Below are positions 1 to 47,587 of a stretch of DNA of 47,587 bases, in pieces. The notes beneath the pieces are model-generated. The model did no database searches, was not told where the DNA came from, and saw only the letters and a list, made by a program, of their open reading frames with translations. The stretch comes from Alphaproteobacteria bacterium (GTDB lineage: Bacteria; Pseudomonadota; Alphaproteobacteria; Sphingomonadales; Sphingomonadaceae): the NCBI GenBank assembly GCA_018819685.1, contig JAHJPT010000267.1, forward strand, positions 1 to 47,587. Direction: 5' to 3'. The position numbers and the translations under genes were made by a program. Every line of letters starts with the position of its first letter. Within the stretch, counting starts at the first letter, position 1.

Positions 1-16
1 AGCAGACGGACTCACG

Positions 17-1465
17 ATGATCGCTCTTCCTTCTTTCCTCGCCGCAATCGACATGACGCAGGCCAAGCCCATCTCGGGCGAGAATGCGGCATCGGAAAGC
101 TCGGGAATCTCCGGAATCGATGGTTTCGCGGCCCTCATAGCGCAACTCATGCAGATATTGCCGATGCCGAACGGGTCATCAGCCGACGCGCCGGTGGGGG
201 AAGAAGGCGGGGCCGGCAATCTGCCGACCGGCAAGATTTTGCCGGTTGATGGCGGCAACCTTGCCGCTGCCACCGCAGGTCAGATCGTCGGCGAAGCGGC
301 CACCGGTCCTGTGCCGCGCCCTGGCGCCGTCGGTTCGATGCATTCTTCCGCCACGATCATTTCCTTGCAGCAGGCGCAGCCGGCGCTTCCTGCGCAGCAG
401 AGCGTGCCGCTTGCTTTGGGGGCAGCTGACACCGAGGGGACGCAGGTTGCAGTCAAGGAAGGCGCTGCTGCCGCATCTTTCAGCCCCACGCCGCGCTCGG
501 ATCAAATCCGCATGACGGTGTCGCTCGCTCCGCTCGAGACAACAGCGCTCCGCGTCGCCGCACCGCAGGATGTATTCGCGCCCGTCGAGAAGCAGCTTTC
601 GGCGGCGATCGGGTCCATTCCGAAGACCGCGGGGGAGCCGGTCCCAGCGTCTCCGCAACCTCAGCTCGCCAGCCTTGCGGATCGCGCGCCTCGTTCCGAT
701 GGCCGGGTGGCCGCAACGCTCGCCGCGGAGCCGAAGCAGGCGGGCCGCGACGCGCAGCCACCTGCTGCCATCTCTTCCGAACGCACTCAGCCGGTCCGGT
801 CGTCATCGCTTGAGAAGGATGCGAGTTCGGGCGATCGGTCGGGCCGGGCATTCGGCCCGGAAAGCGCGACTGGCGCCGCACGCACGCTGGCATCGCCGGA
901 AAGTGCCAAGCCCTTCGCAATGCCGGCCTTCGCTCCGCTCGAGGCCGCTGCGGCAAACAGGGGCGATGGGCTGCGGGTTGCAGCTGCCACCACGGCCAGC
1001 GCCATGAGTTCGGTCGAGGGGATCGAACGTCTGGTGGAGCGTCTCTCTGTGGCGCGCGAGTTCGACACGAAATCCGCCAGTATTGCCGTCACGCATCGCG
1101 AGTTCGGGGCGCTGACGGTCACCTTCGACCACGCTCGCAACGGTCTCGACGTCGAGATCGCAGCGAAGGACAACGACATGCAGCGCGCGCTGGCTCTCGC
1201 CGTCGCCGCCGATCGGCCAACGGGTCGTGCAGGCGAGCCGCCGCAGCAGTCGCTCCCGCAGACGTCCCAGACGAACTTCGCCGCATCGGAGCGTGGCGCC
1301 GGCACGGCGGGGCAGGGTGCCAACTCCTCGGGCACCGCTTCTTCCGATGGCCGTGCGCAGGGCGAGGGTTCGCAACATCAGCGGGATCGCCAGCTGGCCT
1401 CTTCGGCGCAGGACCCTCGCAATCCCGAGCGACCCGCGCTCGGCGATGACGCCCTTTACGCCTGA
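17..1465 (+). CDS. fliK: Flagellar hook-length control protein FliK
   Basis: This 482-residue protein is rich in Ala, Pro, Gln and Ser, as expected for the secreted FliK ruler that measures hook length and triggers the FlhB export-specificity switch. The long N-terminal part has low complexity. Around residues 355-395 there is a compact motif (FGALTVTFDHARNGLDVEIAA, residues split by family consensus) resembling the FliK C-terminal hook-control domain, followed by a Gln/Ser-rich tail. FliK evolves fast, so the call rests on this motif plus position directly ahead of fliL-fliM-fliN. The frame is open to the left edge of the window, so the true start could be upstream of the ATG at 17. Confidence 0.85.
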   Translation: MIALPSFLAAIDMTQAKPISGENAASESSGISGIDGFAALIAQLMQILPMPNGSSADAPVGEEGGAGNLPTGKILPVDGGNLAAATAGQIVGEAATGPVPRPGAVGSMHSSATIISLQQAQPALPAQQSVPLALGAADTEGTQVAVKEGAAAASFSPTPRSDQIRMTVSLAPLETTALRVAAPQDVFAPVEKQLSAAIGSIPKTAGEPVPASPQPQLASLADRAPRSDGRVAATLAAEPKQAGRDAQPPAAISSERTQPVRSSSLEKDASSGDRSGRAFGPESATGAARTLASPESAKPFAMPAFAPLEAAAANRGDGLRVAAATTASAMSSVEGIERLVERLSVAREFDTKSASIAVTHREFGALTVTFDHARNGLDVEIAAKDNDMQRALALAVAADRPTGRAGEPPQQSLPQTSQTNFAASERGAGTAGQGANSSGTASSDGRAQGEGSQHQRDRQLASSAQDPRNPERPALGDDALYA

Positions 1466-1500
1466 TCCCATTCAACGTTTCGAACCAACAGGACTGCTCA

Positions 1501-2088
1501 ATGTCGGACGACCAATCCACTACCGATCCCAAGACCAAGAAGAAGGGCGGCTTCATCAAAGCGGTGCTTCTGGGCATCGTCCTGCTCGGTGCAGGTGGCG
1601 GCGGCACCTATGCCGCCTTCGCCAGCGGCCTGTTGGGCCAGCACGCCGAGAAGGCGGAAGACATGCAGCCCAAGCTCGTACTCAAGGGAATGGAGGACCC
1701 GTTTCCCTATGCGGACGACGGCAAGGACAAGGACAAAGTCGAAATCGTCCACGGAACAGGCGGAAGCAAATACCGCACGGCCTACTACAATTTTGGCGAG
1801 GAGTTCACTTCCAACCTCACCGATGGTTCGGCGCTGATCCAGATCAGCCTCGCCGCTTCGACCCATCATGATGGACGCGTACTCATGTGGTTGCACGAGC
1901 ATGAAACGGCACTGCGCTCTAGGGTTCTCGTCGAACTCGCCTCCACTGATGAAGCCGAGCTCATGGGCGTGGCGGGCAAGCAGCAGCTGCAGAAGCGCCT
2001 GGCCGCGGCGATCAACCAAGTGCTCGAAGAACGCGAGGGCTTCGGCGGGGTCGCAAACGTCTATTTCCGTTCGCTCATCATCCAATGA
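1501..2088 (+). CDS. fliL: Flagellar basal body-associated protein FliL
   Basis: A 195-residue bitopic inner-membrane protein. A lysine-rich cytoplasmic start (residues 1-16) precedes one transmembrane helix (about 18-40), then a periplasmic domain holding a typical FliL segment near residues 90-190. In characterised bacteria FliL surrounds the stator and stabilises it under load. It starts at ATG 1501, 35 bases after fliK, and its stop overlaps the fliM start (ATGA at 2085-2088), which implies translational coupling. Length and topology are normal for the family. Confidence 0.93.
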   Translation: MSDDQSTTDPKTKKKGGFIKAVLLGIVLLGAGGGGTYAAFASGLLGQHAEKAEDMQPKLVLKGMEDPFPYADDGKDKDKVEIVHGTGGSKYRTAYYNFGEEFTSNLTDGSALIQISLAASTHHDGRVLMWLHEHETALRSRVLVELASTDEAELMGVAGKQQLQKRLAAAINQVLEEREGFGGVANVYFRSLIIQ

Positions 2089-2987
2089 TCAGCGCCACTT
2101 TCCCTAAGACCGCCGTGCGCGCCGCGCGTCACTGCGACGAGCTGCTCAGCCGCGCAGCGAGCCCGCCGGACTTCGCCAATGAGTTAGAGCGCTTCGCCAG
2201 CCAATTCGCCGAGCACGCACGCACTTCGCTCGGAGAGCTGTGCGATTGTCGTGCGCTGCTGGTGGAAGTGGGCGAGTTGGGTCAACTGCCGGCGAGCGAG
2301 TGGCTGTCACAGGTCGCCACCGCCAATATCCATTCCTTCTATGCCCTCGGCCAGGACCGGTGCGGCATCCTCGTGTCCACCCCGGTGGCCGATCTGGTTG
2401 CCCAATTCGAGCGCATCCTGGGGGGGGGCGGCGAGATCGACGAGGACTATGCGGTCCTGCCGGCGTCGGCGGCGCGGTTCGCACAGCAATTCGAGGATCG
2501 CATCGCCCAGACGCTGCGGCAGGCCTGCGACCGAAGCGAAATCGCCGCTTCGGCCAGCGGCAGCGTGGTCGACCAGGTCGCGCCCTTCGAACCGAGCGAG
2601 CGCATCTGGACGGCCATGCTTTCGGTAGCGCTTGCGGGCAATGCGCGAATTTGGCGGGTTCGCCTCGCCGCGAGCGAGGCGATGCTGGCCAAGCTCGTCG
2701 GCTCGCGCGCGGTGTCGCCCGCCACCGGACGCACGATCGGGGCGCGCGGCCTCGAAGGCTCGGCGGTCGCGGAGGTCGAGATGCCGCTGCGTGCGGTGCT
2801 GGTAGATGTGCCGATGTCGATCGCGCGTCTGGCCCAGCTGGCGCCCGGCGCGCTGATCCCCGTCGCGATCCACCGCAACGTGCCGCTGCTGATCGGCGAC
2901 ACCATCATCGCCCATGGAACCGTCGGGGAAATCGACGACCGCGTGGCACTCGAACTCACCCAGACATCAATCGCAAAGGATCACTGA
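2085..2987 (+). CDS. fliM: Flagellar motor switch protein FliM (N-terminal CheY-docking peptide not recognisable)
   Basis: This 300-residue protein matches FliM. An ERFASQF segment near residues 35-41 aligns with the start of the FliM middle domain, a GGGGE turn lies at 113-117, and a SpoA-like C-terminal domain follows from about residue 220. FliM is the C-ring subunit that binds phosphorylated CheY and sets rotation direction. The usual N-terminal docking peptide (LSQxEIDALL-like) is not visible: only about 34 unrelated residues precede the middle domain, making the protein shorter than the typical 330 or so. A run of nine G bases encodes the conserved glycine turn. It overlaps fliL by four bases and fliN follows one base after the stop. 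Confidence 0.9.
   Translation: MISATFPKTAVRAARHCDELLSRAASPPDFANELERFASQFAEHARTSLGELCDCRALLVEVGELGQLPASEWLSQVATANIHSFYALGQDRCGILVSTPVADLVAQFERILGGGGEIDEDYAVLPASAARFAQQFEDRIAQTLRQACDRSEIAASASGSVVDQVAPFEPSERIWTAMLSVALAGNARIWRVRLAASEAMLAKLVGSRAVSPATGRTIGARGLEGSAVAEVEMPLRAVLVDVPMSIARLAQLAPGALIPVAIHRNVPLLIGDTIIAHGTVGEIDDRVALELTQTSIAKDH
2420..2428 (+). repeat. Nine-base G homopolymer inside fliM
   Basis: Nine consecutive G bases run from the last base of a CTG codon (residue 112) through the glycine codons of the GGGG turn of FliM. Homopolymers of this length are prone to slipped-strand mispairing, and a one-base change would frameshift the switch protein after about residue 115. The frame is intact here. 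Confidence 0.9.
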
Positions 2988-2988
2988 C

Positions 2989-3297
2989 ATGTCGCTTCAC
3001 GCCGACGGCTTCGGCCTCATCCAGGATATCGACGTTCGCCTCACGGTCGAGCTCGGCCGCAAGCAGATGCGCCTGCGCGACGTGCTGGCGCTCGGGGAAT
3101 CCAGCTTCATCGAACTCGATCGCCTGACCGACGAACCGCTCGATATCCTCGTCAACGGCAAGATGATCGCGCGCGGCGAGGTGGTCGCTCAGGGCAACCG
3201 CTTCGCCATCCGCGTGCTCGAGCTCGTGGGAGCCTCCAGCACCGGCGGTGCTGCGCCGACTGCGATCGCCGAACCCAAAGTGGAAGCCCTGCAGTAA
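2989..3297 (+). CDS. fliN: Flagellar motor switch protein FliN
   Basis: A 102-residue SpoA-domain protein. The family core is complete: LIQDIDVRLTVELGR near residues 10-24, then a segment ending LALGESSFIELD, then LVNGKMIARGEVV and a closing FAIRVLEL. FliN tiles the base of the C-ring and binds FliH during export. The open frame extends 25 codons further upstream, but those overlap fliM; the ATG at 2989, one base after the fliM stop and preceded by AAAGGA, is the sensible start. The short length is usual for alphaproteobacterial FliN lacking an N-terminal extension. Confidence 0.94.
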   Translation: MSLHADGFGLIQDIDVRLTVELGRKQMRLRDVLALGESSFIELDRLTDEPLDILVNGKMIARGEVVAQGNRFAIRVLELVGASSTGGAAPTAIAEPKVEALQ

Positions 3298-3596
3298 TGT
3301 TCTGGTACGTCCTCAAGCTGTTAATCCTGCTCCCGGTCATCTGCGCGATGATCTGGGGCACGCTCAAGCTCGCCAAGCGGCTGCCAGGTCAGTTCGGCGC
3401 CCCTGCGGGCTGCGAAAAGTCGGTCAAGATCATTGAGACGACCATGCTGTCTCCCACGCTGCGGCTCGCGGTGATCGAATTCCATGGCCGTGAGATACTC
3501 GTGTCGACATCGCGCAACGGCCTGACGCGGCTCGCCGAGGCGCCGGCCCGGGTTCGCGAAGCCGCACCTGCGGTGGTCGTGGAGCCCGCGGCGTGA
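3297..3596 (+). CDS. fliO: Flagellar biosynthesis protein FliO
   Basis: A 99-residue protein with one N-terminal membrane helix (about residues 4-24) and a small cytoplasmic domain containing the typical FliO strands around VKIIETTMLSPTLRLAVIEF and the GREILVS motif. FliO is a scaffold that stabilises FliP during assembly of the export gate. Its start shares one base with the fliN stop and its end overlaps the fliP start, as expected in the fliN-O-P-Q-R order. The family is weakly conserved, so position contributes to the call. Confidence 0.88.
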   Translation: MFWYVLKLLILLPVICAMIWGTLKLAKRLPGQFGAPAGCEKSVKIIETTMLSPTLRLAVIEFHGREILVSTSRNGLTRLAEAPARVREAAPAVVVEPAA

Positions 3597-4363
3597 TCGC
3601 CCGGCTTCTCAAGTTCGGCGCGACGCTCGCCGCAATGACCTATCCGGCTATCGTGAACGCGCAGACTGCAGCTGAAGGAGCCGTTCCGGGCGCTCTCGAT
3701 CGCGCTTTCGGCCAGCTCTCGGGCGCCGGTGGCGAGCCGCTGAGCCTGTCGCTCCAGCTGCTGCTGGTGATGGGGCTGCTGACGATCCTGCCGGCGCTGC
3801 TGCTGATGATGACCAGCTTCACGCGGATCATCATCGTGCTGGCAATCCTGCGACAGGCGCTCGGGCTGCAGCAGTCGCCCCCCAACCAGGTGCTGATCGG
3901 GATCAGCCTGTTCCTCTCGCTGTTCATCATGGCGCCGACGCTAGAGCGCGTGAACGAAGCGGCGATCGCCCCCTATTCGGCGGGCGAGATCGGCGCCGAA
4001 GTCGCCATCGAGCGGGCCGGAGACCAGTTCCATGCCTTCATGATCCGCCAGACACGGGAGTACGACCTCAGGATGTTCGCCGATATCGCCGATACGCCGC
4101 AATTCGCCAGCCCGCAGGAAGTGCCGTTCTCGATCCTGCTTCCTGCTTTCGTGACCAGCGAACTCAAGACCGCGTTCCAGATCGGCTTTATGCTGTTCCT
4201 CCCCTTCCTCGTGATCGATCTCGTCATCGCTAGTGTCCTGATGAGCCTTGGCATGATGATGATGAGCCCGATGATCGTCTCGCTTCCCTTCAAGCTGCTG
4301 CTGTTCGTCCTCGTCGACGGCTGGGCGCTGCTGATGGGTTCCCTTGCCTCCAGTTTCGCGTAG
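3593..4363 (+). CDS. fliP: Flagellar type III export gate protein FliP
   Basis: This 256-residue protein is unmistakable FliP. A cleavable signal-like N-terminus ends near VNAQ (about residues 20-23). The segment with MMTSFTRIIIVLAILRQALG and the QSPPNQVLIG motif follows, and then the LLPAFVTSELKTAFQIGF and MMMSPMIVSLPFKLLLFVLVDGW segments. Five FliP copies form the core of the export channel with FliQ and FliR. Translation begins at GTG 3593, overlapping the fliO stop by four bases. The length is standard. Confidence 0.97.
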   Translation: MIARLLKFGATLAAMTYPAIVNAQTAAEGAVPGALDRAFGQLSGAGGEPLSLSLQLLLVMGLLTILPALLLMMTSFTRIIIVLAILRQALGLQQSPPNQVLIGISLFLSLFIMAPTLERVNEAAIAPYSAGEIGAEVAIERAGDQFHAFMIRQTREYDLRMFADIADTPQFASPQEVPFSILLPAFVTSELKTAFQIGFMLFLPFLVIDLVIASVLMSLGMMMMSPMIVSLPFKLLLFVLVDGWALLMGSLASSFA

Positions 4364-4368
4364 CCGCC

Positions 4369-4641
4369 ATGGATGAAGCCTCCGTCCTTCTGTCGCTCGC
4401 CGACCGTATGCTGTGGATCGCCGCGCTCGTGGCGGCGCCGGTTCTGCTCGCCAGCCTCGCCATCGGTCTGGTGATCGGGCTCGTTCAAGCCGCCACGTCG
4501 GTCAATGAACAGACGCTCACCTTCGTGCCGAAACTGGCTGCGGTGGCCTTCGTGCTGGTCGTGTTCGGTGCCTCGATGATGACACTGGTGAACGATTTCA
4601 TGCTCGATATCTTCGCCGAAATCGCGCGGATGGGCGGGTGA
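4369..4641 (+). CDS. fliQ: Flagellar type III export gate protein FliQ
   Basis: A 90-residue protein with two transmembrane hairpin helices (about 17-38 and 56-77) and the family motif QAATSVNEQTLTFVPKL between them. Four FliQ copies wrap the FliP-FliR channel. It starts five bases after fliP and overlaps fliR by four bases, so the gate genes appear translationally linked. Confidence 0.96.
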   Translation: MDEASVLLSLADRMLWIAALVAAPVLLASLAIGLVIGLVQAATSVNEQTLTFVPKLAAVAFVLVVFGASMMTLVNDFMLDIFAEIARMGG

Positions 4642-5423
4642 CAGGGCTCGACTTCGGCTTCGGTGCGCTCGAGCAGGACATGTGGCGCGTCGTCTTTCTG
4701 ATGACCCGCATCGGTGCCGCGCTGCTCGCCGCACCCTTCTTCGGCGCATCCTCGGTGCCGATGACGGTGCGGATCTCGCTGACCGGCGCGCTGGCGATCT
4801 TCACCTCGATCTGGCTGCCCGAGATCGCGACTCCACCCGCGCTGTTGTCGCTCGAAGGACTGATGGCGGTCGCCGGGGAAGTGGCCGTCGGTCTCGCGCT
4901 CGGCTTCGTGCTGCAACTGGCCTTTGCGGCTCCGACCATCGCGGCCGAACTGATCGGCGGCGGGATGGGGATGAGCATGGCGATGTCGAGCGATCCCATG
5001 GGGGGCGGCACGACCACTGCCTTCGGCCAGTACTTCATCATCGTCCTCACCCTGATTTTCCTCGCTACGGGAGCGCATCTGCACTGGATCGCGCTGGTCA
5101 CCGAAAGCTATCGGGCCTTCCCGCCGGGAGAGACCTGGCTCGGGGCGGAGCGGTTCGGTATGATCGCGAGCTTCGCCACCAGCATGTTCGAAACCGCGCT
5201 GCGCATCGCACTCCCGGTCACGCTCATCCTGTTCCTGGTTCAGGTTCTGACCGGCATTCTCAGCCGTTCGGCGCCCTCGCTCAACCTCTTTGCGCTGGGC
5301 CTGCCCGCCGGCGTTCTGGCAGGGCTCGTCGCGCTCGTGATCTCGGCGCCGCTGATCTACGACCAGTTCCTCGGCATCGTCGAGGGATCGCTCGAACAGG
5401 CCGAAGGCGTGCTGGTCCGATGA
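4638..5423 (+). CDS. fliR: Flagellar type III export gate protein FliR
   Basis: A 261-residue polytopic protein with about six hydrophobic segments and FliR hallmarks, including MTRIGAALLAAPFFGASSVP near residues 20-39 and the PSLNLFALGLPAG segment near 213-225. It completes the FliP5-Q4-R1 channel and contacts FlhB. The start is GTG 4638, inside the fliQ stop, and the stop overlaps the flhB ATG. Nothing is missing relative to the family. Confidence 0.96.
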   Translation: MTGLDFGFGALEQDMWRVVFLMTRIGAALLAAPFFGASSVPMTVRISLTGALAIFTSIWLPEIATPPALLSLEGLMAVAGEVAVGLALGFVLQLAFAAPTIAAELIGGGMGMSMAMSSDPMGGGTTTAFGQYFIIVLTLIFLATGAHLHWIALVTESYRAFPPGETWLGAERFGMIASFATSMFETALRIALPVTLILFLVQVLTGILSRSAPSLNLFALGLPAGVLAGLVALVISAPLIYDQFLGIVEGSLEQAEGVLVR

Positions 5424-6583
5424 GCGAGGAAACCACCGGCGAAAAGACCTTCGCACCAACCGAGAAGCGCCTCGCAGACGCTGCCAAGAAGGGCGACGTT
5501 CTGCGCTCGAAGGAATCGGGCACGGCCGCCGTGATGTTGCTGGGCGGGGCGTGGCTGGTGTTCGCGGGGCCCTGGCTGCTCGAAGGTCTCGCCGGCTTGA
5601 TGAGCGAGGCGTTCCGCTTCGATGCGCGCGACATGAACGACTACAATGTCGGGCTGCTCATGATGGAAGGACTGTTCCTTTCGGTTCTCGCCATCCTGAC
5701 GCTCGCCGTTCCGGTGATCCTGGTGACGCTGCTGACCCAATTGGGTTTCGGGCGCGGCCGATGGGTGGGGGCGAATCTCGCAGCCAAGGGATCGCGGATC
5801 AATCCGCTGTCCGGGCTGAAGCGGATGTTCGGGCCGACCGGGCTCATCGAGATGGGGAAGGGGCTGCTCAAGATCGTCCTGCTGGGCGCGATCGCCTTTG
5901 CCTGGTGGTGGTCGAGCATCGACATGATCATCGGGCTGGGCCGCGGCTCGCTCTCGGTCCAGCTGGGTGCGGCCTGGGACGCGATCGTCTCGCTGGTCTT
6001 CGCGCTCTCGGGAGGGCTGGTGGTGATCGCGATGGTCGATCTGCCGATCATGTGGCTGCGCCAGCAAAAGCGGCTCAAGATGAGTCACCAGGAAATGCGC
6101 GACGAGAGCAAGGAGAGCGAAGGCTCGCCCGAAATGCGCTCCGCGCGCCGCCAGCGCCAGCGCGATATCGCGACCGGCTCGGTGATGGGCGCGATGCGCG
6201 AAGCGCAATTCGTCATCACCAACCCGAGCCATTTCGCGGTTGCACTGACCTACGATCAAACCAAGGCATCGGCGCCGATCGTGCTCGCCAAGGGCAGGGG
6301 CGACAAGGCGATGGCGATGAAGGAACTCGCCCGCGAGATGGATCTGCCCACGCTCGAATTTCCGCAGCTGGCACGGTCGGTCTATTTCACTACCCGCGAG
6401 CGGCAGGTGATCTGCGAGGATCTCTACGGCGCGATCGCATCGGTTCTGGCCCATGTCCTGTCGCTGAAACGAGGGGAGTCGCCCCCGCGTCCGCAGATCG
6501 ACGTGCCGGTGGCACTGCGTTTCGACGCCGAGGGTCGGCTGGCCGTTAATCCCGCAGCCACCGCGCCGTTCTCAGAGCGATGA
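5420..6583 (+). CDS. flhB: Flagellar export switch protein FlhB (NPSH variant of the NPTH cleavage motif)
   Basis: A 387-residue protein starting at the ATG that overlaps the fliR stop; the open frame upstream is out-of-frame fliR sequence. The N-terminus has the FlhB signature EKTFAPTEKRLADAAKKGDV, followed by four membrane helices and a cytoplasmic domain. The autocleavage site, normally Asn-Pro-Thr-His, reads N268-P269-S270-H271, nearly the same residue numbers as in Salmonella (269-272). Cleavage between Asn and Pro switches substrate specificity when FliK signals hook completion. Thr to Ser is a conservative change and the Asn and Pro needed for the chemistry are present. The stop overlaps fliD. 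Confidence 0.96.
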   Translation: MSEETTGEKTFAPTEKRLADAAKKGDVLRSKESGTAAVMLLGGAWLVFAGPWLLEGLAGLMSEAFRFDARDMNDYNVGLLMMEGLFLSVLAILTLAVPVILVTLLTQLGFGRGRWVGANLAAKGSRINPLSGLKRMFGPTGLIEMGKGLLKIVLLGAIAFAWWWSSIDMIIGLGRGSLSVQLGAAWDAIVSLVFALSGGLVVIAMVDLPIMWLRQQKRLKMSHQEMRDESKESEGSPEMRSARRQRQRDIATGSVMGAMREAQFVITNPSHFAVALTYDQTKASAPIVLAKGRGDKAMAMKELAREMDLPTLEFPQLARSVYFTTRERQVICEDLYGAIASVLAHVLSLKRGESPPRPQIDVPVALRFDAEGRLAVNPAATAPFSER

Positions 6584-7998
6584 ATGTTTCACCTTCCTCG
6601 ATCGCCACGACGCTCGGTATCGGCAGCGGTATCGACATGGCCGGCCTTGCGGTCCAGCTCGCCGAAGCGCAATTCGCGGGTCGCAACGAGCGCCTGACCG
6701 CCAGATCCGAGACGCTCGAACGCCAGATCTCGCTTGCCGGATCGATCCGCAGTTCGTTCTCGCTCTTCGCCAGCGCGCTGGGCGACCGCTTGCGCACCGG
6801 CGATCTCGCGCCGGTTCCGACGATCAGCAATGCATCGGTAGCCAGCGTCTCTACCCCGCTGGGGGCCCTTGGAAAGGGCACCTATTCGCTCGAGGTCAAC
6901 AGCCTGGCGAGCAACCAGACGCTGACCGGGCCAGTCTATGCTTCGGCGAGCGATACGGTCGGGGCGGGCACGCTGACGATCCGCTTCGGTGCGACGTCGA
7001 ATGCCGCCTTCACCGAGAATACGGAGCGCCCGCCGCTGGCGCTCGACATCGTACCCGGCTCCACCCTCGCGGATGTGGCGAATGCGATCAATTCCGGAAA
7101 CGCGGGTCTGACCGCCTATGTCGCGCAGACGGCGGCGGGCGCGCAACTGGTGATGAAAGGAGCAGAGGGCCTCGAGAACGGCTTCGTCATCGAAGCGACC
7201 GAGGACGGCGCAAATCCGGGACTGTCGGCGCTGGCCTGGCAGCCCGGCGGCGATCCCGCGCGATTGGTGAAAGCATCGGCGGACGCCGAATATCTGCTGG
7301 ACGGCCTGCTCAGGCGCACAAGCAGCAACACCATCCCCAACGCCGCGCCCGGACTTTCGCTCTCGCTGACCGGTACCAACGCCGGCGCACCCGCTACGAT
7401 CGGCTTCGCCAATTCCAATGGCGCGATCTCCGGCGTGATGCAGGACATCACCGGGGCCCTCAACGAGATTATCTCCGAATTGCGCACAGCGACCAACCCG
7501 CTCGGGGGCGATCTGTCACGAGATCCGGGGGCTCGGGCGCTCAGCCGCAATCTCTCGGCACTGGGTTCGACGGTCATCCTCCCGAATGCTCCCGAAGGCT
7601 CGCCGCGCACGCTGGCGGAACTCGGCCTCGCGATCGAGCGCGACGGCAGCTTCCGGTTCGACAGCGCCAAGCTGACGCAAGCACTCGAGCGCGATCCTGC
7701 CGGGGTGGCCGCCATGTTCACCACCGGGATCAATGGTGTCTATTCCACCATCGACCGCCTGGCGCGGTCGAGCAGCAGTTCGAGCGATCCCGGTTCGCTC
7801 GCCGGATCGATCGTGCGCTATCAGTCGCAGTCGCAGCAGATATCGAGCGATCTGACCAAATTGGCCGAACAGCAGGAAACCCTGCGCGCCAGTATGGTCG
7901 CCCGGTTCGCCCAGGCGGACAGCCGTGTCGCCGCCTCCAAGTCGACACTGTCCTTCCTCCAGTCGCAGATCGATGCGTGGAACGCGCAGAGCAACTGA
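6580..7998 (+). CDS. fliD: Flagellar filament cap protein FliD
   Basis: A 472-residue protein. The N-terminal block (ATTLGIGSGIDMAGLAVQLAEAQ, residues 9-31 by family pattern) and the LTARSETLERQIS heptads are typical of FliD D0-D1. The C-terminal half has the FliD_C features: TLAELGLAIERDGSFRFD near 345, GINGVYSTIDRLA near 385, and a terminal coiled coil. FliD is secreted and caps the growing filament to fold flagellin. It begins in the flhB stop and is followed two bases later by the fliS-like gene, the usual cap/chaperone pairing. Confidence 0.95.
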   Translation: MNVSPSSIATTLGIGSGIDMAGLAVQLAEAQFAGRNERLTARSETLERQISLAGSIRSSFSLFASALGDRLRTGDLAPVPTISNASVASVSTPLGALGKGTYSLEVNSLASNQTLTGPVYASASDTVGAGTLTIRFGATSNAAFTENTERPPLALDIVPGSTLADVANAINSGNAGLTAYVAQTAAGAQLVMKGAEGLENGFVIEATEDGANPGLSALAWQPGGDPARLVKASADAEYLLDGLLRRTSSNTIPNAAPGLSLSLTGTNAGAPATIGFANSNGAISGVMQDITGALNEIISELRTATNPLGGDLSRDPGARALSRNLSALGSTVILPNAPEGSPRTLAELGLAIERDGSFRFDSAKLTQALERDPAGVAAMFTTGINGVYSTIDRLARSSSSSSDPGSLAGSIVRYQSQSQQISSDLTKLAEQQETLRASMVARFAQADSRVAASKSTLSFLQSQIDAWNAQSN

Positions 7999-7999
7999 C

Positions 8000-8380
8000 A
8001 TGCTGGCCCGCACGCAACCCGCCGATGCCTATCGCGAGGCAAATTTCGACGCTCGCCTGATGGGCGGAAGTCGGGACGATCTGGTGATCTTCTGCATCGA
8101 AGACCTGATCGCCAATCTTGGTGCACTCGAGATCGCCGAAGCTCGCGGAGACCGGGCGGCCCGAAGCAAGGCACTCACCCGCTGCGTAACGGCGCTGACC
8201 GCGCTGGAGTTGGGTATTGACCGCCAGGCGGAACTTGCGAGCAGTCTGCTGCATTTCTACGGCGCCGCCAAGGTCTCGCTGCTCGAGTCCGTTCGCGAAA
8301 CCGACCTGACCAACATCGCCGCCATGAAACAGGATTTCCACGATATCGGCAAGGCGATGCAGGCGGTGCGGTTCGCCTAA
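8000..8380 (+). CDS. fliS: Flagellar secretion chaperone FliS
   Basis: A 126-residue, all-helical protein. AYREANFDARLMGGSRDDLVIF near residues 10-31 corresponds to the FliS N-terminal strap and first helix. TALTALELGIDRQAELASSLLHFY (about 65-88) matches the helix pair that cradles the flagellin C-terminus. FliS prevents premature flagellin polymerisation in the cytoplasm. The ATG at 8000, two bases after the fliD stop, was chosen over an upstream in-frame start inside fliD. It is the last gene of the fliK-fliS operon. Confidence 0.88.
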   Translation: MLARTQPADAYREANFDARLMGGSRDDLVIFCIEDLIANLGALEIAEARGDRAARSKALTRCVTALTALELGIDRQAELASSLLHFYGAAKVSLLESVRETDLTNIAAMKQDFHDIGKAMQAVRFA

Positions 8381-8568
8381 CCCGCAGAATAAATCCCAAT
8401 CAGAAACTTTATCATTGCGGTGCCTGAATCGCTTCGGCTAACGATTGTTAACGAAGGTGGTTAACAACTTCGTGATGCGTTGCCTCCGAGTGCTAAGCTG
8501 TTCGCGGTAACATACTGAAAAAGTTATAGTTGGGTTTATTGAACGGGGTAGTCGGGGGCGTTTCATCG
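8381..8568. promoter_or_regulatory. AT-richer intergenic control region with perfect inverted repeat at 8445-8467
   Basis: The 188 bases between fliS and the response-regulator gene are clearly more AT-rich than the neighbours. They contain a perfect inverted repeat, TTGTTAAC (8445-8452), seven bases, then GTTAACAA (8460-8467), which looks like an operator for a dimeric regulator. No convincing sigma-54 (-24/-12) or FliA promoter was found. A terminator with a U-tract after fliS is not evident. A GGGGG run at 8554-8558 probably serves as ribosome binding site for the ATG at 8569. Confidence 0.5.
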
Positions 8569-9252
8569 ATGTCGAAAGTTTACGTCGTCGATGACGACGC
8601 AGTGCGGCGCGCGCAAATCTGCCGGCTTCTGACTGGCGAGGATATCCACCCTGAGCCTTTCGATTCAATCGACGAGCTCATTCGATTCATGCCTTCTGAG
8701 GGGTTCATCCTCGTCCACGACGAGGGTGAGGGGGTCTTCGAGCTGATCCAACGCCTCGAGAGCGAGATCTGGCTGCCGGTCATCGCCTATAGCGACGAAC
8801 CGCAAACCGCACGGATTGTCAGCGCGATGCAATCGGGTGTCTCCTCCTACGTCACCTACCCGCTGAAAGCCGCCGAATTTCGGCGCGAGTACGACAAGCT
8901 CAAAGGCGCCCTCGCAAACCGATTCGCGAAAAGGCAGCGCTCGACCGCCGCACGTAAAATGCTCGAAATGCTGAGCAATCGCGAGCGCGAGATTCTCTCC
9001 TGCATGCTCGATCATGGCACCAGCAAAGCGATCGCGCGCCATCTCGGGATAAGTCCGCGTACCGTGGAGGCGCATCGCGCCAGTCTCATGGCTCGCCTCG
9101 AGGTGCGCACTGCGGCGCAGGCAATCCGCATCGCGGTCGAAGGGGATGCATTCGGCCTGCCCACAGAGGTTTCGACGCGTCAGGACAATGCAACATTGGG
9201 GATTGCCTGCGACGATCGCTATGAAGAGCTGGTTCAGCAAGCATCCGCCTAG
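8569..9252 (+). CDS. FixJ/LuxR-family response regulator with atypical receiver
   Basis: A 227-residue two-domain regulator. The receiver (about 1-120) keeps the acidic cluster D8-D9-D10 and a candidate phospho-acceptor D51, but the conserved lysine of the Lys-Pro motif is replaced by tyrosine (a TYPLK segment near residue 104). The C-terminal LuxR helix-turn-helix is complete: LSNREREIL, SKAIARHLGISPRTVEAHR. It likely controls transcription of flagellar or neighbouring genes from its place between the fli and flg blocks, which is inference. ATG 8569 is preferred over an upstream TTG (8530) because GGGGG precedes it. Base composition is lower in GC than flanking genes. Confidence 0.85.
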   Translation: MSKVYVVDDDAVRRAQICRLLTGEDIHPEPFDSIDELIRFMPSEGFILVHDEGEGVFELIQRLESEIWLPVIAYSDEPQTARIVSAMQSGVSSYVTYPLKAAEFRREYDKLKGALANRFAKRQRSTAARKMLEMLSNREREILSCMLDHGTSKAIARHLGISPRTVEAHRASLMARLEVRTAAQAIRIAVEGDAFGLPTEVSTRQDNATLGIACDDRYEELVQQASA

Positions 9253-9316
9253 CTTCGAGATCCAGGGGCGCTCAGCGGAAACTCTGTGAATTTCCCGGGG
9301 CCAGGGGCGTCAGCCC

Positions 9317-10042
9317 TCAGTCCCGAGCCGCCGCCGCGATCGTCAGACTCAGCTTGTCCAACGCTGCGGATTTGAGTTGATGCACGCGCGGCACGCTGAC
9401 TTCCAGAACCGCTGCGATCTCGGTCAGATTGAGCTCTTCGACGAAGTGGAGCTTTATCACCAACTGCAACCGGTCTGGCAGTGCAGCGATCGCATCCGCC
9501 AGGCCGGCGCGATCCTCGATCTGCAGCAGACTCGCTTCGGCATCCGGATCTTCGGATCGGAAGGCGGGATCGCTGTCGGAATAGCAATCCTCGATCGAGC
9601 TCATCGATATGTACAACTGGCGGCGAATATCGTGCAGTTCGTCGGTCGAAATGTGAACCGCACTCGCGAGCTCGGCCGTAGAGGGTTCGCGCCCGAGTTC
9701 GCTGCGCAAGCTGTCGGTCGCCCGCTCCAGCTTGCGTCGCATCTGCAACGCCCCGCGCGTGTGATGCGATTGCGAGCGCAGCAGGTCGATCATCGCCCCC
9801 CGCACGCGCATCTTGGCATAGGCGGCAAAGCCGTCGTCGCTTGGCCGATCATGGCGCTGGGCGCATTCGGTGAGCGCGATCAGCCCGGATTGCATCAGAT
9901 CGTCGACGTCGATCGAGCCGCTGCAGCTGCCGCCATAATACCATGCCAGCTTGCGCACCATGGGCAGGAATTGCGCAACCCGGTCGTCGATTCCGCTGGC
10001 ATAGGCGCGGCGCGCGTTGAAGTTCGAGTGGTCGTGTTTCAT
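9317..10042 (-). CDS. fliA: RNA polymerase sigma factor FliA (sigma-28)
   Basis: A 241-residue sigma-70-family factor with regions 2, 3 and 4 and no region 1. Region 2 is seen around SIDVDDLMQSGLIALTEC and FAAYAKMRVRGAMIDLLRS. Region 3 has ELGREPSTAELASAV. Region 4 ends with LTEIAAVLEVSVPRVHQLKSAAL. FliA directs late flagellar and chemotaxis transcription and is held inactive by FlgM, which is encoded in the same operon. Its ATG overlaps the flhA stop by four bases, so it is the distal gene of that operon. It converges on the response-regulator gene over 64 bases in which no strong terminator is visible. Confidence 0.95.
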   Translation of the reverse strand: MKHDHSNFNARRAYASGIDDRVAQFLPMVRKLAWYYGGSCSGSIDVDDLMQSGLIALTECAQRHDRPSDDGFAAYAKMRVRGAMIDLLRSQSHHTRGALQMRRKLERATDSLRSELGREPSTAELASAVHISTDELHDIRRQLYISMSSIEDCYSDSDPAFRSEDPDAEASLLQIEDRAGLADAIAALPDRLQLVIKLHFVEELNLTEIAAVLEVSVPRVHQLKSAALDKLSLTIAAAARD

Positions 10043-12141
10043 GCCGCGAGAGCCTCCGTGTCATGGCCAAGTGCCGCGGGTTCTTCATGGGTTTCGCCGC
10101 CCACCACCGCGATCACCTCGATCGGCTGCGTGGGAGGCAATTCGGTGATGGAGAGCACCGTGCAGCCCGGCGCGCGCATCTTGAGCAACGCGGCGAGCGC
10201 CCGGCGCGCGCGCGGCTGGACGATCAGCGCGGGCTGGGTGGAGCCCGGCTCGCGTGCGCCCACGATGGCGGCGATGCGTTCGCCGATCGAGCGGCCGAGA
10301 TCGGGTTCGATGATGAGTTCGCCGCTGGCGGGATCCTGCATTCCGTTCACGACCATCTCCTCGAGCTGCGCCGCCAGGGTGATCACCGGCAGTTTGGTGT
10401 CGGGGGAACAGGTTTCGCCCAGCAGCATGGCGCCCAGATCGGCGCGGATGATATCGATCAGGCGATCGTGCTCGCCAGTCTGCTGAGCGGCCAGCGAGAG
10501 GCTGGAGAAGATCGGCAGGGCATGGCGCAGCGAGATGCCGTCGGCGAGCAGCGCTTTGAGCACACGCGTCACCGCGGCGAGCGAGAGCGGCTGGGGCGTG
10601 ATCGTCTCGATCAGTTGACCATGGCGGCCGCGCAGGTGATCGACGAGATCGCGAACCTGATCCGGCCCGAGCAGATCCTGCGCGCGGGTCGCGATCAGCT
10701 GGTGGAGCTGGGTGGCGATCACGCTTTCGGGATCGACCACGAGATAGCCTTCGGCGACCGCGAGATCGCGCGAGCCCGGATCGATCCACAGGGCGGGGCA
10801 GCCGAAGCTGGGATCGACCGTGGCCTCGCCCGGCACCGCATGCGCCTGCATCACCTCGCCGGTGTCGATTGCCAGAAGCGAATCCGGTTTGAGCCTGCCG
10901 CTGCCGATCGGGCTGCCGCCCAGCGTGATGCGGTAGCCGTCGGGGTCGATCTCGAATGTGTCTTCGATCCGGAACGGTGGGATCACGAAGCCGAAGGCCT
11001 GGCACATCTGGCGCCGCAAGCCGGTCAGCCGCGCAATCAGCGTCGCGCCGTGGCGTTCGTCGGTCAGATGGATCAGGCCATAGCCTAGCTGAATGGTGAC
11101 CAGCGTCTGATCGGTGACGTCGTCGATCGAGATTTTGGAAGGATCGGGCGCAGCAACGGGTTCGACGAAGTTCTCCACCGCCTCGCGCCGGGTCTTGAGC
11201 GTGCGCCAGAGCAGGAAGGCGCCCGCGGCGAGCGGCAGGAAGATCGCCTGCGGCATCGCCGGAATGCAGCCGATCGCAAACAGAATGCAGGCGACCGGCA
11301 GCCAGATTTTGGGATCGGCAAGCTGACCGCCGATCTGTCCGGTGAGGTCGCGGGTATCCGATACGCGGGTGACGATCACCGCCGCGGCGATCGAGAGCAG
11401 CAGCGCCGGCACCGAGGCGACCAGCGCGTCGCCGATCGCCAGTGTGATGTAGTGCTGGCCTGCCTCGGCGATCGACAGACCGTGCGTGGTCATGCCGAGC
11501 ACCAGCCCGGCGATGATGTTGATGAACAGGATCAGCAGCGCCGCGACGGCGTCGCCCTTCACGAACTTGCTGGCGCCGTCCATCGAGCCGTAGAAATCGG
11601 CCTCGGTGGCGATCTCGCGGCGCCGCGCCTTGGCTTCGTCGGCGGTGAGCAACCCGGCGGCGAGATCGGCGTCGATCGCCATCTGCTTGCCTGGCAGTGC
11701 ATCGAGGGTGAAGCGCGCAGAGACCTCGGACACGCGGCCCGCGCCCTTGGTGACCACCATCAGATTGATGATCATCAGGATCAGGAAGACGAAGATGCCG
11801 ACGGTGAAATTGCCCCCGATCAGGAAGGCGCCGAAAGCCTCGATCACCATCCCTGCGGCGGCTTCGCCCTCGTGGCCGTTCATCAGCACGATCCGCGTCG
11901 AAGCGACGTTGAGCGCAAGCCGCAGCAGCGTGGCGAACAGCAGGACTGAGGGGAAGGACGAGAAATCGAGCGGCTTCTGCGCGTTCATCGCCGCCATCAG
12001 CACAGAAACCGAGAGCGCGATGTTGAGCACGAAGAACAGGTCGAGCAGGATCACCGGGATCGGCATGACCATCAGCAGGATGATCGTGAGGATGCCGATC
12101 GGCAGCGCGAGGGCGGGGCTGAAGATCTGTCGTGCGTTCAC
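10039..12141 (-). CDS. flhA: Flagellar type III export apparatus protein FlhA
   Basis: A 700-residue protein of standard length. About eight N-terminal membrane helices are interrupted by the FHIPEP-family cytoplasmic loop (KGAGRVSEVSARFTLDALPG, then KQMAIDADLAAGLL, about residues 130-165). A large cytoplasmic domain follows that forms the nonameric docking ring for chaperone-cargo complexes. FlhA couples proton flow to export. Translation starts at GTG 12141, overlapping the transglycosylase stop, and ends within the fliA start. The position, away from flhB and next to fliA, resembles other sphingomonad layouts from memory. Confidence 0.97.
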   Translation of the reverse strand: MNARQIFSPALALPIGILTIILLMVMPIPVILLDLFFVLNIALSVSVLMAAMNAQKPLDFSSFPSVLLFATLLRLALNVASTRIVLMNGHEGEAAAGMVIEAFGAFLIGGNFTVGIFVFLILMIINLMVVTKGAGRVSEVSARFTLDALPGKQMAIDADLAAGLLTADEAKARRREIATEADFYGSMDGASKFVKGDAVAALLILFINIIAGLVLGMTTHGLSIAEAGQHYITLAIGDALVASVPALLLSIAAAVIVTRVSDTRDLTGQIGGQLADPKIWLPVACILFAIGCIPAMPQAIFLPLAAGAFLLWRTLKTRREAVENFVEPVAAPDPSKISIDDVTDQTLVTIQLGYGLIHLTDERHGATLIARLTGLRRQMCQAFGFVIPPFRIEDTFEIDPDGYRITLGGSPIGSGRLKPDSLLAIDTGEVMQAHAVPGEATVDPSFGCPALWIDPGSRDLAVAEGYLVVDPESVIATQLHQLIATRAQDLLGPDQVRDLVDHLRGRHGQLIETITPQPLSLAAVTRVLKALLADGISLRHALPIFSSLSLAAQQTGEHDRLIDIIRADLGAMLLGETCSPDTKLPVITLAAQLEEMVVNGMQDPASGELIIEPDLGRSIGERIAAIVGAREPGSTQPALIVQPRARRALAALLKMRAPGCTVLSITELPPTQPIEVIAVVGGETHEEPAALGHDTEALAA

Positions 12142-12992
12142 AGGCCGAATGCTTTCAATTTGCCATAGGCGGTGGCGATGGTCTCACTCGCGCGCCGGCC
12201 CATCGGGGCGCCCGCGCCGCCGAAGGTGGATTTGAGTGTGTCGGACATCGAAGGCCGCGATGCGGCGGTCGGAAGCGGGTGGGATGAGATCGTCGAACCC
12301 GAAAAGTCGTGCTGGGCGAAATTACGCTGCGCGGCAAAAGCGGCGAAGCGTTTGGGAGCGCCGCTCGCCCCAGCAGGCATCGCGCCGTCGCCATAGGCCG
12401 AGGCGACCTTGTCGCGCATCACGCTCATGACCTCGCCGAGCGATCTCGCACGGCCGCCCTCATAGAAGATAGGACGGTTGGCGAGCGCGGCCTGCGGCAT
12501 CATCGCCGCCGCCGAGCGCCCGGGATCGGCGCCCAATGCGCCGAGGAATTGTTGCGCTCCGCCAAGCCCGAGGAAGTGCGCGAGATAGAGTTCGGCGGGC
12601 TCGGGTTCGCGGCCCAGCGACAGGCGCAGTCCGTCGGCGTTCTCGCGGGTGAGCTCGGCGGCCATCAGCGAAGAGGCGTCCGCATCGTAGCGCAGCGACA
12701 TGACTCGCGCGCGAGTGGCGGGATCGGCGATCCCTCCGCCGGGGCCGATGGCCTGGTCGGCCCATTCCATCCCGTGTTTAGAGCCATGGCGATCGACCAT
12801 GCGCATCCAGGTGGAATCGATGAATTGATAGAGCCCGGTGGCGCTGGAGGTCCCCGCCTTGGCACGCGGGTCGAGACCCGATTCCAGCTTCGCCTGCGCC
12901 AGCAGATAATCGAAATCGACCCCCGTGCGCAGCGAAGCGCGCGCGATTGCGGCCTTGACCTCGGTGTTCTGGACGGGATTGACGGTGGGCAC
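12138..12992 (-). CDS. Rod-associated lytic transglycosylase (SLT domain; separate muramidase partner of FlgJ)
   Basis: A 284-residue protein whose N-terminal half is a lytic transglycosylase domain. LAQAKLESGLDPRAKAG supplies the catalytic Glu (E37), followed by SATGLYQFIDSTW and a YLAHFLGLGGAQQFL segment near residues 135-149. It would cut peptidoglycan so the rod can pass. No signal peptide is apparent, consistent with export by the flagellar apparatus itself, as reported for SltF-type enzymes. The C-terminal 120 residues are low complexity. The start is GTG 12992 with GGAGG at 12997-13001; that site is partly inside a hairpin. The separate gene complements the muramidase-less flgJ at 20760. 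Confidence 0.87.
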   Translation of the reverse strand: MPTVNPVQNTEVKAAIARASLRTGVDFDYLLAQAKLESGLDPRAKAGTSSATGLYQFIDSTWMRMVDRHGSKHGMEWADQAIGPGGGIADPATRARVMSLRYDADASSLMAAELTRENADGLRLSLGREPEPAELYLAHFLGLGGAQQFLGALGADPGRSAAAMMPQAALANRPIFYEGGRARSLGEVMSVMRDKVASAYGDGAMPAGASGAPKRFAAFAAQRNFAQHDFSGSTISSHPLPTAASRPSMSDTLKSTFGGAGAPMGRRASETIATAYGKLKAFGL

Positions 12993-12996
12993 GAAA

Positions 12997-13019
12997 CCTC
13001 CGGGAATTGCCTTCCCGGA
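12997..13019 (-). promoter_or_regulatory. Hairpin overlapping the ribosome binding site of the transglycosylase gene
   Basis: A perfect 8-bp inverted repeat (12999-13006 and 13012-13019, five-base loop) lies seven bases upstream of the GTG start at 12992. On the transcribed strand its 3' arm contains the first bases of the GGAGG Shine-Dalgarno (12997-13001). The RNA could therefore hide the ribosome binding site. Alternatively it is a weak attenuator after flgN; there is no U-tract. Confidence 0.5.
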
Positions 13020-13071
13020 TGTTCAGCAAGCTTTGTGCCAAACCCGCAGCGCGGGTCAGGCCGTTCTGCCG

Positions 13072-13407
13072 TCAGGCGAGCGCAACGCCTCCGCTGCGGC
13101 GCGGCAGCGCGGTGTAGGCATCGCCGGTTTGGGTCAGCGTGCCCAGGCGGTTCTGGACGTTGGAGGCGATCAGGTTGCGCAGGCGGCGGTTGACCTCGTT
13201 GAGCCGTCGGACCGCGTCGAGTGCGCCGAGGCATTCCTCGTCGAGCTGCGAGCGCTCGACCGCCTCGAGTTTCGCGCACAGGTCGAGCTTGCCGGCAGTG
13301 GACTGAACGATCGCGTCGAGGTCGAGGGCGGCAAGCGCCTGCCGTTCGCCTTCGAGCAGGGCAACCATTTGCCGCAGGGTGGCAAGCGGACTGGAGGTAG
13401 GGGTCAT
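13072..13407 (-). CDS. flgN: FlgN-like export chaperone
   Basis: A 111-residue helical protein with a long amphipathic first helix (LRQMVALLEGERQALAALD, about 11-29) and further heptads through LNEVNRRLRNLIASNVQNRLG near residues 69-89, the pattern of FlgN chaperones. FlgN holds the hook-filament junction proteins FlgK and FlgL in the cytoplasm and delivers them to FlhA. Sequence conservation in this family is low; the assignment is supported by the four-base overlap with flgM upstream, the classical flgM-flgN pairing. Confidence 0.8.
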   Translation of the reverse strand: MTPTSSPLATLRQMVALLEGERQALAALDLDAIVQSTAGKLDLCAKLEAVERSQLDEECLGALDAVRRLNEVNRRLRNLIASNVQNRLGTLTQTGDAYTALPRRSGGVALA

Positions 13408-13688
13408 TGGCCGATCGTCCCATAGAGGCCGGCCGCGATGATCGCGTCGGCGATTTCGGTGGGAATGAGGGGATAACGGTCGTTGGCAAGCGCTTCGCGG
13501 ATTGCGGCGACGCGCTCGTGATCGACGCCGCTCTCACCAGCTGTGACCCGAGCGGTAGAGACCGGAGGTTCGGACTCACGCGTCTCGGCAGCGGCCTTGT
13601 GCGAGGCGGATATCCGCTGCGCCGGTGCGACGGTCGCGCTCGCGCGCTGCACCGCTCCTGCAATTTCCGGCAATCCGACAATACGCAT
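13404..13688 (-). CDS. flgM: Anti-sigma-28 factor FlgM
   Basis: A 94-residue protein with a disordered Ala/Ser/Thr-rich N-terminal half and a conserved C-terminal sigma-binding region (VAAIREALANDRYPLIPTEIADAII, about residues 58-83). FlgM binds FliA until the hook is complete, then is exported through the flagellum. It sits downstream of flgA across an 80-base gap that carries an inverted repeat and a weak FliA-like promoter, so it may have its own promoter. The ATG at 13688 is the only reasonable start. Confidence 0.88.
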   Translation of the reverse strand: MRIVGLPEIAGAVQRASATVAPAQRISASHKAAAETRESEPPVSTARVTAGESGVDHERVAAIREALANDRYPLIPTEIADAIIAAGLYGTIGQ

Positions 13689-13717
13689 CGTTTCGCTCCA
13701 CTATCTGGTCGATATGT

Positions 13718-13743
13718 AGAACGGCGGATGCTGCGCGGTTTTA
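13718..13743 (-). promoter_or_regulatory. Weak FliA-like promoter candidate upstream of flgM
   Basis: On the minus strand TAAA (13743-13740) is followed after 14 bases by GCCGTTCT (13725-13718). The sigma-28 consensus is TAAA, about 15 bases, GCCGATAA, so the -35 matches, the spacing is one short and only the GCCG half of the -10 matches well. Position 30 bases before the flgM start is right for a late promoter, but the match alone is not strong. Confidence 0.25.
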
Positions 13744-13749
13744 ACGGGC

Positions 13750-13767
13750 CGGCAACAAATTTTGCCG
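13750..13767 (-). promoter_or_regulatory. Perfect inverted repeat CGGCAA-N6-TTGCCG between flgA and flgM
   Basis: Two 6-bp arms separated by six bases lie immediately after the flgA stop (TAG at 13771-13769). The arms share the CGGCA/TGCCG core with the half-site cluster upstream of the flgB sigma-54 promoter. It may be a regulator site for flgM transcription or a weak terminator for the upstream genes; no U-run follows. Confidence 0.5.
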
Positions 13768-13768
13768 C

Positions 13769-14281
13769 CTATGGCAATTGGATGCCGACCTGGCCGGGGC
13801 GGATCACCATTGCGCGCAGCGTATCCGAACGCTTGCCGTCGGCGCGCACCTGGATCCATTCGCCCTGCGCGCCGTCTTCCACGGCTTCGCCCTGGCGGGT
13901 GAGGGTGAAGCCGTGACCGCGCACTAGAATGCTGACGGATTCCCCGCGGCGCACCAGCATCTCGGCCGGCGCTTGTGTCTCGCGCGACTGGCTTACGGGA
14001 CCGCCATCGACCGCGACATAGATCTTCCAGCCCGCGCTGGGGCAGGCGACCTGAACCGAGCGCTGATCACGCCCGAACCACGAAAGGTCGAGCGGGGTTG
14101 AGCAGGAGGAGAGCTTGAGGCGCCGATCGACGGGCAGGCGGGCGCCGCCGGGCTGGCCGATCTGCGAACCGGTGAAATCCACGACTGCGCGGTCGATCAT
14201 GCCGAGATCGGTCGTCGCTGCGACCGCTGCGGTGGCAAATGCGGCGGAGCCGATCAGTCCGAGAACAACAAGCTGGCGCAT
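13769..14281 (-). CDS. flgA: Flagellar P-ring assembly chaperone FlgA
   Basis: A 170-residue periplasmic protein: Sec signal peptide at residues 1-22 (cleavage after AAVAA), a short N-terminal part and a C-terminal SAF-like domain with PAEMLVRRGESVSILVRGHGFTL and a DTLRAMVIRPGQVGIQLP ending. FlgA helps FlgI polymerise into the P-ring. The ATG at 14281 gives a clean signal peptide and has AAGGA upstream; the longer open frame lacks any reason to be used. The first strand region before the SAF domain is short relative to E. coli FlgA (about 219), as in many alphaproteobacteria. Confidence 0.9.
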   Translation of the reverse strand: MRQLVVLGLIGSAAFATAAVAATTDLGMIDRAVVDFTGSQIGQPGGARLPVDRRLKLSSCSTPLDLSWFGRDQRSVQVACPSAGWKIYVAVDGGPVSQSRETQAPAEMLVRRGESVSILVRGHGFTLTRQGEAVEDGAQGEWIQVRADGKRSDTLRAMVIRPGQVGIQLP

Positions 14282-14306
14282 GGCGATTTCCTTGGCGGTG
14301 AGAGTT

Positions 14307-14738
14307 TCAACGTTTCTCAGCAAGCATCGTGCCACTCTCCGGATTGCCCTCATAGCCGATCGCCACCAGGGTTTCGGCCCTTGTGCCGGGCTCGAGTACG
14401 AGCCGAGCGGTCGAGCCCTTCGACTCGATCTGCTCGAGCAATGCGGACCCGTCGCGGAATGCGGCGTCGCGTTGGCCACTGGGATACCGGACGACCACGC
14501 TTGCGCCCTGCCGGTCGTCGGTCATCGTCATATCGAGCCACTGGCTCAGGTTCGTCTCGGGGTCGGGGCGAAACACCGCCAGCCCCACGCCGCTGCTGTC
14601 CGAAATGGCTGTCGCGACTGGCTCCACCTGCTGCGGCACAGCCGGAGTATCGCGGCTGGCCTGCGCGGTGACGAGGAACAGGATCAGAGCGAGATCCGCA
14701 GTAACGGTCTGCCAGCCGGAACCGGCGCGCAGGATCAT
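14307..14738 (-). CDS. Minimal MotB/ExbD-like single-helix membrane protein (partner of the adjacent MotA-like protein)
   Basis: Not recognised as a named family. The 143-residue protein has nine cytoplasmic residues, then one short hydrophobic helix containing an acidic residue (TVTADLALILFLVTAQ, Asp15), the same arrangement as the proton-binding Asp of MotB, ExbD and TolR. The remaining 115 residues would be periplasmic; they contain a strand-helix-strand stretch (ASVVVRYPSGQ, then SALLEQIE, then TARLVLEPG) but no visible OmpA-type peptidoglycan-binding motif. Its ATG (14738) overlaps the stop of the MotA/ExbB-like gene, indicating coupled 1:1 expression, and flgA follows 25 bases later. 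Role inferred: ion-conducting half of a stator-like or TolQR/ExbBD-like unit. Confidence 0.7.
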   Translation of the reverse strand: MILRAGSGWQTVTADLALILFLVTAQASRDTPAVPQQVEPVATAISDSSGVGLAVFRPDPETNLSQWLDMTMTDDRQGASVVVRYPSGQRDAAFRDGSALLEQIESKGSTARLVLEPGTRAETLVAIGYEGNPESGTMLAEKR

Positions 14739-15391
14739 GCCGCCACCTGCGGAGCGTTCTCGACCGGCGCAGCGCTGCCGGCATTGCGCACACCTTCGGC
14801 GAGCCATTCGAGAACCGCGTCGCGGTCGCGCTCCTCCTGCCGCGAGCGGCGGGCAATTGCGGTCGCGATAGGCGCGAACAGGAAATTGGCGGCCAGCAGC
14901 CCATAGAGCGTGGTGACGACGGCGATCGCGACCGCATCGACGAGGCTTTCGCCTTGCTGGGTTGCGCCCGGGGCCTGTCCCAGCGCGAACAGTGTGCCGG
15001 CGAGGCCGAGCACCGGGGCGAGCTCGGCCGCGCTTTCGAAAGTTCGCGCCGCGCGCTGCGCTTTGTCGAGCCGCTGTTGCTTAAACCGCCGATGCGCCCC
15101 GTGGATCGATTCGATCGACCGCTGCCCAATCATGATGTCGGTGATGCTGTCGAATTCGACATCGCCGAAATGATGCGGCTCGGCGCGAAAAAAGCCGTCG
15201 TCGGCGATCTCGCGGATCTGTTTCGACAGTTCGGCCTTGGCTTTTGCGACATCGAAGGCGGGCTCGAACGTGCCGCGCAGCGCAGCCAGCGTCACGCGCA
15301 TATCCGCGACGCCGCAGCGCAGCAGCGTCGCCGCGACGGTTCCTGCGAATACGATGGCGATCGCGACGGGATCGATCCAGTTTTCCAGCAT
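14735..15391 (-). CDS. MotA/TolQ/ExbB-family proton channel subunit in the flagellar operon
   Basis: A 218-residue protein with three predicted membrane segments (about 8-24, 121-140 and 151-178), the TolQ/ExbB count rather than MotA's four. The second and third segments nevertheless read like MotA TM3-TM4: FESAAELAPVLGLAGTLFALGQ with the channel Pro126, then VAIAVVTTLYGLLAANFLFAPIA, followed by an EWLAEGVRNAG segment like MotA's ILEGI region. It is the first gene of the minus-strand operon leading to flgA, flgM, flhA and fliA, and is divergent from flgB. A normal motA-motB pair exists at 23354-25043, so this is an additional channel. GAGGAG precedes the ATG. Confidence 0.82.
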   Translation of the reverse strand: MLENWIDPVAIAIVFAGTVAATLLRCGVADMRVTLAALRGTFEPAFDVAKAKAELSKQIREIADDGFFRAEPHHFGDVEFDSITDIMIGQRSIESIHGAHRRFKQQRLDKAQRAARTFESAAELAPVLGLAGTLFALGQAPGATQQGESLVDAVAIAVVTTLYGLLAANFLFAPIATAIARRSRQEERDRDAVLEWLAEGVRNAGSAAPVENAPQVAA

Positions 15392-15459
15392 GGGTTGCGC
15401 TACTCCTCGGATCGCAGAACGGCCGGGTGGGAGGCGTGTTTACCCCCGTGGAAGAACTT

Positions 15460-15496
15460 TGCCGCCCACCGGCAGAAGCTTGCCGCAAATTGCCGC
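15460..15496. promoter_or_regulatory. Phased cluster of four CGGCA/TGCCG half-sites, probable flagellar activator binding region
   Basis: Half-sites start at 15460 (TGCCG), 15470 (CGGCA), 15481 (TGCCG) and 15491 (TGCCG), that is 10, 11 and 10 bases apart, about one helical turn each. The middle pair forms CGGCA-N6-TGCCG and the first pair TGCCG-N5-CGGCA. The cluster ends about 30 bases upstream of the sigma-54 promoter of flgB. The layout suggests an enhancer for an NtrC-type regulator; it is reminiscent of the Caulobacter ftr elements bound by FlbD (recalled, not checked). Confidence 0.55.
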
Positions 15497-15526
15497 AACC
15501 GGTGCTTCCGACGAGCTTCAGCGAGT

Positions 15527-15543
15527 TTGGCACGCCACTTGCT
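15527..15543 (+). promoter_or_regulatory. Sigma-54 promoter of the flgB operon
   Basis: TTGGCACG, four bases, TTGCT matches the sigma-54 consensus (TGGCACG-N4-TTGC) at every conserved position, with the GG of the -24 element at 15529-15530 and the GC of the -12 element at 15541-15542, ten bases apart. Transcription would begin near 15554, leaving a short leader before the flgB ATG at 15577 and a GCGGAGG ribosome site. Confidence 0.88.
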
Positions 15544-15576
15544 AACCCGGTTCCGTAGTTTTTTGCGGAGGCTCAC

Positions 15577-15924
15577 ATGAGCAACGGTTTGTTCGGCATT
15601 CACGGTGCAGCGCTGGAGATCAGATCGCAGCGCATGGGTGTGCTCAGTTCGAATATCGCGAACGCCGCAACACCCAATTACAAGGCGCGCGACGTCGATT
15701 TCGCGGCGGCGCTCGAAGCGCGGCTGGGCGGGGTCGACAGCGAACGCGCCGCCGGTTCCGCCGCAAGCTATCGCATTCCCACCATGGCCAGCCTCGACGG
15801 CAACACCGTCGAGATGGCGACCGAGCAAGCCGCCTTCGCCGAGAATGCGGTCGCCTATTCGGCGACGCTCGGTTTCTTGCGCGGACGGGTCGAGACCCTC
15901 ACCCGCGCGATCAGGGGCGAATGA
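15577..15924 (+). CDS. flgB: Flagellar proximal rod protein FlgB
   Basis: A 115-residue rod protein with the family N-terminal helix (GAALEIRSQRMGVLSSNIANAATPNYKARDVDF, residues 9-41 by pattern) and the closing helix containing AYSATLGFLRGRVETL. FlgB starts the rod on the MS-ring. It is the first gene of the sigma-54-driven operon and overlaps flgC by four bases. Somewhat shorter than the 138 residues of Salmonella, mainly in the middle. Confidence 0.94.
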   Translation: MSNGLFGIHGAALEIRSQRMGVLSSNIANAATPNYKARDVDFAAALEARLGGVDSERAAGSAASYRIPTMASLDGNTVEMATEQAAFAENAVAYSATLGFLRGRVETLTRAIRGE

Positions 15925-16331
15925 GCATGGCTGGTCCGTCATCTCTGTTCGAAGTGGGGCACCGCGCCATGTCCGCACAGCTCGTGCGGATGAACACCGC
16001 GGCGTCCAACCTGGCCAATGCCGGTTCCGTCGCGGGCAGCGAGGAAGCCGCCTACCGCCCGATGCGCACCGTCTTCGCGCAGGAACTCGATCGCGCCAGC
16101 GGCCTGTCTTCGGTTCGCGTCGATGGTGTCGTGCGCGAGGATGTCGCCCCGATCCGCCGCCACGACCCCGGTCACCCGCTCGCCGATGAGAATGGCGACG
16201 TCTGGGAAAGTCCGGTCGATGAGAATGCCGAGATGGTCGAGATGCTCGAGGCCTCGCGCCAATATCGCAACATGGTCGAGGCGCTCTCGACCGCCAAGCA
16301 GCTGATGCTCGAAACGATGAGGATGAAATGA
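15921..16331 (+). CDS. flgC: Flagellar proximal rod protein FlgC
   Basis: A 136-residue rod protein. The N-terminus carries the rod/hook motif (LVRMNTAASNLANAGSVAG), followed by VREDVAPIRRHDPGHPLADENGDVW and the C-terminal helix MVEMLEASRQYRNMVEALSTAK, all characteristic of FlgC. The start overlaps the flgB stop and the stop overlaps flgD (ATGA), so the reading chain is continuous. Length is normal. Confidence 0.95.
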   Translation: MSMAGPSSLFEVGHRAMSAQLVRMNTAASNLANAGSVAGSEEAAYRPMRTVFAQELDRASGLSSVRVDGVVREDVAPIRRHDPGHPLADENGDVWESPVDENAEMVEMLEASRQYRNMVEALSTAKQLMLETMRMK

Positions 16332-16618
16332 TCACACCAGTCACCAATCAGCCGGCTGCCTCCGCAGCACCCGTCGCGGGGCGCGGGATGGACCAGCTGG
16401 GGCAGGGGGATTTCCTCCGTCTGCTTACCGTCCAGATGCAGCAGCAGGATCCGATGGATCCGGTCGATAACAAGGAGATGCTGGCGCAGATGGCGCAGTT
16501 CTCCTCGCTCGCAGGCGTCGCCGAGACCAATTCCATGCTCGAACGGATTTCGGACAAGCTCGATCAGTTGATCGGTGCGACCCAATCCGCCTCTGACCTT
16601 CGCAACGGAGAAAACTGA
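16328..16618 (+). CDS. flgD: Minimal hook-capping protein FlgD (N-terminal domain only)
   Basis: Only 96 residues. The N-terminal FlgD domain is clear: LGQGDFLRLLTVQMQQQDPMDP, then MLAQMAQFSSLAGVAETNSMLERI. The Tudor and fibronectin-like domains of usual FlgD proteins (about 220 residues) are absent. The gene is not a fragment by frameshift: its stop overlaps the flgE ATG at 16618 and no remnant follows. FlgD caps the growing hook and is lost on completion. The matching shortness of FlgE suggests the two have been reduced together. Confidence 0.9.
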   Translation: MITPVTNQPAASAAPVAGRGMDQLGQGDFLRLLTVQMQQQDPMDPVDNKEMLAQMAQFSSLAGVAETNSMLERISDKLDQLIGATQSASDLRNGEN

Positions 16619-17430
16619 TGTCCTTTTACACCTCGCTGAACGGCATGAAGAACGCGCAAACCTCGCTCGGGGTGATTGCGCATAACATCGCCAATTCAGA
16701 AACCTATGGCTTTAAGCGGAGTCGGGCCGAATTTTCCGAAATCGTAGCTGCATCAAGGCTGACCGATCCGCGCTTGGTCCAGGGGATCGGCTCCAGGGTT
16801 GCGGCGGTCAATCAGAACTTTGCGCTTGGCCCGGTAGAACAAACCGGTTCGGGGCTAGATCTTGCGCTCACCGGCGACGGATTCTTTACCATTCGCTCTC
16901 CTGGTGATGGTGCAACACTCTACACGCGCAAGGGATCCTTCACCCTTGCCGGTGATGGTTACATCGCGGACAGCAGTGGCAACCGCCTGCAGATGTTCCC
17001 AACTGATGCCAATGGAACGGTTACCTCAAACTCATTGATCGACGCAGTTATCCCTGCAATTAATGCGGCGGGCGCGGAATTCGCCGGTGTCATCGTCGCC
17101 AATGATGGTGTGGTCAACGTGTCCTTTGCCGATGGCTCGGTCGAGCCGATTGGGAGCGTCGCAGTCGCCGGCTTCTTCGCGCCGACCGGACTTAAGAGGG
17201 TCGGTTCGTCGAACTGGGAGAGTACCGGATTGTCGGGTGTGGCGAGCTACGGTTCGCCTGGCACCGGCCAGTATGGATCGCTGCTGTCGGGCGCGCTCGA
17301 GCGCTCGAACGTGGATATCGCCGAAGAGCTCGTCGGACTGATCACGGCGCAGCGCAATTTCCAGGCGAACGCCAAGGCGCTCGATACCGCCACCCAGATC
17401 TCGCAGACCGTCATCAACCTGCGGAGCTGA
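16618..17430 (+). CDS. flgE: Flagellar hook protein FlgE (short)
   Basis: A 270-residue protein with the hook N-terminus (MSFYTSLNGMKNAQTSLGVI, AHNIANSETYGFKRSRAEF) and the conserved C-terminal end (GALERSNVDIAEELVGLITAQRNFQANAKALDTATQI). It follows flgD and precedes flgF, so FlgE is the natural call although its length is closer to FlgF/FlgG; Salmonella FlgE has 402 residues. The outer D2 domain must be small or missing. The first 430 or so bases are visibly poorer in GC than the flanking genes (about 48% in 16981-17040 against 70% in 17581-17640 by hand count). Confidence 0.85.
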   Translation: MSFYTSLNGMKNAQTSLGVIAHNIANSETYGFKRSRAEFSEIVAASRLTDPRLVQGIGSRVAAVNQNFALGPVEQTGSGLDLALTGDGFFTIRSPGDGATLYTRKGSFTLAGDGYIADSSGNRLQMFPTDANGTVTSNSLIDAVIPAINAAGAEFAGVIVANDGVVNVSFADGSVEPIGSVAVAGFFAPTGLKRVGSSNWESTGLSGVASYGSPGTGQYGSLLSGALERSNVDIAEELVGLITAQRNFQANAKALDTATQISQTVINLRS

Positions 17431-17435
17431 TCCAG

Positions 17436-18176
17436 ATGGACCGCCTCATCCACACTGCGCTTTCGGGCATGCGGGCGTCGATGGACAGCCAGCGCGTCAT
17501 CGCGAGCAATATGGCCAATGCCAATACGCTCGGGTTTCGCGCCGAACTGGTCGATGCGCGCGCGGTCACCATCGAGGGTCTCTCCAACGAGGCGCGCGCG
17601 ATGCAGACCGTGCAGGTGCGCGGTGCGGATATGGAGGCGGGCGAGATGATTGACACCGGGCGATCGCTCGATCTCGCCATCGAGACCGAGGCGCTGATGG
17701 CGGTGCAGGCCGAAGACGGCACCGAAGCCTACACCAGGCGCGGCGATCTCTCGATCTCGGCGACCGGGCTGCTGGTCAACGGCGAGGGGCGTCCAGTGCT
17801 GGGCGACACCGGCCCGATCACCGTCCCGCCCACCGGCATCCCGGCGATTGCGCCCGACGGGACGATCACGATCACCGACCCCGCGGTGCCCGACCAGCCC
17901 CCGGCCGAGATCGGTCGGATCAAGCTGGCCGGCTGGCAGGGTTCGCCGATCCAGAAGGGTCTCGACGGCCTGTTCCGGGTCGAGGGCGGCGGCGTGCTGC
18001 CGCTCGATGAAACCGCCACCGTCAAAACCGGCGCGCTCGAGCAATCCAACGTCAGCACCACCGAAGTCCTGGTCGAGATGATCGATGCGCAGCGCCTGTT
18101 CGCGATGCGCAGCAAGATGATCGCGACCGCCCGTGAAATCGACGAAAGCGGCGCACAATTGATGCGCCTCGGCTAA
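17436..18176 (+). CDS. flgF: Flagellar proximal rod protein FlgF
   Basis: A 246-residue rod protein with MDRLIHTALSGMRASMDSQR, then VIASNMANANTLGFRAEL at the N-terminus and a C-terminal block GALEQSNVSTTEVLVEMIDAQRLFAMRSKM. The AYTRRGDLSISATGLL stretch around residue 95 is typical of FlgF. It forms part of the proximal rod between FlgC and FlgG. The gene begins five bases after flgE and is 21 bases from flgG, with an AGGAAAAGGA ribosome site between. Confidence 0.93.
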   Translation: MDRLIHTALSGMRASMDSQRVIASNMANANTLGFRAELVDARAVTIEGLSNEARAMQTVQVRGADMEAGEMIDTGRSLDLAIETEALMAVQAEDGTEAYTRRGDLSISATGLLVNGEGRPVLGDTGPITVPPTGIPAIAPDGTITITDPAVPDQPPAEIGRIKLAGWQGSPIQKGLDGLFRVEGGGVLPLDETATVKTGALEQSNVSTTEVLVEMIDAQRLFAMRSKMIATAREIDESGAQLMRLG

Positions 18177-18197
18177 TCCAGGAAAAGGATCCAGCAC

Positions 18198-18986
18198 ATG
18201 CCCACCTCAGCTCTCCAGGTCGCCCGGACCGGACTCGAAGCGCAGGACGCGCGGATGCGGGTCATCGCCAACAATCTCGCCAACGTCGGCACCACCGGCT
18301 TCAAGCGCGACCGCGCCAATTTCGCGACACTCGCCTATCAGGATGCTCGAGTGGCGGGGCAGCGTTCCTCGGGCGAAACCGCTTACGCCACCGGGCTCAA
18401 CCTGGGTACCGGCGTAGCGGTCCAGTCCACCAGCCAGATCATGACCCAAGGCGCGCTGGCGACGACCGGCAATGCCTTCGACCTCGCGCTCGATGCCGAT
18501 GGCTATTTCCAGATCGAGATGCCGGGCGGGCGCACAGCCTATACCCGTGCAGGCAATTTCACGGTTTCCGCCGAAGGACAGCTGGTCACCCAGCAGGGCT
18601 TCGCGGTGCAGCCGGCGATCACCGTGCCCGAAGGCGCGACCGCGATCACCGTCGCTCCCGACGGGACGGTATCGGCGACGCTGGCAGGGGAAGCCGAGCC
18701 GGCCGAACTCGGCCAGATCCAGGTCGCGCGCTTCACCAACCCTTCCGGCCTGCAGGCGATCGGCGACAACTTCCTGGTCGAGACCGCCGCGAGCGGCGCT
18801 GCCGAACTGGGCCCCGGCGGCGAGAATGGCCGCGGCAACATCCGCCAGGGAATGCTGGAATCCTCCAACGTCAACATCGTCGAGGAACTGGTATCGATGA
18901 TCGAAACCCAGCGCGCCTATGAAATCAGCTCCAAGATGGTTTCGGCCGTCGACGAGATGCTGCGCAACGCCAATCAGACGCTGTGA
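18198..18986 (+). CDS. flgG: Flagellar distal rod protein FlgG
   Basis: A 262-residue protein with all FlgG landmarks: TGLEAQDARMRVIANNLANVGTTGFKRDRANF near residues 10-41, TGVAVQSTSQIMTQGALATTGNAFDLAL around 75-100 and a C-terminal SNVNIVEELVSMIETQRAYEISSKMV segment. FlgG makes the distal rod that passes through the L- and P-rings. Length equals that of Salmonella FlgG (260). Its stop overlaps a possible early flgH start. Confidence 0.97.
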   Translation: MPTSALQVARTGLEAQDARMRVIANNLANVGTTGFKRDRANFATLAYQDARVAGQRSSGETAYATGLNLGTGVAVQSTSQIMTQGALATTGNAFDLALDADGYFQIEMPGGRTAYTRAGNFTVSAEGQLVTQQGFAVQPAITVPEGATAITVAPDGTVSATLAGEAEPAELGQIQVARFTNPSGLQAIGDNFLVETAASGAAELGPGGENGRGNIRQGMLESSNVNIVEELVSMIETQRAYEISSKMVSAVDEMLRNANQTL

Positions 18987-18997
18987 GGATGAACAGC

Positions 18998-19651
18998 ATG
19001 AAGTCTCTCGCGCTCGTCCTGCCTCTCGCTCTGATGTGCGGCGCTTGCGGCACCGGAGGCGCGCGACCCGCAGGGTTCGCGGCCGCGCTGCCGCCGCCGC
19101 CGCCGCCCTATCAGCCTCAGCCTGCGGATGGCGCCATCTTCCAGGTCAGCCAGGGCTATGCCCCGCTCTACTACGGCAACCGCGCCTCGCAGGTGGGGGA
19201 TCTGGTCACGGTGGTTCTGGTCGAGCGGACGCAGACCTCCAAATCGACCAGCGGCTCGACAGATCGCGAGGGCAATCTCGGATTGTCGCTGCCGCGCTTC
19301 GTCGGGATCGACGATGCCGACCTTAATGCTTCGGGCGGAGGGTCGTTCAATGGTTCGGGCAATGCAGCGCAGGCGAGTTCGATCCGAGCCGATCTCACCG
19401 TCACTATCGCCGAGGTCCGTCCCAACGGCACGGCCCTGATACGCGGAGAGAAGGTCATGCATTTGAGCCAGGGCGAGGAATGGGTCCAGCTGGCGGGAAT
19501 TATCCGGCTCGCCGATATCGATCAGGACAACCGCATCCTGTCGATCCGCGTCGCCGATGCGCGCATCTCCTACTCCGGCGCCGGTTCGATCCAGCGTGCG
19601 GGCCGCGAGGGGTGGCTGTCGCGCTTCTTCGGCGCGGTCTCTCCCTTCTGA
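18998..19651 (+). CDS. flgH: Flagellar L-ring protein FlgH
   Basis: A 217-residue outer-membrane ring lipoprotein. The N-terminal signal ends in a lipobox-like CGAC (Cys 16) rather than the usual Leu-x-x-Cys, so lipidation is plausible but not textbook. A six-proline run follows, then the FlgH core (YYGNRASQVGDLVTVVLVERTQTSKSTS, SIRADLTVTIAEVRPNGTALIRGEK, ISYSGAGSIQRAGREGWLSRFF). ATG 18998 is chosen because GAGGA sits eight bases upstream; GTG 18983 and ATG 18989 are in-frame alternatives. The L-ring is the outer bushing of the rod. Confidence 0.95.
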   Translation: MKSLALVLPLALMCGACGTGGARPAGFAAALPPPPPPYQPQPADGAIFQVSQGYAPLYYGNRASQVGDLVTVVLVERTQTSKSTSGSTDREGNLGLSLPRFVGIDDADLNASGGGSFNGSGNAAQASSIRADLTVTIAEVRPNGTALIRGEKVMHLSQGEEWVQLAGIIRLADIDQDNRILSIRVADARISYSGAGSIQRAGREGWLSRFFGAVSPF

Positions 19652-19662
19652 GGAATGCCATC

Positions 19663-20760
19663 ATGATCCGCCGCCTCGCTCTTCTCCTCGTCGCGCTGCT
19701 CGCGCTGCTGCCGCTTCCGGCCGCGGCCGAGCGGGTGCGCGATCTCGGCCAGTTCCAGTCGGTCCGTTCCAACCAGCTGACCGGCTATGGCATCGTCGTC
19801 GGTCTCGACGGATCGGGCGACGACAATTTCGCCTATCTGACGCAGGCCATGCGCGGTGTCTCGGGGCGGCTCGGCCTGCAGCTGGCGCCGGGCGTGAATC
19901 CGGCGCTCAAGAACGCAGCCGCCGTCATCATCACCGCCGAACTTCCGGCTTTCGCCAAGCCCGGGCAGCGCATTCCTGTCACCGTCTCGACCATGGGCAA
20001 GGCCAAGTCGCTGCGTGGTGGCGCGCTGGTGCTCACACCGCTCTACGGCGCCGACGGGCAGATCTATGCCATGGCGCAGGGCAATCTGGCCGTGGGCGGG
20101 CTCGGCGTCTCGGGCAAGGACGGCTCGAAGCTGACGGTCAACGTGCCGACAGTGGGCCGGATCGCCGATGGCGCGACCGTCGAACAGGCGGTGGCTAGCA
20201 ATTTCGACTTTTCCGAGGTGCTGCGCTGGAACCTCTACCGCGCCGATTTCCTCACCATCTCGCGGGTTCGCGACGCGATCAACGCCTTCTATCCGGGCAT
20301 GGCCCAGATCGAGGACGGGGTGACCCTCGCGCTGTTCCTGCCCCCTGGGGCCAATTCGCGCGCCGAAATCATGGCACGGATCGAGATGCTCGATATTCAG
20401 CCTGCGGAGCGCGCGGCCAAGGTTGTTGTCAACAGCCGTACCGGGACGATCGTAATCTCAAGCGCGGTCCGTCTCTCCCCGGCGGCGATCAGCCACGGAA
20501 GCCTGGTGGTGCGGATCGACGAGGACCCGCTCGTGGTCCAGCCCGCACCATTCGCCAACGGTCGTACGGCAATCGAACCCGATAGCACGATCAGCGCCAG
20601 CCAGATGGATAGCGTCGTCACGCAGGTCGGCCCTGCGGCTTCGCTCGCCGAGGTGGTCGATGCACTGAACGCGCTGGGTGCGAGCCCGGCGGACTTGGTG
20701 GCCATCCTCGAGGCCCTCAAGCAGGCAGGTTCGCTCAACGCGGAGCTGGAGATCATCTGA
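19663..20760 (+). CDS. flgI: Flagellar P-ring protein FlgI
   Basis: A 365-residue periplasmic protein. A signal peptide (residues 1-21, ending PAAAE) leads into RVRDLGQFQSVRSNQLTGYGIVVGLDGSGDD, the classical FlgI start. Later motifs include TVSTMGKAKSLRGGALVLTPLYGADGQIYAMAQG and KVVVNSRTGTIVIS, and the end LVAILEALKQAGSLNAELEII. FlgI polymerises around the rod in the peptidoglycan layer with help from FlgA (13769-14281). ATG 19663 follows a TGAGGA ribosome site; the longer upstream frame lies within flgH. Confidence 0.97.
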   Translation: MIRRLALLLVALLALLPLPAAAERVRDLGQFQSVRSNQLTGYGIVVGLDGSGDDNFAYLTQAMRGVSGRLGLQLAPGVNPALKNAAAVIITAELPAFAKPGQRIPVTVSTMGKAKSLRGGALVLTPLYGADGQIYAMAQGNLAVGGLGVSGKDGSKLTVNVPTVGRIADGATVEQAVASNFDFSEVLRWNLYRADFLTISRVRDAINAFYPGMAQIEDGVTLALFLPPGANSRAEIMARIEMLDIQPAERAAKVVVNSRTGTIVISSAVRLSPAAISHGSLVVRIDEDPLVVQPAPFANGRTAIEPDSTISASQMDSVVTQVGPAASLAEVVDALNALGASPADLVAILEALKQAGSLNAELEII

Positions 20761-21077
20761 TGGTCGCTTCCATTCCTATCGGCGGGCCCTCGGGTGCCGT
20801 CGCGCCAGACAAGCCGAATGGTAAGGTGGACCCGGCCCGCGCCGAGTTGCGCGAAACGGCGCAGCAGTTCGAAGCGATCTTGCTACGCCAGATGCTCGCC
20901 AGCGCCCGCAATGTCGATTTCGGCGGCAATGATCTGTTCGGCGGCGAAAGCGACAAGACTTTCCACGAGATGCGCGACGCGCAATTCGCCGAGATCACCG
21001 CGAAATCCGGCCAGTTCGGCTTTGCTGCGGCGATCGAGCAGCAACTCGAGCGGTTCCTGCCGCAGGGTAGCGACTGA
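20760..21077 (+). CDS. flgJ: Rod-binding protein FlgJ (N-terminal domain only)
   Basis: A 105-residue protein corresponding to the FlgJ rod-scaffolding domain: LRETAQQFEAILLRQMLASAR near residues 30-50 and GGESDKTFHEMRDAQFAEITAKSGQFGFA near 61-90. The C-terminal muramidase domain of enterobacterial FlgJ is missing; a separate transglycosylase is encoded at 12138-12992. The ATG overlaps the flgI stop and the stop overlaps flgK. This split form is common in alphaproteobacteria. Confidence 0.92.
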   Translation: MVASIPIGGPSGAVAPDKPNGKVDPARAELRETAQQFEAILLRQMLASARNVDFGGNDLFGGESDKTFHEMRDAQFAEITAKSGQFGFAAAIEQQLERFLPQGSD

Positions 21078-22417
21078 TGGCTTCCGATCTCCTTTCGATC
21101 GCGGCGAGCGGCGCACGGGCGGCGCGCGGAGCGCTCGATGTCACAGCACAGAACATCGCCAATGCCTCGAGCGACGGCTACGTGCGGCGCAGCCTCAGGA
21201 TCGCGGAGGTCGCCGCTTCGGGCGGCGCCGGGCGACAGGCCGATATCTCGCTGTCGGGGGCGCGGATTGCGGAGATCCGGCGCAATGCCGATCCGTTCCT
21301 GCAAGGCGAAGTGCGCCGGACGAATGGCGATCTCCAGCGGGCGAACACCGAATTGTCGGGTCTGCGCAACATCGAGAGCGCGATCGAACAATCGGGCATT
21401 TTTACCTCGATCGTGGAATTCGAGGCTTCTTTACAGCAGCTTGCGGGCGATCCCTCGGACCCGTCGAGACGCGCGGCAGTGCTAGCCGAAGCGAATACGA
21501 TGGCAAGCAAGTTCGAGATCACTGCAGCCGGACTCGACTCCGTTGGCGCGGGTCTTCGCTTCGATGCCGATGCGCAACTTAGCGAAGCCAATATTATCGG
21601 CAGCGAACTGGCGCGGGTTAACCTGCGGCTGGCGCGCGCCGGCAGCGGCAGCAGCGATCGCGCGGCGCTGCTCGATCAGCGCGATCAGCTGCTCGAGCGC
21701 CTGGCCGGGTTCAGCGCGGTCACGACCTCTTTCGCCAGCGACGGCACCGTGGCGGTCTCTTTGGGTTCGATGCCGGCGCGCAGCTTCGTGCAGGGAGGGT
21801 CCTCGGGGGTGCTTTCGTCCGCGCAAGCCGCCGACGGAACCTTGAGCTTCGCGGTCGACGGCCTGGCGACCAATCCGGGTTCCGGCAGCCTGGCCGGCGC
21901 CGGGCTGGCGCTCACCTCGCTGGCAGCTACACGCGAGCGGTTGGATGCGATGGCGAACCGCCTGGCCGATGCGGTCAATGCCGCGCAGGCTGCGGGTGTC
22001 GGCCTGGACGGAGCGCCGGGGCAGCCGATGTTCTCGGGAACCGGCGCGGGCGATCTGAAAGTCGTGCTCGCCAGCGGACAGGGGATCGCCACCGCACCGG
22101 CAGGAGCCGCGGCGGGCAGCCGCGATACGCAAAACCTCGCCAATCTGCGCCAGGCGCTGACGATCGAGAACCCGGCGCAAAAGCTCAGCAGCCTGTTGTT
22201 CGATGTATCCAGCACCGTCGCGGGGCGGAATGTGACGCAAAGCGCGCTCGAGACGATCGCTTCATCGGCGCGGGTCTCGCTCGAACAGCAATCGAGCGTC
22301 AACCTCGACAACGAAGCCACCAATTTGATCCGTTTTCAGCAGGCCTTCCAGGCTTCGGGCCGGGCGATGCAGGTGGCGAGCGATATTTTCGATACTCTTC
22401 TGGGGATCGGGCGATGA
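21077..22417 (+). CDS. flgK: Flagellar hook-filament junction protein FlgK
   Basis: A 446-residue junction protein. The N-terminus (SGARAARGALDVTAQNIANASSDGYVRRS) and the C-terminus (VNLDNEATNLIRFQQAFQASGRAMQVASDIFDTLLGI) are the conserved rod/hook/HAP coiled-coil ends. The middle contains the FlgK helix segment (QLAGDPSDPSRRAAVLAEANTMASKFE). FlgK joins hook to filament. It is shorter than the 553 residues in Salmonella but within range for alphaproteobacteria. Both ends overlap neighbouring genes. Confidence 0.95.
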   Translation: MASDLLSIAASGARAARGALDVTAQNIANASSDGYVRRSLRIAEVAASGGAGRQADISLSGARIAEIRRNADPFLQGEVRRTNGDLQRANTELSGLRNIESAIEQSGIFTSIVEFEASLQQLAGDPSDPSRRAAVLAEANTMASKFEITAAGLDSVGAGLRFDADAQLSEANIIGSELARVNLRLARAGSGSSDRAALLDQRDQLLERLAGFSAVTTSFASDGTVAVSLGSMPARSFVQGGSSGVLSSAQAADGTLSFAVDGLATNPGSGSLAGAGLALTSLAATRERLDAMANRLADAVNAAQAAGVGLDGAPGQPMFSGTGAGDLKVVLASGQGIATAPAGAAAGSRDTQNLANLRQALTIENPAQKLSSLLFDVSSTVAGRNVTQSALETIASSARVSLEQQSSVNLDNEATNLIRFQQAFQASGRAMQVASDIFDTLLGIGR

Positions 22418-23325
22418 TCAACCTGAGCACGGGTGCCTTCTTTGAACGCAGCACGCAGCAGATCGGGGTGCTGCGTTCGCGCGCCGAGACGCTGCAACAG
22501 CAGATCGGGACGGGCAACCGGATCGAGCGGTCTTCCGACGATCCCGTCGCGGCGGCGCGGCTGCGGATGCTGGCGCGCAGCGAGCGCATCGCCGCGGTCG
22601 ATACGCGCAGTTCGCAATTGGCCGAGGCGGATCTCGCGCTGACCGATCAGTCGCTGGGTTCGATCGCCGATCTGGTGATCCGCGCGCGCGAACTGGCGGT
22701 GCAAGGCACCGCGCCGACGCTGAGCGATGCGCAGCGCGAAGCGATCGGCATCGAGATGAAGGGGCTACGAGAAAATCTGGTCATGCTGGCCAACAGCCGG
22801 AACATCGCCGGCCATGCCCTGCTCGGCGGCCAGGCCACCGGTGCAGCCTATGTCGATGACGGCACGATTGCGCAGTTCGTCGGTACCGCTGCGGTGGACC
22901 CGCTCGAGATCGGCGAGGGCCAGTCGGTGGTTCCAGGGCTGACCGGTCCCGAGGTCTTCGAGTTCGCAACAGCGGGCGGCCCGACAGACCTGTTCAGCGT
23001 GCTCGGCAACCTGGCCGCGGCGCTCACGACCGGGGGCGATGCCGCGACGCAGGCGAGTTCGGACGCCCTGTCAGGCTTCGACACCGGGCTGGAAAAGGTC
23101 ACCACCGCGCAGACCGTGATCGGCGCGCGGCTCAACTGGGTCGATCTGATGACCGAGCGGCGCGAAAACAATTCCGAGCGGGCCGCCGAAGAGCGCGCCG
23201 ATGTCGGCGGCGCCGATATCGCCACCACCATGAGCCGTCTCCAAGAGACGCTCACCGTGCTCGAAGCGACCCAGGCCAGCTTCGTCCGTCTCGCCAATCT
23301 GTCCCTGTTCTCGATGTTGCGCTGA
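22414..23325 (+). CDS. flgL: Flagellar hook-filament junction protein FlgL
   Basis: A 303-residue flagellin-related protein with an N-terminal coiled coil (LRSRAETLQQQIGTGNRIERSSDDPVAAARL) resembling flagellin's GxRIxxAxDDPA motif, and a C-terminal helix ending LEATQASFVRLANLSLFSMLR. FlgL is the second junction protein between hook and filament. Overlap with flgK (ATGA) and position before motA support it. True flagellin is excluded by gene context and the divergent C-terminus. Confidence 0.93.
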   Translation: MINLSTGAFFERSTQQIGVLRSRAETLQQQIGTGNRIERSSDDPVAAARLRMLARSERIAAVDTRSSQLAEADLALTDQSLGSIADLVIRARELAVQGTAPTLSDAQREAIGIEMKGLRENLVMLANSRNIAGHALLGGQATGAAYVDDGTIAQFVGTAAVDPLEIGEGQSVVPGLTGPEVFEFATAGGPTDLFSVLGNLAAALTTGGDAATQASSDALSGFDTGLEKVTTAQTVIGARLNWVDLMTERRENNSERAAEERADVGGADIATTMSRLQETLTVLEATQASFVRLANLSLFSMLR

Positions 23326-23353
23326 TCGCGCAATCAGCTGGAGTACGCATTCA

Positions 23354-24217
23354 ATGTTCGCGATCATCGGAATCATCGTCCTGCTCGTCATGGTTTTTGG
23401 CGGGTTTACGCTGAGCGGTGGCGCGCTCGGTCCGGTTCTGGTCGCGATGCCCTTCGAGATGCTGATCATCGGCGGCGCGGCGATCGGCGCGATCGTAGCG
23501 GGCAATTCGATGGATGGGCTCAAGGCGATCGGCGGCGCGTTCGGCAAGATCTTCAAGGGACCCAAGCACACCAAGCAGGATCACATCGATGCGATCGCGC
23601 TGACGACGCAATTGATGAAGACGCTCAAGAACGAGGGGCCGGTGGCGCTCGAAAGCCATCTCGAAAACCCCGCCGATTCGACCATCTTCGGCGCCTATCC
23701 CAGCCTGCTCAAGAACACCGCTCTGATCGGCCTGATCAGCGACACGCTGACCTTGCTGGTGGTCTCTTCGGGCACGCTGGAAACCCATGCGGTCGAGGAA
23801 GTCATGGACAATGCGATGAAAACGCATTTCCACGAACTGCACGAGCCGCAGCATGCGCTGCAGTCGCTCGCCGATGCCTTGCCCGCGCTGGGGATCGTCG
23901 CCGCCGTGCTCGGCGTGGTCAAGACGATGGGCTCGATCAACGAACCGCCCGAGGTTCTCGGCAAGATGATTGGCGCGGCGCTTGTTGGCACTTTCCTCGG
24001 GGTGCTGCTTGCCTATGGCATCGTCTCTCCGCTCGCCGGCCGGCTGAAGCAGGTGCTCGAACAGGATGAGATGATCTTCCATGCGGTGAAGCAGGTCATC
24101 ATCGCTTCGCTCTACGGCCACCCGCAGCCGCTGGTCGTGGAATCGGCGAGATCGGGCCTCGGCCACGCGGTGCGGCCGGGATTGACCGAACTCCTCGACG
24201 CCTTGCGGGGCCGCTGA
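23354..24217 (+). CDS. motA: Flagellar motor stator protein MotA
   Basis: A 287-residue four-helix stator subunit: two N-terminal helices (about 2-22 and 32-50), a cytoplasmic loop with LKNEGPVALESHLENP, then LADALPALGIVAAVLGVVKTM with the channel proline and the TM4 segment GAALVGTFLGVLLAYGIVSPLA. The long MotA type, as in E. coli (295). With MotB it conducts protons and drives rotation against FliG. It begins 28 bases after flgL with CTGGAG as ribosome site and ends one base before motB. Confidence 0.97.
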   Translation: MFAIIGIIVLLVMVFGGFTLSGGALGPVLVAMPFEMLIIGGAAIGAIVAGNSMDGLKAIGGAFGKIFKGPKHTKQDHIDAIALTTQLMKTLKNEGPVALESHLENPADSTIFGAYPSLLKNTALIGLISDTLTLLVVSSGTLETHAVEEVMDNAMKTHFHELHEPQHALQSLADALPALGIVAAVLGVVKTMGSINEPPEVLGKMIGAALVGTFLGVLLAYGIVSPLAGRLKQVLEQDEMIFHAVKQVIIASLYGHPQPLVVESARSGLGHAVRPGLTELLDALRGR

Positions 24218-24218
24218 C

Positions 24219-25043
24219 ATGGCCAGCAAGGCGGCTCGCAACGATCCCGTTCCGATCATCGTCAAGAAGGTCACGATCGTCGAGGCGGGACACCATGGCG
24301 GTGCCTGGAAAGTGGCTTATGCCGATTTCGTCACTGCGATGATGGCCTTCTTCCTGCTGCTTTGGCTGCTCGGTTCGACCACCGAGGACCAGCGCAAGGG
24401 GCTCGCCGACTATTTCACCCCGACGCTGGTCAAGACCAAGGAACAGAGCGCGGGGGCTTACGGGCTGCTGGGCGGCTCTTCGTTGACCGATGTCGATAGT
24501 TACCCGCATGCTGCCGGCCAGACGGGCACCAAGACCCTGACCGTCCCACGCGATGCGACCGGTGGGCCCCGCGAGGGGGCGGCGATGATCAAGCGAATCC
24601 AGCAGCGGGTCGAGAGCAAGATCGCGGAAGAGGAACGGCTTCGCCGACTGATGCGCCAGGTGCGGATGGTGGATACCACCAGGGGCATCCGCATCGATCT
24701 CGTCGACGATGCCGATTTTTCGATGTTTGCGCTCGGGACAACCGCGCTGACGCGCGATGCCCGCGACCTGCTGCAGGTCATCTCCACCTCGATCAACCCG
24801 GAGCCCAGCAAGATCACCGTTCGTGGCCACACCGACGCCTTGCGCTGGCGCGATCCGCAGCGGGTCAACAATTGGTCGCTCTCAGCCGGTCGGGCCGAAG
24901 CGACGCGACAGATGCTCATGCAGCACGGAATTGCGATCGAGCGGTTCCGCCGGATCGAGGGCGTCGCCGACACCGAACCGCTGATCAGCGCGGATCCGAC
25001 AGATCCGCGCAACCGCCGGATTTCGCTGACCTTGGCGGACTAG
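24219..25043 (+). CDS. motB: Flagellar motor stator protein MotB
   Basis: A 274-residue protein with a lysine-containing cytoplasmic start, a single helix carrying the proton-binding Asp (WKVAYADFVTAMMAFFLLLWLL, about residues 29-50), a plug/linker segment and a C-terminal OmpA-like peptidoglycan-binding domain (ITVRGHTDALRW, then NNWSLSAGRAEATRQMLMQHGI, then DPRNRRISLTL). It anchors the stator to the wall. The two genes are one base apart and close the flgB operon. Confidence 0.97.
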   Translation: MASKAARNDPVPIIVKKVTIVEAGHHGGAWKVAYADFVTAMMAFFLLLWLLGSTTEDQRKGLADYFTPTLVKTKEQSAGAYGLLGGSSLTDVDSYPHAAGQTGTKTLTVPRDATGGPREGAAMIKRIQQRVESKIAEEERLRRLMRQVRMVDTTRGIRIDLVDDADFSMFALGTTALTRDARDLLQVISTSINPEPSKITVRGHTDALRWRDPQRVNNWSLSAGRAEATRQMLMQHGIAIERFRRIEGVADTEPLISADPTDPRNRRISLTLAD

Positions 25044-25154
25044 CGCGGGCGGTCGATTTTCAGTTCGGGCGACCCGCTAGCGCGGCAATTATGCAGCGGC
25101 TTTGACTCTCGCGAATCTGCGCCTAAACCGGCGTCGATCCGGGAGATTCAATCC

Positions 25155-28100
25155 ATGAAATTCACTGTCGCATCCGTCCTCGCCTCGCTGTTCCTCGCCC
25201 AGGCCGCCGCTGCCCAATCCGACGCCCCCCCGCCTTCGCCCAATCCGGTAGAGGAGCAGGAAGTGGACGCGTCGCAATCCGACGAAGCATTGCCCAAGGA
25301 GGGCACCGGGGAAGCGGTCCAGGCTGCGCCCGCCCTTGTCCAGCCAGGCACAGGAGCAGAAGAGGCCTCTTGGGACATCACCGCGCCCCGGGGCGCGACG
25401 CTGCGCCAGGTGCCGATCCGCACCGACGAAGGCACCTGGATGGATGTCGACGTTTCCCCCGATGGCCGCAGACTCGCCTTCGCCTTGCTCGGCGATATCT
25501 ACACCATGCCGATCGCCGGCGGCACGCCAACACGCGTCGCGGAAGGGCTCGCCTGGGAGATCCAGCCGCGCTTTTCGCCCGACGGAAAACGGATCGCCTT
25601 CACGTCCGACCGCGGCGGGGCCGACAATATCTGGGTGATGAACGCCGATGGTTCGGACAAGCGGCAGGTCACCAAGGAAGACTTCCGCCTGCTCAACCAG
25701 CCGACCTGGAGTCCGGACGGGCGCTATATCGCCGCCAAGAAGCATTTCACCACCCAGCGGTCTGCCGGGACGGGCGAAGTCTGGCTCTATCACGTCTCGG
25801 GCGGTGGCGGCGTCGCGCTGGTCGAACGGGAGAACGAAGCCGCTCAGAAGGAGCTGGGCGAACCGGTCTATTCCGCGGATGGCGGATCGATCTTCTACAC
25901 CCGCAACGTCTCGCCCGGTGCGGTGTTCGAATATGCGCAGGATTCCACCCAGAGCCTGTTCGAGATCGAACGCTACGACATCGCCACGGGTGAAGTGACG
26001 ACCGCCGTCTCCGGCTATGGCGGATCGGTCCGTCCGCAGCCGTCGCCCGATGGCAAATATCTGTCCTTCGTCCGGCGCGACAAGGATCAGTCGCAATTGT
26101 GGATCAAGGATCTTTCGACCGGCGTCGAACGGATGATCTACGATGAGCTCGATCTCGACATGCAGGAGACCTGGGCGGTCTATGGCGTCTATCCGCTTAT
26201 GGACTGGACCCCGGACAGCCGCGAGATCGTGTTCTGGGCCGGCGGCAAGCTCAACCGGATCGGGCTGGACGGCGGGGCGGCGCGGGTCATTCCCTTCCGC
26301 ATCGACGACACCCGCACCGTCGCCGATGCGCCGCACCCGGTGATCCCGGTGGCGCCCGACAGTTTCCAGACCCAGATCCCCAAATTCGCCGCGCTTTCGC
26401 CCGACGGGCGACGGATCGTCTTTGAAAGCCTGGGCAAGCTCTACGTCAAGAACGCTGCAGGGGGCGAGCCGCGCCGACTGACCGGCGAAGGCGATGCGCT
26501 GGAATTGTGGCCGACTTGGTCGCGCGATGGCGAACAGATCGCTTTCGTGCGCTGGACGGACCAGGGGCTGGGCCAGATCGTCGTCGCGGGCAGCGACGGG
26601 CGCAATGCGCGCACCGTGACGGCCATGCCGGGACATTACGCGGTTCCGCAATTCTCGCCCGACGGCCGCACGCTGGTGTTCGAGAAGCGCAGCGGCGGCT
26701 ATCTCACCTCGCCCGAATATTCCGAGAATGCCGGCGTCTATACCGTCCCGGTGTCGGGCGGCGCACCCAGGCTCGTCTCGCGCGGCAACCGGGTGCCGCA
26801 ATATGGTGCCGACAACGACCGCATCTTCATGATGGGCAATTCGGACGGCAAGCTGCAGCTGCTTTCCACCGATCTCAACGGCGAGGCGGTGCGTGTCCAC
26901 GCCGAGGGCGAGCTAGCCAATGATTTCCGCGTCGCGCCGGACGGCGACTTTGTCGCCTTCCGGCAGAATTACGAAGTCTTCGCCATGCCGCTGCTGCCCG
27001 GCGGCCAAGCGGTCACCGTCGGCGAGAAGGCGAGCTCGTTGCCGGTGGTGCGCGCAAGTCAGGGCGGGGCGGATTACATCGGCTGGGCCAACGGCGGCGA
27101 CACGCTCTACTGGTCGATGGGCCCCACGCTCTACACGGCCGGCACGGCGGCGATGTTCCGCACCGCACCCGCGGGCGAAGATGTGCCCAAATTCGCGCAG
27201 CCCGAGACGGGCATCTCGCTGGCCCGAACCGTCAGGGCCGCCAAGCCGACCGGCACCTATGCGCTCACCAACGCGCGCATCCTCACCATGACGGGTGACG
27301 CCGCGGGAGCGATCGAGAGCGGGACAGTGGTCATTCGCGGCGACCGGATCGTAGCAGTCGGACCTTCGGCCAGCACGCAGGTGCCCGCCGGCGCCACGGT
27401 GATCGACGCCAGCGGCAAGACCATCATGCCCGGCCTGGTCGACGCGCACGCCCACGGCCCGCAGGGCGTGGGCGATCTGGTGCCGCAGCAGAATTGGGCG
27501 GCGGTTCAGGAACTGGCGATGGGGGTGACCACGATCCACGATCCCTCCTCCAGCGCCAGTTCGATCTTCGCGGCGTCCGAGCGGCAGCGGGCGGGCACGC
27601 TGCTCGCGCCGCGCATCTTCTCGACCGGCGAGATCATCTACGGGGCCAAGGCGCCGAGCGTCTATGCCCGGATCGACGGCTATGAGGATGCTCTCGCCCA
27701 TGTCCGCCGGATCAAGGCGCAGGGCGGAATTTCGGTCAAGAACTACAACCAGCCGCGCCGCGAACAGCGTCAGCAGGTGGTTGCCGCAGCCCGCGCGGAA
27801 AACATGCTGGTGGTCGCCGAGGGCGGGTCGCTGTTCGGGATGGACATGAACCTCGTCGCGGACGGCAATTCCACGCTCGAGCACAACGTCCCGGTAGATG
27901 TGATGTACGAGGATGTGCTGCAGTTCTTCGGCCAGAGCCAGACGAATTACACGCCCACGCTGGTGGTGACCTATGGCGGGCTGGCGGCCGACCCCTACTG
28001 GCGTCAGGCCACCGATGTGTTCGACAATCCGCTGCTGGTCCACACCCCGCCGCGGATGCTGCTGGCCGAAACCGCGCGTCGTACCAAGGCTCCCGACTGG

Positions 28101-28487
28101 GCCTATGTCGACGACAATTCCGCGCGCGAGGCGAAGAAGCTGGCCGAGCGGAACGTCAAGGTCAGTATCGGCGCGCACGGGCAGCAGCCCGGGATCGCGG
28201 CGCATTGGGAGCTGTGGAGCTTCGTGCGCGGAGGGATGAGCCCGGTCGAGGCATTGCGTGCGGGCACGATCGAATCCGCCCGCTCGCTGGGAATGGATCG
28301 CGATATCGGCAGCATCGAGCCGGGCAAGCTGGCCGATCTCGTCATCCTCTCGGCCGATCCGGCGCAGGATATCCGCAACTCGGACGATATCGATCGCGTG
28401 ATGCTCGGCGGACGGCTCTACGACGCGCGCACGATGAACGAGGTCGTCACCGGCGATGCTCGCCGCGTGCCATATTGGTGGGAATGA
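25155..28487 (+). CDS. Exported TolB-type beta-propeller / amidohydrolase fusion
   Basis: A 1110-residue protein: signal peptide (1-20, cleavage after AAAAQ or nearby), an acidic low-complexity linker, a large WD40-like/TolB propeller with repeated SPDGRR-, SPDGKR- and SRDGEQ-type strands (about residues 85-690), then an amidohydrolase domain. The latter keeps the first metal-binding motif (H765-A-H767 after KTIMPGLVDA) and the closing SIEPGKLADLVILSADP segment. Such proteins are placed with imidazolonepropionase- and dipeptidase-like hydrolases; the substrate is unknown. It lies between the flagellar and chemotaxis blocks with its own ribosome site (GGGAG) and is probably unrelated to motility. 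Confidence 0.88.
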   Translation: MKFTVASVLASLFLAQAAAAQSDAPPPSPNPVEEQEVDASQSDEALPKEGTGEAVQAAPALVQPGTGAEEASWDITAPRGATLRQVPIRTDEGTWMDVDVSPDGRRLAFALLGDIYTMPIAGGTPTRVAEGLAWEIQPRFSPDGKRIAFTSDRGGADNIWVMNADGSDKRQVTKEDFRLLNQPTWSPDGRYIAAKKHFTTQRSAGTGEVWLYHVSGGGGVALVERENEAAQKELGEPVYSADGGSIFYTRNVSPGAVFEYAQDSTQSLFEIERYDIATGEVTTAVSGYGGSVRPQPSPDGKYLSFVRRDKDQSQLWIKDLSTGVERMIYDELDLDMQETWAVYGVYPLMDWTPDSREIVFWAGGKLNRIGLDGGAARVIPFRIDDTRTVADAPHPVIPVAPDSFQTQIPKFAALSPDGRRIVFESLGKLYVKNAAGGEPRRLTGEGDALELWPTWSRDGEQIAFVRWTDQGLGQIVVAGSDGRNARTVTAMPGHYAVPQFSPDGRTLVFEKRSGGYLTSPEYSENAGVYTVPVSGGAPRLVSRGNRVPQYGADNDRIFMMGNSDGKLQLLSTDLNGEAVRVHAEGELANDFRVAPDGDFVAFRQNYEVFAMPLLPGGQAVTVGEKASSLPVVRASQGGADYIGWANGGDTLYWSMGPTLYTAGTAAMFRTAPAGEDVPKFAQPETGISLARTVRAAKPTGTYALTNARILTMTGDAAGAIESGTVVIRGDRIVAVGPSASTQVPAGATVIDASGKTIMPGLVDAHAHGPQGVGDLVPQQNWAAVQELAMGVTTIHDPSSSASSIFAASERQRAGTLLAPRIFSTGEIIYGAKAPSVYARIDGYEDALAHVRRIKAQGGISVKNYNQPRREQRQQVVAAARAENMLVVAEGGSLFGMDMNLVADGNSTLEHNVPVDVMYEDVLQFFGQSQTNYTPTLVVTYGGLAADPYWRQATDVFDNPLLVHTPPRMLLAETARRTKAPDWAYVDDNSAREAKKLAERNVKVSIGAHGQQPGIAAHWELWSFVRGGMSPVEALRAGTIESARSLGMDRDIGSIEPGKLADLVILSADPAQDIRNSDDIDRVMLGGRLYDARTMNEVVTGDARRVPYWWE

Positions 28488-28502
28488 TCGCTCGAAGGGG
28501 AA

Positions 28503-28525
28503 GGGCGGAAGTCAGGCTTCCGCCC
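28503..28525. terminator. Hairpin terminator between convergent amidohydrolase and chemoreceptor genes
   Basis: A perfect 9-bp stem (28503-28511 with 28517-28525) and five-base loop, 16 bases after the amidohydrolase stop. The loop contains the stop codon of the minus-strand chemoreceptor gene (28514-28512). Followed by a short ACTTTCTCT on the plus strand. It probably serves the convergent transcripts, though the T-run is weak on both sides. Confidence 0.65.
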
Positions 28526-30380
28526 GGACTTTCTCTAGAAACGACTTAACCTGCTGGCGCAGCGCGCTGGCCTGGCTTTCGAGTTCGGTCGATGAGTTGA
28601 GAACCTGGCTGGCAGCCGCTCCGGTGACGAGGCTGCTCTCGCGGACCTGGTCGATATTGGCGGATACCTCGCCCGAGGCGCGGGCGGCGAGATCGATGCT
28701 GCGCGCCAGATCCTGGCCTGCGACCGATTGCTGATCGACCGCGCTGGCAATCGAGACGGCGGTCGTCTCCAACTGCTTGATATGCTCGCCGATCGAGCGC
28801 AGCGCATCGACGCTGGCTCCCGTCGAGTTCTGCATCGTACGGATCTGCTCGGCGACCTGTTCGGTCGCGCGGCTGGTCTGATTGGCCAGCTCCTTGACTT
28901 CGCTGGCGACCACCGCGAAGCCTCGTCCGGCCTCGCCGCCGCGCGCAGCCTCGATCGAGGCGTTGAGCGCAAGCAAATTGGTGCGCTGGGCGATCGACTG
29001 GATCAACTCCACGATCTTCCCGACCTGATCGGCCGAGGTGGAGAGAGCGGAAATCGTCTCGTCGGCGTCGCCCGCAGCCTCGGTCGCCTGGCGGGCGAGC
29101 GAAGCGGAGCTGGCTGCCTGACGGCTGATCTCGCCGATCGACATGGCGAATTCGTCCGATGCGGCAGCCGCGGCAGTGACCCCGGCGCTGGCCTGTTCCA
29201 TGGATTGCGCGACCTGCGTGCTCTGCCTGCTGGACTGGTCGGCGACGCTGGCCATCGAACCGGCAGTGGCCTGTAGCTGGGTGGCCGCGGCGGCGACGCT
29301 GCCGACCACATTGCCGACCGTGGTTTCGAAATTCTGCGCCAGCTCGAGCAGAGTGCGCTCCTTCTGCAGGCGGATGTCTTCGCGCTCCTGCTCGAGGGCG
29401 GCGCGTTCCTGCAGTTCTTGCTCGGCACGTCCCGCCTTCTCGGAAATGAGCTTCTCGAAGCGCCAGGCAACCCGCAGGAAGATGTGCAAGGCATTGGCCA
29501 AACCACCGATTTCGTCTTTGCGATCGCGCCCGGGAATGGAGATCGCCTTGTCTCCGCTGGCGAGCTTTTCGGCGGCCGAGGTCAGCTCGACGAGAATTTC
29601 CGACAGATCGCGCGTCAGATATCGCGAGCTGAAGAAGATCACCGCAACCATCAAGGCGCTGACCAGCGCCAGGATTGCGATAATCCAGACGATTGCGTTC
29701 GCCGAACCGGCGTCGATAGCATGGCCTTTCTCGATCAGTTCCCCGCTTATGGCTTCGGCCTGCTCGGCAAAGCTGGCGCCGCTCAGGAAGATGGCGTCGG
29801 CGATCGTCTGGGTGCGCTCACCCGAGCCGTAGCGCAAGAAGGACGATCGCAACGCTTGCAGTTCGCGGTCATAACCCTCCAGCTGTTCGCCCAGATAGTC
29901 GATCTCGACCGTGGTATCCGGCGAATATTCTGCTGCTGTGGTGCGGATCGTGTCCAGCAAGCCACCGGTCGCACCGAGCGCTTCATGCGCAGCGACCAGA
30001 TCGGCCTGGTCGCCGGTAACGGCATAGCGCTGGCTGTGAAGCCGCGCTTGTTCGATGTTCTTGGTCAGATTGGCAGCTGCGACCTGCGTTTCCGAAACCG
30101 CAAGCCGGGCATCGCGCATGTCGAGCGCGATCACGCCTGCAATCGCAGTGGCGAACATTATGACGAACACCGCCGCCAAGTTCGCTGAAGACAAGGTGCG
30201 CAATTTCCCGGCGATGGACATCCGACGAAAGATCGCGCCAAATCGACCAAGCGAAGCTTCGCTCGCTGGTACCTCGCCTTCCGCCGTGCGGGTCGGAGCG
30301 GCCTCCGAGCCGGTCGCTTCGTGTTCGGAGATCTCGCTTTCGGCGACGAGCTCGTTTGCCACGTCCTTTAGAGCGCTCAT
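28512..30380 (-). CDS. Methyl-accepting chemotaxis protein with acidic N-terminal extension
   Basis: A 622-residue receptor. Residues 1-55 are an unusual Glu/Ala-rich cytoplasmic extension. TM1 spans about 66-86, a sensory region of about 140 residues (four-helix-bundle type) follows, TM2 is 229-250, HAMP 251-305, then a long coiled-coil signalling domain with the conserved hairpin tip ([37 protein letters not shown]). The C-terminus ends in a plain helix with no NWETF-like pentapeptide for CheR/CheB tethering. Its ATG overlaps the stop of the GGDEF-EAL gene, so the two are likely made together downstream of the che operon. Ligand unknown. Confidence 0.95.
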
Positions 30381-31924
30381 GCTACCCTGCTTTCCTTGTT
30401 CGCCATCGTTGCCGTTGTATCGGTGGCAGCGATATCGATCGGTCTGTCGAGATATTGCGGAATTTCAGCGGCCGGCATGGCCTTGAAATAGAGCCACCCC
30501 TGAATCTGGTCGCAACCTGCGGCACGAACCATCTGGGCCTGTTCCTCGGTTTCGACGCCCTCGGCGGTCACGCGCATCTTCATCGCGCGGGCCACCGTGA
30601 TGCTGGAAAGCATCATCGCCCGGCTGCCGTCGTCCTGCCCGGCCTGCGACACCAGGCTGCGGTCGATCTTGAGCTTTTCGAAGCGGAACTGCCGCAGGAA
30701 ACCGATCGAGGCGTATCCGGTCCCGAAATCGTCGAGCACGATGCTGACGCCGAAATTGCGGATCACCGAAAGACTGCGCCCGGCGACGACCGGATCGAGC
30801 ACCAGGCAGGTTTCGGTGATCTCGAGCTCGAGCCGTTCCGGAGCGAAGCCGGTCTCCTCGAGAATATGGCCGAGCTGGATCGGGAATTCGGGGTTGCGAA
30901 GCTGCGCCGCCGAAAGATTGACCGAAAGCGTGATGCCGTTCCATTCGCGCGCATCGAGACAGGCGCGGCGCAGCACCAGCAGGCCGATCGGATTGATCAG
31001 GCCCGATTCCTCGGCCTCCGGAATGAAAGTGTCGGGTGCGGTGAAAGTCCCATCCGGGCGCGGCCAGCGGATCAGTGCCTCAACGGCCACGATCTTGCTC
31101 GAACTGCAATCGATCAGCGGTTGATAATGAAGCGCGAAATCCCCGTTTGCCAGAGCCGAGCGCAACTCCTCGTCCATTTCGCGCATCTGCTCGCGGTTGG
31201 CGTCGAATTCCTGGCTGAACCAGGTGCAGCGCGCCTTGCCGCCGCGCTTCGAGGCATACATGGCGACATCGGCCTGCCGCAGCAGTTCGGGCGAGCCGAG
31301 CCGCTGCGCCTGCGTCGTTCTCGCCAAGCCGATGCTGGCGCCCAGCGTCAGACGGCGTTCTTCCACCTGGAGGGGTTTGGCGAGCCTCTCGACAATCCTG
31401 CGACACAGACCTTCGAGCAACGTCGCGGCGACCGGTCCGGACTTGAGAACCGCGAATTCGTCTCCCCCGAGCCGATAAATTCGTGCCTCGTCCTTGCATA
31501 TCTCGCAGATGATCTGCGCCGACGCGCGGATGGTTCGATCGCCGATCGCATGCCCGTAGTGATCGTTGACGAGCATGAAGCCGTCGAGATCGATCAGCGC
31601 GACGGCGAGTTCCTGCTCGTGCCGGGAGATGCGAGCGTAGTCGAGATGCAGGGCACGACGGTTGGGCAAGCCGGTGAGTGTATCCGTCAGGCTCGCCATT
31701 TCGAGATGGCGGGCGTGCCGCAACCCGTGCCTCACGAGCGCGGCGACCGTGGCGGCATAGGTCGCGAGCCCGAGGGAGACAAACACCGAGGTGGAAACCA
31801 GCGGACCCGAGAGACTTGCGGTATAGGCCAGCAGGAGAGCGGCGAACACGCAAGACAGAATCGCGAGCGGGGCAAGAACCATGACCTGCGGCGAGAACTC
31901 TCCCTTGCCCGGCATATCCGTCAC
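30377..31924 (-). CDS. Membrane GGDEF-EAL cyclic di-GMP enzyme
   Basis: A 515-residue protein with two N-terminal membrane helices (about 15-35 and 42-65), a GGDEF domain (intact GGDEF at 153-157) and an EAL domain (E282-A-L, then [16 protein letters not shown], and VTAEGVET). Both active-site sets look complete, so synthesis and breakdown of cyclic di-GMP are both possible. The RxxD inhibitory site is not evident upstream of GGDEF. Cyclic di-GMP commonly tunes motility, in line with its place between cheR and a chemoreceptor. GTG 31924 has GGGGGA upstream; TTG 31936 and ATG 31915 are alternatives. Confidence 0.93.
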
Positions 31925-31991
31925 ACTATCCCCCAACAGAAGTCGAACCGACGCTGCCTGAAGGGTTTTAGGCGGCGAGGTGCTAAGAATG

Positions 31992-32031
31992 GGTAAAGCG
32001 CCGGTTTACCTTCTTTGCGGCCAATCGCCGC
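31992..32031. promoter_or_regulatory. Two short hairpins between cheR and the GGDEF-EAL gene
   Basis: The gap after cheR holds two perfect inverted repeats: GGTAAA (31992-31997) with TTTACC (32005-32010), and GCGGC (32017-32021) with GCCGC (32027-32031). They may form a weak terminator or processing structure separating the che operon from the GGDEF-EAL/receptor pair. Neither is followed by a clear U-run on the minus strand. Confidence 0.35.
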
Positions 32032-32054
32032 GGCATCGAGCACTCGTGGCACGA

Positions 32055-32933
32055 TCAGGCAGGCAGGCCGGCAAATGCCTGTTTGACTGGCCCGTTCGCG
32101 GCGGCCAGGCGGCGGCTGCCGACCGGTTGATAGAGCGTAGCACCGCAAGGGGCGGGGACGAAGAGATCGGTCTGGCCGATAACGGTCTCGCCGGCGCCCA
32201 GCATCAGCCAGCCATCCGCTGCGGTCGCCTGCGAGAGGCGTTCGAACACGGCCCGACGGGTCGGAGGGTCGAAATAGAGCAACACATTGCGGCACAGCAC
32301 GAGATCGAAATTTCCCGGAGACGGCGGCGCAGCAAGCACGCTCGCCTGCTTGAACCGCGCCAACGCGCGGATTGCGTCATTGGCTTGCCAGCCCTGCGGC
32401 GTCTCGCTGAAGAACTGCAGCATTTGGCCGATGCTGATGCCGCGCTGGATCTCGAATTGCGAATAGAGGCCGGAATTGGCCACCGCGAGCGCCTTGATCG
32501 AGATATCGGTGCCCAATATCTCGATATCCCAGTCGGCCCAGCGTTCGGGCTGTCCGGCAAACAGCATCGCCAGCGACAACACTTCCTGCCCGGTCGAACA
32601 ACCTGCCGACCAGATGCGAATGCGTTTGCTTGCCGCACGCCTGCTGGCGATATCGGGCAGGACGGTCTCGGCCAGGATCGAGAAGTAGGCACGATCGCGG
32701 AAGAAATACGTCTCGTTGTTGAGCAGCGCCTCGACGACCTGGGTAGCCAGTTCGGCCTGGTCCCCGTCGCCGAGCAGGCAGACCAGCTGGTCGAGATTGG
32801 AGAGCCCATGTTCGCGAAAGAGTCCAGCCAGGGCCGAGGAAACCCGCCAGAGGCGGCTATCCGTCAGTTGCTGGCCTGTCCGGGCGCAAAGGAGATCGGC
32901 GACGATACGATGCGACGCGTCGTTCAAACCCAC
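32055..32933 (-). CDS. cheR: Chemotaxis protein methyltransferase CheR
   Basis: A 292-residue S-adenosylmethionine-dependent enzyme that methylates receptor glutamates. The N-terminal helical domain is followed by NNETYFFRD (about 73-81), the SAM-binding IRIWSAGCSTGQEVLSLAML motif, EILGTDIS and FDLVLCRNVLLYF with the family's catalytic-site pattern. It starts at GTG 32933, overlapping the cheB end by ten bases, so expression is coupled to cheB. No pentapeptide-bearing receptor is encoded in the window. Confidence 0.95.
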   Translation of the reverse strand: MGLNDASHRIVADLLCARTGQQLTDSRLWRVSSALAGLFREHGLSNLDQLVCLLGDGDQAELATQVVEALLNNETYFFRDRAYFSILAETVLPDIASRRAASKRIRIWSAGCSTGQEVLSLAMLFAGQPERWADWDIEILGTDISIKALAVANSGLYSQFEIQRGISIGQMLQFFSETPQGWQANDAIRALARFKQASVLAAPPSPGNFDLVLCRNVLLYFDPPTRRAVFERLSQATAADGWLMLGAGETVIGQTDLFVPAPCGATLYQPVGSRRLAAANGPVKQAFAGLPA

Positions 32934-34066
32934 GCCGCTGCTCCGCCCGCCTCATCCGCCGCCGCTGCGATCACCGCGTCGGCGAGCTGTTCGGGCGGCA
33001 GCACTGCAGTGGCAATTCCGCTTTCGGTCACGCCGCGCGGCATGCCCCACACGGCGCAGCTTGCTTCGTCCTGCGCGAACACTGCTCCGCCGGCCCGCGC
33101 AACCGCCCCGGCTCCCTCGGTCCCGTCGCGGCCCATGCCGGACAGCAAGACCGCCGCGACATGACCGTCGAAGCAATCGGCCAGGCTTTCGAACATCGGG
33201 TCGACCGAGGGCATACAACCGCTGGTGGCGCGGTGATGCGCCAGGCCGGTGACCGTACCGGTGCCTGAGATGACACCCGGGTGGGCGCGTCGGACCACCA
33301 TATGTCCGTAGCCGGGAGCGATCACGATCCGACCCGGCTCGATGTTGGTTCCCTCGTCGGCGAGCATGGCCTGGCGGCGGGCAGCAGCTTCCACCTGGCG
33401 GGCGAAAACGGGCATGAAGCTCTCGGGCAAATGCTGAGTTATGAGGATCGGAAGGTCGAACTCTCGCGGCAGGCGATGCAGAAAGAGATTGAGCGCGTGG
33501 ATGCCGCCGGTCGAGGCGCCGATGGCCACGACATGGGGTACTTTGGTGCGGCGCCGCAGCGGGACCGCGGCTGGCTCGCTTCCGTCAGTCTCGGACTCTT
33601 GTGCCTGCCCCCCCAGAGCCCGAATCTTGGCGAGCAGCGCGTCGCGATACTGATCGTTGAACCCGCCGGGGCGCGGCTTGAGCATGGTGTCCGCAGCGCC
33701 CATCGACAGCGCGGTGAGCGTGTGTTCGGCTCCGTCCTGAGTCAGCGAGGACACGACCAGAACCTGCGCCTTCGCCGCTCGCTCGAGCAGTCTGGGCAGC
33801 GCCTCGATCCCGCCCATGCCGGGCATTTCGAGATCGAGCAAGATGACGTCGACATCGGTGGAGCGCAGCGCGAGCAGCGCCTTTTCGGCCGTGTCCGCAT
33901 CCGCGACCACGGCGAGATCGTCCTCGCGGCCTATCATCCGCGAGAACACCGTGCGTACGGTCAGCGAATCGTCGACGATCATGACGCGGATCGTATCCGC
34001 ATTCCTCGCGGGCGATCGCGGCGCCGCGGCTTGAGCAAAGCGTTCGGGACGAAGGACGGCGGCCAT
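32924..34066 (-). CDS. cheB: Chemotaxis protein-glutamate methylesterase CheB
   Basis: A 380-residue two-domain enzyme. The receiver domain (about 27-145) has VMIVDDS and the phospho-acceptor in ILLDLEMPGMGG. The C-terminal methylesterase carries the catalytic Ser of AIGASTGG, His of ITQHLPESF and Asp of LSGMGRDGTEGA. It removes methyl groups from receptors when phosphorylated by CheA. ATG 34066 is preferred; the upstream open frame overlaps cheY. GGAGCTC sits a few bases ahead of the start. Confidence 0.96.
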   Translation of the reverse strand: MAAVLRPERFAQAAAPRSPARNADTIRVMIVDDSLTVRTVFSRMIGREDDLAVVADADTAEKALLALRSTDVDVILLDLEMPGMGGIEALPRLLERAAKAQVLVVSSLTQDGAEHTLTALSMGAADTMLKPRPGGFNDQYRDALLAKIRALGGQAQESETDGSEPAAVPLRRRTKVPHVVAIGASTGGIHALNLFLHRLPREFDLPILITQHLPESFMPVFARQVEAAARRQAMLADEGTNIEPGRIVIAPGYGHMVVRRAHPGVISGTGTVTGLAHHRATSGCMPSVDPMFESLADCFDGHVAAVLLSGMGRDGTEGAGAVARAGGAVFAQDEASCAVWGMPRGVTESGIATAVLPPEQLADAVIAAAADEAGGAAAWV

Positions 34067-34080
34067 GAGAGAGCTCCGCC

Positions 34081-34446
34081 TCAAACCATGCCGACGAGCT
34101 GAAGCTTGATCTGCAGCGTTTCGTGATCGAAGGGCTTCATCACATATTCGTCCGCACCGGCGCTGATCGCCTCGCGGATATGTGCGACATCGTTTTCGGT
34201 TGTGCAGAACACGACCTTGGGTTTGTCGCCCCCTTCGCGCTGGCGCAGCTGAGTAATGAATTCGATCCCCGTCATGACCGGCATGTTCCAGTCGAGCAGG
34301 ACGACGTCGGGCATCGCTTCCTCGCATTTGTCGAGACCGAGCTTGCCGTTCTCCGCTTCATCGACAGCGAAGCCGAGGGTTTCCAATATGTGCCGGGAAA
34401 CCTTGCGGATCACCCGGGAGTCATCGACGACCAGACATTTCTTCAT
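34081..34446 (-). CDS. cheY: Chemotaxis response regulator CheY
   Basis: A 121-residue single-domain receiver: D8-D9 in CLVVDDSRVIRK, phospho-acceptor D52 in VVLLDWNMP, Thr in VVFCTTEND and Lys in YVMKPFD. All catalytic residues are present, so it should be phosphorylated by CheA and act at the motor switch. ATG 34446 follows 62 bases after cheW, and cheB starts 14 bases downstream. The upstream extension of the open frame is shadow sequence within cheW and cheA. Confidence 0.95.
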   Translation of the reverse strand: MKKCLVVDDSRVIRKVSRHILETLGFAVDEAENGKLGLDKCEEAMPDVVLLDWNMPVMTGIEFITQLRQREGGDKPKVVFCTTENDVAHIREAISAGADEYVMKPFDHETLQIKLQLVGMV

Positions 34447-34508
34447 TGCACGCGCCCTTCGGGTTTCTTTTGCGAATCGCACATATATCGGGACGGGTAA
34501 GGATTCAC

Positions 34509-34943
34509 TTAAACCGCCAGCGTCTGCTGCCCGGCGATGAGCTTCTCGATCGCCATCAGCAGAGTGGGGCCGGTCGCGGTCTCGACCATGCCGGTCGCCG
34601 CTTCGGCCCAAGCCTCGCCGAAGCCGCCAGGGACCGTCGCGGTTTCGCCCAGAGCTTCGACGACGTCGAATGCCTGGTCGACCACCAGCGCATAGGAATG
34701 GCCTTGGTGATCGACCACCGCGGCACGGCTGCCGACCGGGTCGCCCAAGCCAGGGAAGCCGAGCGCCACCCGGCAGTCGATCACGGTCAGCGCCTGACTG
34801 CGCAGCGCGGTGATCCCGGCGATGTGCGGTGCGGTGCGTGGGATCGGAGTGATCCGCTCGATCTCGATCACCGAGCGCACTTCCACTGCGGGAAAGGCGA
34901 CCCGCCGTTCGGCGATCAGGCACATGAGCAGGGCCTGGGTCAC
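34509..34943 (-). CDS. cheW: Chemotaxis coupling protein CheW
   Basis: A 144-residue CheW-fold protein that links receptors to CheA. The family core is visible: RRVAFPAVEVRSVIEIERITPIP, GITALRSQALTVIDCRVALGFP, and YALVVDQAFDVVEA. The start is taken at GTG 34943 because it overlaps the cheA stop (GTGA) in the pattern of this operon; an internal ATG seven codons later is possible. The C-terminus is close to normal length. Confidence 0.93.
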   Translation of the reverse strand: MTQALLMCLIAERRVAFPAVEVRSVIEIERITPIPRTAPHIAGITALRSQALTVIDCRVALGFPGLGDPVGSRAAVVDHQGHSYALVVDQAFDVVEALGETATVPGGFGEAWAEAATGMVETATGPTLLMAIEKLIAGQQTLAV

Positions 34944-37057
34944 AGCGCGTTGACCTTGTGGGCAGTGGCCGGTTCGACGCACACGGGGTTGCCGTGCGCG
35001 GCGAACAGTCGGTGGACGTCGAGGACCGGGACCGGTCGTCCGCTGAGCAGCGCCACGCCCGCATACCGCGGGTCGCCGCCATCGGCATGCAAGTCCTGGT
35101 CGATCTCGGCGGCGTCGAGCACTTCGGCGACGATCATAGCGATCTCGCTTTCGCCGTCGGAAAGCCGCAAGAGACGACAGCGCCCCTCGGGGAGCGCGCC
35201 GCTGTCGTGACCTACCAGAGCGAAGAGCCGGTCTTCGATCACCACTTGGGCCCTTGCGCCCTCGAGATCGATCGCCTCGCGCTCGACGGTGTCGATCCGT
35301 TGCACCAGATCCAGCCGAACGGCGCGGCGGCGCTGGTCGAGTCCGGTGAACAGCATCACCGGAACTCTGGGCTTGTCGGGTTCTGCGCTTGCTTCCTCGA
35401 CCAGGGATTCCGGTCCGGCGCGCAAATCGTCCAGCATCCCGCAATCGCTCGCGATGTTCGGCACGTCGAGCAGCATCATCGGGCGCCCGTCGTCGAGCAG
35501 GGTGGTCCCGGCGTAGATTCCGGTGTCCATGATCGCCGGCGGGATGGGTTTGACCACCACATCCTCGTGATCGTGGACCCGATCCACTGCGAGCGCGAAA
35601 ATCTCGTCTGTGGCGAGGCGGATCAGGACTAGCGTCGTGTCCCGCCAGGGGACGGGCTGTGCCTCGCTCCCGGCCAGCACATGCGCGAGTGCAATGCATG
35701 GCACCCGCCGCTGGCGGAAAGTCATCAATTGACGCTCGCCGGCACGCGCGAGTTCGACGTCGCGCGATCGGGCAAAGACGATTTCCTCGATGTAGGACCG
35801 GGGGAGCGCATAGAGCTGACCGTGCGATTCCACGGTTAGCGCAGGCATGATCGACAGAGTAAGCGGCAGCTGGAGGTAGAAGGTCGTGCCTTCGCCGGGC
35901 TGGCTGAAGACATCGATCGAGCCGCCGACCTTCTCGATATTGGCGCGCACGACATCCATGCCCACGCCGCGTCCGGAGACCGAACTCACGGCATCGGCGG
36001 TGGAGAGGCCGGGTTCGAAGATCAACAAGCGCTTCTTACGCTCGTCCATACGCTCGAGCTCGGCGCGGGTATAGACTCCCGCCGCCGCCGCCTTGGCCTC
36101 CAGCCGCGCGATATCGATCCCGCGGCCGTCGTCGGAGATCGCCAGCGAGATGCGGTTGCCCGACTGGCGGGCGACAAATTTGAGCAGGCCGGCGTCGCGC
36201 TTGCCCGTTGCGCGGCGCTTGTCCGGCGGTTCGATCCCGTGGTCGATCGCATTGCGGATTATGTGGGTGAGCGGGTCGCGCACCATTTCGAGCATCTCGC
36301 GGTCGAGTTCGACATCTCCGCCTTCGAATTCGACTGCCACCTCCTTGCCGAGCTCGTGGGCGAGATCGCGCACAAGGCGTGGAAGCGAGCCGAACAGATG
36401 TTCGAGCCGCTGCATCCGCATCCGCGTGGTTGCGCTGCGAACATCGGCGAGGATCGCGGACAGCCGCTCGAAGGGACCGTCGATGGTCGGTTGTTCGCCG
36501 GCCTCCCGCAGACGCCTTGCCAGATCGTTGCGCGCCAGGACCATGTCCGACACGCCTTTCATTACCTCGTCGAGGAGATCGACGGGGAGGCGGATCGAGC
36601 GTTGGACGGGGGCAGTCCGGGCATTCCGGGGGGCGTTCTCATCGTCGCGCAGCGCGACCGGGCAAGCCTCTTCAGCGTCGGTGCTGGCGGCCCCCGGCTC
36701 CAACGCCGCGATGAGCGCATCGTCGCCGCCGACGGGGTATTCTTCACCGGCTTCGATCGCGTCGTTCATCTGACCGATGCGATCCATGATCGCGAGCACG
36801 GCCGAAACCAGCGCCCGATCGGGTGCGCGCCGTCCCGCGCGGCATTCGGCGAGCGCATCTTCTGCCGCGTGACTCAGTCGCTCGAGACGCGGGAAATCGA
36901 AGAAACCGCAATTGCCTTTGACGGTGTGGACGAAGCGGAAAATCGTGTCGAGCCGCGCCTTGTCCGACGGATCGGCTTCCCAGGCGACGATTTCTTCGCT
37001 GCTCGCATCGAGCATTTCGCGGGTTTCGGCGACGAAATCCGCCAGCAGATCATCCAT
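34940..37057 (-). CDS. cheA: Chemotaxis histidine kinase CheA, no P2 domain, two CheW-like domains
   Basis: A 705-residue kinase. P1/HPt has the phosphorylated H44 in VHTVKGNCGF. A linker of about 45 residues (105-150) replaces the usual CheY-binding P2 domain. P3 dimerisation helices span 154-215. P4 has the N-box LTHIIRNAIDHGIEPP (263-278), DDGRGID (309-315) and GRGVGMDVV (362-370). A CheW-like P5 occupies about 400-540 and a second, more divergent CheW-like domain about 560-695 with RCRLLRLSDGESEIAMIVAEV and VALLSGRPVPVLDVHRLF. It is the first gene of the che operon and passes phosphate to CheY and CheB. Confidence 0.95.
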   Translation of the reverse strand: MDDLLADFVAETREMLDASSEEIVAWEADPSDKARLDTIFRFVHTVKGNCGFFDFPRLERLSHAAEDALAECRAGRRAPDRALVSAVLAIMDRIGQMNDAIEAGEEYPVGGDDALIAALEPGAASTDAEEACPVALRDDENAPRNARTAPVQRSIRLPVDLLDEVMKGVSDMVLARNDLARRLREAGEQPTIDGPFERLSAILADVRSATTRMRMQRLEHLFGSLPRLVRDLAHELGKEVAVEFEGGDVELDREMLEMVRDPLTHIIRNAIDHGIEPPDKRRATGKRDAGLLKFVARQSGNRISLAISDDGRGIDIARLEAKAAAAGVYTRAELERMDERKKRLLIFEPGLSTADAVSSVSGRGVGMDVVRANIEKVGGSIDVFSQPGEGTTFYLQLPLTLSIMPALTVESHGQLYALPRSYIEEIVFARSRDVELARAGERQLMTFRQRRVPCIALAHVLAGSEAQPVPWRDTTLVLIRLATDEIFALAVDRVHDHEDVVVKPIPPAIMDTGIYAGTTLLDDGRPMMLLDVPNIASDCGMLDDLRAGPESLVEEASAEPDKPRVPVMLFTGLDQRRRAVRLDLVQRIDTVEREAIDLEGARAQVVIEDRLFALVGHDSGALPEGRCRLLRLSDGESEIAMIVAEVLDAAEIDQDLHADGGDPRYAGVALLSGRPVPVLDVHRLFAAHGNPVCVEPATAHKVNAL

Positions 37058-37120
37058 TTCGTCACCACCCCTTCGCGTATCGGAGCAGCTATGCCGCAGG
37101 ATGGTTAAGAATCGGTAAGG

Positions 37121-38464
37121 TCAGGCATGTGGTTTATCGCGCAAGATCCGCCACACGATCAGCGCCGCCAGTGCGCCGCCCGCCAAGTTGGCGACCAGTT
37201 CCGCCGCGTAGATCGCCTCGGCACCCCAATTGTCGCGCAGCAGCCAGGCGAAGGGCAGCATGACCAGGAAGACGCGTGCGGCGCTCTGGAGCAGTGCGAG
37301 CGGGGCGCGATCGACGGCGTTGAGCACGCCGTTCCCCGTGATCAGCAGGCCGAAGCCGGCATAGCCCCAGACGGCGATCGCGAGATAGGAGGCGAATTGT
37401 TCGATCACCGCCGGCTCGCCGCTGAACAGGCTGGCGAACCGCTCGCCGAAAGCGAACAGCAGCACCGCGACCGCCAGTCCGTAGAGAAGACAGAAGCCGC
37501 CCGCATAGGCGACCGCGCCGCGCGCCCGGCGAGGCAGGCCGGCGCCCCAGTTCTGGCCCACGATCGCCCCGATAGAACCCGAGAGCGCCAGCAGGGGGAC
37601 CAGGGCGAAGCTCTGCAGTCGGCCCGCCGCGCCGAATCCCGCAACCGCCGCTTGCCCTTCGACGGCCACCATCGCGGTGAGGACCGAAAGGCCGATCGGA
37701 TTGATCGAATTCGAGAAACTCGCCGGTCCCGCCACCCGCAGGATCGCGGTCAGCGGCTCGATTACCGCGCTGTGGCGGATCATCATCGGCTTGAACGGCA
37801 GCGCGGTGCTCCGGATCAGCCACAGACCCAGCAGGATGGCGATGCCCCATCCCGAAAGCGTCGCATAGGCCGCGCCGACGATGCCGAACCCCTCGAATCC
37901 GAACGCGCCGGTGATCAGGATCGGGTCGAGCACCCAATTGGCGGCGGCATAGCAGATCGAGATATAGCTGGTCTTGCGCGCCTCGCCCTGTCCGCGCAGC
38001 ACGCCGTTGAACCCCATGATCGTCATCAGCAGCGGGAAGCCCAGCGCGAAGGGCTGCATATAGGCGCGGATGAAGGGCCGGGTCTGGTCGTCGGCATTCA
38101 TCAGCGTGAACAGCGGATCGAGCAATGCGTAGAGCGCGAGCCCCATGAGGATGCCCAAACTCACCGCGAATACGATGCCGAGATTTGCGCGCCGGGCGGC
38201 CATGGCGCTGTCGCCGCTGCCCAGCGCCCTTGCGACCACCGAATTGATCCCGACCATCACGCCCACGCCCATGCTGGTGAGCGCCACGCTGATGGGAAAG
38301 ATGAAGGCGATCGCCGCGAGTTCGGTGCTGCCCAGCTGGCCGATGAAATAGGCGTCGACCAGTCCGATCGACATAATGGCTGCAACCCCGATGATCATCG
38401 GGGTCGTCTGCGTCACGAGATGGCCGCGGATGCCCCCGCGCGTCAGTTTGGCCGTGTCGCTCAT
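37121..38464 (-). CDS. MATE family multidrug/cation efflux transporter
   Basis: A 447-residue protein with twelve hydrophobic segments in two similar halves. The N-terminal GGIRGHLVTQTTPMIIGVAAIMSIGLVDAYFIGQLG pattern is the MatE family start, and GAAGRLQSFALVPLLALSGSIGAIVGQNWGAG is the matching motif of the second half. It would export drugs or metabolites with Na+ or H+ coupling; substrate not predictable. It lies 63 bases downstream of, but on the same strand as, the cheA start region (upstream in transcription) and is divergent from the 2Fe-2S protein. Confidence 0.93.
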   Translation of the reverse strand: MSDTAKLTRGGIRGHLVTQTTPMIIGVAAIMSIGLVDAYFIGQLGSTELAAIAFIFPISVALTSMGVGVMVGINSVVARALGSGDSAMAARRANLGIVFAVSLGILMGLALYALLDPLFTLMNADDQTRPFIRAYMQPFALGFPLLMTIMGFNGVLRGQGEARKTSYISICYAAANWVLDPILITGAFGFEGFGIVGAAYATLSGWGIAILLGLWLIRSTALPFKPMMIRHSAVIEPLTAILRVAGPASFSNSINPIGLSVLTAMVAVEGQAAVAGFGAAGRLQSFALVPLLALSGSIGAIVGQNWGAGLPRRARGAVAYAGGFCLLYGLAVAVLLFAFGERFASLFSGEPAVIEQFASYLAIAVWGYAGFGLLITGNGVLNAVDRAPLALLQSAARVFLVMLPFAWLLRDNWGAEAIYAAELVANLAGGALAALIVWRILRDKPHA

Positions 38465-38610
38465 CGCTGCGAGCCCCTATAGCGGGCGGGATGGCTTGGG
38501 AAGCGCGGCTTGCCGCTCGGCGGCGATCCGTGCGATGGAGTCGTCACCTTGCGCTCCATTCCCGACCCCCAATTATCCGCCTCCAATTACCCGTCCGAGG
38601 AGACCGCGAT

Positions 38611-39159
38611 TTGCCCCGCATGACCGTCAACGGAAGGCCGGTCGAATATCTGATGGAGCCGGACACGCCGCTGCTCTGGGCGCTGCGCGACGCCTCCAAT
38701 CTCACCGGCACGAAATACGGCTGCGGGGTCGGCGATTGCGGTGCCTGCATGGTCCATGTCGATGGCGAGGCGCTGCGCAGCTGCCTGATCACCATCGCCG
38801 AGGCCGAAGGCCGCTTCGTCACCACCATCGAAGGGCTGTCGCGCGACCGGTCGCACCCGGTGCAACAGGCGCTGGTCGCCGAACAGGCGATCCAGTGCGG
38901 GTTCTGCACGCCGGGCATCGCCATGGCGGCGAGCGCGCTGCTGGAGCGCAATTCCGCTCCGAGCGAGGCGGAGATCGTCGCGGCGATCCCCAATCTGTGC
39001 CGCTGCGGTGTCTATCCCCGCCTGATCAGGGCCATCGAGCGGGCGGGCAGGGTCGCGCGGCGAGAGGAGACGATCAGCGCTGCGCCGGCACCCGGCATCA
39101 GCGCCGAAGACGCGGCGCGCCGGGTGCCCGCAATAACCCCGCCGACCGACGCGGAATGA
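38611..39159 (+). CDS. Orphan 2Fe-2S small subunit of an aldehyde/isoquinoline-type molybdenum dehydrogenase
   Basis: A 182-residue protein with two iron-sulphur motifs of the xanthine oxidase family small subunit: a plant-ferredoxin type (KYGCGVGDCGAC, then C in LRSCL) and an all-helical type (QCGFCTPGIAM, then LCRCGVYPRL). The C-terminal 35 residues are an unconserved Ala/Pro-rich tail. It passes electrons from a molybdopterin large subunit, but no large subunit lies nearby. TTG 38611 is chosen because GAGGAG lies eight bases upstream; ATG 38620 is the alternative. It is divergent from the MATE gene. Confidence 0.88.
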   Translation: MPRMTVNGRPVEYLMEPDTPLLWALRDASNLTGTKYGCGVGDCGACMVHVDGEALRSCLITIAEAEGRFVTTIEGLSRDRSHPVQQALVAEQAIQCGFCTPGIAMAASALLERNSAPSEAEIVAAIPNLCRCGVYPRLIRAIERAGRVARREETISAAPAPGISAEDAARRVPAITPPTDAE

Positions 39160-39244
39160 TCCGCGCGAGTGCTGGTATCGGCCCATTTGTGCCGCCGACG
39201 CATTCGGCTAAGCCGCCCGGCGCAACCCACAGGAGACCGAACCG

Positions 39245-39589
39245 ATGAAGGCGACGATCTGGCACAATCCGAAATGCGGCACTTCGCGCAAGACGCTGGC
39301 GATTCTCGAGAATCTCTCCACGGTCGAGCTGACCGTGGTCGAATATCTCAAGCATCCTCCGAGCCGCGCCACGCTCGAAAAGCTCTATGAGGATGCCGGG
39401 ATCGCGCCGCAGGACGGCTTGCGACTGCGCGGTACCGATGCCCGGGAGCGCGGCCTGCCTGAGGCGGACGCCGCAACCGTGCTCGATGCGATGGCGGCGG
39501 ACCCGGCCTTGATCGAACGTCCGCTGGTCGAGACCGAGAAGGGCGTGCGGCTGTGCCGTCCGCAGGACAAGGTGCTCGAAATCCTCTAG
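39245..39589 (+). CDS. arsC: Arsenate reductase family protein (ArsC, glutaredoxin-dependent type)
   Basis: A 114-residue thioredoxin-fold protein with the catalytic HNPKCGTSRKTL motif (C11, R15), TVVEYLKHPPSRATLEKL, and the closing ERPLVETEKGVRLCRPQDKVLEIL where the usual RP-x-V and Arg residues sit. Such enzymes reduce arsenate using glutathione/glutaredoxin; some relatives (Spx/YffB-like) have other roles. No arsR or arsB is nearby, so arsenic resistance is not established. CAGGAGA gives the ribosome site. Confidence 0.88.
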   Translation: MKATIWHNPKCGTSRKTLAILENLSTVELTVVEYLKHPPSRATLEKLYEDAGIAPQDGLRLRGTDARERGLPEADAATVLDAMAADPALIERPLVETEKGVRLCRPQDKVLEIL

Positions 39590-39612
39590 CTGCGATCCCC
39601 TAGCCGCGATCC
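39586..39612. repeat. Tandem 13/14-base direct repeat at the arsC / MFS convergent junction
   Basis: CTAGCTGCGATCC (39586-39598) is repeated as CTAGCCGCGATCC (39600-39612), 12 of 13 identical and 14 bases apart. The first copy carries the arsC stop (TAG) and the second carries the complement of the MFS stop. It looks like a small tandem duplication that separates two convergent genes by only ten bases. Confidence 0.75.
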
Positions 39613-40982
39613 TGAGTCAGGGTCTCGTCGGCCTGCAGCGTGCGCCAGCCGATCAGGAACACCACCAGGCAGAGCAGCAGGATGAGCCCGAAGCCAAGCC
39701 AGTCGGAGCGGTTGTAGAGAAACACGCCGAGCGCGGGCGCGTAGATGAAGCTCGCTCCCGCTACCGAGGCGGTAACCCCGCCGGCACGCCCCTGTTCGGC
39801 CCGGCTGACCGCCAGCGAAGTGCCTGCCGTGGTGCCGGGGCGGAACAGGCCGAACCCCAGCGAGGCGATGGCATAGCCGAGCGCAATGGTGTGCAGATCC
39901 TGCGCCCCGCCGAGCAGCGCGGTACCCAGTCCGGCGACCGCGATGCCCCACAACGAGGCGGCGCGCGGCCCCAGATGGAGGCGCGGGATCAGGCCCCACT
40001 GGGCCAGCAGCGTCGCCAGCGCGCCGCTCATCAGCACCAGCCCGACCGGCCCCGTTCCTTCGGCCGGGGTGTCGCGCAGACCCAGCCGGTCCAGCACCAG
40101 AAAGCCCGAAATCCCCAGGATCATCGCCTGCGCGTGACCGCCGAGCAGACCGACAGCGACCCAGGGGCGCAGGCGGCTGTCCGTCCAGCGCAGCTTGCCC
40201 TCGGGGAGGCTTTCTTCGTCTTCTTCGTCCTGGCTGGCGACCGTCTCCGTCGAGGCGGCATCATGGCGGTGTCCCGCAGTCGAGCCGCCGGCATAGGGCG
40301 CATCATAGGCATTGCCTCGGGCCGGAAACTGGGGTTGATCGTTGGGCAGTCGCAACCGCAGCGTCACCAGCGCCACCATCCCGATCAGCGCGAAGATGAT
40401 GAAGGGTCCGGTCAGCCCGAGGAACGGCAGCACCATCAGCGGCGCCAGCGCCGGGCCGATCACCGTTCCCAGTCCGAAGCTCGAGGCGATCAGCGACAGC
40501 GCCTGCGTCCGCTGCGAACGCGGGGTCCGGCTCGCGACATAGGCCTGCACCGCGGGCGGTGCCGCGCTGCCGAAACCGCCGTAGAGGCTGCGCGCCGCCG
40601 CGAAGGCGATCAGCGCCCAGACCGCTGGCAATGCATTGGTGAGCCCGAGCCACAGCGCGAGGCCGCAAAGCCCCATCGAGACGATGAAGCCCGACAGTCC
40701 CAGCGCCATCATCGCCTTGCGGCCGCGCTGGTCGGAGCGGTCCGCCCAGATCGGGGCGCAGACCACCCACAGCAGCGCCGACCAGCTGTAGGCGAGGCTG
40801 ATCCACACATCGGCGACTCCCAGCGCGGTGCCGATCGAGGGCATCACCGATTGCATCGCGGTGTTGCCTGCCGCGGTGACCAGCATGACCGTGAACAGCA
40901 GCGCCATACGCTCGCGCGGGATCGCCTGCGCGAGCGCGGGGGCCGGAGGCATTTGCGGGAGGGAGGGGTCGCTTTCGGCCAT
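39600..40982 (-). CDS. Major facilitator superfamily transporter
   Basis: A 460-residue, twelve-helix transporter. The loop after TM2 has the MFS motif A variant (APIWADRSDQRGRKAMMALGL), and GLGTVIGPALAPL is the motif C-like stretch of TM5, pointing to the drug:H+ antiporter type. The central loop between helices 6 and 7 is unusually long, with His-rich and strongly acidic parts (SQDEEDEESLPEG). Substrate unknown. It converges on arsC and diverges from the PmtA-like gene across 99 bases. Confidence 0.9.
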   Translation of the reverse strand: MAESDPSLPQMPPAPALAQAIPRERMALLFTVMLVTAAGNTAMQSVMPSIGTALGVADVWISLAYSWSALLWVVCAPIWADRSDQRGRKAMMALGLSGFIVSMGLCGLALWLGLTNALPAVWALIAFAAARSLYGGFGSAAPPAVQAYVASRTPRSQRTQALSLIASSFGLGTVIGPALAPLMVLPFLGLTGPFIIFALIGMVALVTLRLRLPNDQPQFPARGNAYDAPYAGGSTAGHRHDAASTETVASQDEEDEESLPEGKLRWTDSRLRPWVAVGLLGGHAQAMILGISGFLVLDRLGLRDTPAEGTGPVGLVLMSGALATLLAQWGLIPRLHLGPRAASLWGIAVAGLGTALLGGAQDLHTIALGYAIASLGFGLFRPGTTAGTSLAVSRAEQGRAGGVTASVAGASFIYAPALGVFLYNRSDWLGFGLILLLCLVVFLIGWRTLQADETLTQDRG

Positions 40983-41081
40983 GCCGCTTCCGCGCTAGGC
41001 CCGCCCTCGACGGGTTGCAATGCTCCAACGAAGCTGTAACCCGTCCAGCCTCGTGGGTCGTGGACCACAAACAAGGGTCGA

Positions 41082-41720
41082 ATGGTGAACGATTATCAAG
41101 GCACAAGAGCGCTAGATCGCAACGATCTGAAGGCGCGGACCGGACGATTGTTTGGCCAATGGGGCGTATTCTTCCGGGGTTTTCTGGAACATCCCAAAAT
41201 GGTCGGTTCGATCATCCCCTCGTCGCGGTTCACGATCGAGAAGATGCTGGCACCGGTCGAATGGGACGATTGCAAGCTGTTCGTCGAATATGGACCGGGT
41301 GTCGGGACCTTCTGCCAGCCGGTGCTCGACCGGCTGCGTCGCGACGGCACGCTGATCGTGATCGACACGAACCCGCTCTATATCGACTATCTGCGCAAGA
41401 CCATCACCGACAGCCGCTTCCACGCGGTGCTGGGTTCGGCCGCCGAAGTGGAGGACATCGTCGCGAGACACGGCTTCGAGCAGGCCGATTACGTCCTGTC
41501 GGGCCTGCCGTTCTCGACGCTTCCCGATGGGGTTGCGCCGGCGATCGCCGAGGCCACGCACCGCGTGCTGCGACCGGGCGGAGCCTTCCTGGTCTATCAG
41601 TTCACGGCCCGCGCGCGCGACTACATGGCCCCCCATTTCAAGCGCATCGACGATGGGTTCGAATGGCTCAACGTGCTGCCTTGCAAGCTGTTCTGGGGCT
41701 GGAAGAGCGACGCGGACTAG
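41082..41720 (+). CDS. PmtA-like phospholipid N-methyltransferase
   Basis: A 212-residue class I methyltransferase. The N-terminal amphipathic part (FFRGFLEHPKMVGSIIPSSRFTIEKML) is typical of PmtA/phosphatidylethanolamine N-methyltransferases that bind membranes. VEYGPGVGTF is the S-adenosylmethionine site, LIVIDTNP the acidic strand and SGLPFSTLP the catalytic-loop motif. Likely converts phosphatidylethanolamine toward phosphatidylcholine or methylates another lipid; rRNA dimethylases are related but lack the membrane N-terminus. ATG 41082, with a GGGTCGA stretch upstream. Confidence 0.82.
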   Translation: MVNDYQGTRALDRNDLKARTGRLFGQWGVFFRGFLEHPKMVGSIIPSSRFTIEKMLAPVEWDDCKLFVEYGPGVGTFCQPVLDRLRRDGTLIVIDTNPLYIDYLRKTITDSRFHAVLGSAAEVEDIVARHGFEQADYVLSGLPFSTLPDGVAPAIAEATHRVLRPGGAFLVYQFTARARDYMAPHFKRIDDGFEWLNVLPCKLFWGWKSDAD

Positions 41721-41723
41721 GTC

Positions 41724-42554
41724 CTAGTCCTCCTTGCCCGCCACCGGAACCGATACGCTGGCGTGCCCTGCCAGCCGCTGGTGGACCGAAGCCAGCACCG
41801 CGTAGGCCACGACCGAGAAGATCGCGTTGATCAGCGCCCCCGCGATCGCCAGCCCGATCAGCTGCAATGCCTCTCCCAGCAGGGCGAGCACCAGACCGAT
41901 GATCAGGTTGAGGACCGTCGAGACCACCACGAAGGCGACGATCAGCAGCAGAAAGAAGAAGAACAGGCGGAAACTGTTCCCCTTGGTCATCCGCCACGAG
42001 TGCGCCAGCGCCGCCAGCGGGTTGCGGATTTGATCGACCGCGACGACTGGCGAACTGAGCGAAAACTTGACCATGATGTAGATCATGACCGGCAGACTGA
42101 TCAGCGTGAGCAGTCCGATCACCCCGGCCGATCCGGTTGCCGCGCCGATGCCCGATGCCAGCACGATGGGTGCGAATATGGCCAAAGCGGCGACGATCTG
42201 CGCGCCCAGCAGGGTCGGCAGCAGCGATAGGCCGCGCCGGAGCGCATCGCCGACGGTCGGGCGTCCGCCATCGCCCAGGACCGCAAGGCTGGCGATCGCG
42301 CCGATCATCTGAATCAGCGCCAGCAGCAACAGCGCCCACCAATATTGGGCGTAGAAATCCTGGATAACCGCAGCCATGGCTTCCCAGTCCGATTGCGCGG
42401 CGGAGGCCTCGGCCAACCCGGCATCGGGCAGGAACAACGAGAATGCGAGATTGGGCAGGAAGAAGAATACGCCTGCCAGCACTGTCACGACCTCGCGATT
42501 GGCGCGGATCATGGTCATGGCGCCATCCCATGCGGCGCTGAGGTCCAGTTTCAT
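41724..42554 (-). CDS. Six-helix membrane protein of unknown function
   Basis: A 276-residue protein with about six hydrophobic segments (two near 20-45 and 65-90, four between 110 and 265). [26 protein letters not shown] near residue 180 resembles the repeated motif of glycerophosphodiester phosphodiesterase membrane domains and related YesL/DUF families, without any catalytic domain. ATG 42554 is chosen because the upstream extension would overlap the lipB promoter area. It converges on the methyltransferase with three bases between stops. Confidence 0.75.
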
Positions 42555-42621
42555 TCGCTTCGCTCCCCGATCCGGATCTTTCGTCCTTGATAACCGCCGC
42601 GCCACTCGCCACGCAATCGCC

Positions 42622-43293
42622 ATGAGCCCCGCGTCCCCCGAAACCGTCGAAATCCGCCGCAGCGCGAACCGCATCCCCTACCGCGAGGCGCTGGCGACCA
42701 TGGCGGCGCGCAACGACGCGATCGGCCGGGGCGAGGCGAAGGAGCTGGTCTGGCTGCTGGAGCACCCCCCGGTCTACACCGCGGGGACCAGCGCGGCGGC
42801 GGGGGAACTGCTCGATCCGCGCTTCGAGGTGGTCGAGGCGGGACGCGGCGGGCGCTACACCTATCACGGGCCGGGCCAGCGGATCGGCTATGTGATGCTG
42901 GACCTCAGGGAGCGCGGTCGCGACGTCCGCCGCTTCGTCCAGGCGATCGAGGGCTGGGTGATCGCCACGCTGGGCGATATCGGGGTCGAGGCCTGGCGCG
43001 CCGAGGGCCGGATCGGCATCTGGACGAAGGACGTAGATGGGCGCGAGGCGAAGATCGGCGCGATCGGGGTGCGGGTGCGGCGCTGGGTGACGATGCACGG
43101 CTTCTCGGTCAATTTGGCGCCCGATCTGGCGCATTTCACCGGCATCGTACCCTGCGGCATCGAGGAATTCGGCGTCACCAGCCTGGCGAAGCTCGGCAAA
43201 CCGCTTGCCCCCGAGAGTTGGGATGAGGCATTGCTGGCGCGTCTCGACGATTTCCTCGCCGCCCTGAACGGAAAGATGAGCGCTCTGCCATGA
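42622..43293 (+). CDS. lipB: Octanoyltransferase LipB
   Basis: A 223-residue enzyme that transfers octanoate from acyl carrier protein to lipoyl domains. Motifs are complete: [35 protein letters not shown], the catalytic Lys in [18 protein letters not shown] and the catalytic Cys in [18 protein letters not shown] 42622 gives a family-typical start. The stop overlaps the ATG of a small lipoprotein gene, and the gene diverges from the membrane protein. Confidence 0.95.
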
Positions 43294-43598
43294 ATTACCG
43301 CCTGCCTGCCGCCCTGATCGCGCTCGCCCTGCTGGCGGGCTGCGGCGAGGAACCCGTCGCGGAACCGAGCGACAATGACGGCCGCGCCGCCGAGGGGGAG
43401 GTGATAGGCGGGACCATCAGCGATTCTATGCTGCCGCTCGACACGGTGCGTTCGCAGGGCGCATCCGCGCTCGTCGCGACCGATACGGAGGCGGGAGAAG
43501 CGGCCAGCGATGCTCCGACGCCAGCAGCCCAGCAGGCAGAGCCTGCCGCCGCCGAGGAGCCGGAACCCGAAAGCGAAGCGGACGAAGACGCCGCCTGA
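43290..43598 (+). CDS. Small acidic lipoprotein, translationally coupled to lipB
   Basis: A 102-residue protein with a clear lipoprotein signal ([12 protein letters not shown], Cys 18). The mature part has no recognised domain: a Gly/Ser stretch, a [14 protein letters not shown] segment that may be conserved, and a Glu/Ala/Pro-rich acidic tail. Function unknown. Its ATG lies inside the lipB stop, so expression is tied to lipB. A hairpin spans its stop codon. Confidence 0.8.
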
Positions 43599-43611
43599 CG
43601 GATCAGGCGGC
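43590..43611. terminator. Bidirectional hairpin terminator between lipoprotein and OYE genes
   Basis: A perfect 9-bp stem GCCGCCTGA (43590-43598) with TCAGGCGGC (43603-43611) and a four-base loop, extended by a further GCC on the right. The left arm includes the lipoprotein stop codon. It sits between convergent genes and probably ends both transcripts, though the T-run (TCTATTCTCC) on the right is weak. Confidence 0.7.
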
Positions 43612-43624
43612 GCCTCAGGTCGGT

Positions 43625-44716
43625 CTATTCTCCCAGTCTGGGATAATCCACATAGCCCTCGGGCCCGCTGCCGTACCAGCTGCGCGGGACATCGACATTG
43701 GGTGCGATCTCCGCGCCGGTGCGGATGCGCTCGGTCAGGTCGGGGTTGGAGATGAACCACCGGCCCCAGGCGACGGCGTCGCAGCGGCCTGCCGCGATAT
43801 CGGCGACGGCTTCCTCGGCGGTATAGTCCGAATTGAGCACCAGCGGCCCGGTGTAGATCTTGCGGATCAGCGGGCTCTGCTTGGGAACATCGGTCTGGCC
43901 GAAGGTGCCGTCAGGGCCGGGTTCGCGCAATTCGAGGAAGCCCAGCTTGAGCTCCTCGACCACGCGCGCCGCGGCGCCGAAAGTCGCCGCCGGATCGCTG
44001 TCGTCGCAGCCCTGCGTCTCGCCATTGGGCGACAGCCGCACCGACACCCGATCGGCACCCCAGACGTCGATCAGCGCCTCGAGCACTTCGCGCAGGAAGC
44101 GCACGCGGTTTTCGGGCGAGCCGCCGTATTCGTCCTCGCGCAGATTGGTGCTGTCGCGCAGGAACTGGTCGACCAGATAGCCATTCGCGCCGTGCAGCTG
44201 CACGCCGTCGAAGCCGGCCCTCTTGGCGTTTTCGGCAGCATGGCGATAGTCGCCGACCACGCGTGCGATTTCCTCGATACCCAGCGCACGCGCCGGCTCG
44301 TAATCCTTGCGCCCCTCGAAGGTGTGGGCGTGGCCCGGCGCCTGGGTGGCGCTGGCGGAGACCGGGGGCTCGCCGCCCAGGAACAGCGGGTGGACCAGCC
44401 GGCCCATGTGCCACATCTGCAGGACGATCTTGCCGCCCTCCTCGTGCACCGCCTCGGTGACTTCCTTCCAGCCTTCGACCTGCTCGTCGCTCCAGATGCC
44501 CGGTGCGGCGGGCCAGCCGAGACCTTCGACGCTGATCCCGGTCGCTTCGCTGATGATCAGCCCCGCGCCCGCGCGCTGGCGGTAGTAGGTGGCCATCATT
44601 GCGTTGGGGACCGAACCGGGCTGGCTCGAGCGGCCGCGCGTGAGCGGCGCCATGATGATGCGGTTCCTGGCCTCGATGGCTCCCAGTTTCAGCGGTTCGA
44701 AAAGCGTGTCGTTCAT
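43625..44716 (-). CDS. Old Yellow Enzyme family NADH:flavin oxidoreductase (NemA-like)
   Basis: A 363-residue FMN-dependent TIM-barrel ene-reductase. LFEPLKLGAIEARNRIIMAPLTR starts the barrel; QMWHMGRLVHP, VQLHGANGYLVDQFLRDSTNLREDEYGGS and GRCDAVAWGRWFISNPDLTERI are the FMN- and substrate-binding motifs of the NemA/XenB group. It reduces activated alkenes or nitro compounds with NAD(P)H. ATG 44716 is chosen; the frame is open far upstream because it shadows the transporter gene. Full length for the family. Confidence 0.94.
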   Translation of the reverse strand: MNDTLFEPLKLGAIEARNRIIMAPLTRGRSSQPGSVPNAMMATYYRQRAGAGLIISEATGISVEGLGWPAAPGIWSDEQVEGWKEVTEAVHEEGGKIVLQMWHMGRLVHPLFLGGEPPVSASATQAPGHAHTFEGRKDYEPARALGIEEIARVVGDYRHAAENAKRAGFDGVQLHGANGYLVDQFLRDSTNLREDEYGGSPENRVRFLREVLEALIDVWGADRVSVRLSPNGETQGCDDSDPAATFGAAARVVEELKLGFLELREPGPDGTFGQTDVPKQSPLIRKIYTGPLVLNSDYTAEEAVADIAAGRCDAVAWGRWFISNPDLTERIRTGAEIAPNVDVPRSWYGSGPEGYVDYPRLGE

Positions 44717-44770
44717 AAGCGGGCATCCAATTTTACTGGTGTGACGTGGCATGCGAGCTAGGGAGCGGCC

Positions 44771-45676
44771 ATGGTGGTGACAAGCGCGGCTCCGGCAAAG
44801 AAAGCCTATCAGGCGAGTGCCTGGCACTTCGCCGCGCTGTTGGCGGGCAATGCCGCGCTGGCGTTCGGCCCGTGGTTCGTCCGGCTTGCCGACACCGGGC
44901 CGGTGAGCGCCGGGTTCTGGCGGCTGGCGCTGCCGATCCCGCTGATCGCCCTGCTCGCCTGGCGCGAGCGCGGTGCCGCGCCGCTCGACCGGCGGCTGCT
45001 GTGGCTGGCGGCGCTGGCGGGCGTGTTCTTCGCGATCGACCTGGCGAGCTGGCATATCGGGATCGAGATGACGCGGCTGGGCAATGCGGTGCTGTTCGGC
45101 AATTCGGGGAGCGTGATCCTGGTGCTCTGGGGGCTGGTCGCGCTGCGCCGCAGGCCGCTCCCGCGCGAAGCTCTGGCGGTGCTCGCGGCGCTGTCGGGCG
45201 CGGCGATCCTGCTGGGCCGCAGCCTCGAGATTTCCGCCGCCAGCGCGCTGGGCGATCTGTTCTGCCTGTTCGCGGGCCTTTGCTACGCCTTCTACCTGCT
45301 GCCCGCGCAGCGCGCCCGCGTGGAGCTGGGCGCCTGGACCGTGCTGTTGCTGGTCTGCTGCGTGGCCGCGCCGATCATGCTGGCGATGGCCTTCGCGATC
45401 GGCGAGCCAGTGCTGCCCGGTGCCGCCGGGTGGAGCCCGGTGGTCGGTCTTGCGGTGTCGAGCCAGCTGATCGGGCAGGGGTTGCTGGTGTTCGCGCTGC
45501 GCCATTTTCCGCCGCTGGTGATCGGCATGGCGCTGCTGACCCAGCCCGCGATCGCCGCCTGCATTGGCTGGTTCGCCTTCGGGGAAATGCTCACTTTGAT
45601 GGACGGCGCGGGGATGGCGCTGCTGGCGGGCGCGCTGGTGCTGGCGCGCTCTGCTCCGCCGCCAAGGCTCGCCTGA
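44771..45676 (+). CDS. EamA (DMT) family transporter
   Basis: A 301-residue protein with ten helices in two EamA repeats. The first repeat has LAFGPWFVRLADTGPVSAGFWRLALPIP and LGNAVLFGNSGSVILVLWGL; the second ends LVIGMALLTQPAIAACIGWFAFGEML. Members move amino acids, nucleotides or drugs, and substrate cannot be assigned. It diverges from the Old Yellow Enzyme gene across 54 bases, with a GGGAG ribosome site before ATG 44771. Confidence 0.9.
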   Translation: MVVTSAAPAKKAYQASAWHFAALLAGNAALAFGPWFVRLADTGPVSAGFWRLALPIPLIALLAWRERGAAPLDRRLLWLAALAGVFFAIDLASWHIGIEMTRLGNAVLFGNSGSVILVLWGLVALRRRPLPREALAVLAALSGAAILLGRSLEISAASALGDLFCLFAGLCYAFYLLPAQRARVELGAWTVLLLVCCVAAPIMLAMAFAIGEPVLPGAAGWSPVVGLAVSSQLIGQGLLVFALRHFPPLVIGMALLTQPAIAACIGWFAFGEMLTLMDGAGMALLAGALVLARSAPPPRLA

Positions 45677-45716
45677 TCTGCAGGGCAGTGCTCGCCACGG
45701 GTGATCGATTCCAGCC

Positions 45717-45730
45717 GGGCTGATCAGCCC
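45717..45730. repeat. Fourteen-base perfect palindrome at a convergent gene end
   Basis: GGGCTGATCAGCCC is its own reverse complement and spans the stop codon of the DUF2254 gene (45726-45724). With no loop it is a poor terminator, but it could bind a dimeric protein or form a cruciform. No other copy was noticed in the window. Confidence 0.5.
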
Positions 45731-47028
45731 ACGCGCTGAGCGATGTCCAGACGTCTCAGCCGGGTGAGCGCGGCTTCTATATCCTCGCGATCAGGCGCAA
45801 AATCGGTGCGTTCCAGAGCGTGATCGTGCAGTTGCGTGGCGAGAGTTTCGAGATGGGCGAGCAGCCCGGCGGCGGCGCGGCGCTCCACGAGCAGAAGCCG
45901 GAGCCGCGCGTAATTGTCGATCATGCGGATCGTGACCGAGGGATAGGAACTCGCCGACTGCCGGAAAGCCTTGAGCGGCCCTTCGAACAGACCGCGAAAA
46001 TCCTGGCCGGGCAGTTCGAACCGCGGCTCGTCCTCGTCCACCGCGATCCGGGCATCGTCGACCCAGGTCGCGGCATGTCCCGAGATCGCTTGCGCGAGCT
46101 GGTCGGTGCAGGCGAGCGCGGTGTAGAAGTCGTTGATCCCCGGCGACAGCGCCCGCGCCGCCACCTCCACCAGCAGGCGGACCTGATAGACGGTCGACTG
46201 GACGCTCGATCGGAAATCGCCGATCGGAATCGCATCGAGGATCGCGGCGTCTTCCGGAGGGCGGTTCTCGAAGCGGACCAGCGCCTCGCCCTTGAGCACG
46301 AACTGGCCCGGAGCGGCGCAGAACCGCACCCTGCCAGAATGGCGCTGCAGGGCCTTCGCGGCGCTGGTTAGGTCGATGCTCTGGACATAACCGGTCAGCG
46401 GCGCTGGGATGACATGCGCCCACGCGCCTTCATGGGGCACGGCCTGCGCCACCCGCACCGCGACGCTCTGCGCTTCGCGACCCAAATGTGCAATCGCGCG
46501 ATCGACGAACATCGTCCGCCCGAGATCGTGGATCGCGACGCCGAGCAGCGCGGTGTTCACCGCCGCCAGCGTCAGCAGAACCGTCAGCGCGAAATGCGCG
46601 ACCTGCTCGATCGGCTCGAGCGCATCGATGCGGGTGAAGACGATCACCGAGAACACGAGACAGAAGGTGAGCCCTGCCATCGACCGGCGGACCAGCCGCT
46701 TGTCGAGCCAGCGATCGACCAGCCGATTGCCGAGATTGCCCGCCGCGAGAGTGAGGACGATCAGCACGATCGACCAGTAGAGCGTGAGGAAGGCGGCGTT
46801 GACCCCCACAATCGCTGCGGCAACGTCCTGAGCGGTGTCGGCCGCAGAAAACAGCGCCAGACCCTCGTCGTGGATCCACTCGCCGGCGCCTTGCGCATCG
46901 ATCCATAGCACCAGCGCCGCCGCCAGCGGCGCGACCAGTACGGCGACCAGCGGCAGCGACCAGTAATTGGCCACCAGCCGGTGGATCACCCAGTCCCTGA
47001 TGCCCCCGATCGTCCCTTGCGCAGCCAA
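45724..47028 (-). CDS. DUF2254 family membrane protein
   Basis: A 434-residue protein with four N-terminal membrane helices (about 22-42, 65-100, 118-140 and 145-168) and a large soluble C-terminal domain. DUF2254 hallmarks include AHVIPAPLTGYVQSIDL, VRFCAAPGQFVLKGEALVRFE and VEVAARALSPGINDFYTALACTDQLAQAI. Function of the family is unknown. The longest frame starts at TTG 47028; GTG 46989 has a better ribosome site (AGGG) and may be the real start, shortening the protein by 13 residues. Confidence 0.88.
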   Translation of the reverse strand: MAAQGTIGGIRDWVIHRLVANYWSLPLVAVLVAPLAAALVLWIDAQGAGEWIHDEGLALFSAADTAQDVAAAIVGVNAAFLTLYWSIVLIVLTLAAGNLGNRLVDRWLDKRLVRRSMAGLTFCLVFSVIVFTRIDALEPIEQVAHFALTVLLTLAAVNTALLGVAIHDLGRTMFVDRAIAHLGREAQSVAVRVAQAVPHEGAWAHVIPAPLTGYVQSIDLTSAAKALQRHSGRVRFCAAPGQFVLKGEALVRFENRPPEDAAILDAIPIGDFRSSVQSTVYQVRLLVEVAARALSPGINDFYTALACTDQLAQAISGHAATWVDDARIAVDEDEPRFELPGQDFRGLFEGPLKAFRQSASSYPSVTIRMIDNYARLRLLLVERRAAAGLLAHLETLATQLHDHALERTDFAPDREDIEAALTRLRRLDIAQRVG

Positions 47029-47137
47029 ATGCCGGTGCCCCCTAATGATCCTCGAAAACCGCCCGAGCGCGCCGTGCGGGCAAGCGTTCTATCGGTCCGG
47101 TCCCGTGCAACTCACCCGTCACGCCGCAACGGGAATT

Positions 47138-47587
47138 CTATATCTTGCCCAGATCGCCATGGCCAATCGTCCCGCTGGCGAGTTCGAGCATGCGATCGAG
47201 GCTGCGTTTGGCCTGCAGCCGCAAGCCTTCCTCGATCTCGATCCGCGGTTCCAGATCGCGCAGGCAGGCGTAGAGCTTCTCCAGCGTGTTGAGCGCCATA
47301 TAGGGGCAGATGTTGCAGCTGCAGTTTCCGTCCGCACCGGGGGCGCCGATGAAGTTCTTGGACGGCAGCGCCTTTTCCATCTGGTGGATGATGTGCGGTT
47401 CGGTGGCGACGATCAGCGTGTCGCCTTCGAAGGTTTCCGCGAACTGGAGGATGCCGCTGGTGGAACCCACGTAATCCGCGTGATCGACGATCGTCGGCGG
47501 GCATTCGGGATGCGCCGCGATCGGCGCGCCGGGATATTGCTGCTTGAGCTTGAGCAGCTCGGTCTCGCTGAAGGCCTCGTGGACGAT
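47138..47587 (-). CDS. nadA: Quinolinate synthase NadA (5' end beyond the window)
   Basis: The last 149 residues of NadA; the frame runs to the window edge without a start, so the first half lies to the right. Visible motifs: AAHPEC (iron-sulphur Cys), VDHADYVGSTSGIL, FIGAPGADGNCSCNICPYMALNTLEKLY with a second conserved Cys cluster. NadA condenses iminoaspartate with dihydroxyacetone phosphate to quinolinate in NAD synthesis, using a 4Fe-4S cluster. The third cluster Cys would lie in the missing N-terminal part. The downstream gap of 109 bases to DUF2254 shows no clear terminator. Confidence 0.95.
   Translation of the reverse strand: MVHEAFSETELLKLKQQYPGAPIAAHPECPPTIVDHADYVGSTSGILQFAETFEGDTLIVATEPHIIHQMEKALPSKNFIGAPGADGNCSCNICPYMALNTLEKLYACLRDLEPRIEIEEGLRLQAKRSLDRMLELASGTIGHGDLGKI

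Follow-up and report, generated by a model that had tools for sequence, protein, structure and literature searches.

Why does a flagellar gene cluster with a complete motA-motB pair carry a second, smaller pair of motor-like genes? The question is raised by two ORFs, X1 and X2, in a stretch of 47,587 nucleotides (the window), which is contig C252 of a draft genome of 2.33 Mb (363 contigs, 79.7% complete, 5.3% contaminated). As this genome is a draft and incomplete, the absence of a gene from it means little. Both ORFs are present on the minus strand, as claimed in the preliminary description of this DNA. X1 (14735-15391) encodes 218 amino acids and X2 (14307-14738) encodes 143, and according to the ORF coordinates the stop of the former and the start of the latter overlap by 4 bases (ATGA, 14735-14738). 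X1 is a MotA/PomA-type A subunit without the first transmembrane helix (TM1), and X2 is a B subunit composed of one membrane helix (residues 8-28), a linker and a compact domain (54-129).

The pair is placed between flgB and flgA. Read 5' to 3', the minus-strand run consists of X1, X2, flgA (13769-14281, directly 3' of X2, start taken from the ORF; P-ring chaperone, Pfam ChapFlgA 42.1 bits) and the remaining co-directional flagellar genes flgM, flgN, an SLT transglycosylase-like gene, flhA and fliA (9317-13688), FlgN scoring under its own cut-off. On the plus strand, flgB to flgL (15577-23325, named from ORF translations without a family search) diverge from X1 and are followed by canonical motA (23354-24217) and motB (24219-25043). 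The former is of the E. coli type (TIGR03818, 324.7 bits, cut-off 303.8) and the latter matched both the MotB_plug and the OmpA domain profiles. A full motA-motB pair thus lies 8 kb from X1-X2, as had been stated, and it served as a within-genome control.

The family was delimited by scanning named genome contigs with an X1 alignment, which gave 153 confirmed loci; the best 80 were kept, and the pattern is typical of the window's clade. Core X1 comprises L064-L143 plus L161 (n = 81, the window's own X1 being outside this count), including L101, in which X1 is split, and L073, in which its start is mis-set. Core X2 (n = 79) excludes L125, whose membrane helix is cut short. The X2 alignment (A3) contains the window and 71 of these 79 sequences (n = 72), and the X1 alignment (A4) contains the window and 59 of 80 X1. 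Kept outside the family counts were L162 (a chance X2 match without X1), L163 (X1 without X2) and the PomA-type controls L154 and L157-L160. The truncated X2 membrane helix of L125 (7032 onward) and the X1 of L101 and G030, matched in two pieces, are either assembly errors or broken copies.

Among the best 80 of the 153 loci, a strict check found flgB on one strand followed by X1, X2 and flgA on the other in 80/80. Homologues regularly placed away from flagellar genes, which by the preliminary description would have refuted its reading, were therefore not the outcome in these loci. This arrangement occurs in Erythrobacter, Qipengyuania, Citromicrobium, Pelagerythrobacter, Croceibacterium, Novosphingobium and other genera. 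The 4-base overlap recurs in 75 of the 79 core loci in which X2 was found (80 fetched). Canonical motA lies within the fetched stretch in 65 of the 80 loci, and in the remaining 15 the motA side is less than 7.5 kb long.

Beyond these loci, X2 was matched in 49 of 296 genomes of the order, in 47 of them beside an X1 match in a by-eye comparison; the X2 matches without X1, in G157 and G243 (E 0.006 and 0.008), are chance-like. Across the class, 4 of 367 genomes matched the X2 profile, all of them in the window's family. In the family sample, 132 genomes had a FlhA match and 96 an X1-profile match (E<=1e-8), all 96 within the 132, and in the window's genus X1 was found in 9/9 genomes with FlhA and in 0/15 without it. 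The 36 FlhA-positive family genomes without an X1 match at E<=1e-8 do not amount to 36 absences: G239 carries X1 (L176), the contig of G249 begins at flgA (L179), and several of the FlhA belong to other systems. Nevertheless, direct reading of loci L164, L166, L167, L168, L169 and L174 showed flgA directly beside flgB and X1 absent. As the pair is absent from some flagellated relatives, its function must be dispensable there. When the X1 profile was run on other families of the order, the five loci read held four-helix PomA types beside flhA and not X1.

A FlhA tree built by a quick method joins the lineages with a short X2 and one X1-only lineage in a single group (100), and pair-less lineages are scattered over several places, so that X1-X2 was probably lost more than once. 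The branch leading to the short-X2 clade is long (0.89), and much of this flagellum may have changed together. In L163 (G175), X1 stands alone with a degraded-looking channel motif and flgA directly next to it, the picture of a lineage losing the pair. We also considered X1-X2 as the stator of a second flagellum and rejected it, as 34 of 35 genomes have a single FliG ORF (none was matched in G145); extra FlhA matches do occur, for example in G169 and G260. A replacement of X1-X2 by flagellar H-ring genes was likewise rejected as a rule, LPP20/FlgP being found in 1/45 genomes. This one genome, G262 (L177 8279-9738), represents a genus in which LPP20/FlgP-like and FlgT_N-like genes fill the slot between flgB and flgA in place of X1-X2.

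From which family of ion-driven motors does the pair descend? The family profile check suggested earlier was passed by X1 (Pfam MotA_ExbB, 47 bits against a cut-off of 22.9). When the X1 family profile was compared with the PDB, PomA was found with an E value of 1.7e-22, ExbB with 0.28 and TolQ with 0.87. The match to PomA begins at residue 25-29, and the profile alignment runs along PomA 29-220 without long gaps. This is in agreement with the three membrane helices reported at first for X1, which starts at the second helix of MotA/PomA. A cryptic TM1 upstream of the window's X1 was rejected, since the open frame adds only 16 codons (234 instead of 218 amino acids); fewer than 22 open codons lie upstream of X1 in 39 of 79 core loci.

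The model of X1 (pLDDT 84; helices 8-26, 28-41, 48-65, 78-90, 94-138 and 148-206) superimposes on PomA with a Z score of 19.0 (rmsd 2.7 over 192 residues) and on other flagellar MotA with Z 15-17, whereas on TolQ/ExbB Z is at most 10.7 and the rmsd near 5. The expanded cytoplasmic domain is kept (model helices 28-41, 48-65 and 78-90). A tree of 57 sequences puts all X1 into a single clade (98/99) beside Aquifex aeolicus MotA (88/70) and PomA (86/76), with the four deep X1 of genus g2 as the sister group of core X1 (91/78). The window's canonical motA sits on a separate long branch; this tree includes every fourth core locus, few outside references and one TolQ/ExbB outgroup on a long branch, and its bootstrap had not fully settled. 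Sequence, fold and tree thus identify X1 as a PomA-type flagellar stator A subunit minus TM1, and they rule out membership by descent in ExbBD/TolQR. The separate branches also rule out X1 as a recent duplicate of the window's motA. The preliminary description had pictured a flagellum-linked, ion-driven pair that does not bind peptidoglycan, with ring or rod assembly, export or an alternative stator as its candidate roles; a pair of this kind fits the data. The label ExbB/ExbD-like, as applied to X1, gave way to a place among the PomA-type stators.

X2 proved to be the more reduced of the two proteins. In its model (pLDDT 83), a loose linker joins a helix (8-28) to a confidently predicted b-a-b-a-b-b domain (54-129). 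The ORF translation confirmed Asp15 in the context TADLALILFLV, and this residue is invariant in the X2 alignment together with W9, W67 and R112 (72/72 each), followed by D74 (69/72), R76 (68/72) and P117 (66/72). The window's X2 has no Pfam or NCBIfam match at E<=1, and hence no match to an OmpA-type domain, as had been noted. Neither the OmpA nor the MotB_plug profile matched any of the 72 core X2, a result that a diverged plug could escape. The same genes at the same place in 15 genomes from other genera of the family (deep X2) are 145-218 amino acids long, and at E<=1 they match OmpA in 14/15, MotB_plug in 11/15 and the MotD family in 14/15 cases. X2 had been called ExbD-like; this did not hold, since the ExbD/TolR profile (PF02472) matched only 1 of the 72 core X2 (E 0.28), and the place of X2 and these intermediates tie it to MotB-OmpA proteins. 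A profile-profile comparison of core and deep X2 gave an alignment that covers the helix and reaches into the beginning of the domain (probability 68, E 4.7e-5), a moderate link, the case for orthology otherwise resting on synteny and the X1 tree. Overall, X2 is a shrunken MotB, and stages of its reduction are found across genera of the family.

The nearest fold to X2 was the periplasmic domain of SiiA, which superimposes over 76 residues with an rmsd of 2.7 and a Z score of 8.3 (Foldseek E 4.6e-3). Z was 6-7.4 for other OmpA-like domains and 6.9 for Helicobacter MotB; all of these Z scores lie near the level at which chance matches arise. By title, 15 of the 20 top structural rows are SiiA, OmpA, Pal, MotB or other peptidoglycan-binding domains; below the OmpA-like rows, the listed neighbours include unrelated folds (fatty-acid-kinase proteins, FtsZ) with Z 5-6. 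ExbD/TolR is absent among the 50 structural neighbours listed, which excludes nothing, and comparison of the X2 profile with the PDB by sequence gave no credible relative. Weak CpaD matches were seen in 4/72 X2 (best E 0.0003). Judged by the model of the window's X2, core X2 appears to keep a miniature OmpA-like fold.

The wall-binding motif consists of the D of GHTD and the R of LSxxR, the contacts to diaminopimelate. The motif is present in 64/64 canonical MotB (the window and 63 loci), and among deep X2 the R is found in 15/15 and the D in 9/15. We looked for a conserved counterpart of this D/R pair in core X2 and found none. Wall binding therefore seems to have been lost in X2, a view taken from these residues and not from the fold, as the SiiA domain to which X2 is nearest is itself titled peptidoglycan-binding.

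Compared with L064, dN/dS was 0.151 for X1, 0.292 for X2, 0.057 for motA and 0.064 for motB. L066 is more distant, its synonymous sites being almost saturated, and gave 0.242, 0.601, 0.099 and 0.201, respectively. X2 had the highest ratio among 15 genes in both comparisons. The ratios for X1 and X2 and the overlap kept in 75 of the 79 core loci show that the pair is beyond chance.

The preliminary description had placed X1-X2 at the head of an operon leading to flgA. The common direction of these genes was borne out; the need for X1-X2 to head them was not, since flgA has a conserved sigma-54-like site of its own. This site (TGGCACGATGCTTGC, 14320-14334, minus strand) falls inside X2 at its 3' end, some 39 nt ahead of flgA, and, together with the site of the divergent flgB operon (15528-15542, plus strand), is the only sigma-54-type promoter-like sequence in the window with 0 mismatches; sites with up to 2 mismatches are no commoner in the window than in shuffles. 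A flgA-side site with at least 10/11 bases, lying within the end of X2 or next to it, occurs in 71/80 core and 9/15 deep loci, compared to 0.4% of shuffles. The flgB-side site has 11/11 bases in 71/79 core loci and 10/11 in 4/79. A sigma-54 promoter on the X1 side was also sought in the core loci, where nothing exceeded the shuffles. As far as promoter-like sequences tell, flgA and the genes downstream can probably be transcribed independently of X1-X2. At 13026-13040 (minus strand), just 5' of the transglycosylase and flhA genes, there is a third site of the sigma-54 type, which has one mismatch, and the flgB-X1 intergenic region (15392-15576) holds repeated conserved GGCAA-type elements, perhaps activator sites.

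Which parts of a stator, then, have been kept in X1? In PomA numbering, the channel equivalents P151, T158, T186 and P199 are each present in 81/81 core X1, D31 in 76/81 and T185 in 75/81. The rotor side is different. PMC10374538 gives R88, K89, R232, D114 and E96 of PomA as the charges facing FliG. Core X1 has R88 in 31/81, K89 in 11/81, E96 in 31/81 and D114 in 0/81; Arg occupies the K89 place in 26 more, so that Arg and Lys together account for 37/81. Among R88, K89, E96 and D114, the window's X1 keeps only E96. The five four-helix PomA types from related families retain R88 in 5/5, K89 in 3/5, E96 in 4/5 and D114 in 5/5, and canonical MotA (the window and 65 loci) has Lys/Arg and Glu at two contact positions in 66/66. 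Deep X1 (n = 15) are intermediate, with D in 9 and N in 6 at the D114 place and an acidic residue in 15/15 at the E96 place. Since the cytoplasmic domain has kept its length and part of its charge, X1 may still make some contact with the rotor.

The descent of X1-X2 from a stator, its synteny, its pattern of residues and the predicted folds of the monomers are established by these results. They fit a dedicated ion-driven pair with a target other than peptidoglycan, as channel residues are kept, FliG- and wall-contacting residues are unconserved and the flagellar synteny is strict. On balance, we therefore hypothesize that X1-X2 is an ion-driven transducer of stator descent, similar in use to ExbBD, TolQR and SiiAB, that acts on a periplasmic partner in the flagellum; we hold this reading with modest confidence. 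Its assembly, ion, partner and task are inferred. X1-X2 would be a reduced and repurposed paralogue of a PomAB/MotCD-type stator. By homology to the solved 5:2 motors, two X2 would probably be ringed by five X1, and the X1 ring would probably be turned by ion flow past Asp15 of X2, as proposed for those motors. Canonical MotAB would drive rotation and X1-X2 would serve as the energy transducer of the flagellum. Indeed, MotAB keeps the tested rotor and wall contacts and X1-X2 conserves neither, which makes work on a periplasmic partner the most likely task. With the wall motif gone from X2 and the FliG charges unconserved in X1, the periplasmic domain of X2 (W67, R112, D74, R76, P117) most probably acts by holding or moving a flagellar protein of the periplasm. 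FlgA is the constant neighbor of the pair; this adjacency is weak evidence for FlgA as the partner, and weaker still because flgA seems to have its own promoter.

A fuller history can be proposed more tentatively. A PomAB-type motor of the flagellar locus may have lost TM1, its grip on the rotor and its wall anchor stepwise, with the steps visible in living genera, and may have become a second ion-driven machine of the basal body. Such a machine, perhaps powered by sodium while protons power MotAB, would work in the periplasm at a task other than the turning of the filament.

The best-surviving rival is that X1-X2 remained a torque generator, namely, an alternative or auxiliary stator of the same flagellum, possibly sodium driven beside the proton-type MotAB and anchored to a protein rather than to the wall. 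PomAB beside MotAB occurs elsewhere, the X1 clade lies within the flagellar PomA-type stators, and the deep relatives combine OmpA and MotB_plug matches with the acidic E96 place in 15/15. Furthermore, T158, T185 and T186 belong to the sodium site according to PMC10374538, which describes them as a triad conserved in all sodium-driven stators, with alanine replacing T158 and T185 in the proton stators compared. The triad is kept in 81, 75 and 81 of 81 core X1, and in the canonical MotA of the window the first two of these places are Ala and Gly. However, the first Thr also occurs in a TolQ/ExbB-type protein of the same genome (GLLGTV), so that it is no proof of sodium. In addition, core X1 has no D114 at all and varies at the other three FliG-contact residues, TM1 is missing, and the wall-binding motif is unconserved. 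We therefore regard torque generation as less likely than a transducer role.

Considerably less probable is a role as ion channel or leak in which the pair does no mechanical work and senses or sets the ion motive force for the assembly of the flagellum or the recruitment of stators. Conservation of the channel residues ranks among the highest in the family, and SiiAB is discussed as sensing or using the proton motive force in PMC6272769; but an A-subunit fold with its cytoplasmic helices and a folded X2 domain with invariant residues exceed what a leak needs. Finally, a decaying duplicate stator of no present function, as the fast evolution of X2, its lost domains, the X1 without X2 in L163 and the missing pair in some relatives might suggest, is hardly credible given dN/dS values of 0.15 and 0.29 against L064, residues invariant in 72 X2 and 81 X1, and an overlap kept in 75/79 loci.

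Our literature search brought up no paper that we recognized as describing the X1-X2 pair. PMC12505986 divides these motors into flagellar stators, which have shared traits, and non-flagellar transporters, which are without them. X1-X2 is a flagellar stator by descent and location and yet has lost several stator traits, with intermediates in related genera. If X1-X2 is a transducer, the flagella of this family carry a second powered device, and which non-rotary step of the flagellum uses the ion motive force becomes a question that can be asked directly. If it is a stator, neither the known FliG charges nor a wall-binding domain would seem to be required for torque.

How does the pair compare with known systems? 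Flagellar stators (FIT group) are described in PMC12505986 as having four helices in the membrane domain and an expanded cytoplasmic domain, together with a plug and a domain of the OmpA type. The four-helix "square fold" is not present in X1, which has three helices and misses TM1 of PomA. PomAB/MotCD, assigned there to the class TGI4 (PMC12505986), resemble X1-X2 in sequence, fold, tree position, ion-site residues, A-then-B gene order and flagellar locus; unlike them, X1 is without TM1 and conserved FliG charges, and X2 matches neither the plug nor the OmpA profile and does not have the wall-binding motif. In Salmonella, SiiAB is an accessory MotAB-like pair that serves a type I secretion system rather than a rotor (PMC6272769). 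It is thus a MotAB-like pair in non-torque use, and its SiiA periplasmic domain is the best fold match of X2. However, its locus and partner are different, the SiiA domain is titled peptidoglycan-binding, and the likeness observed is one of fold. With ExbBD/TolQR, the pair shares a three-helix A subunit, a short B subunit without an OmpA match and a predicted use as an envelope transducer, whereas X1 is nearer to PomA (Z 19.0 versus at most 10.7) and an ExbD match was seen in only 1 of 72 X2, at E 0.28. Unlike in ExbD/TolR, the X2 helix starts with W-x5-D, as does that of the window's canonical MotB. The canonical MotAB of the window is similar in being an A/B pair with an Asp in the B helix, but its MotA is of the E. 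coli type, on a separate long branch, and its tested rotor and wall contacts are intact. Common to X1-X2 and the 5:2 ion-driven motors are the Asp of the B helix, found in 72/72 X2, and the conserved channel residues of the A subunit, found in 81/81 X1.
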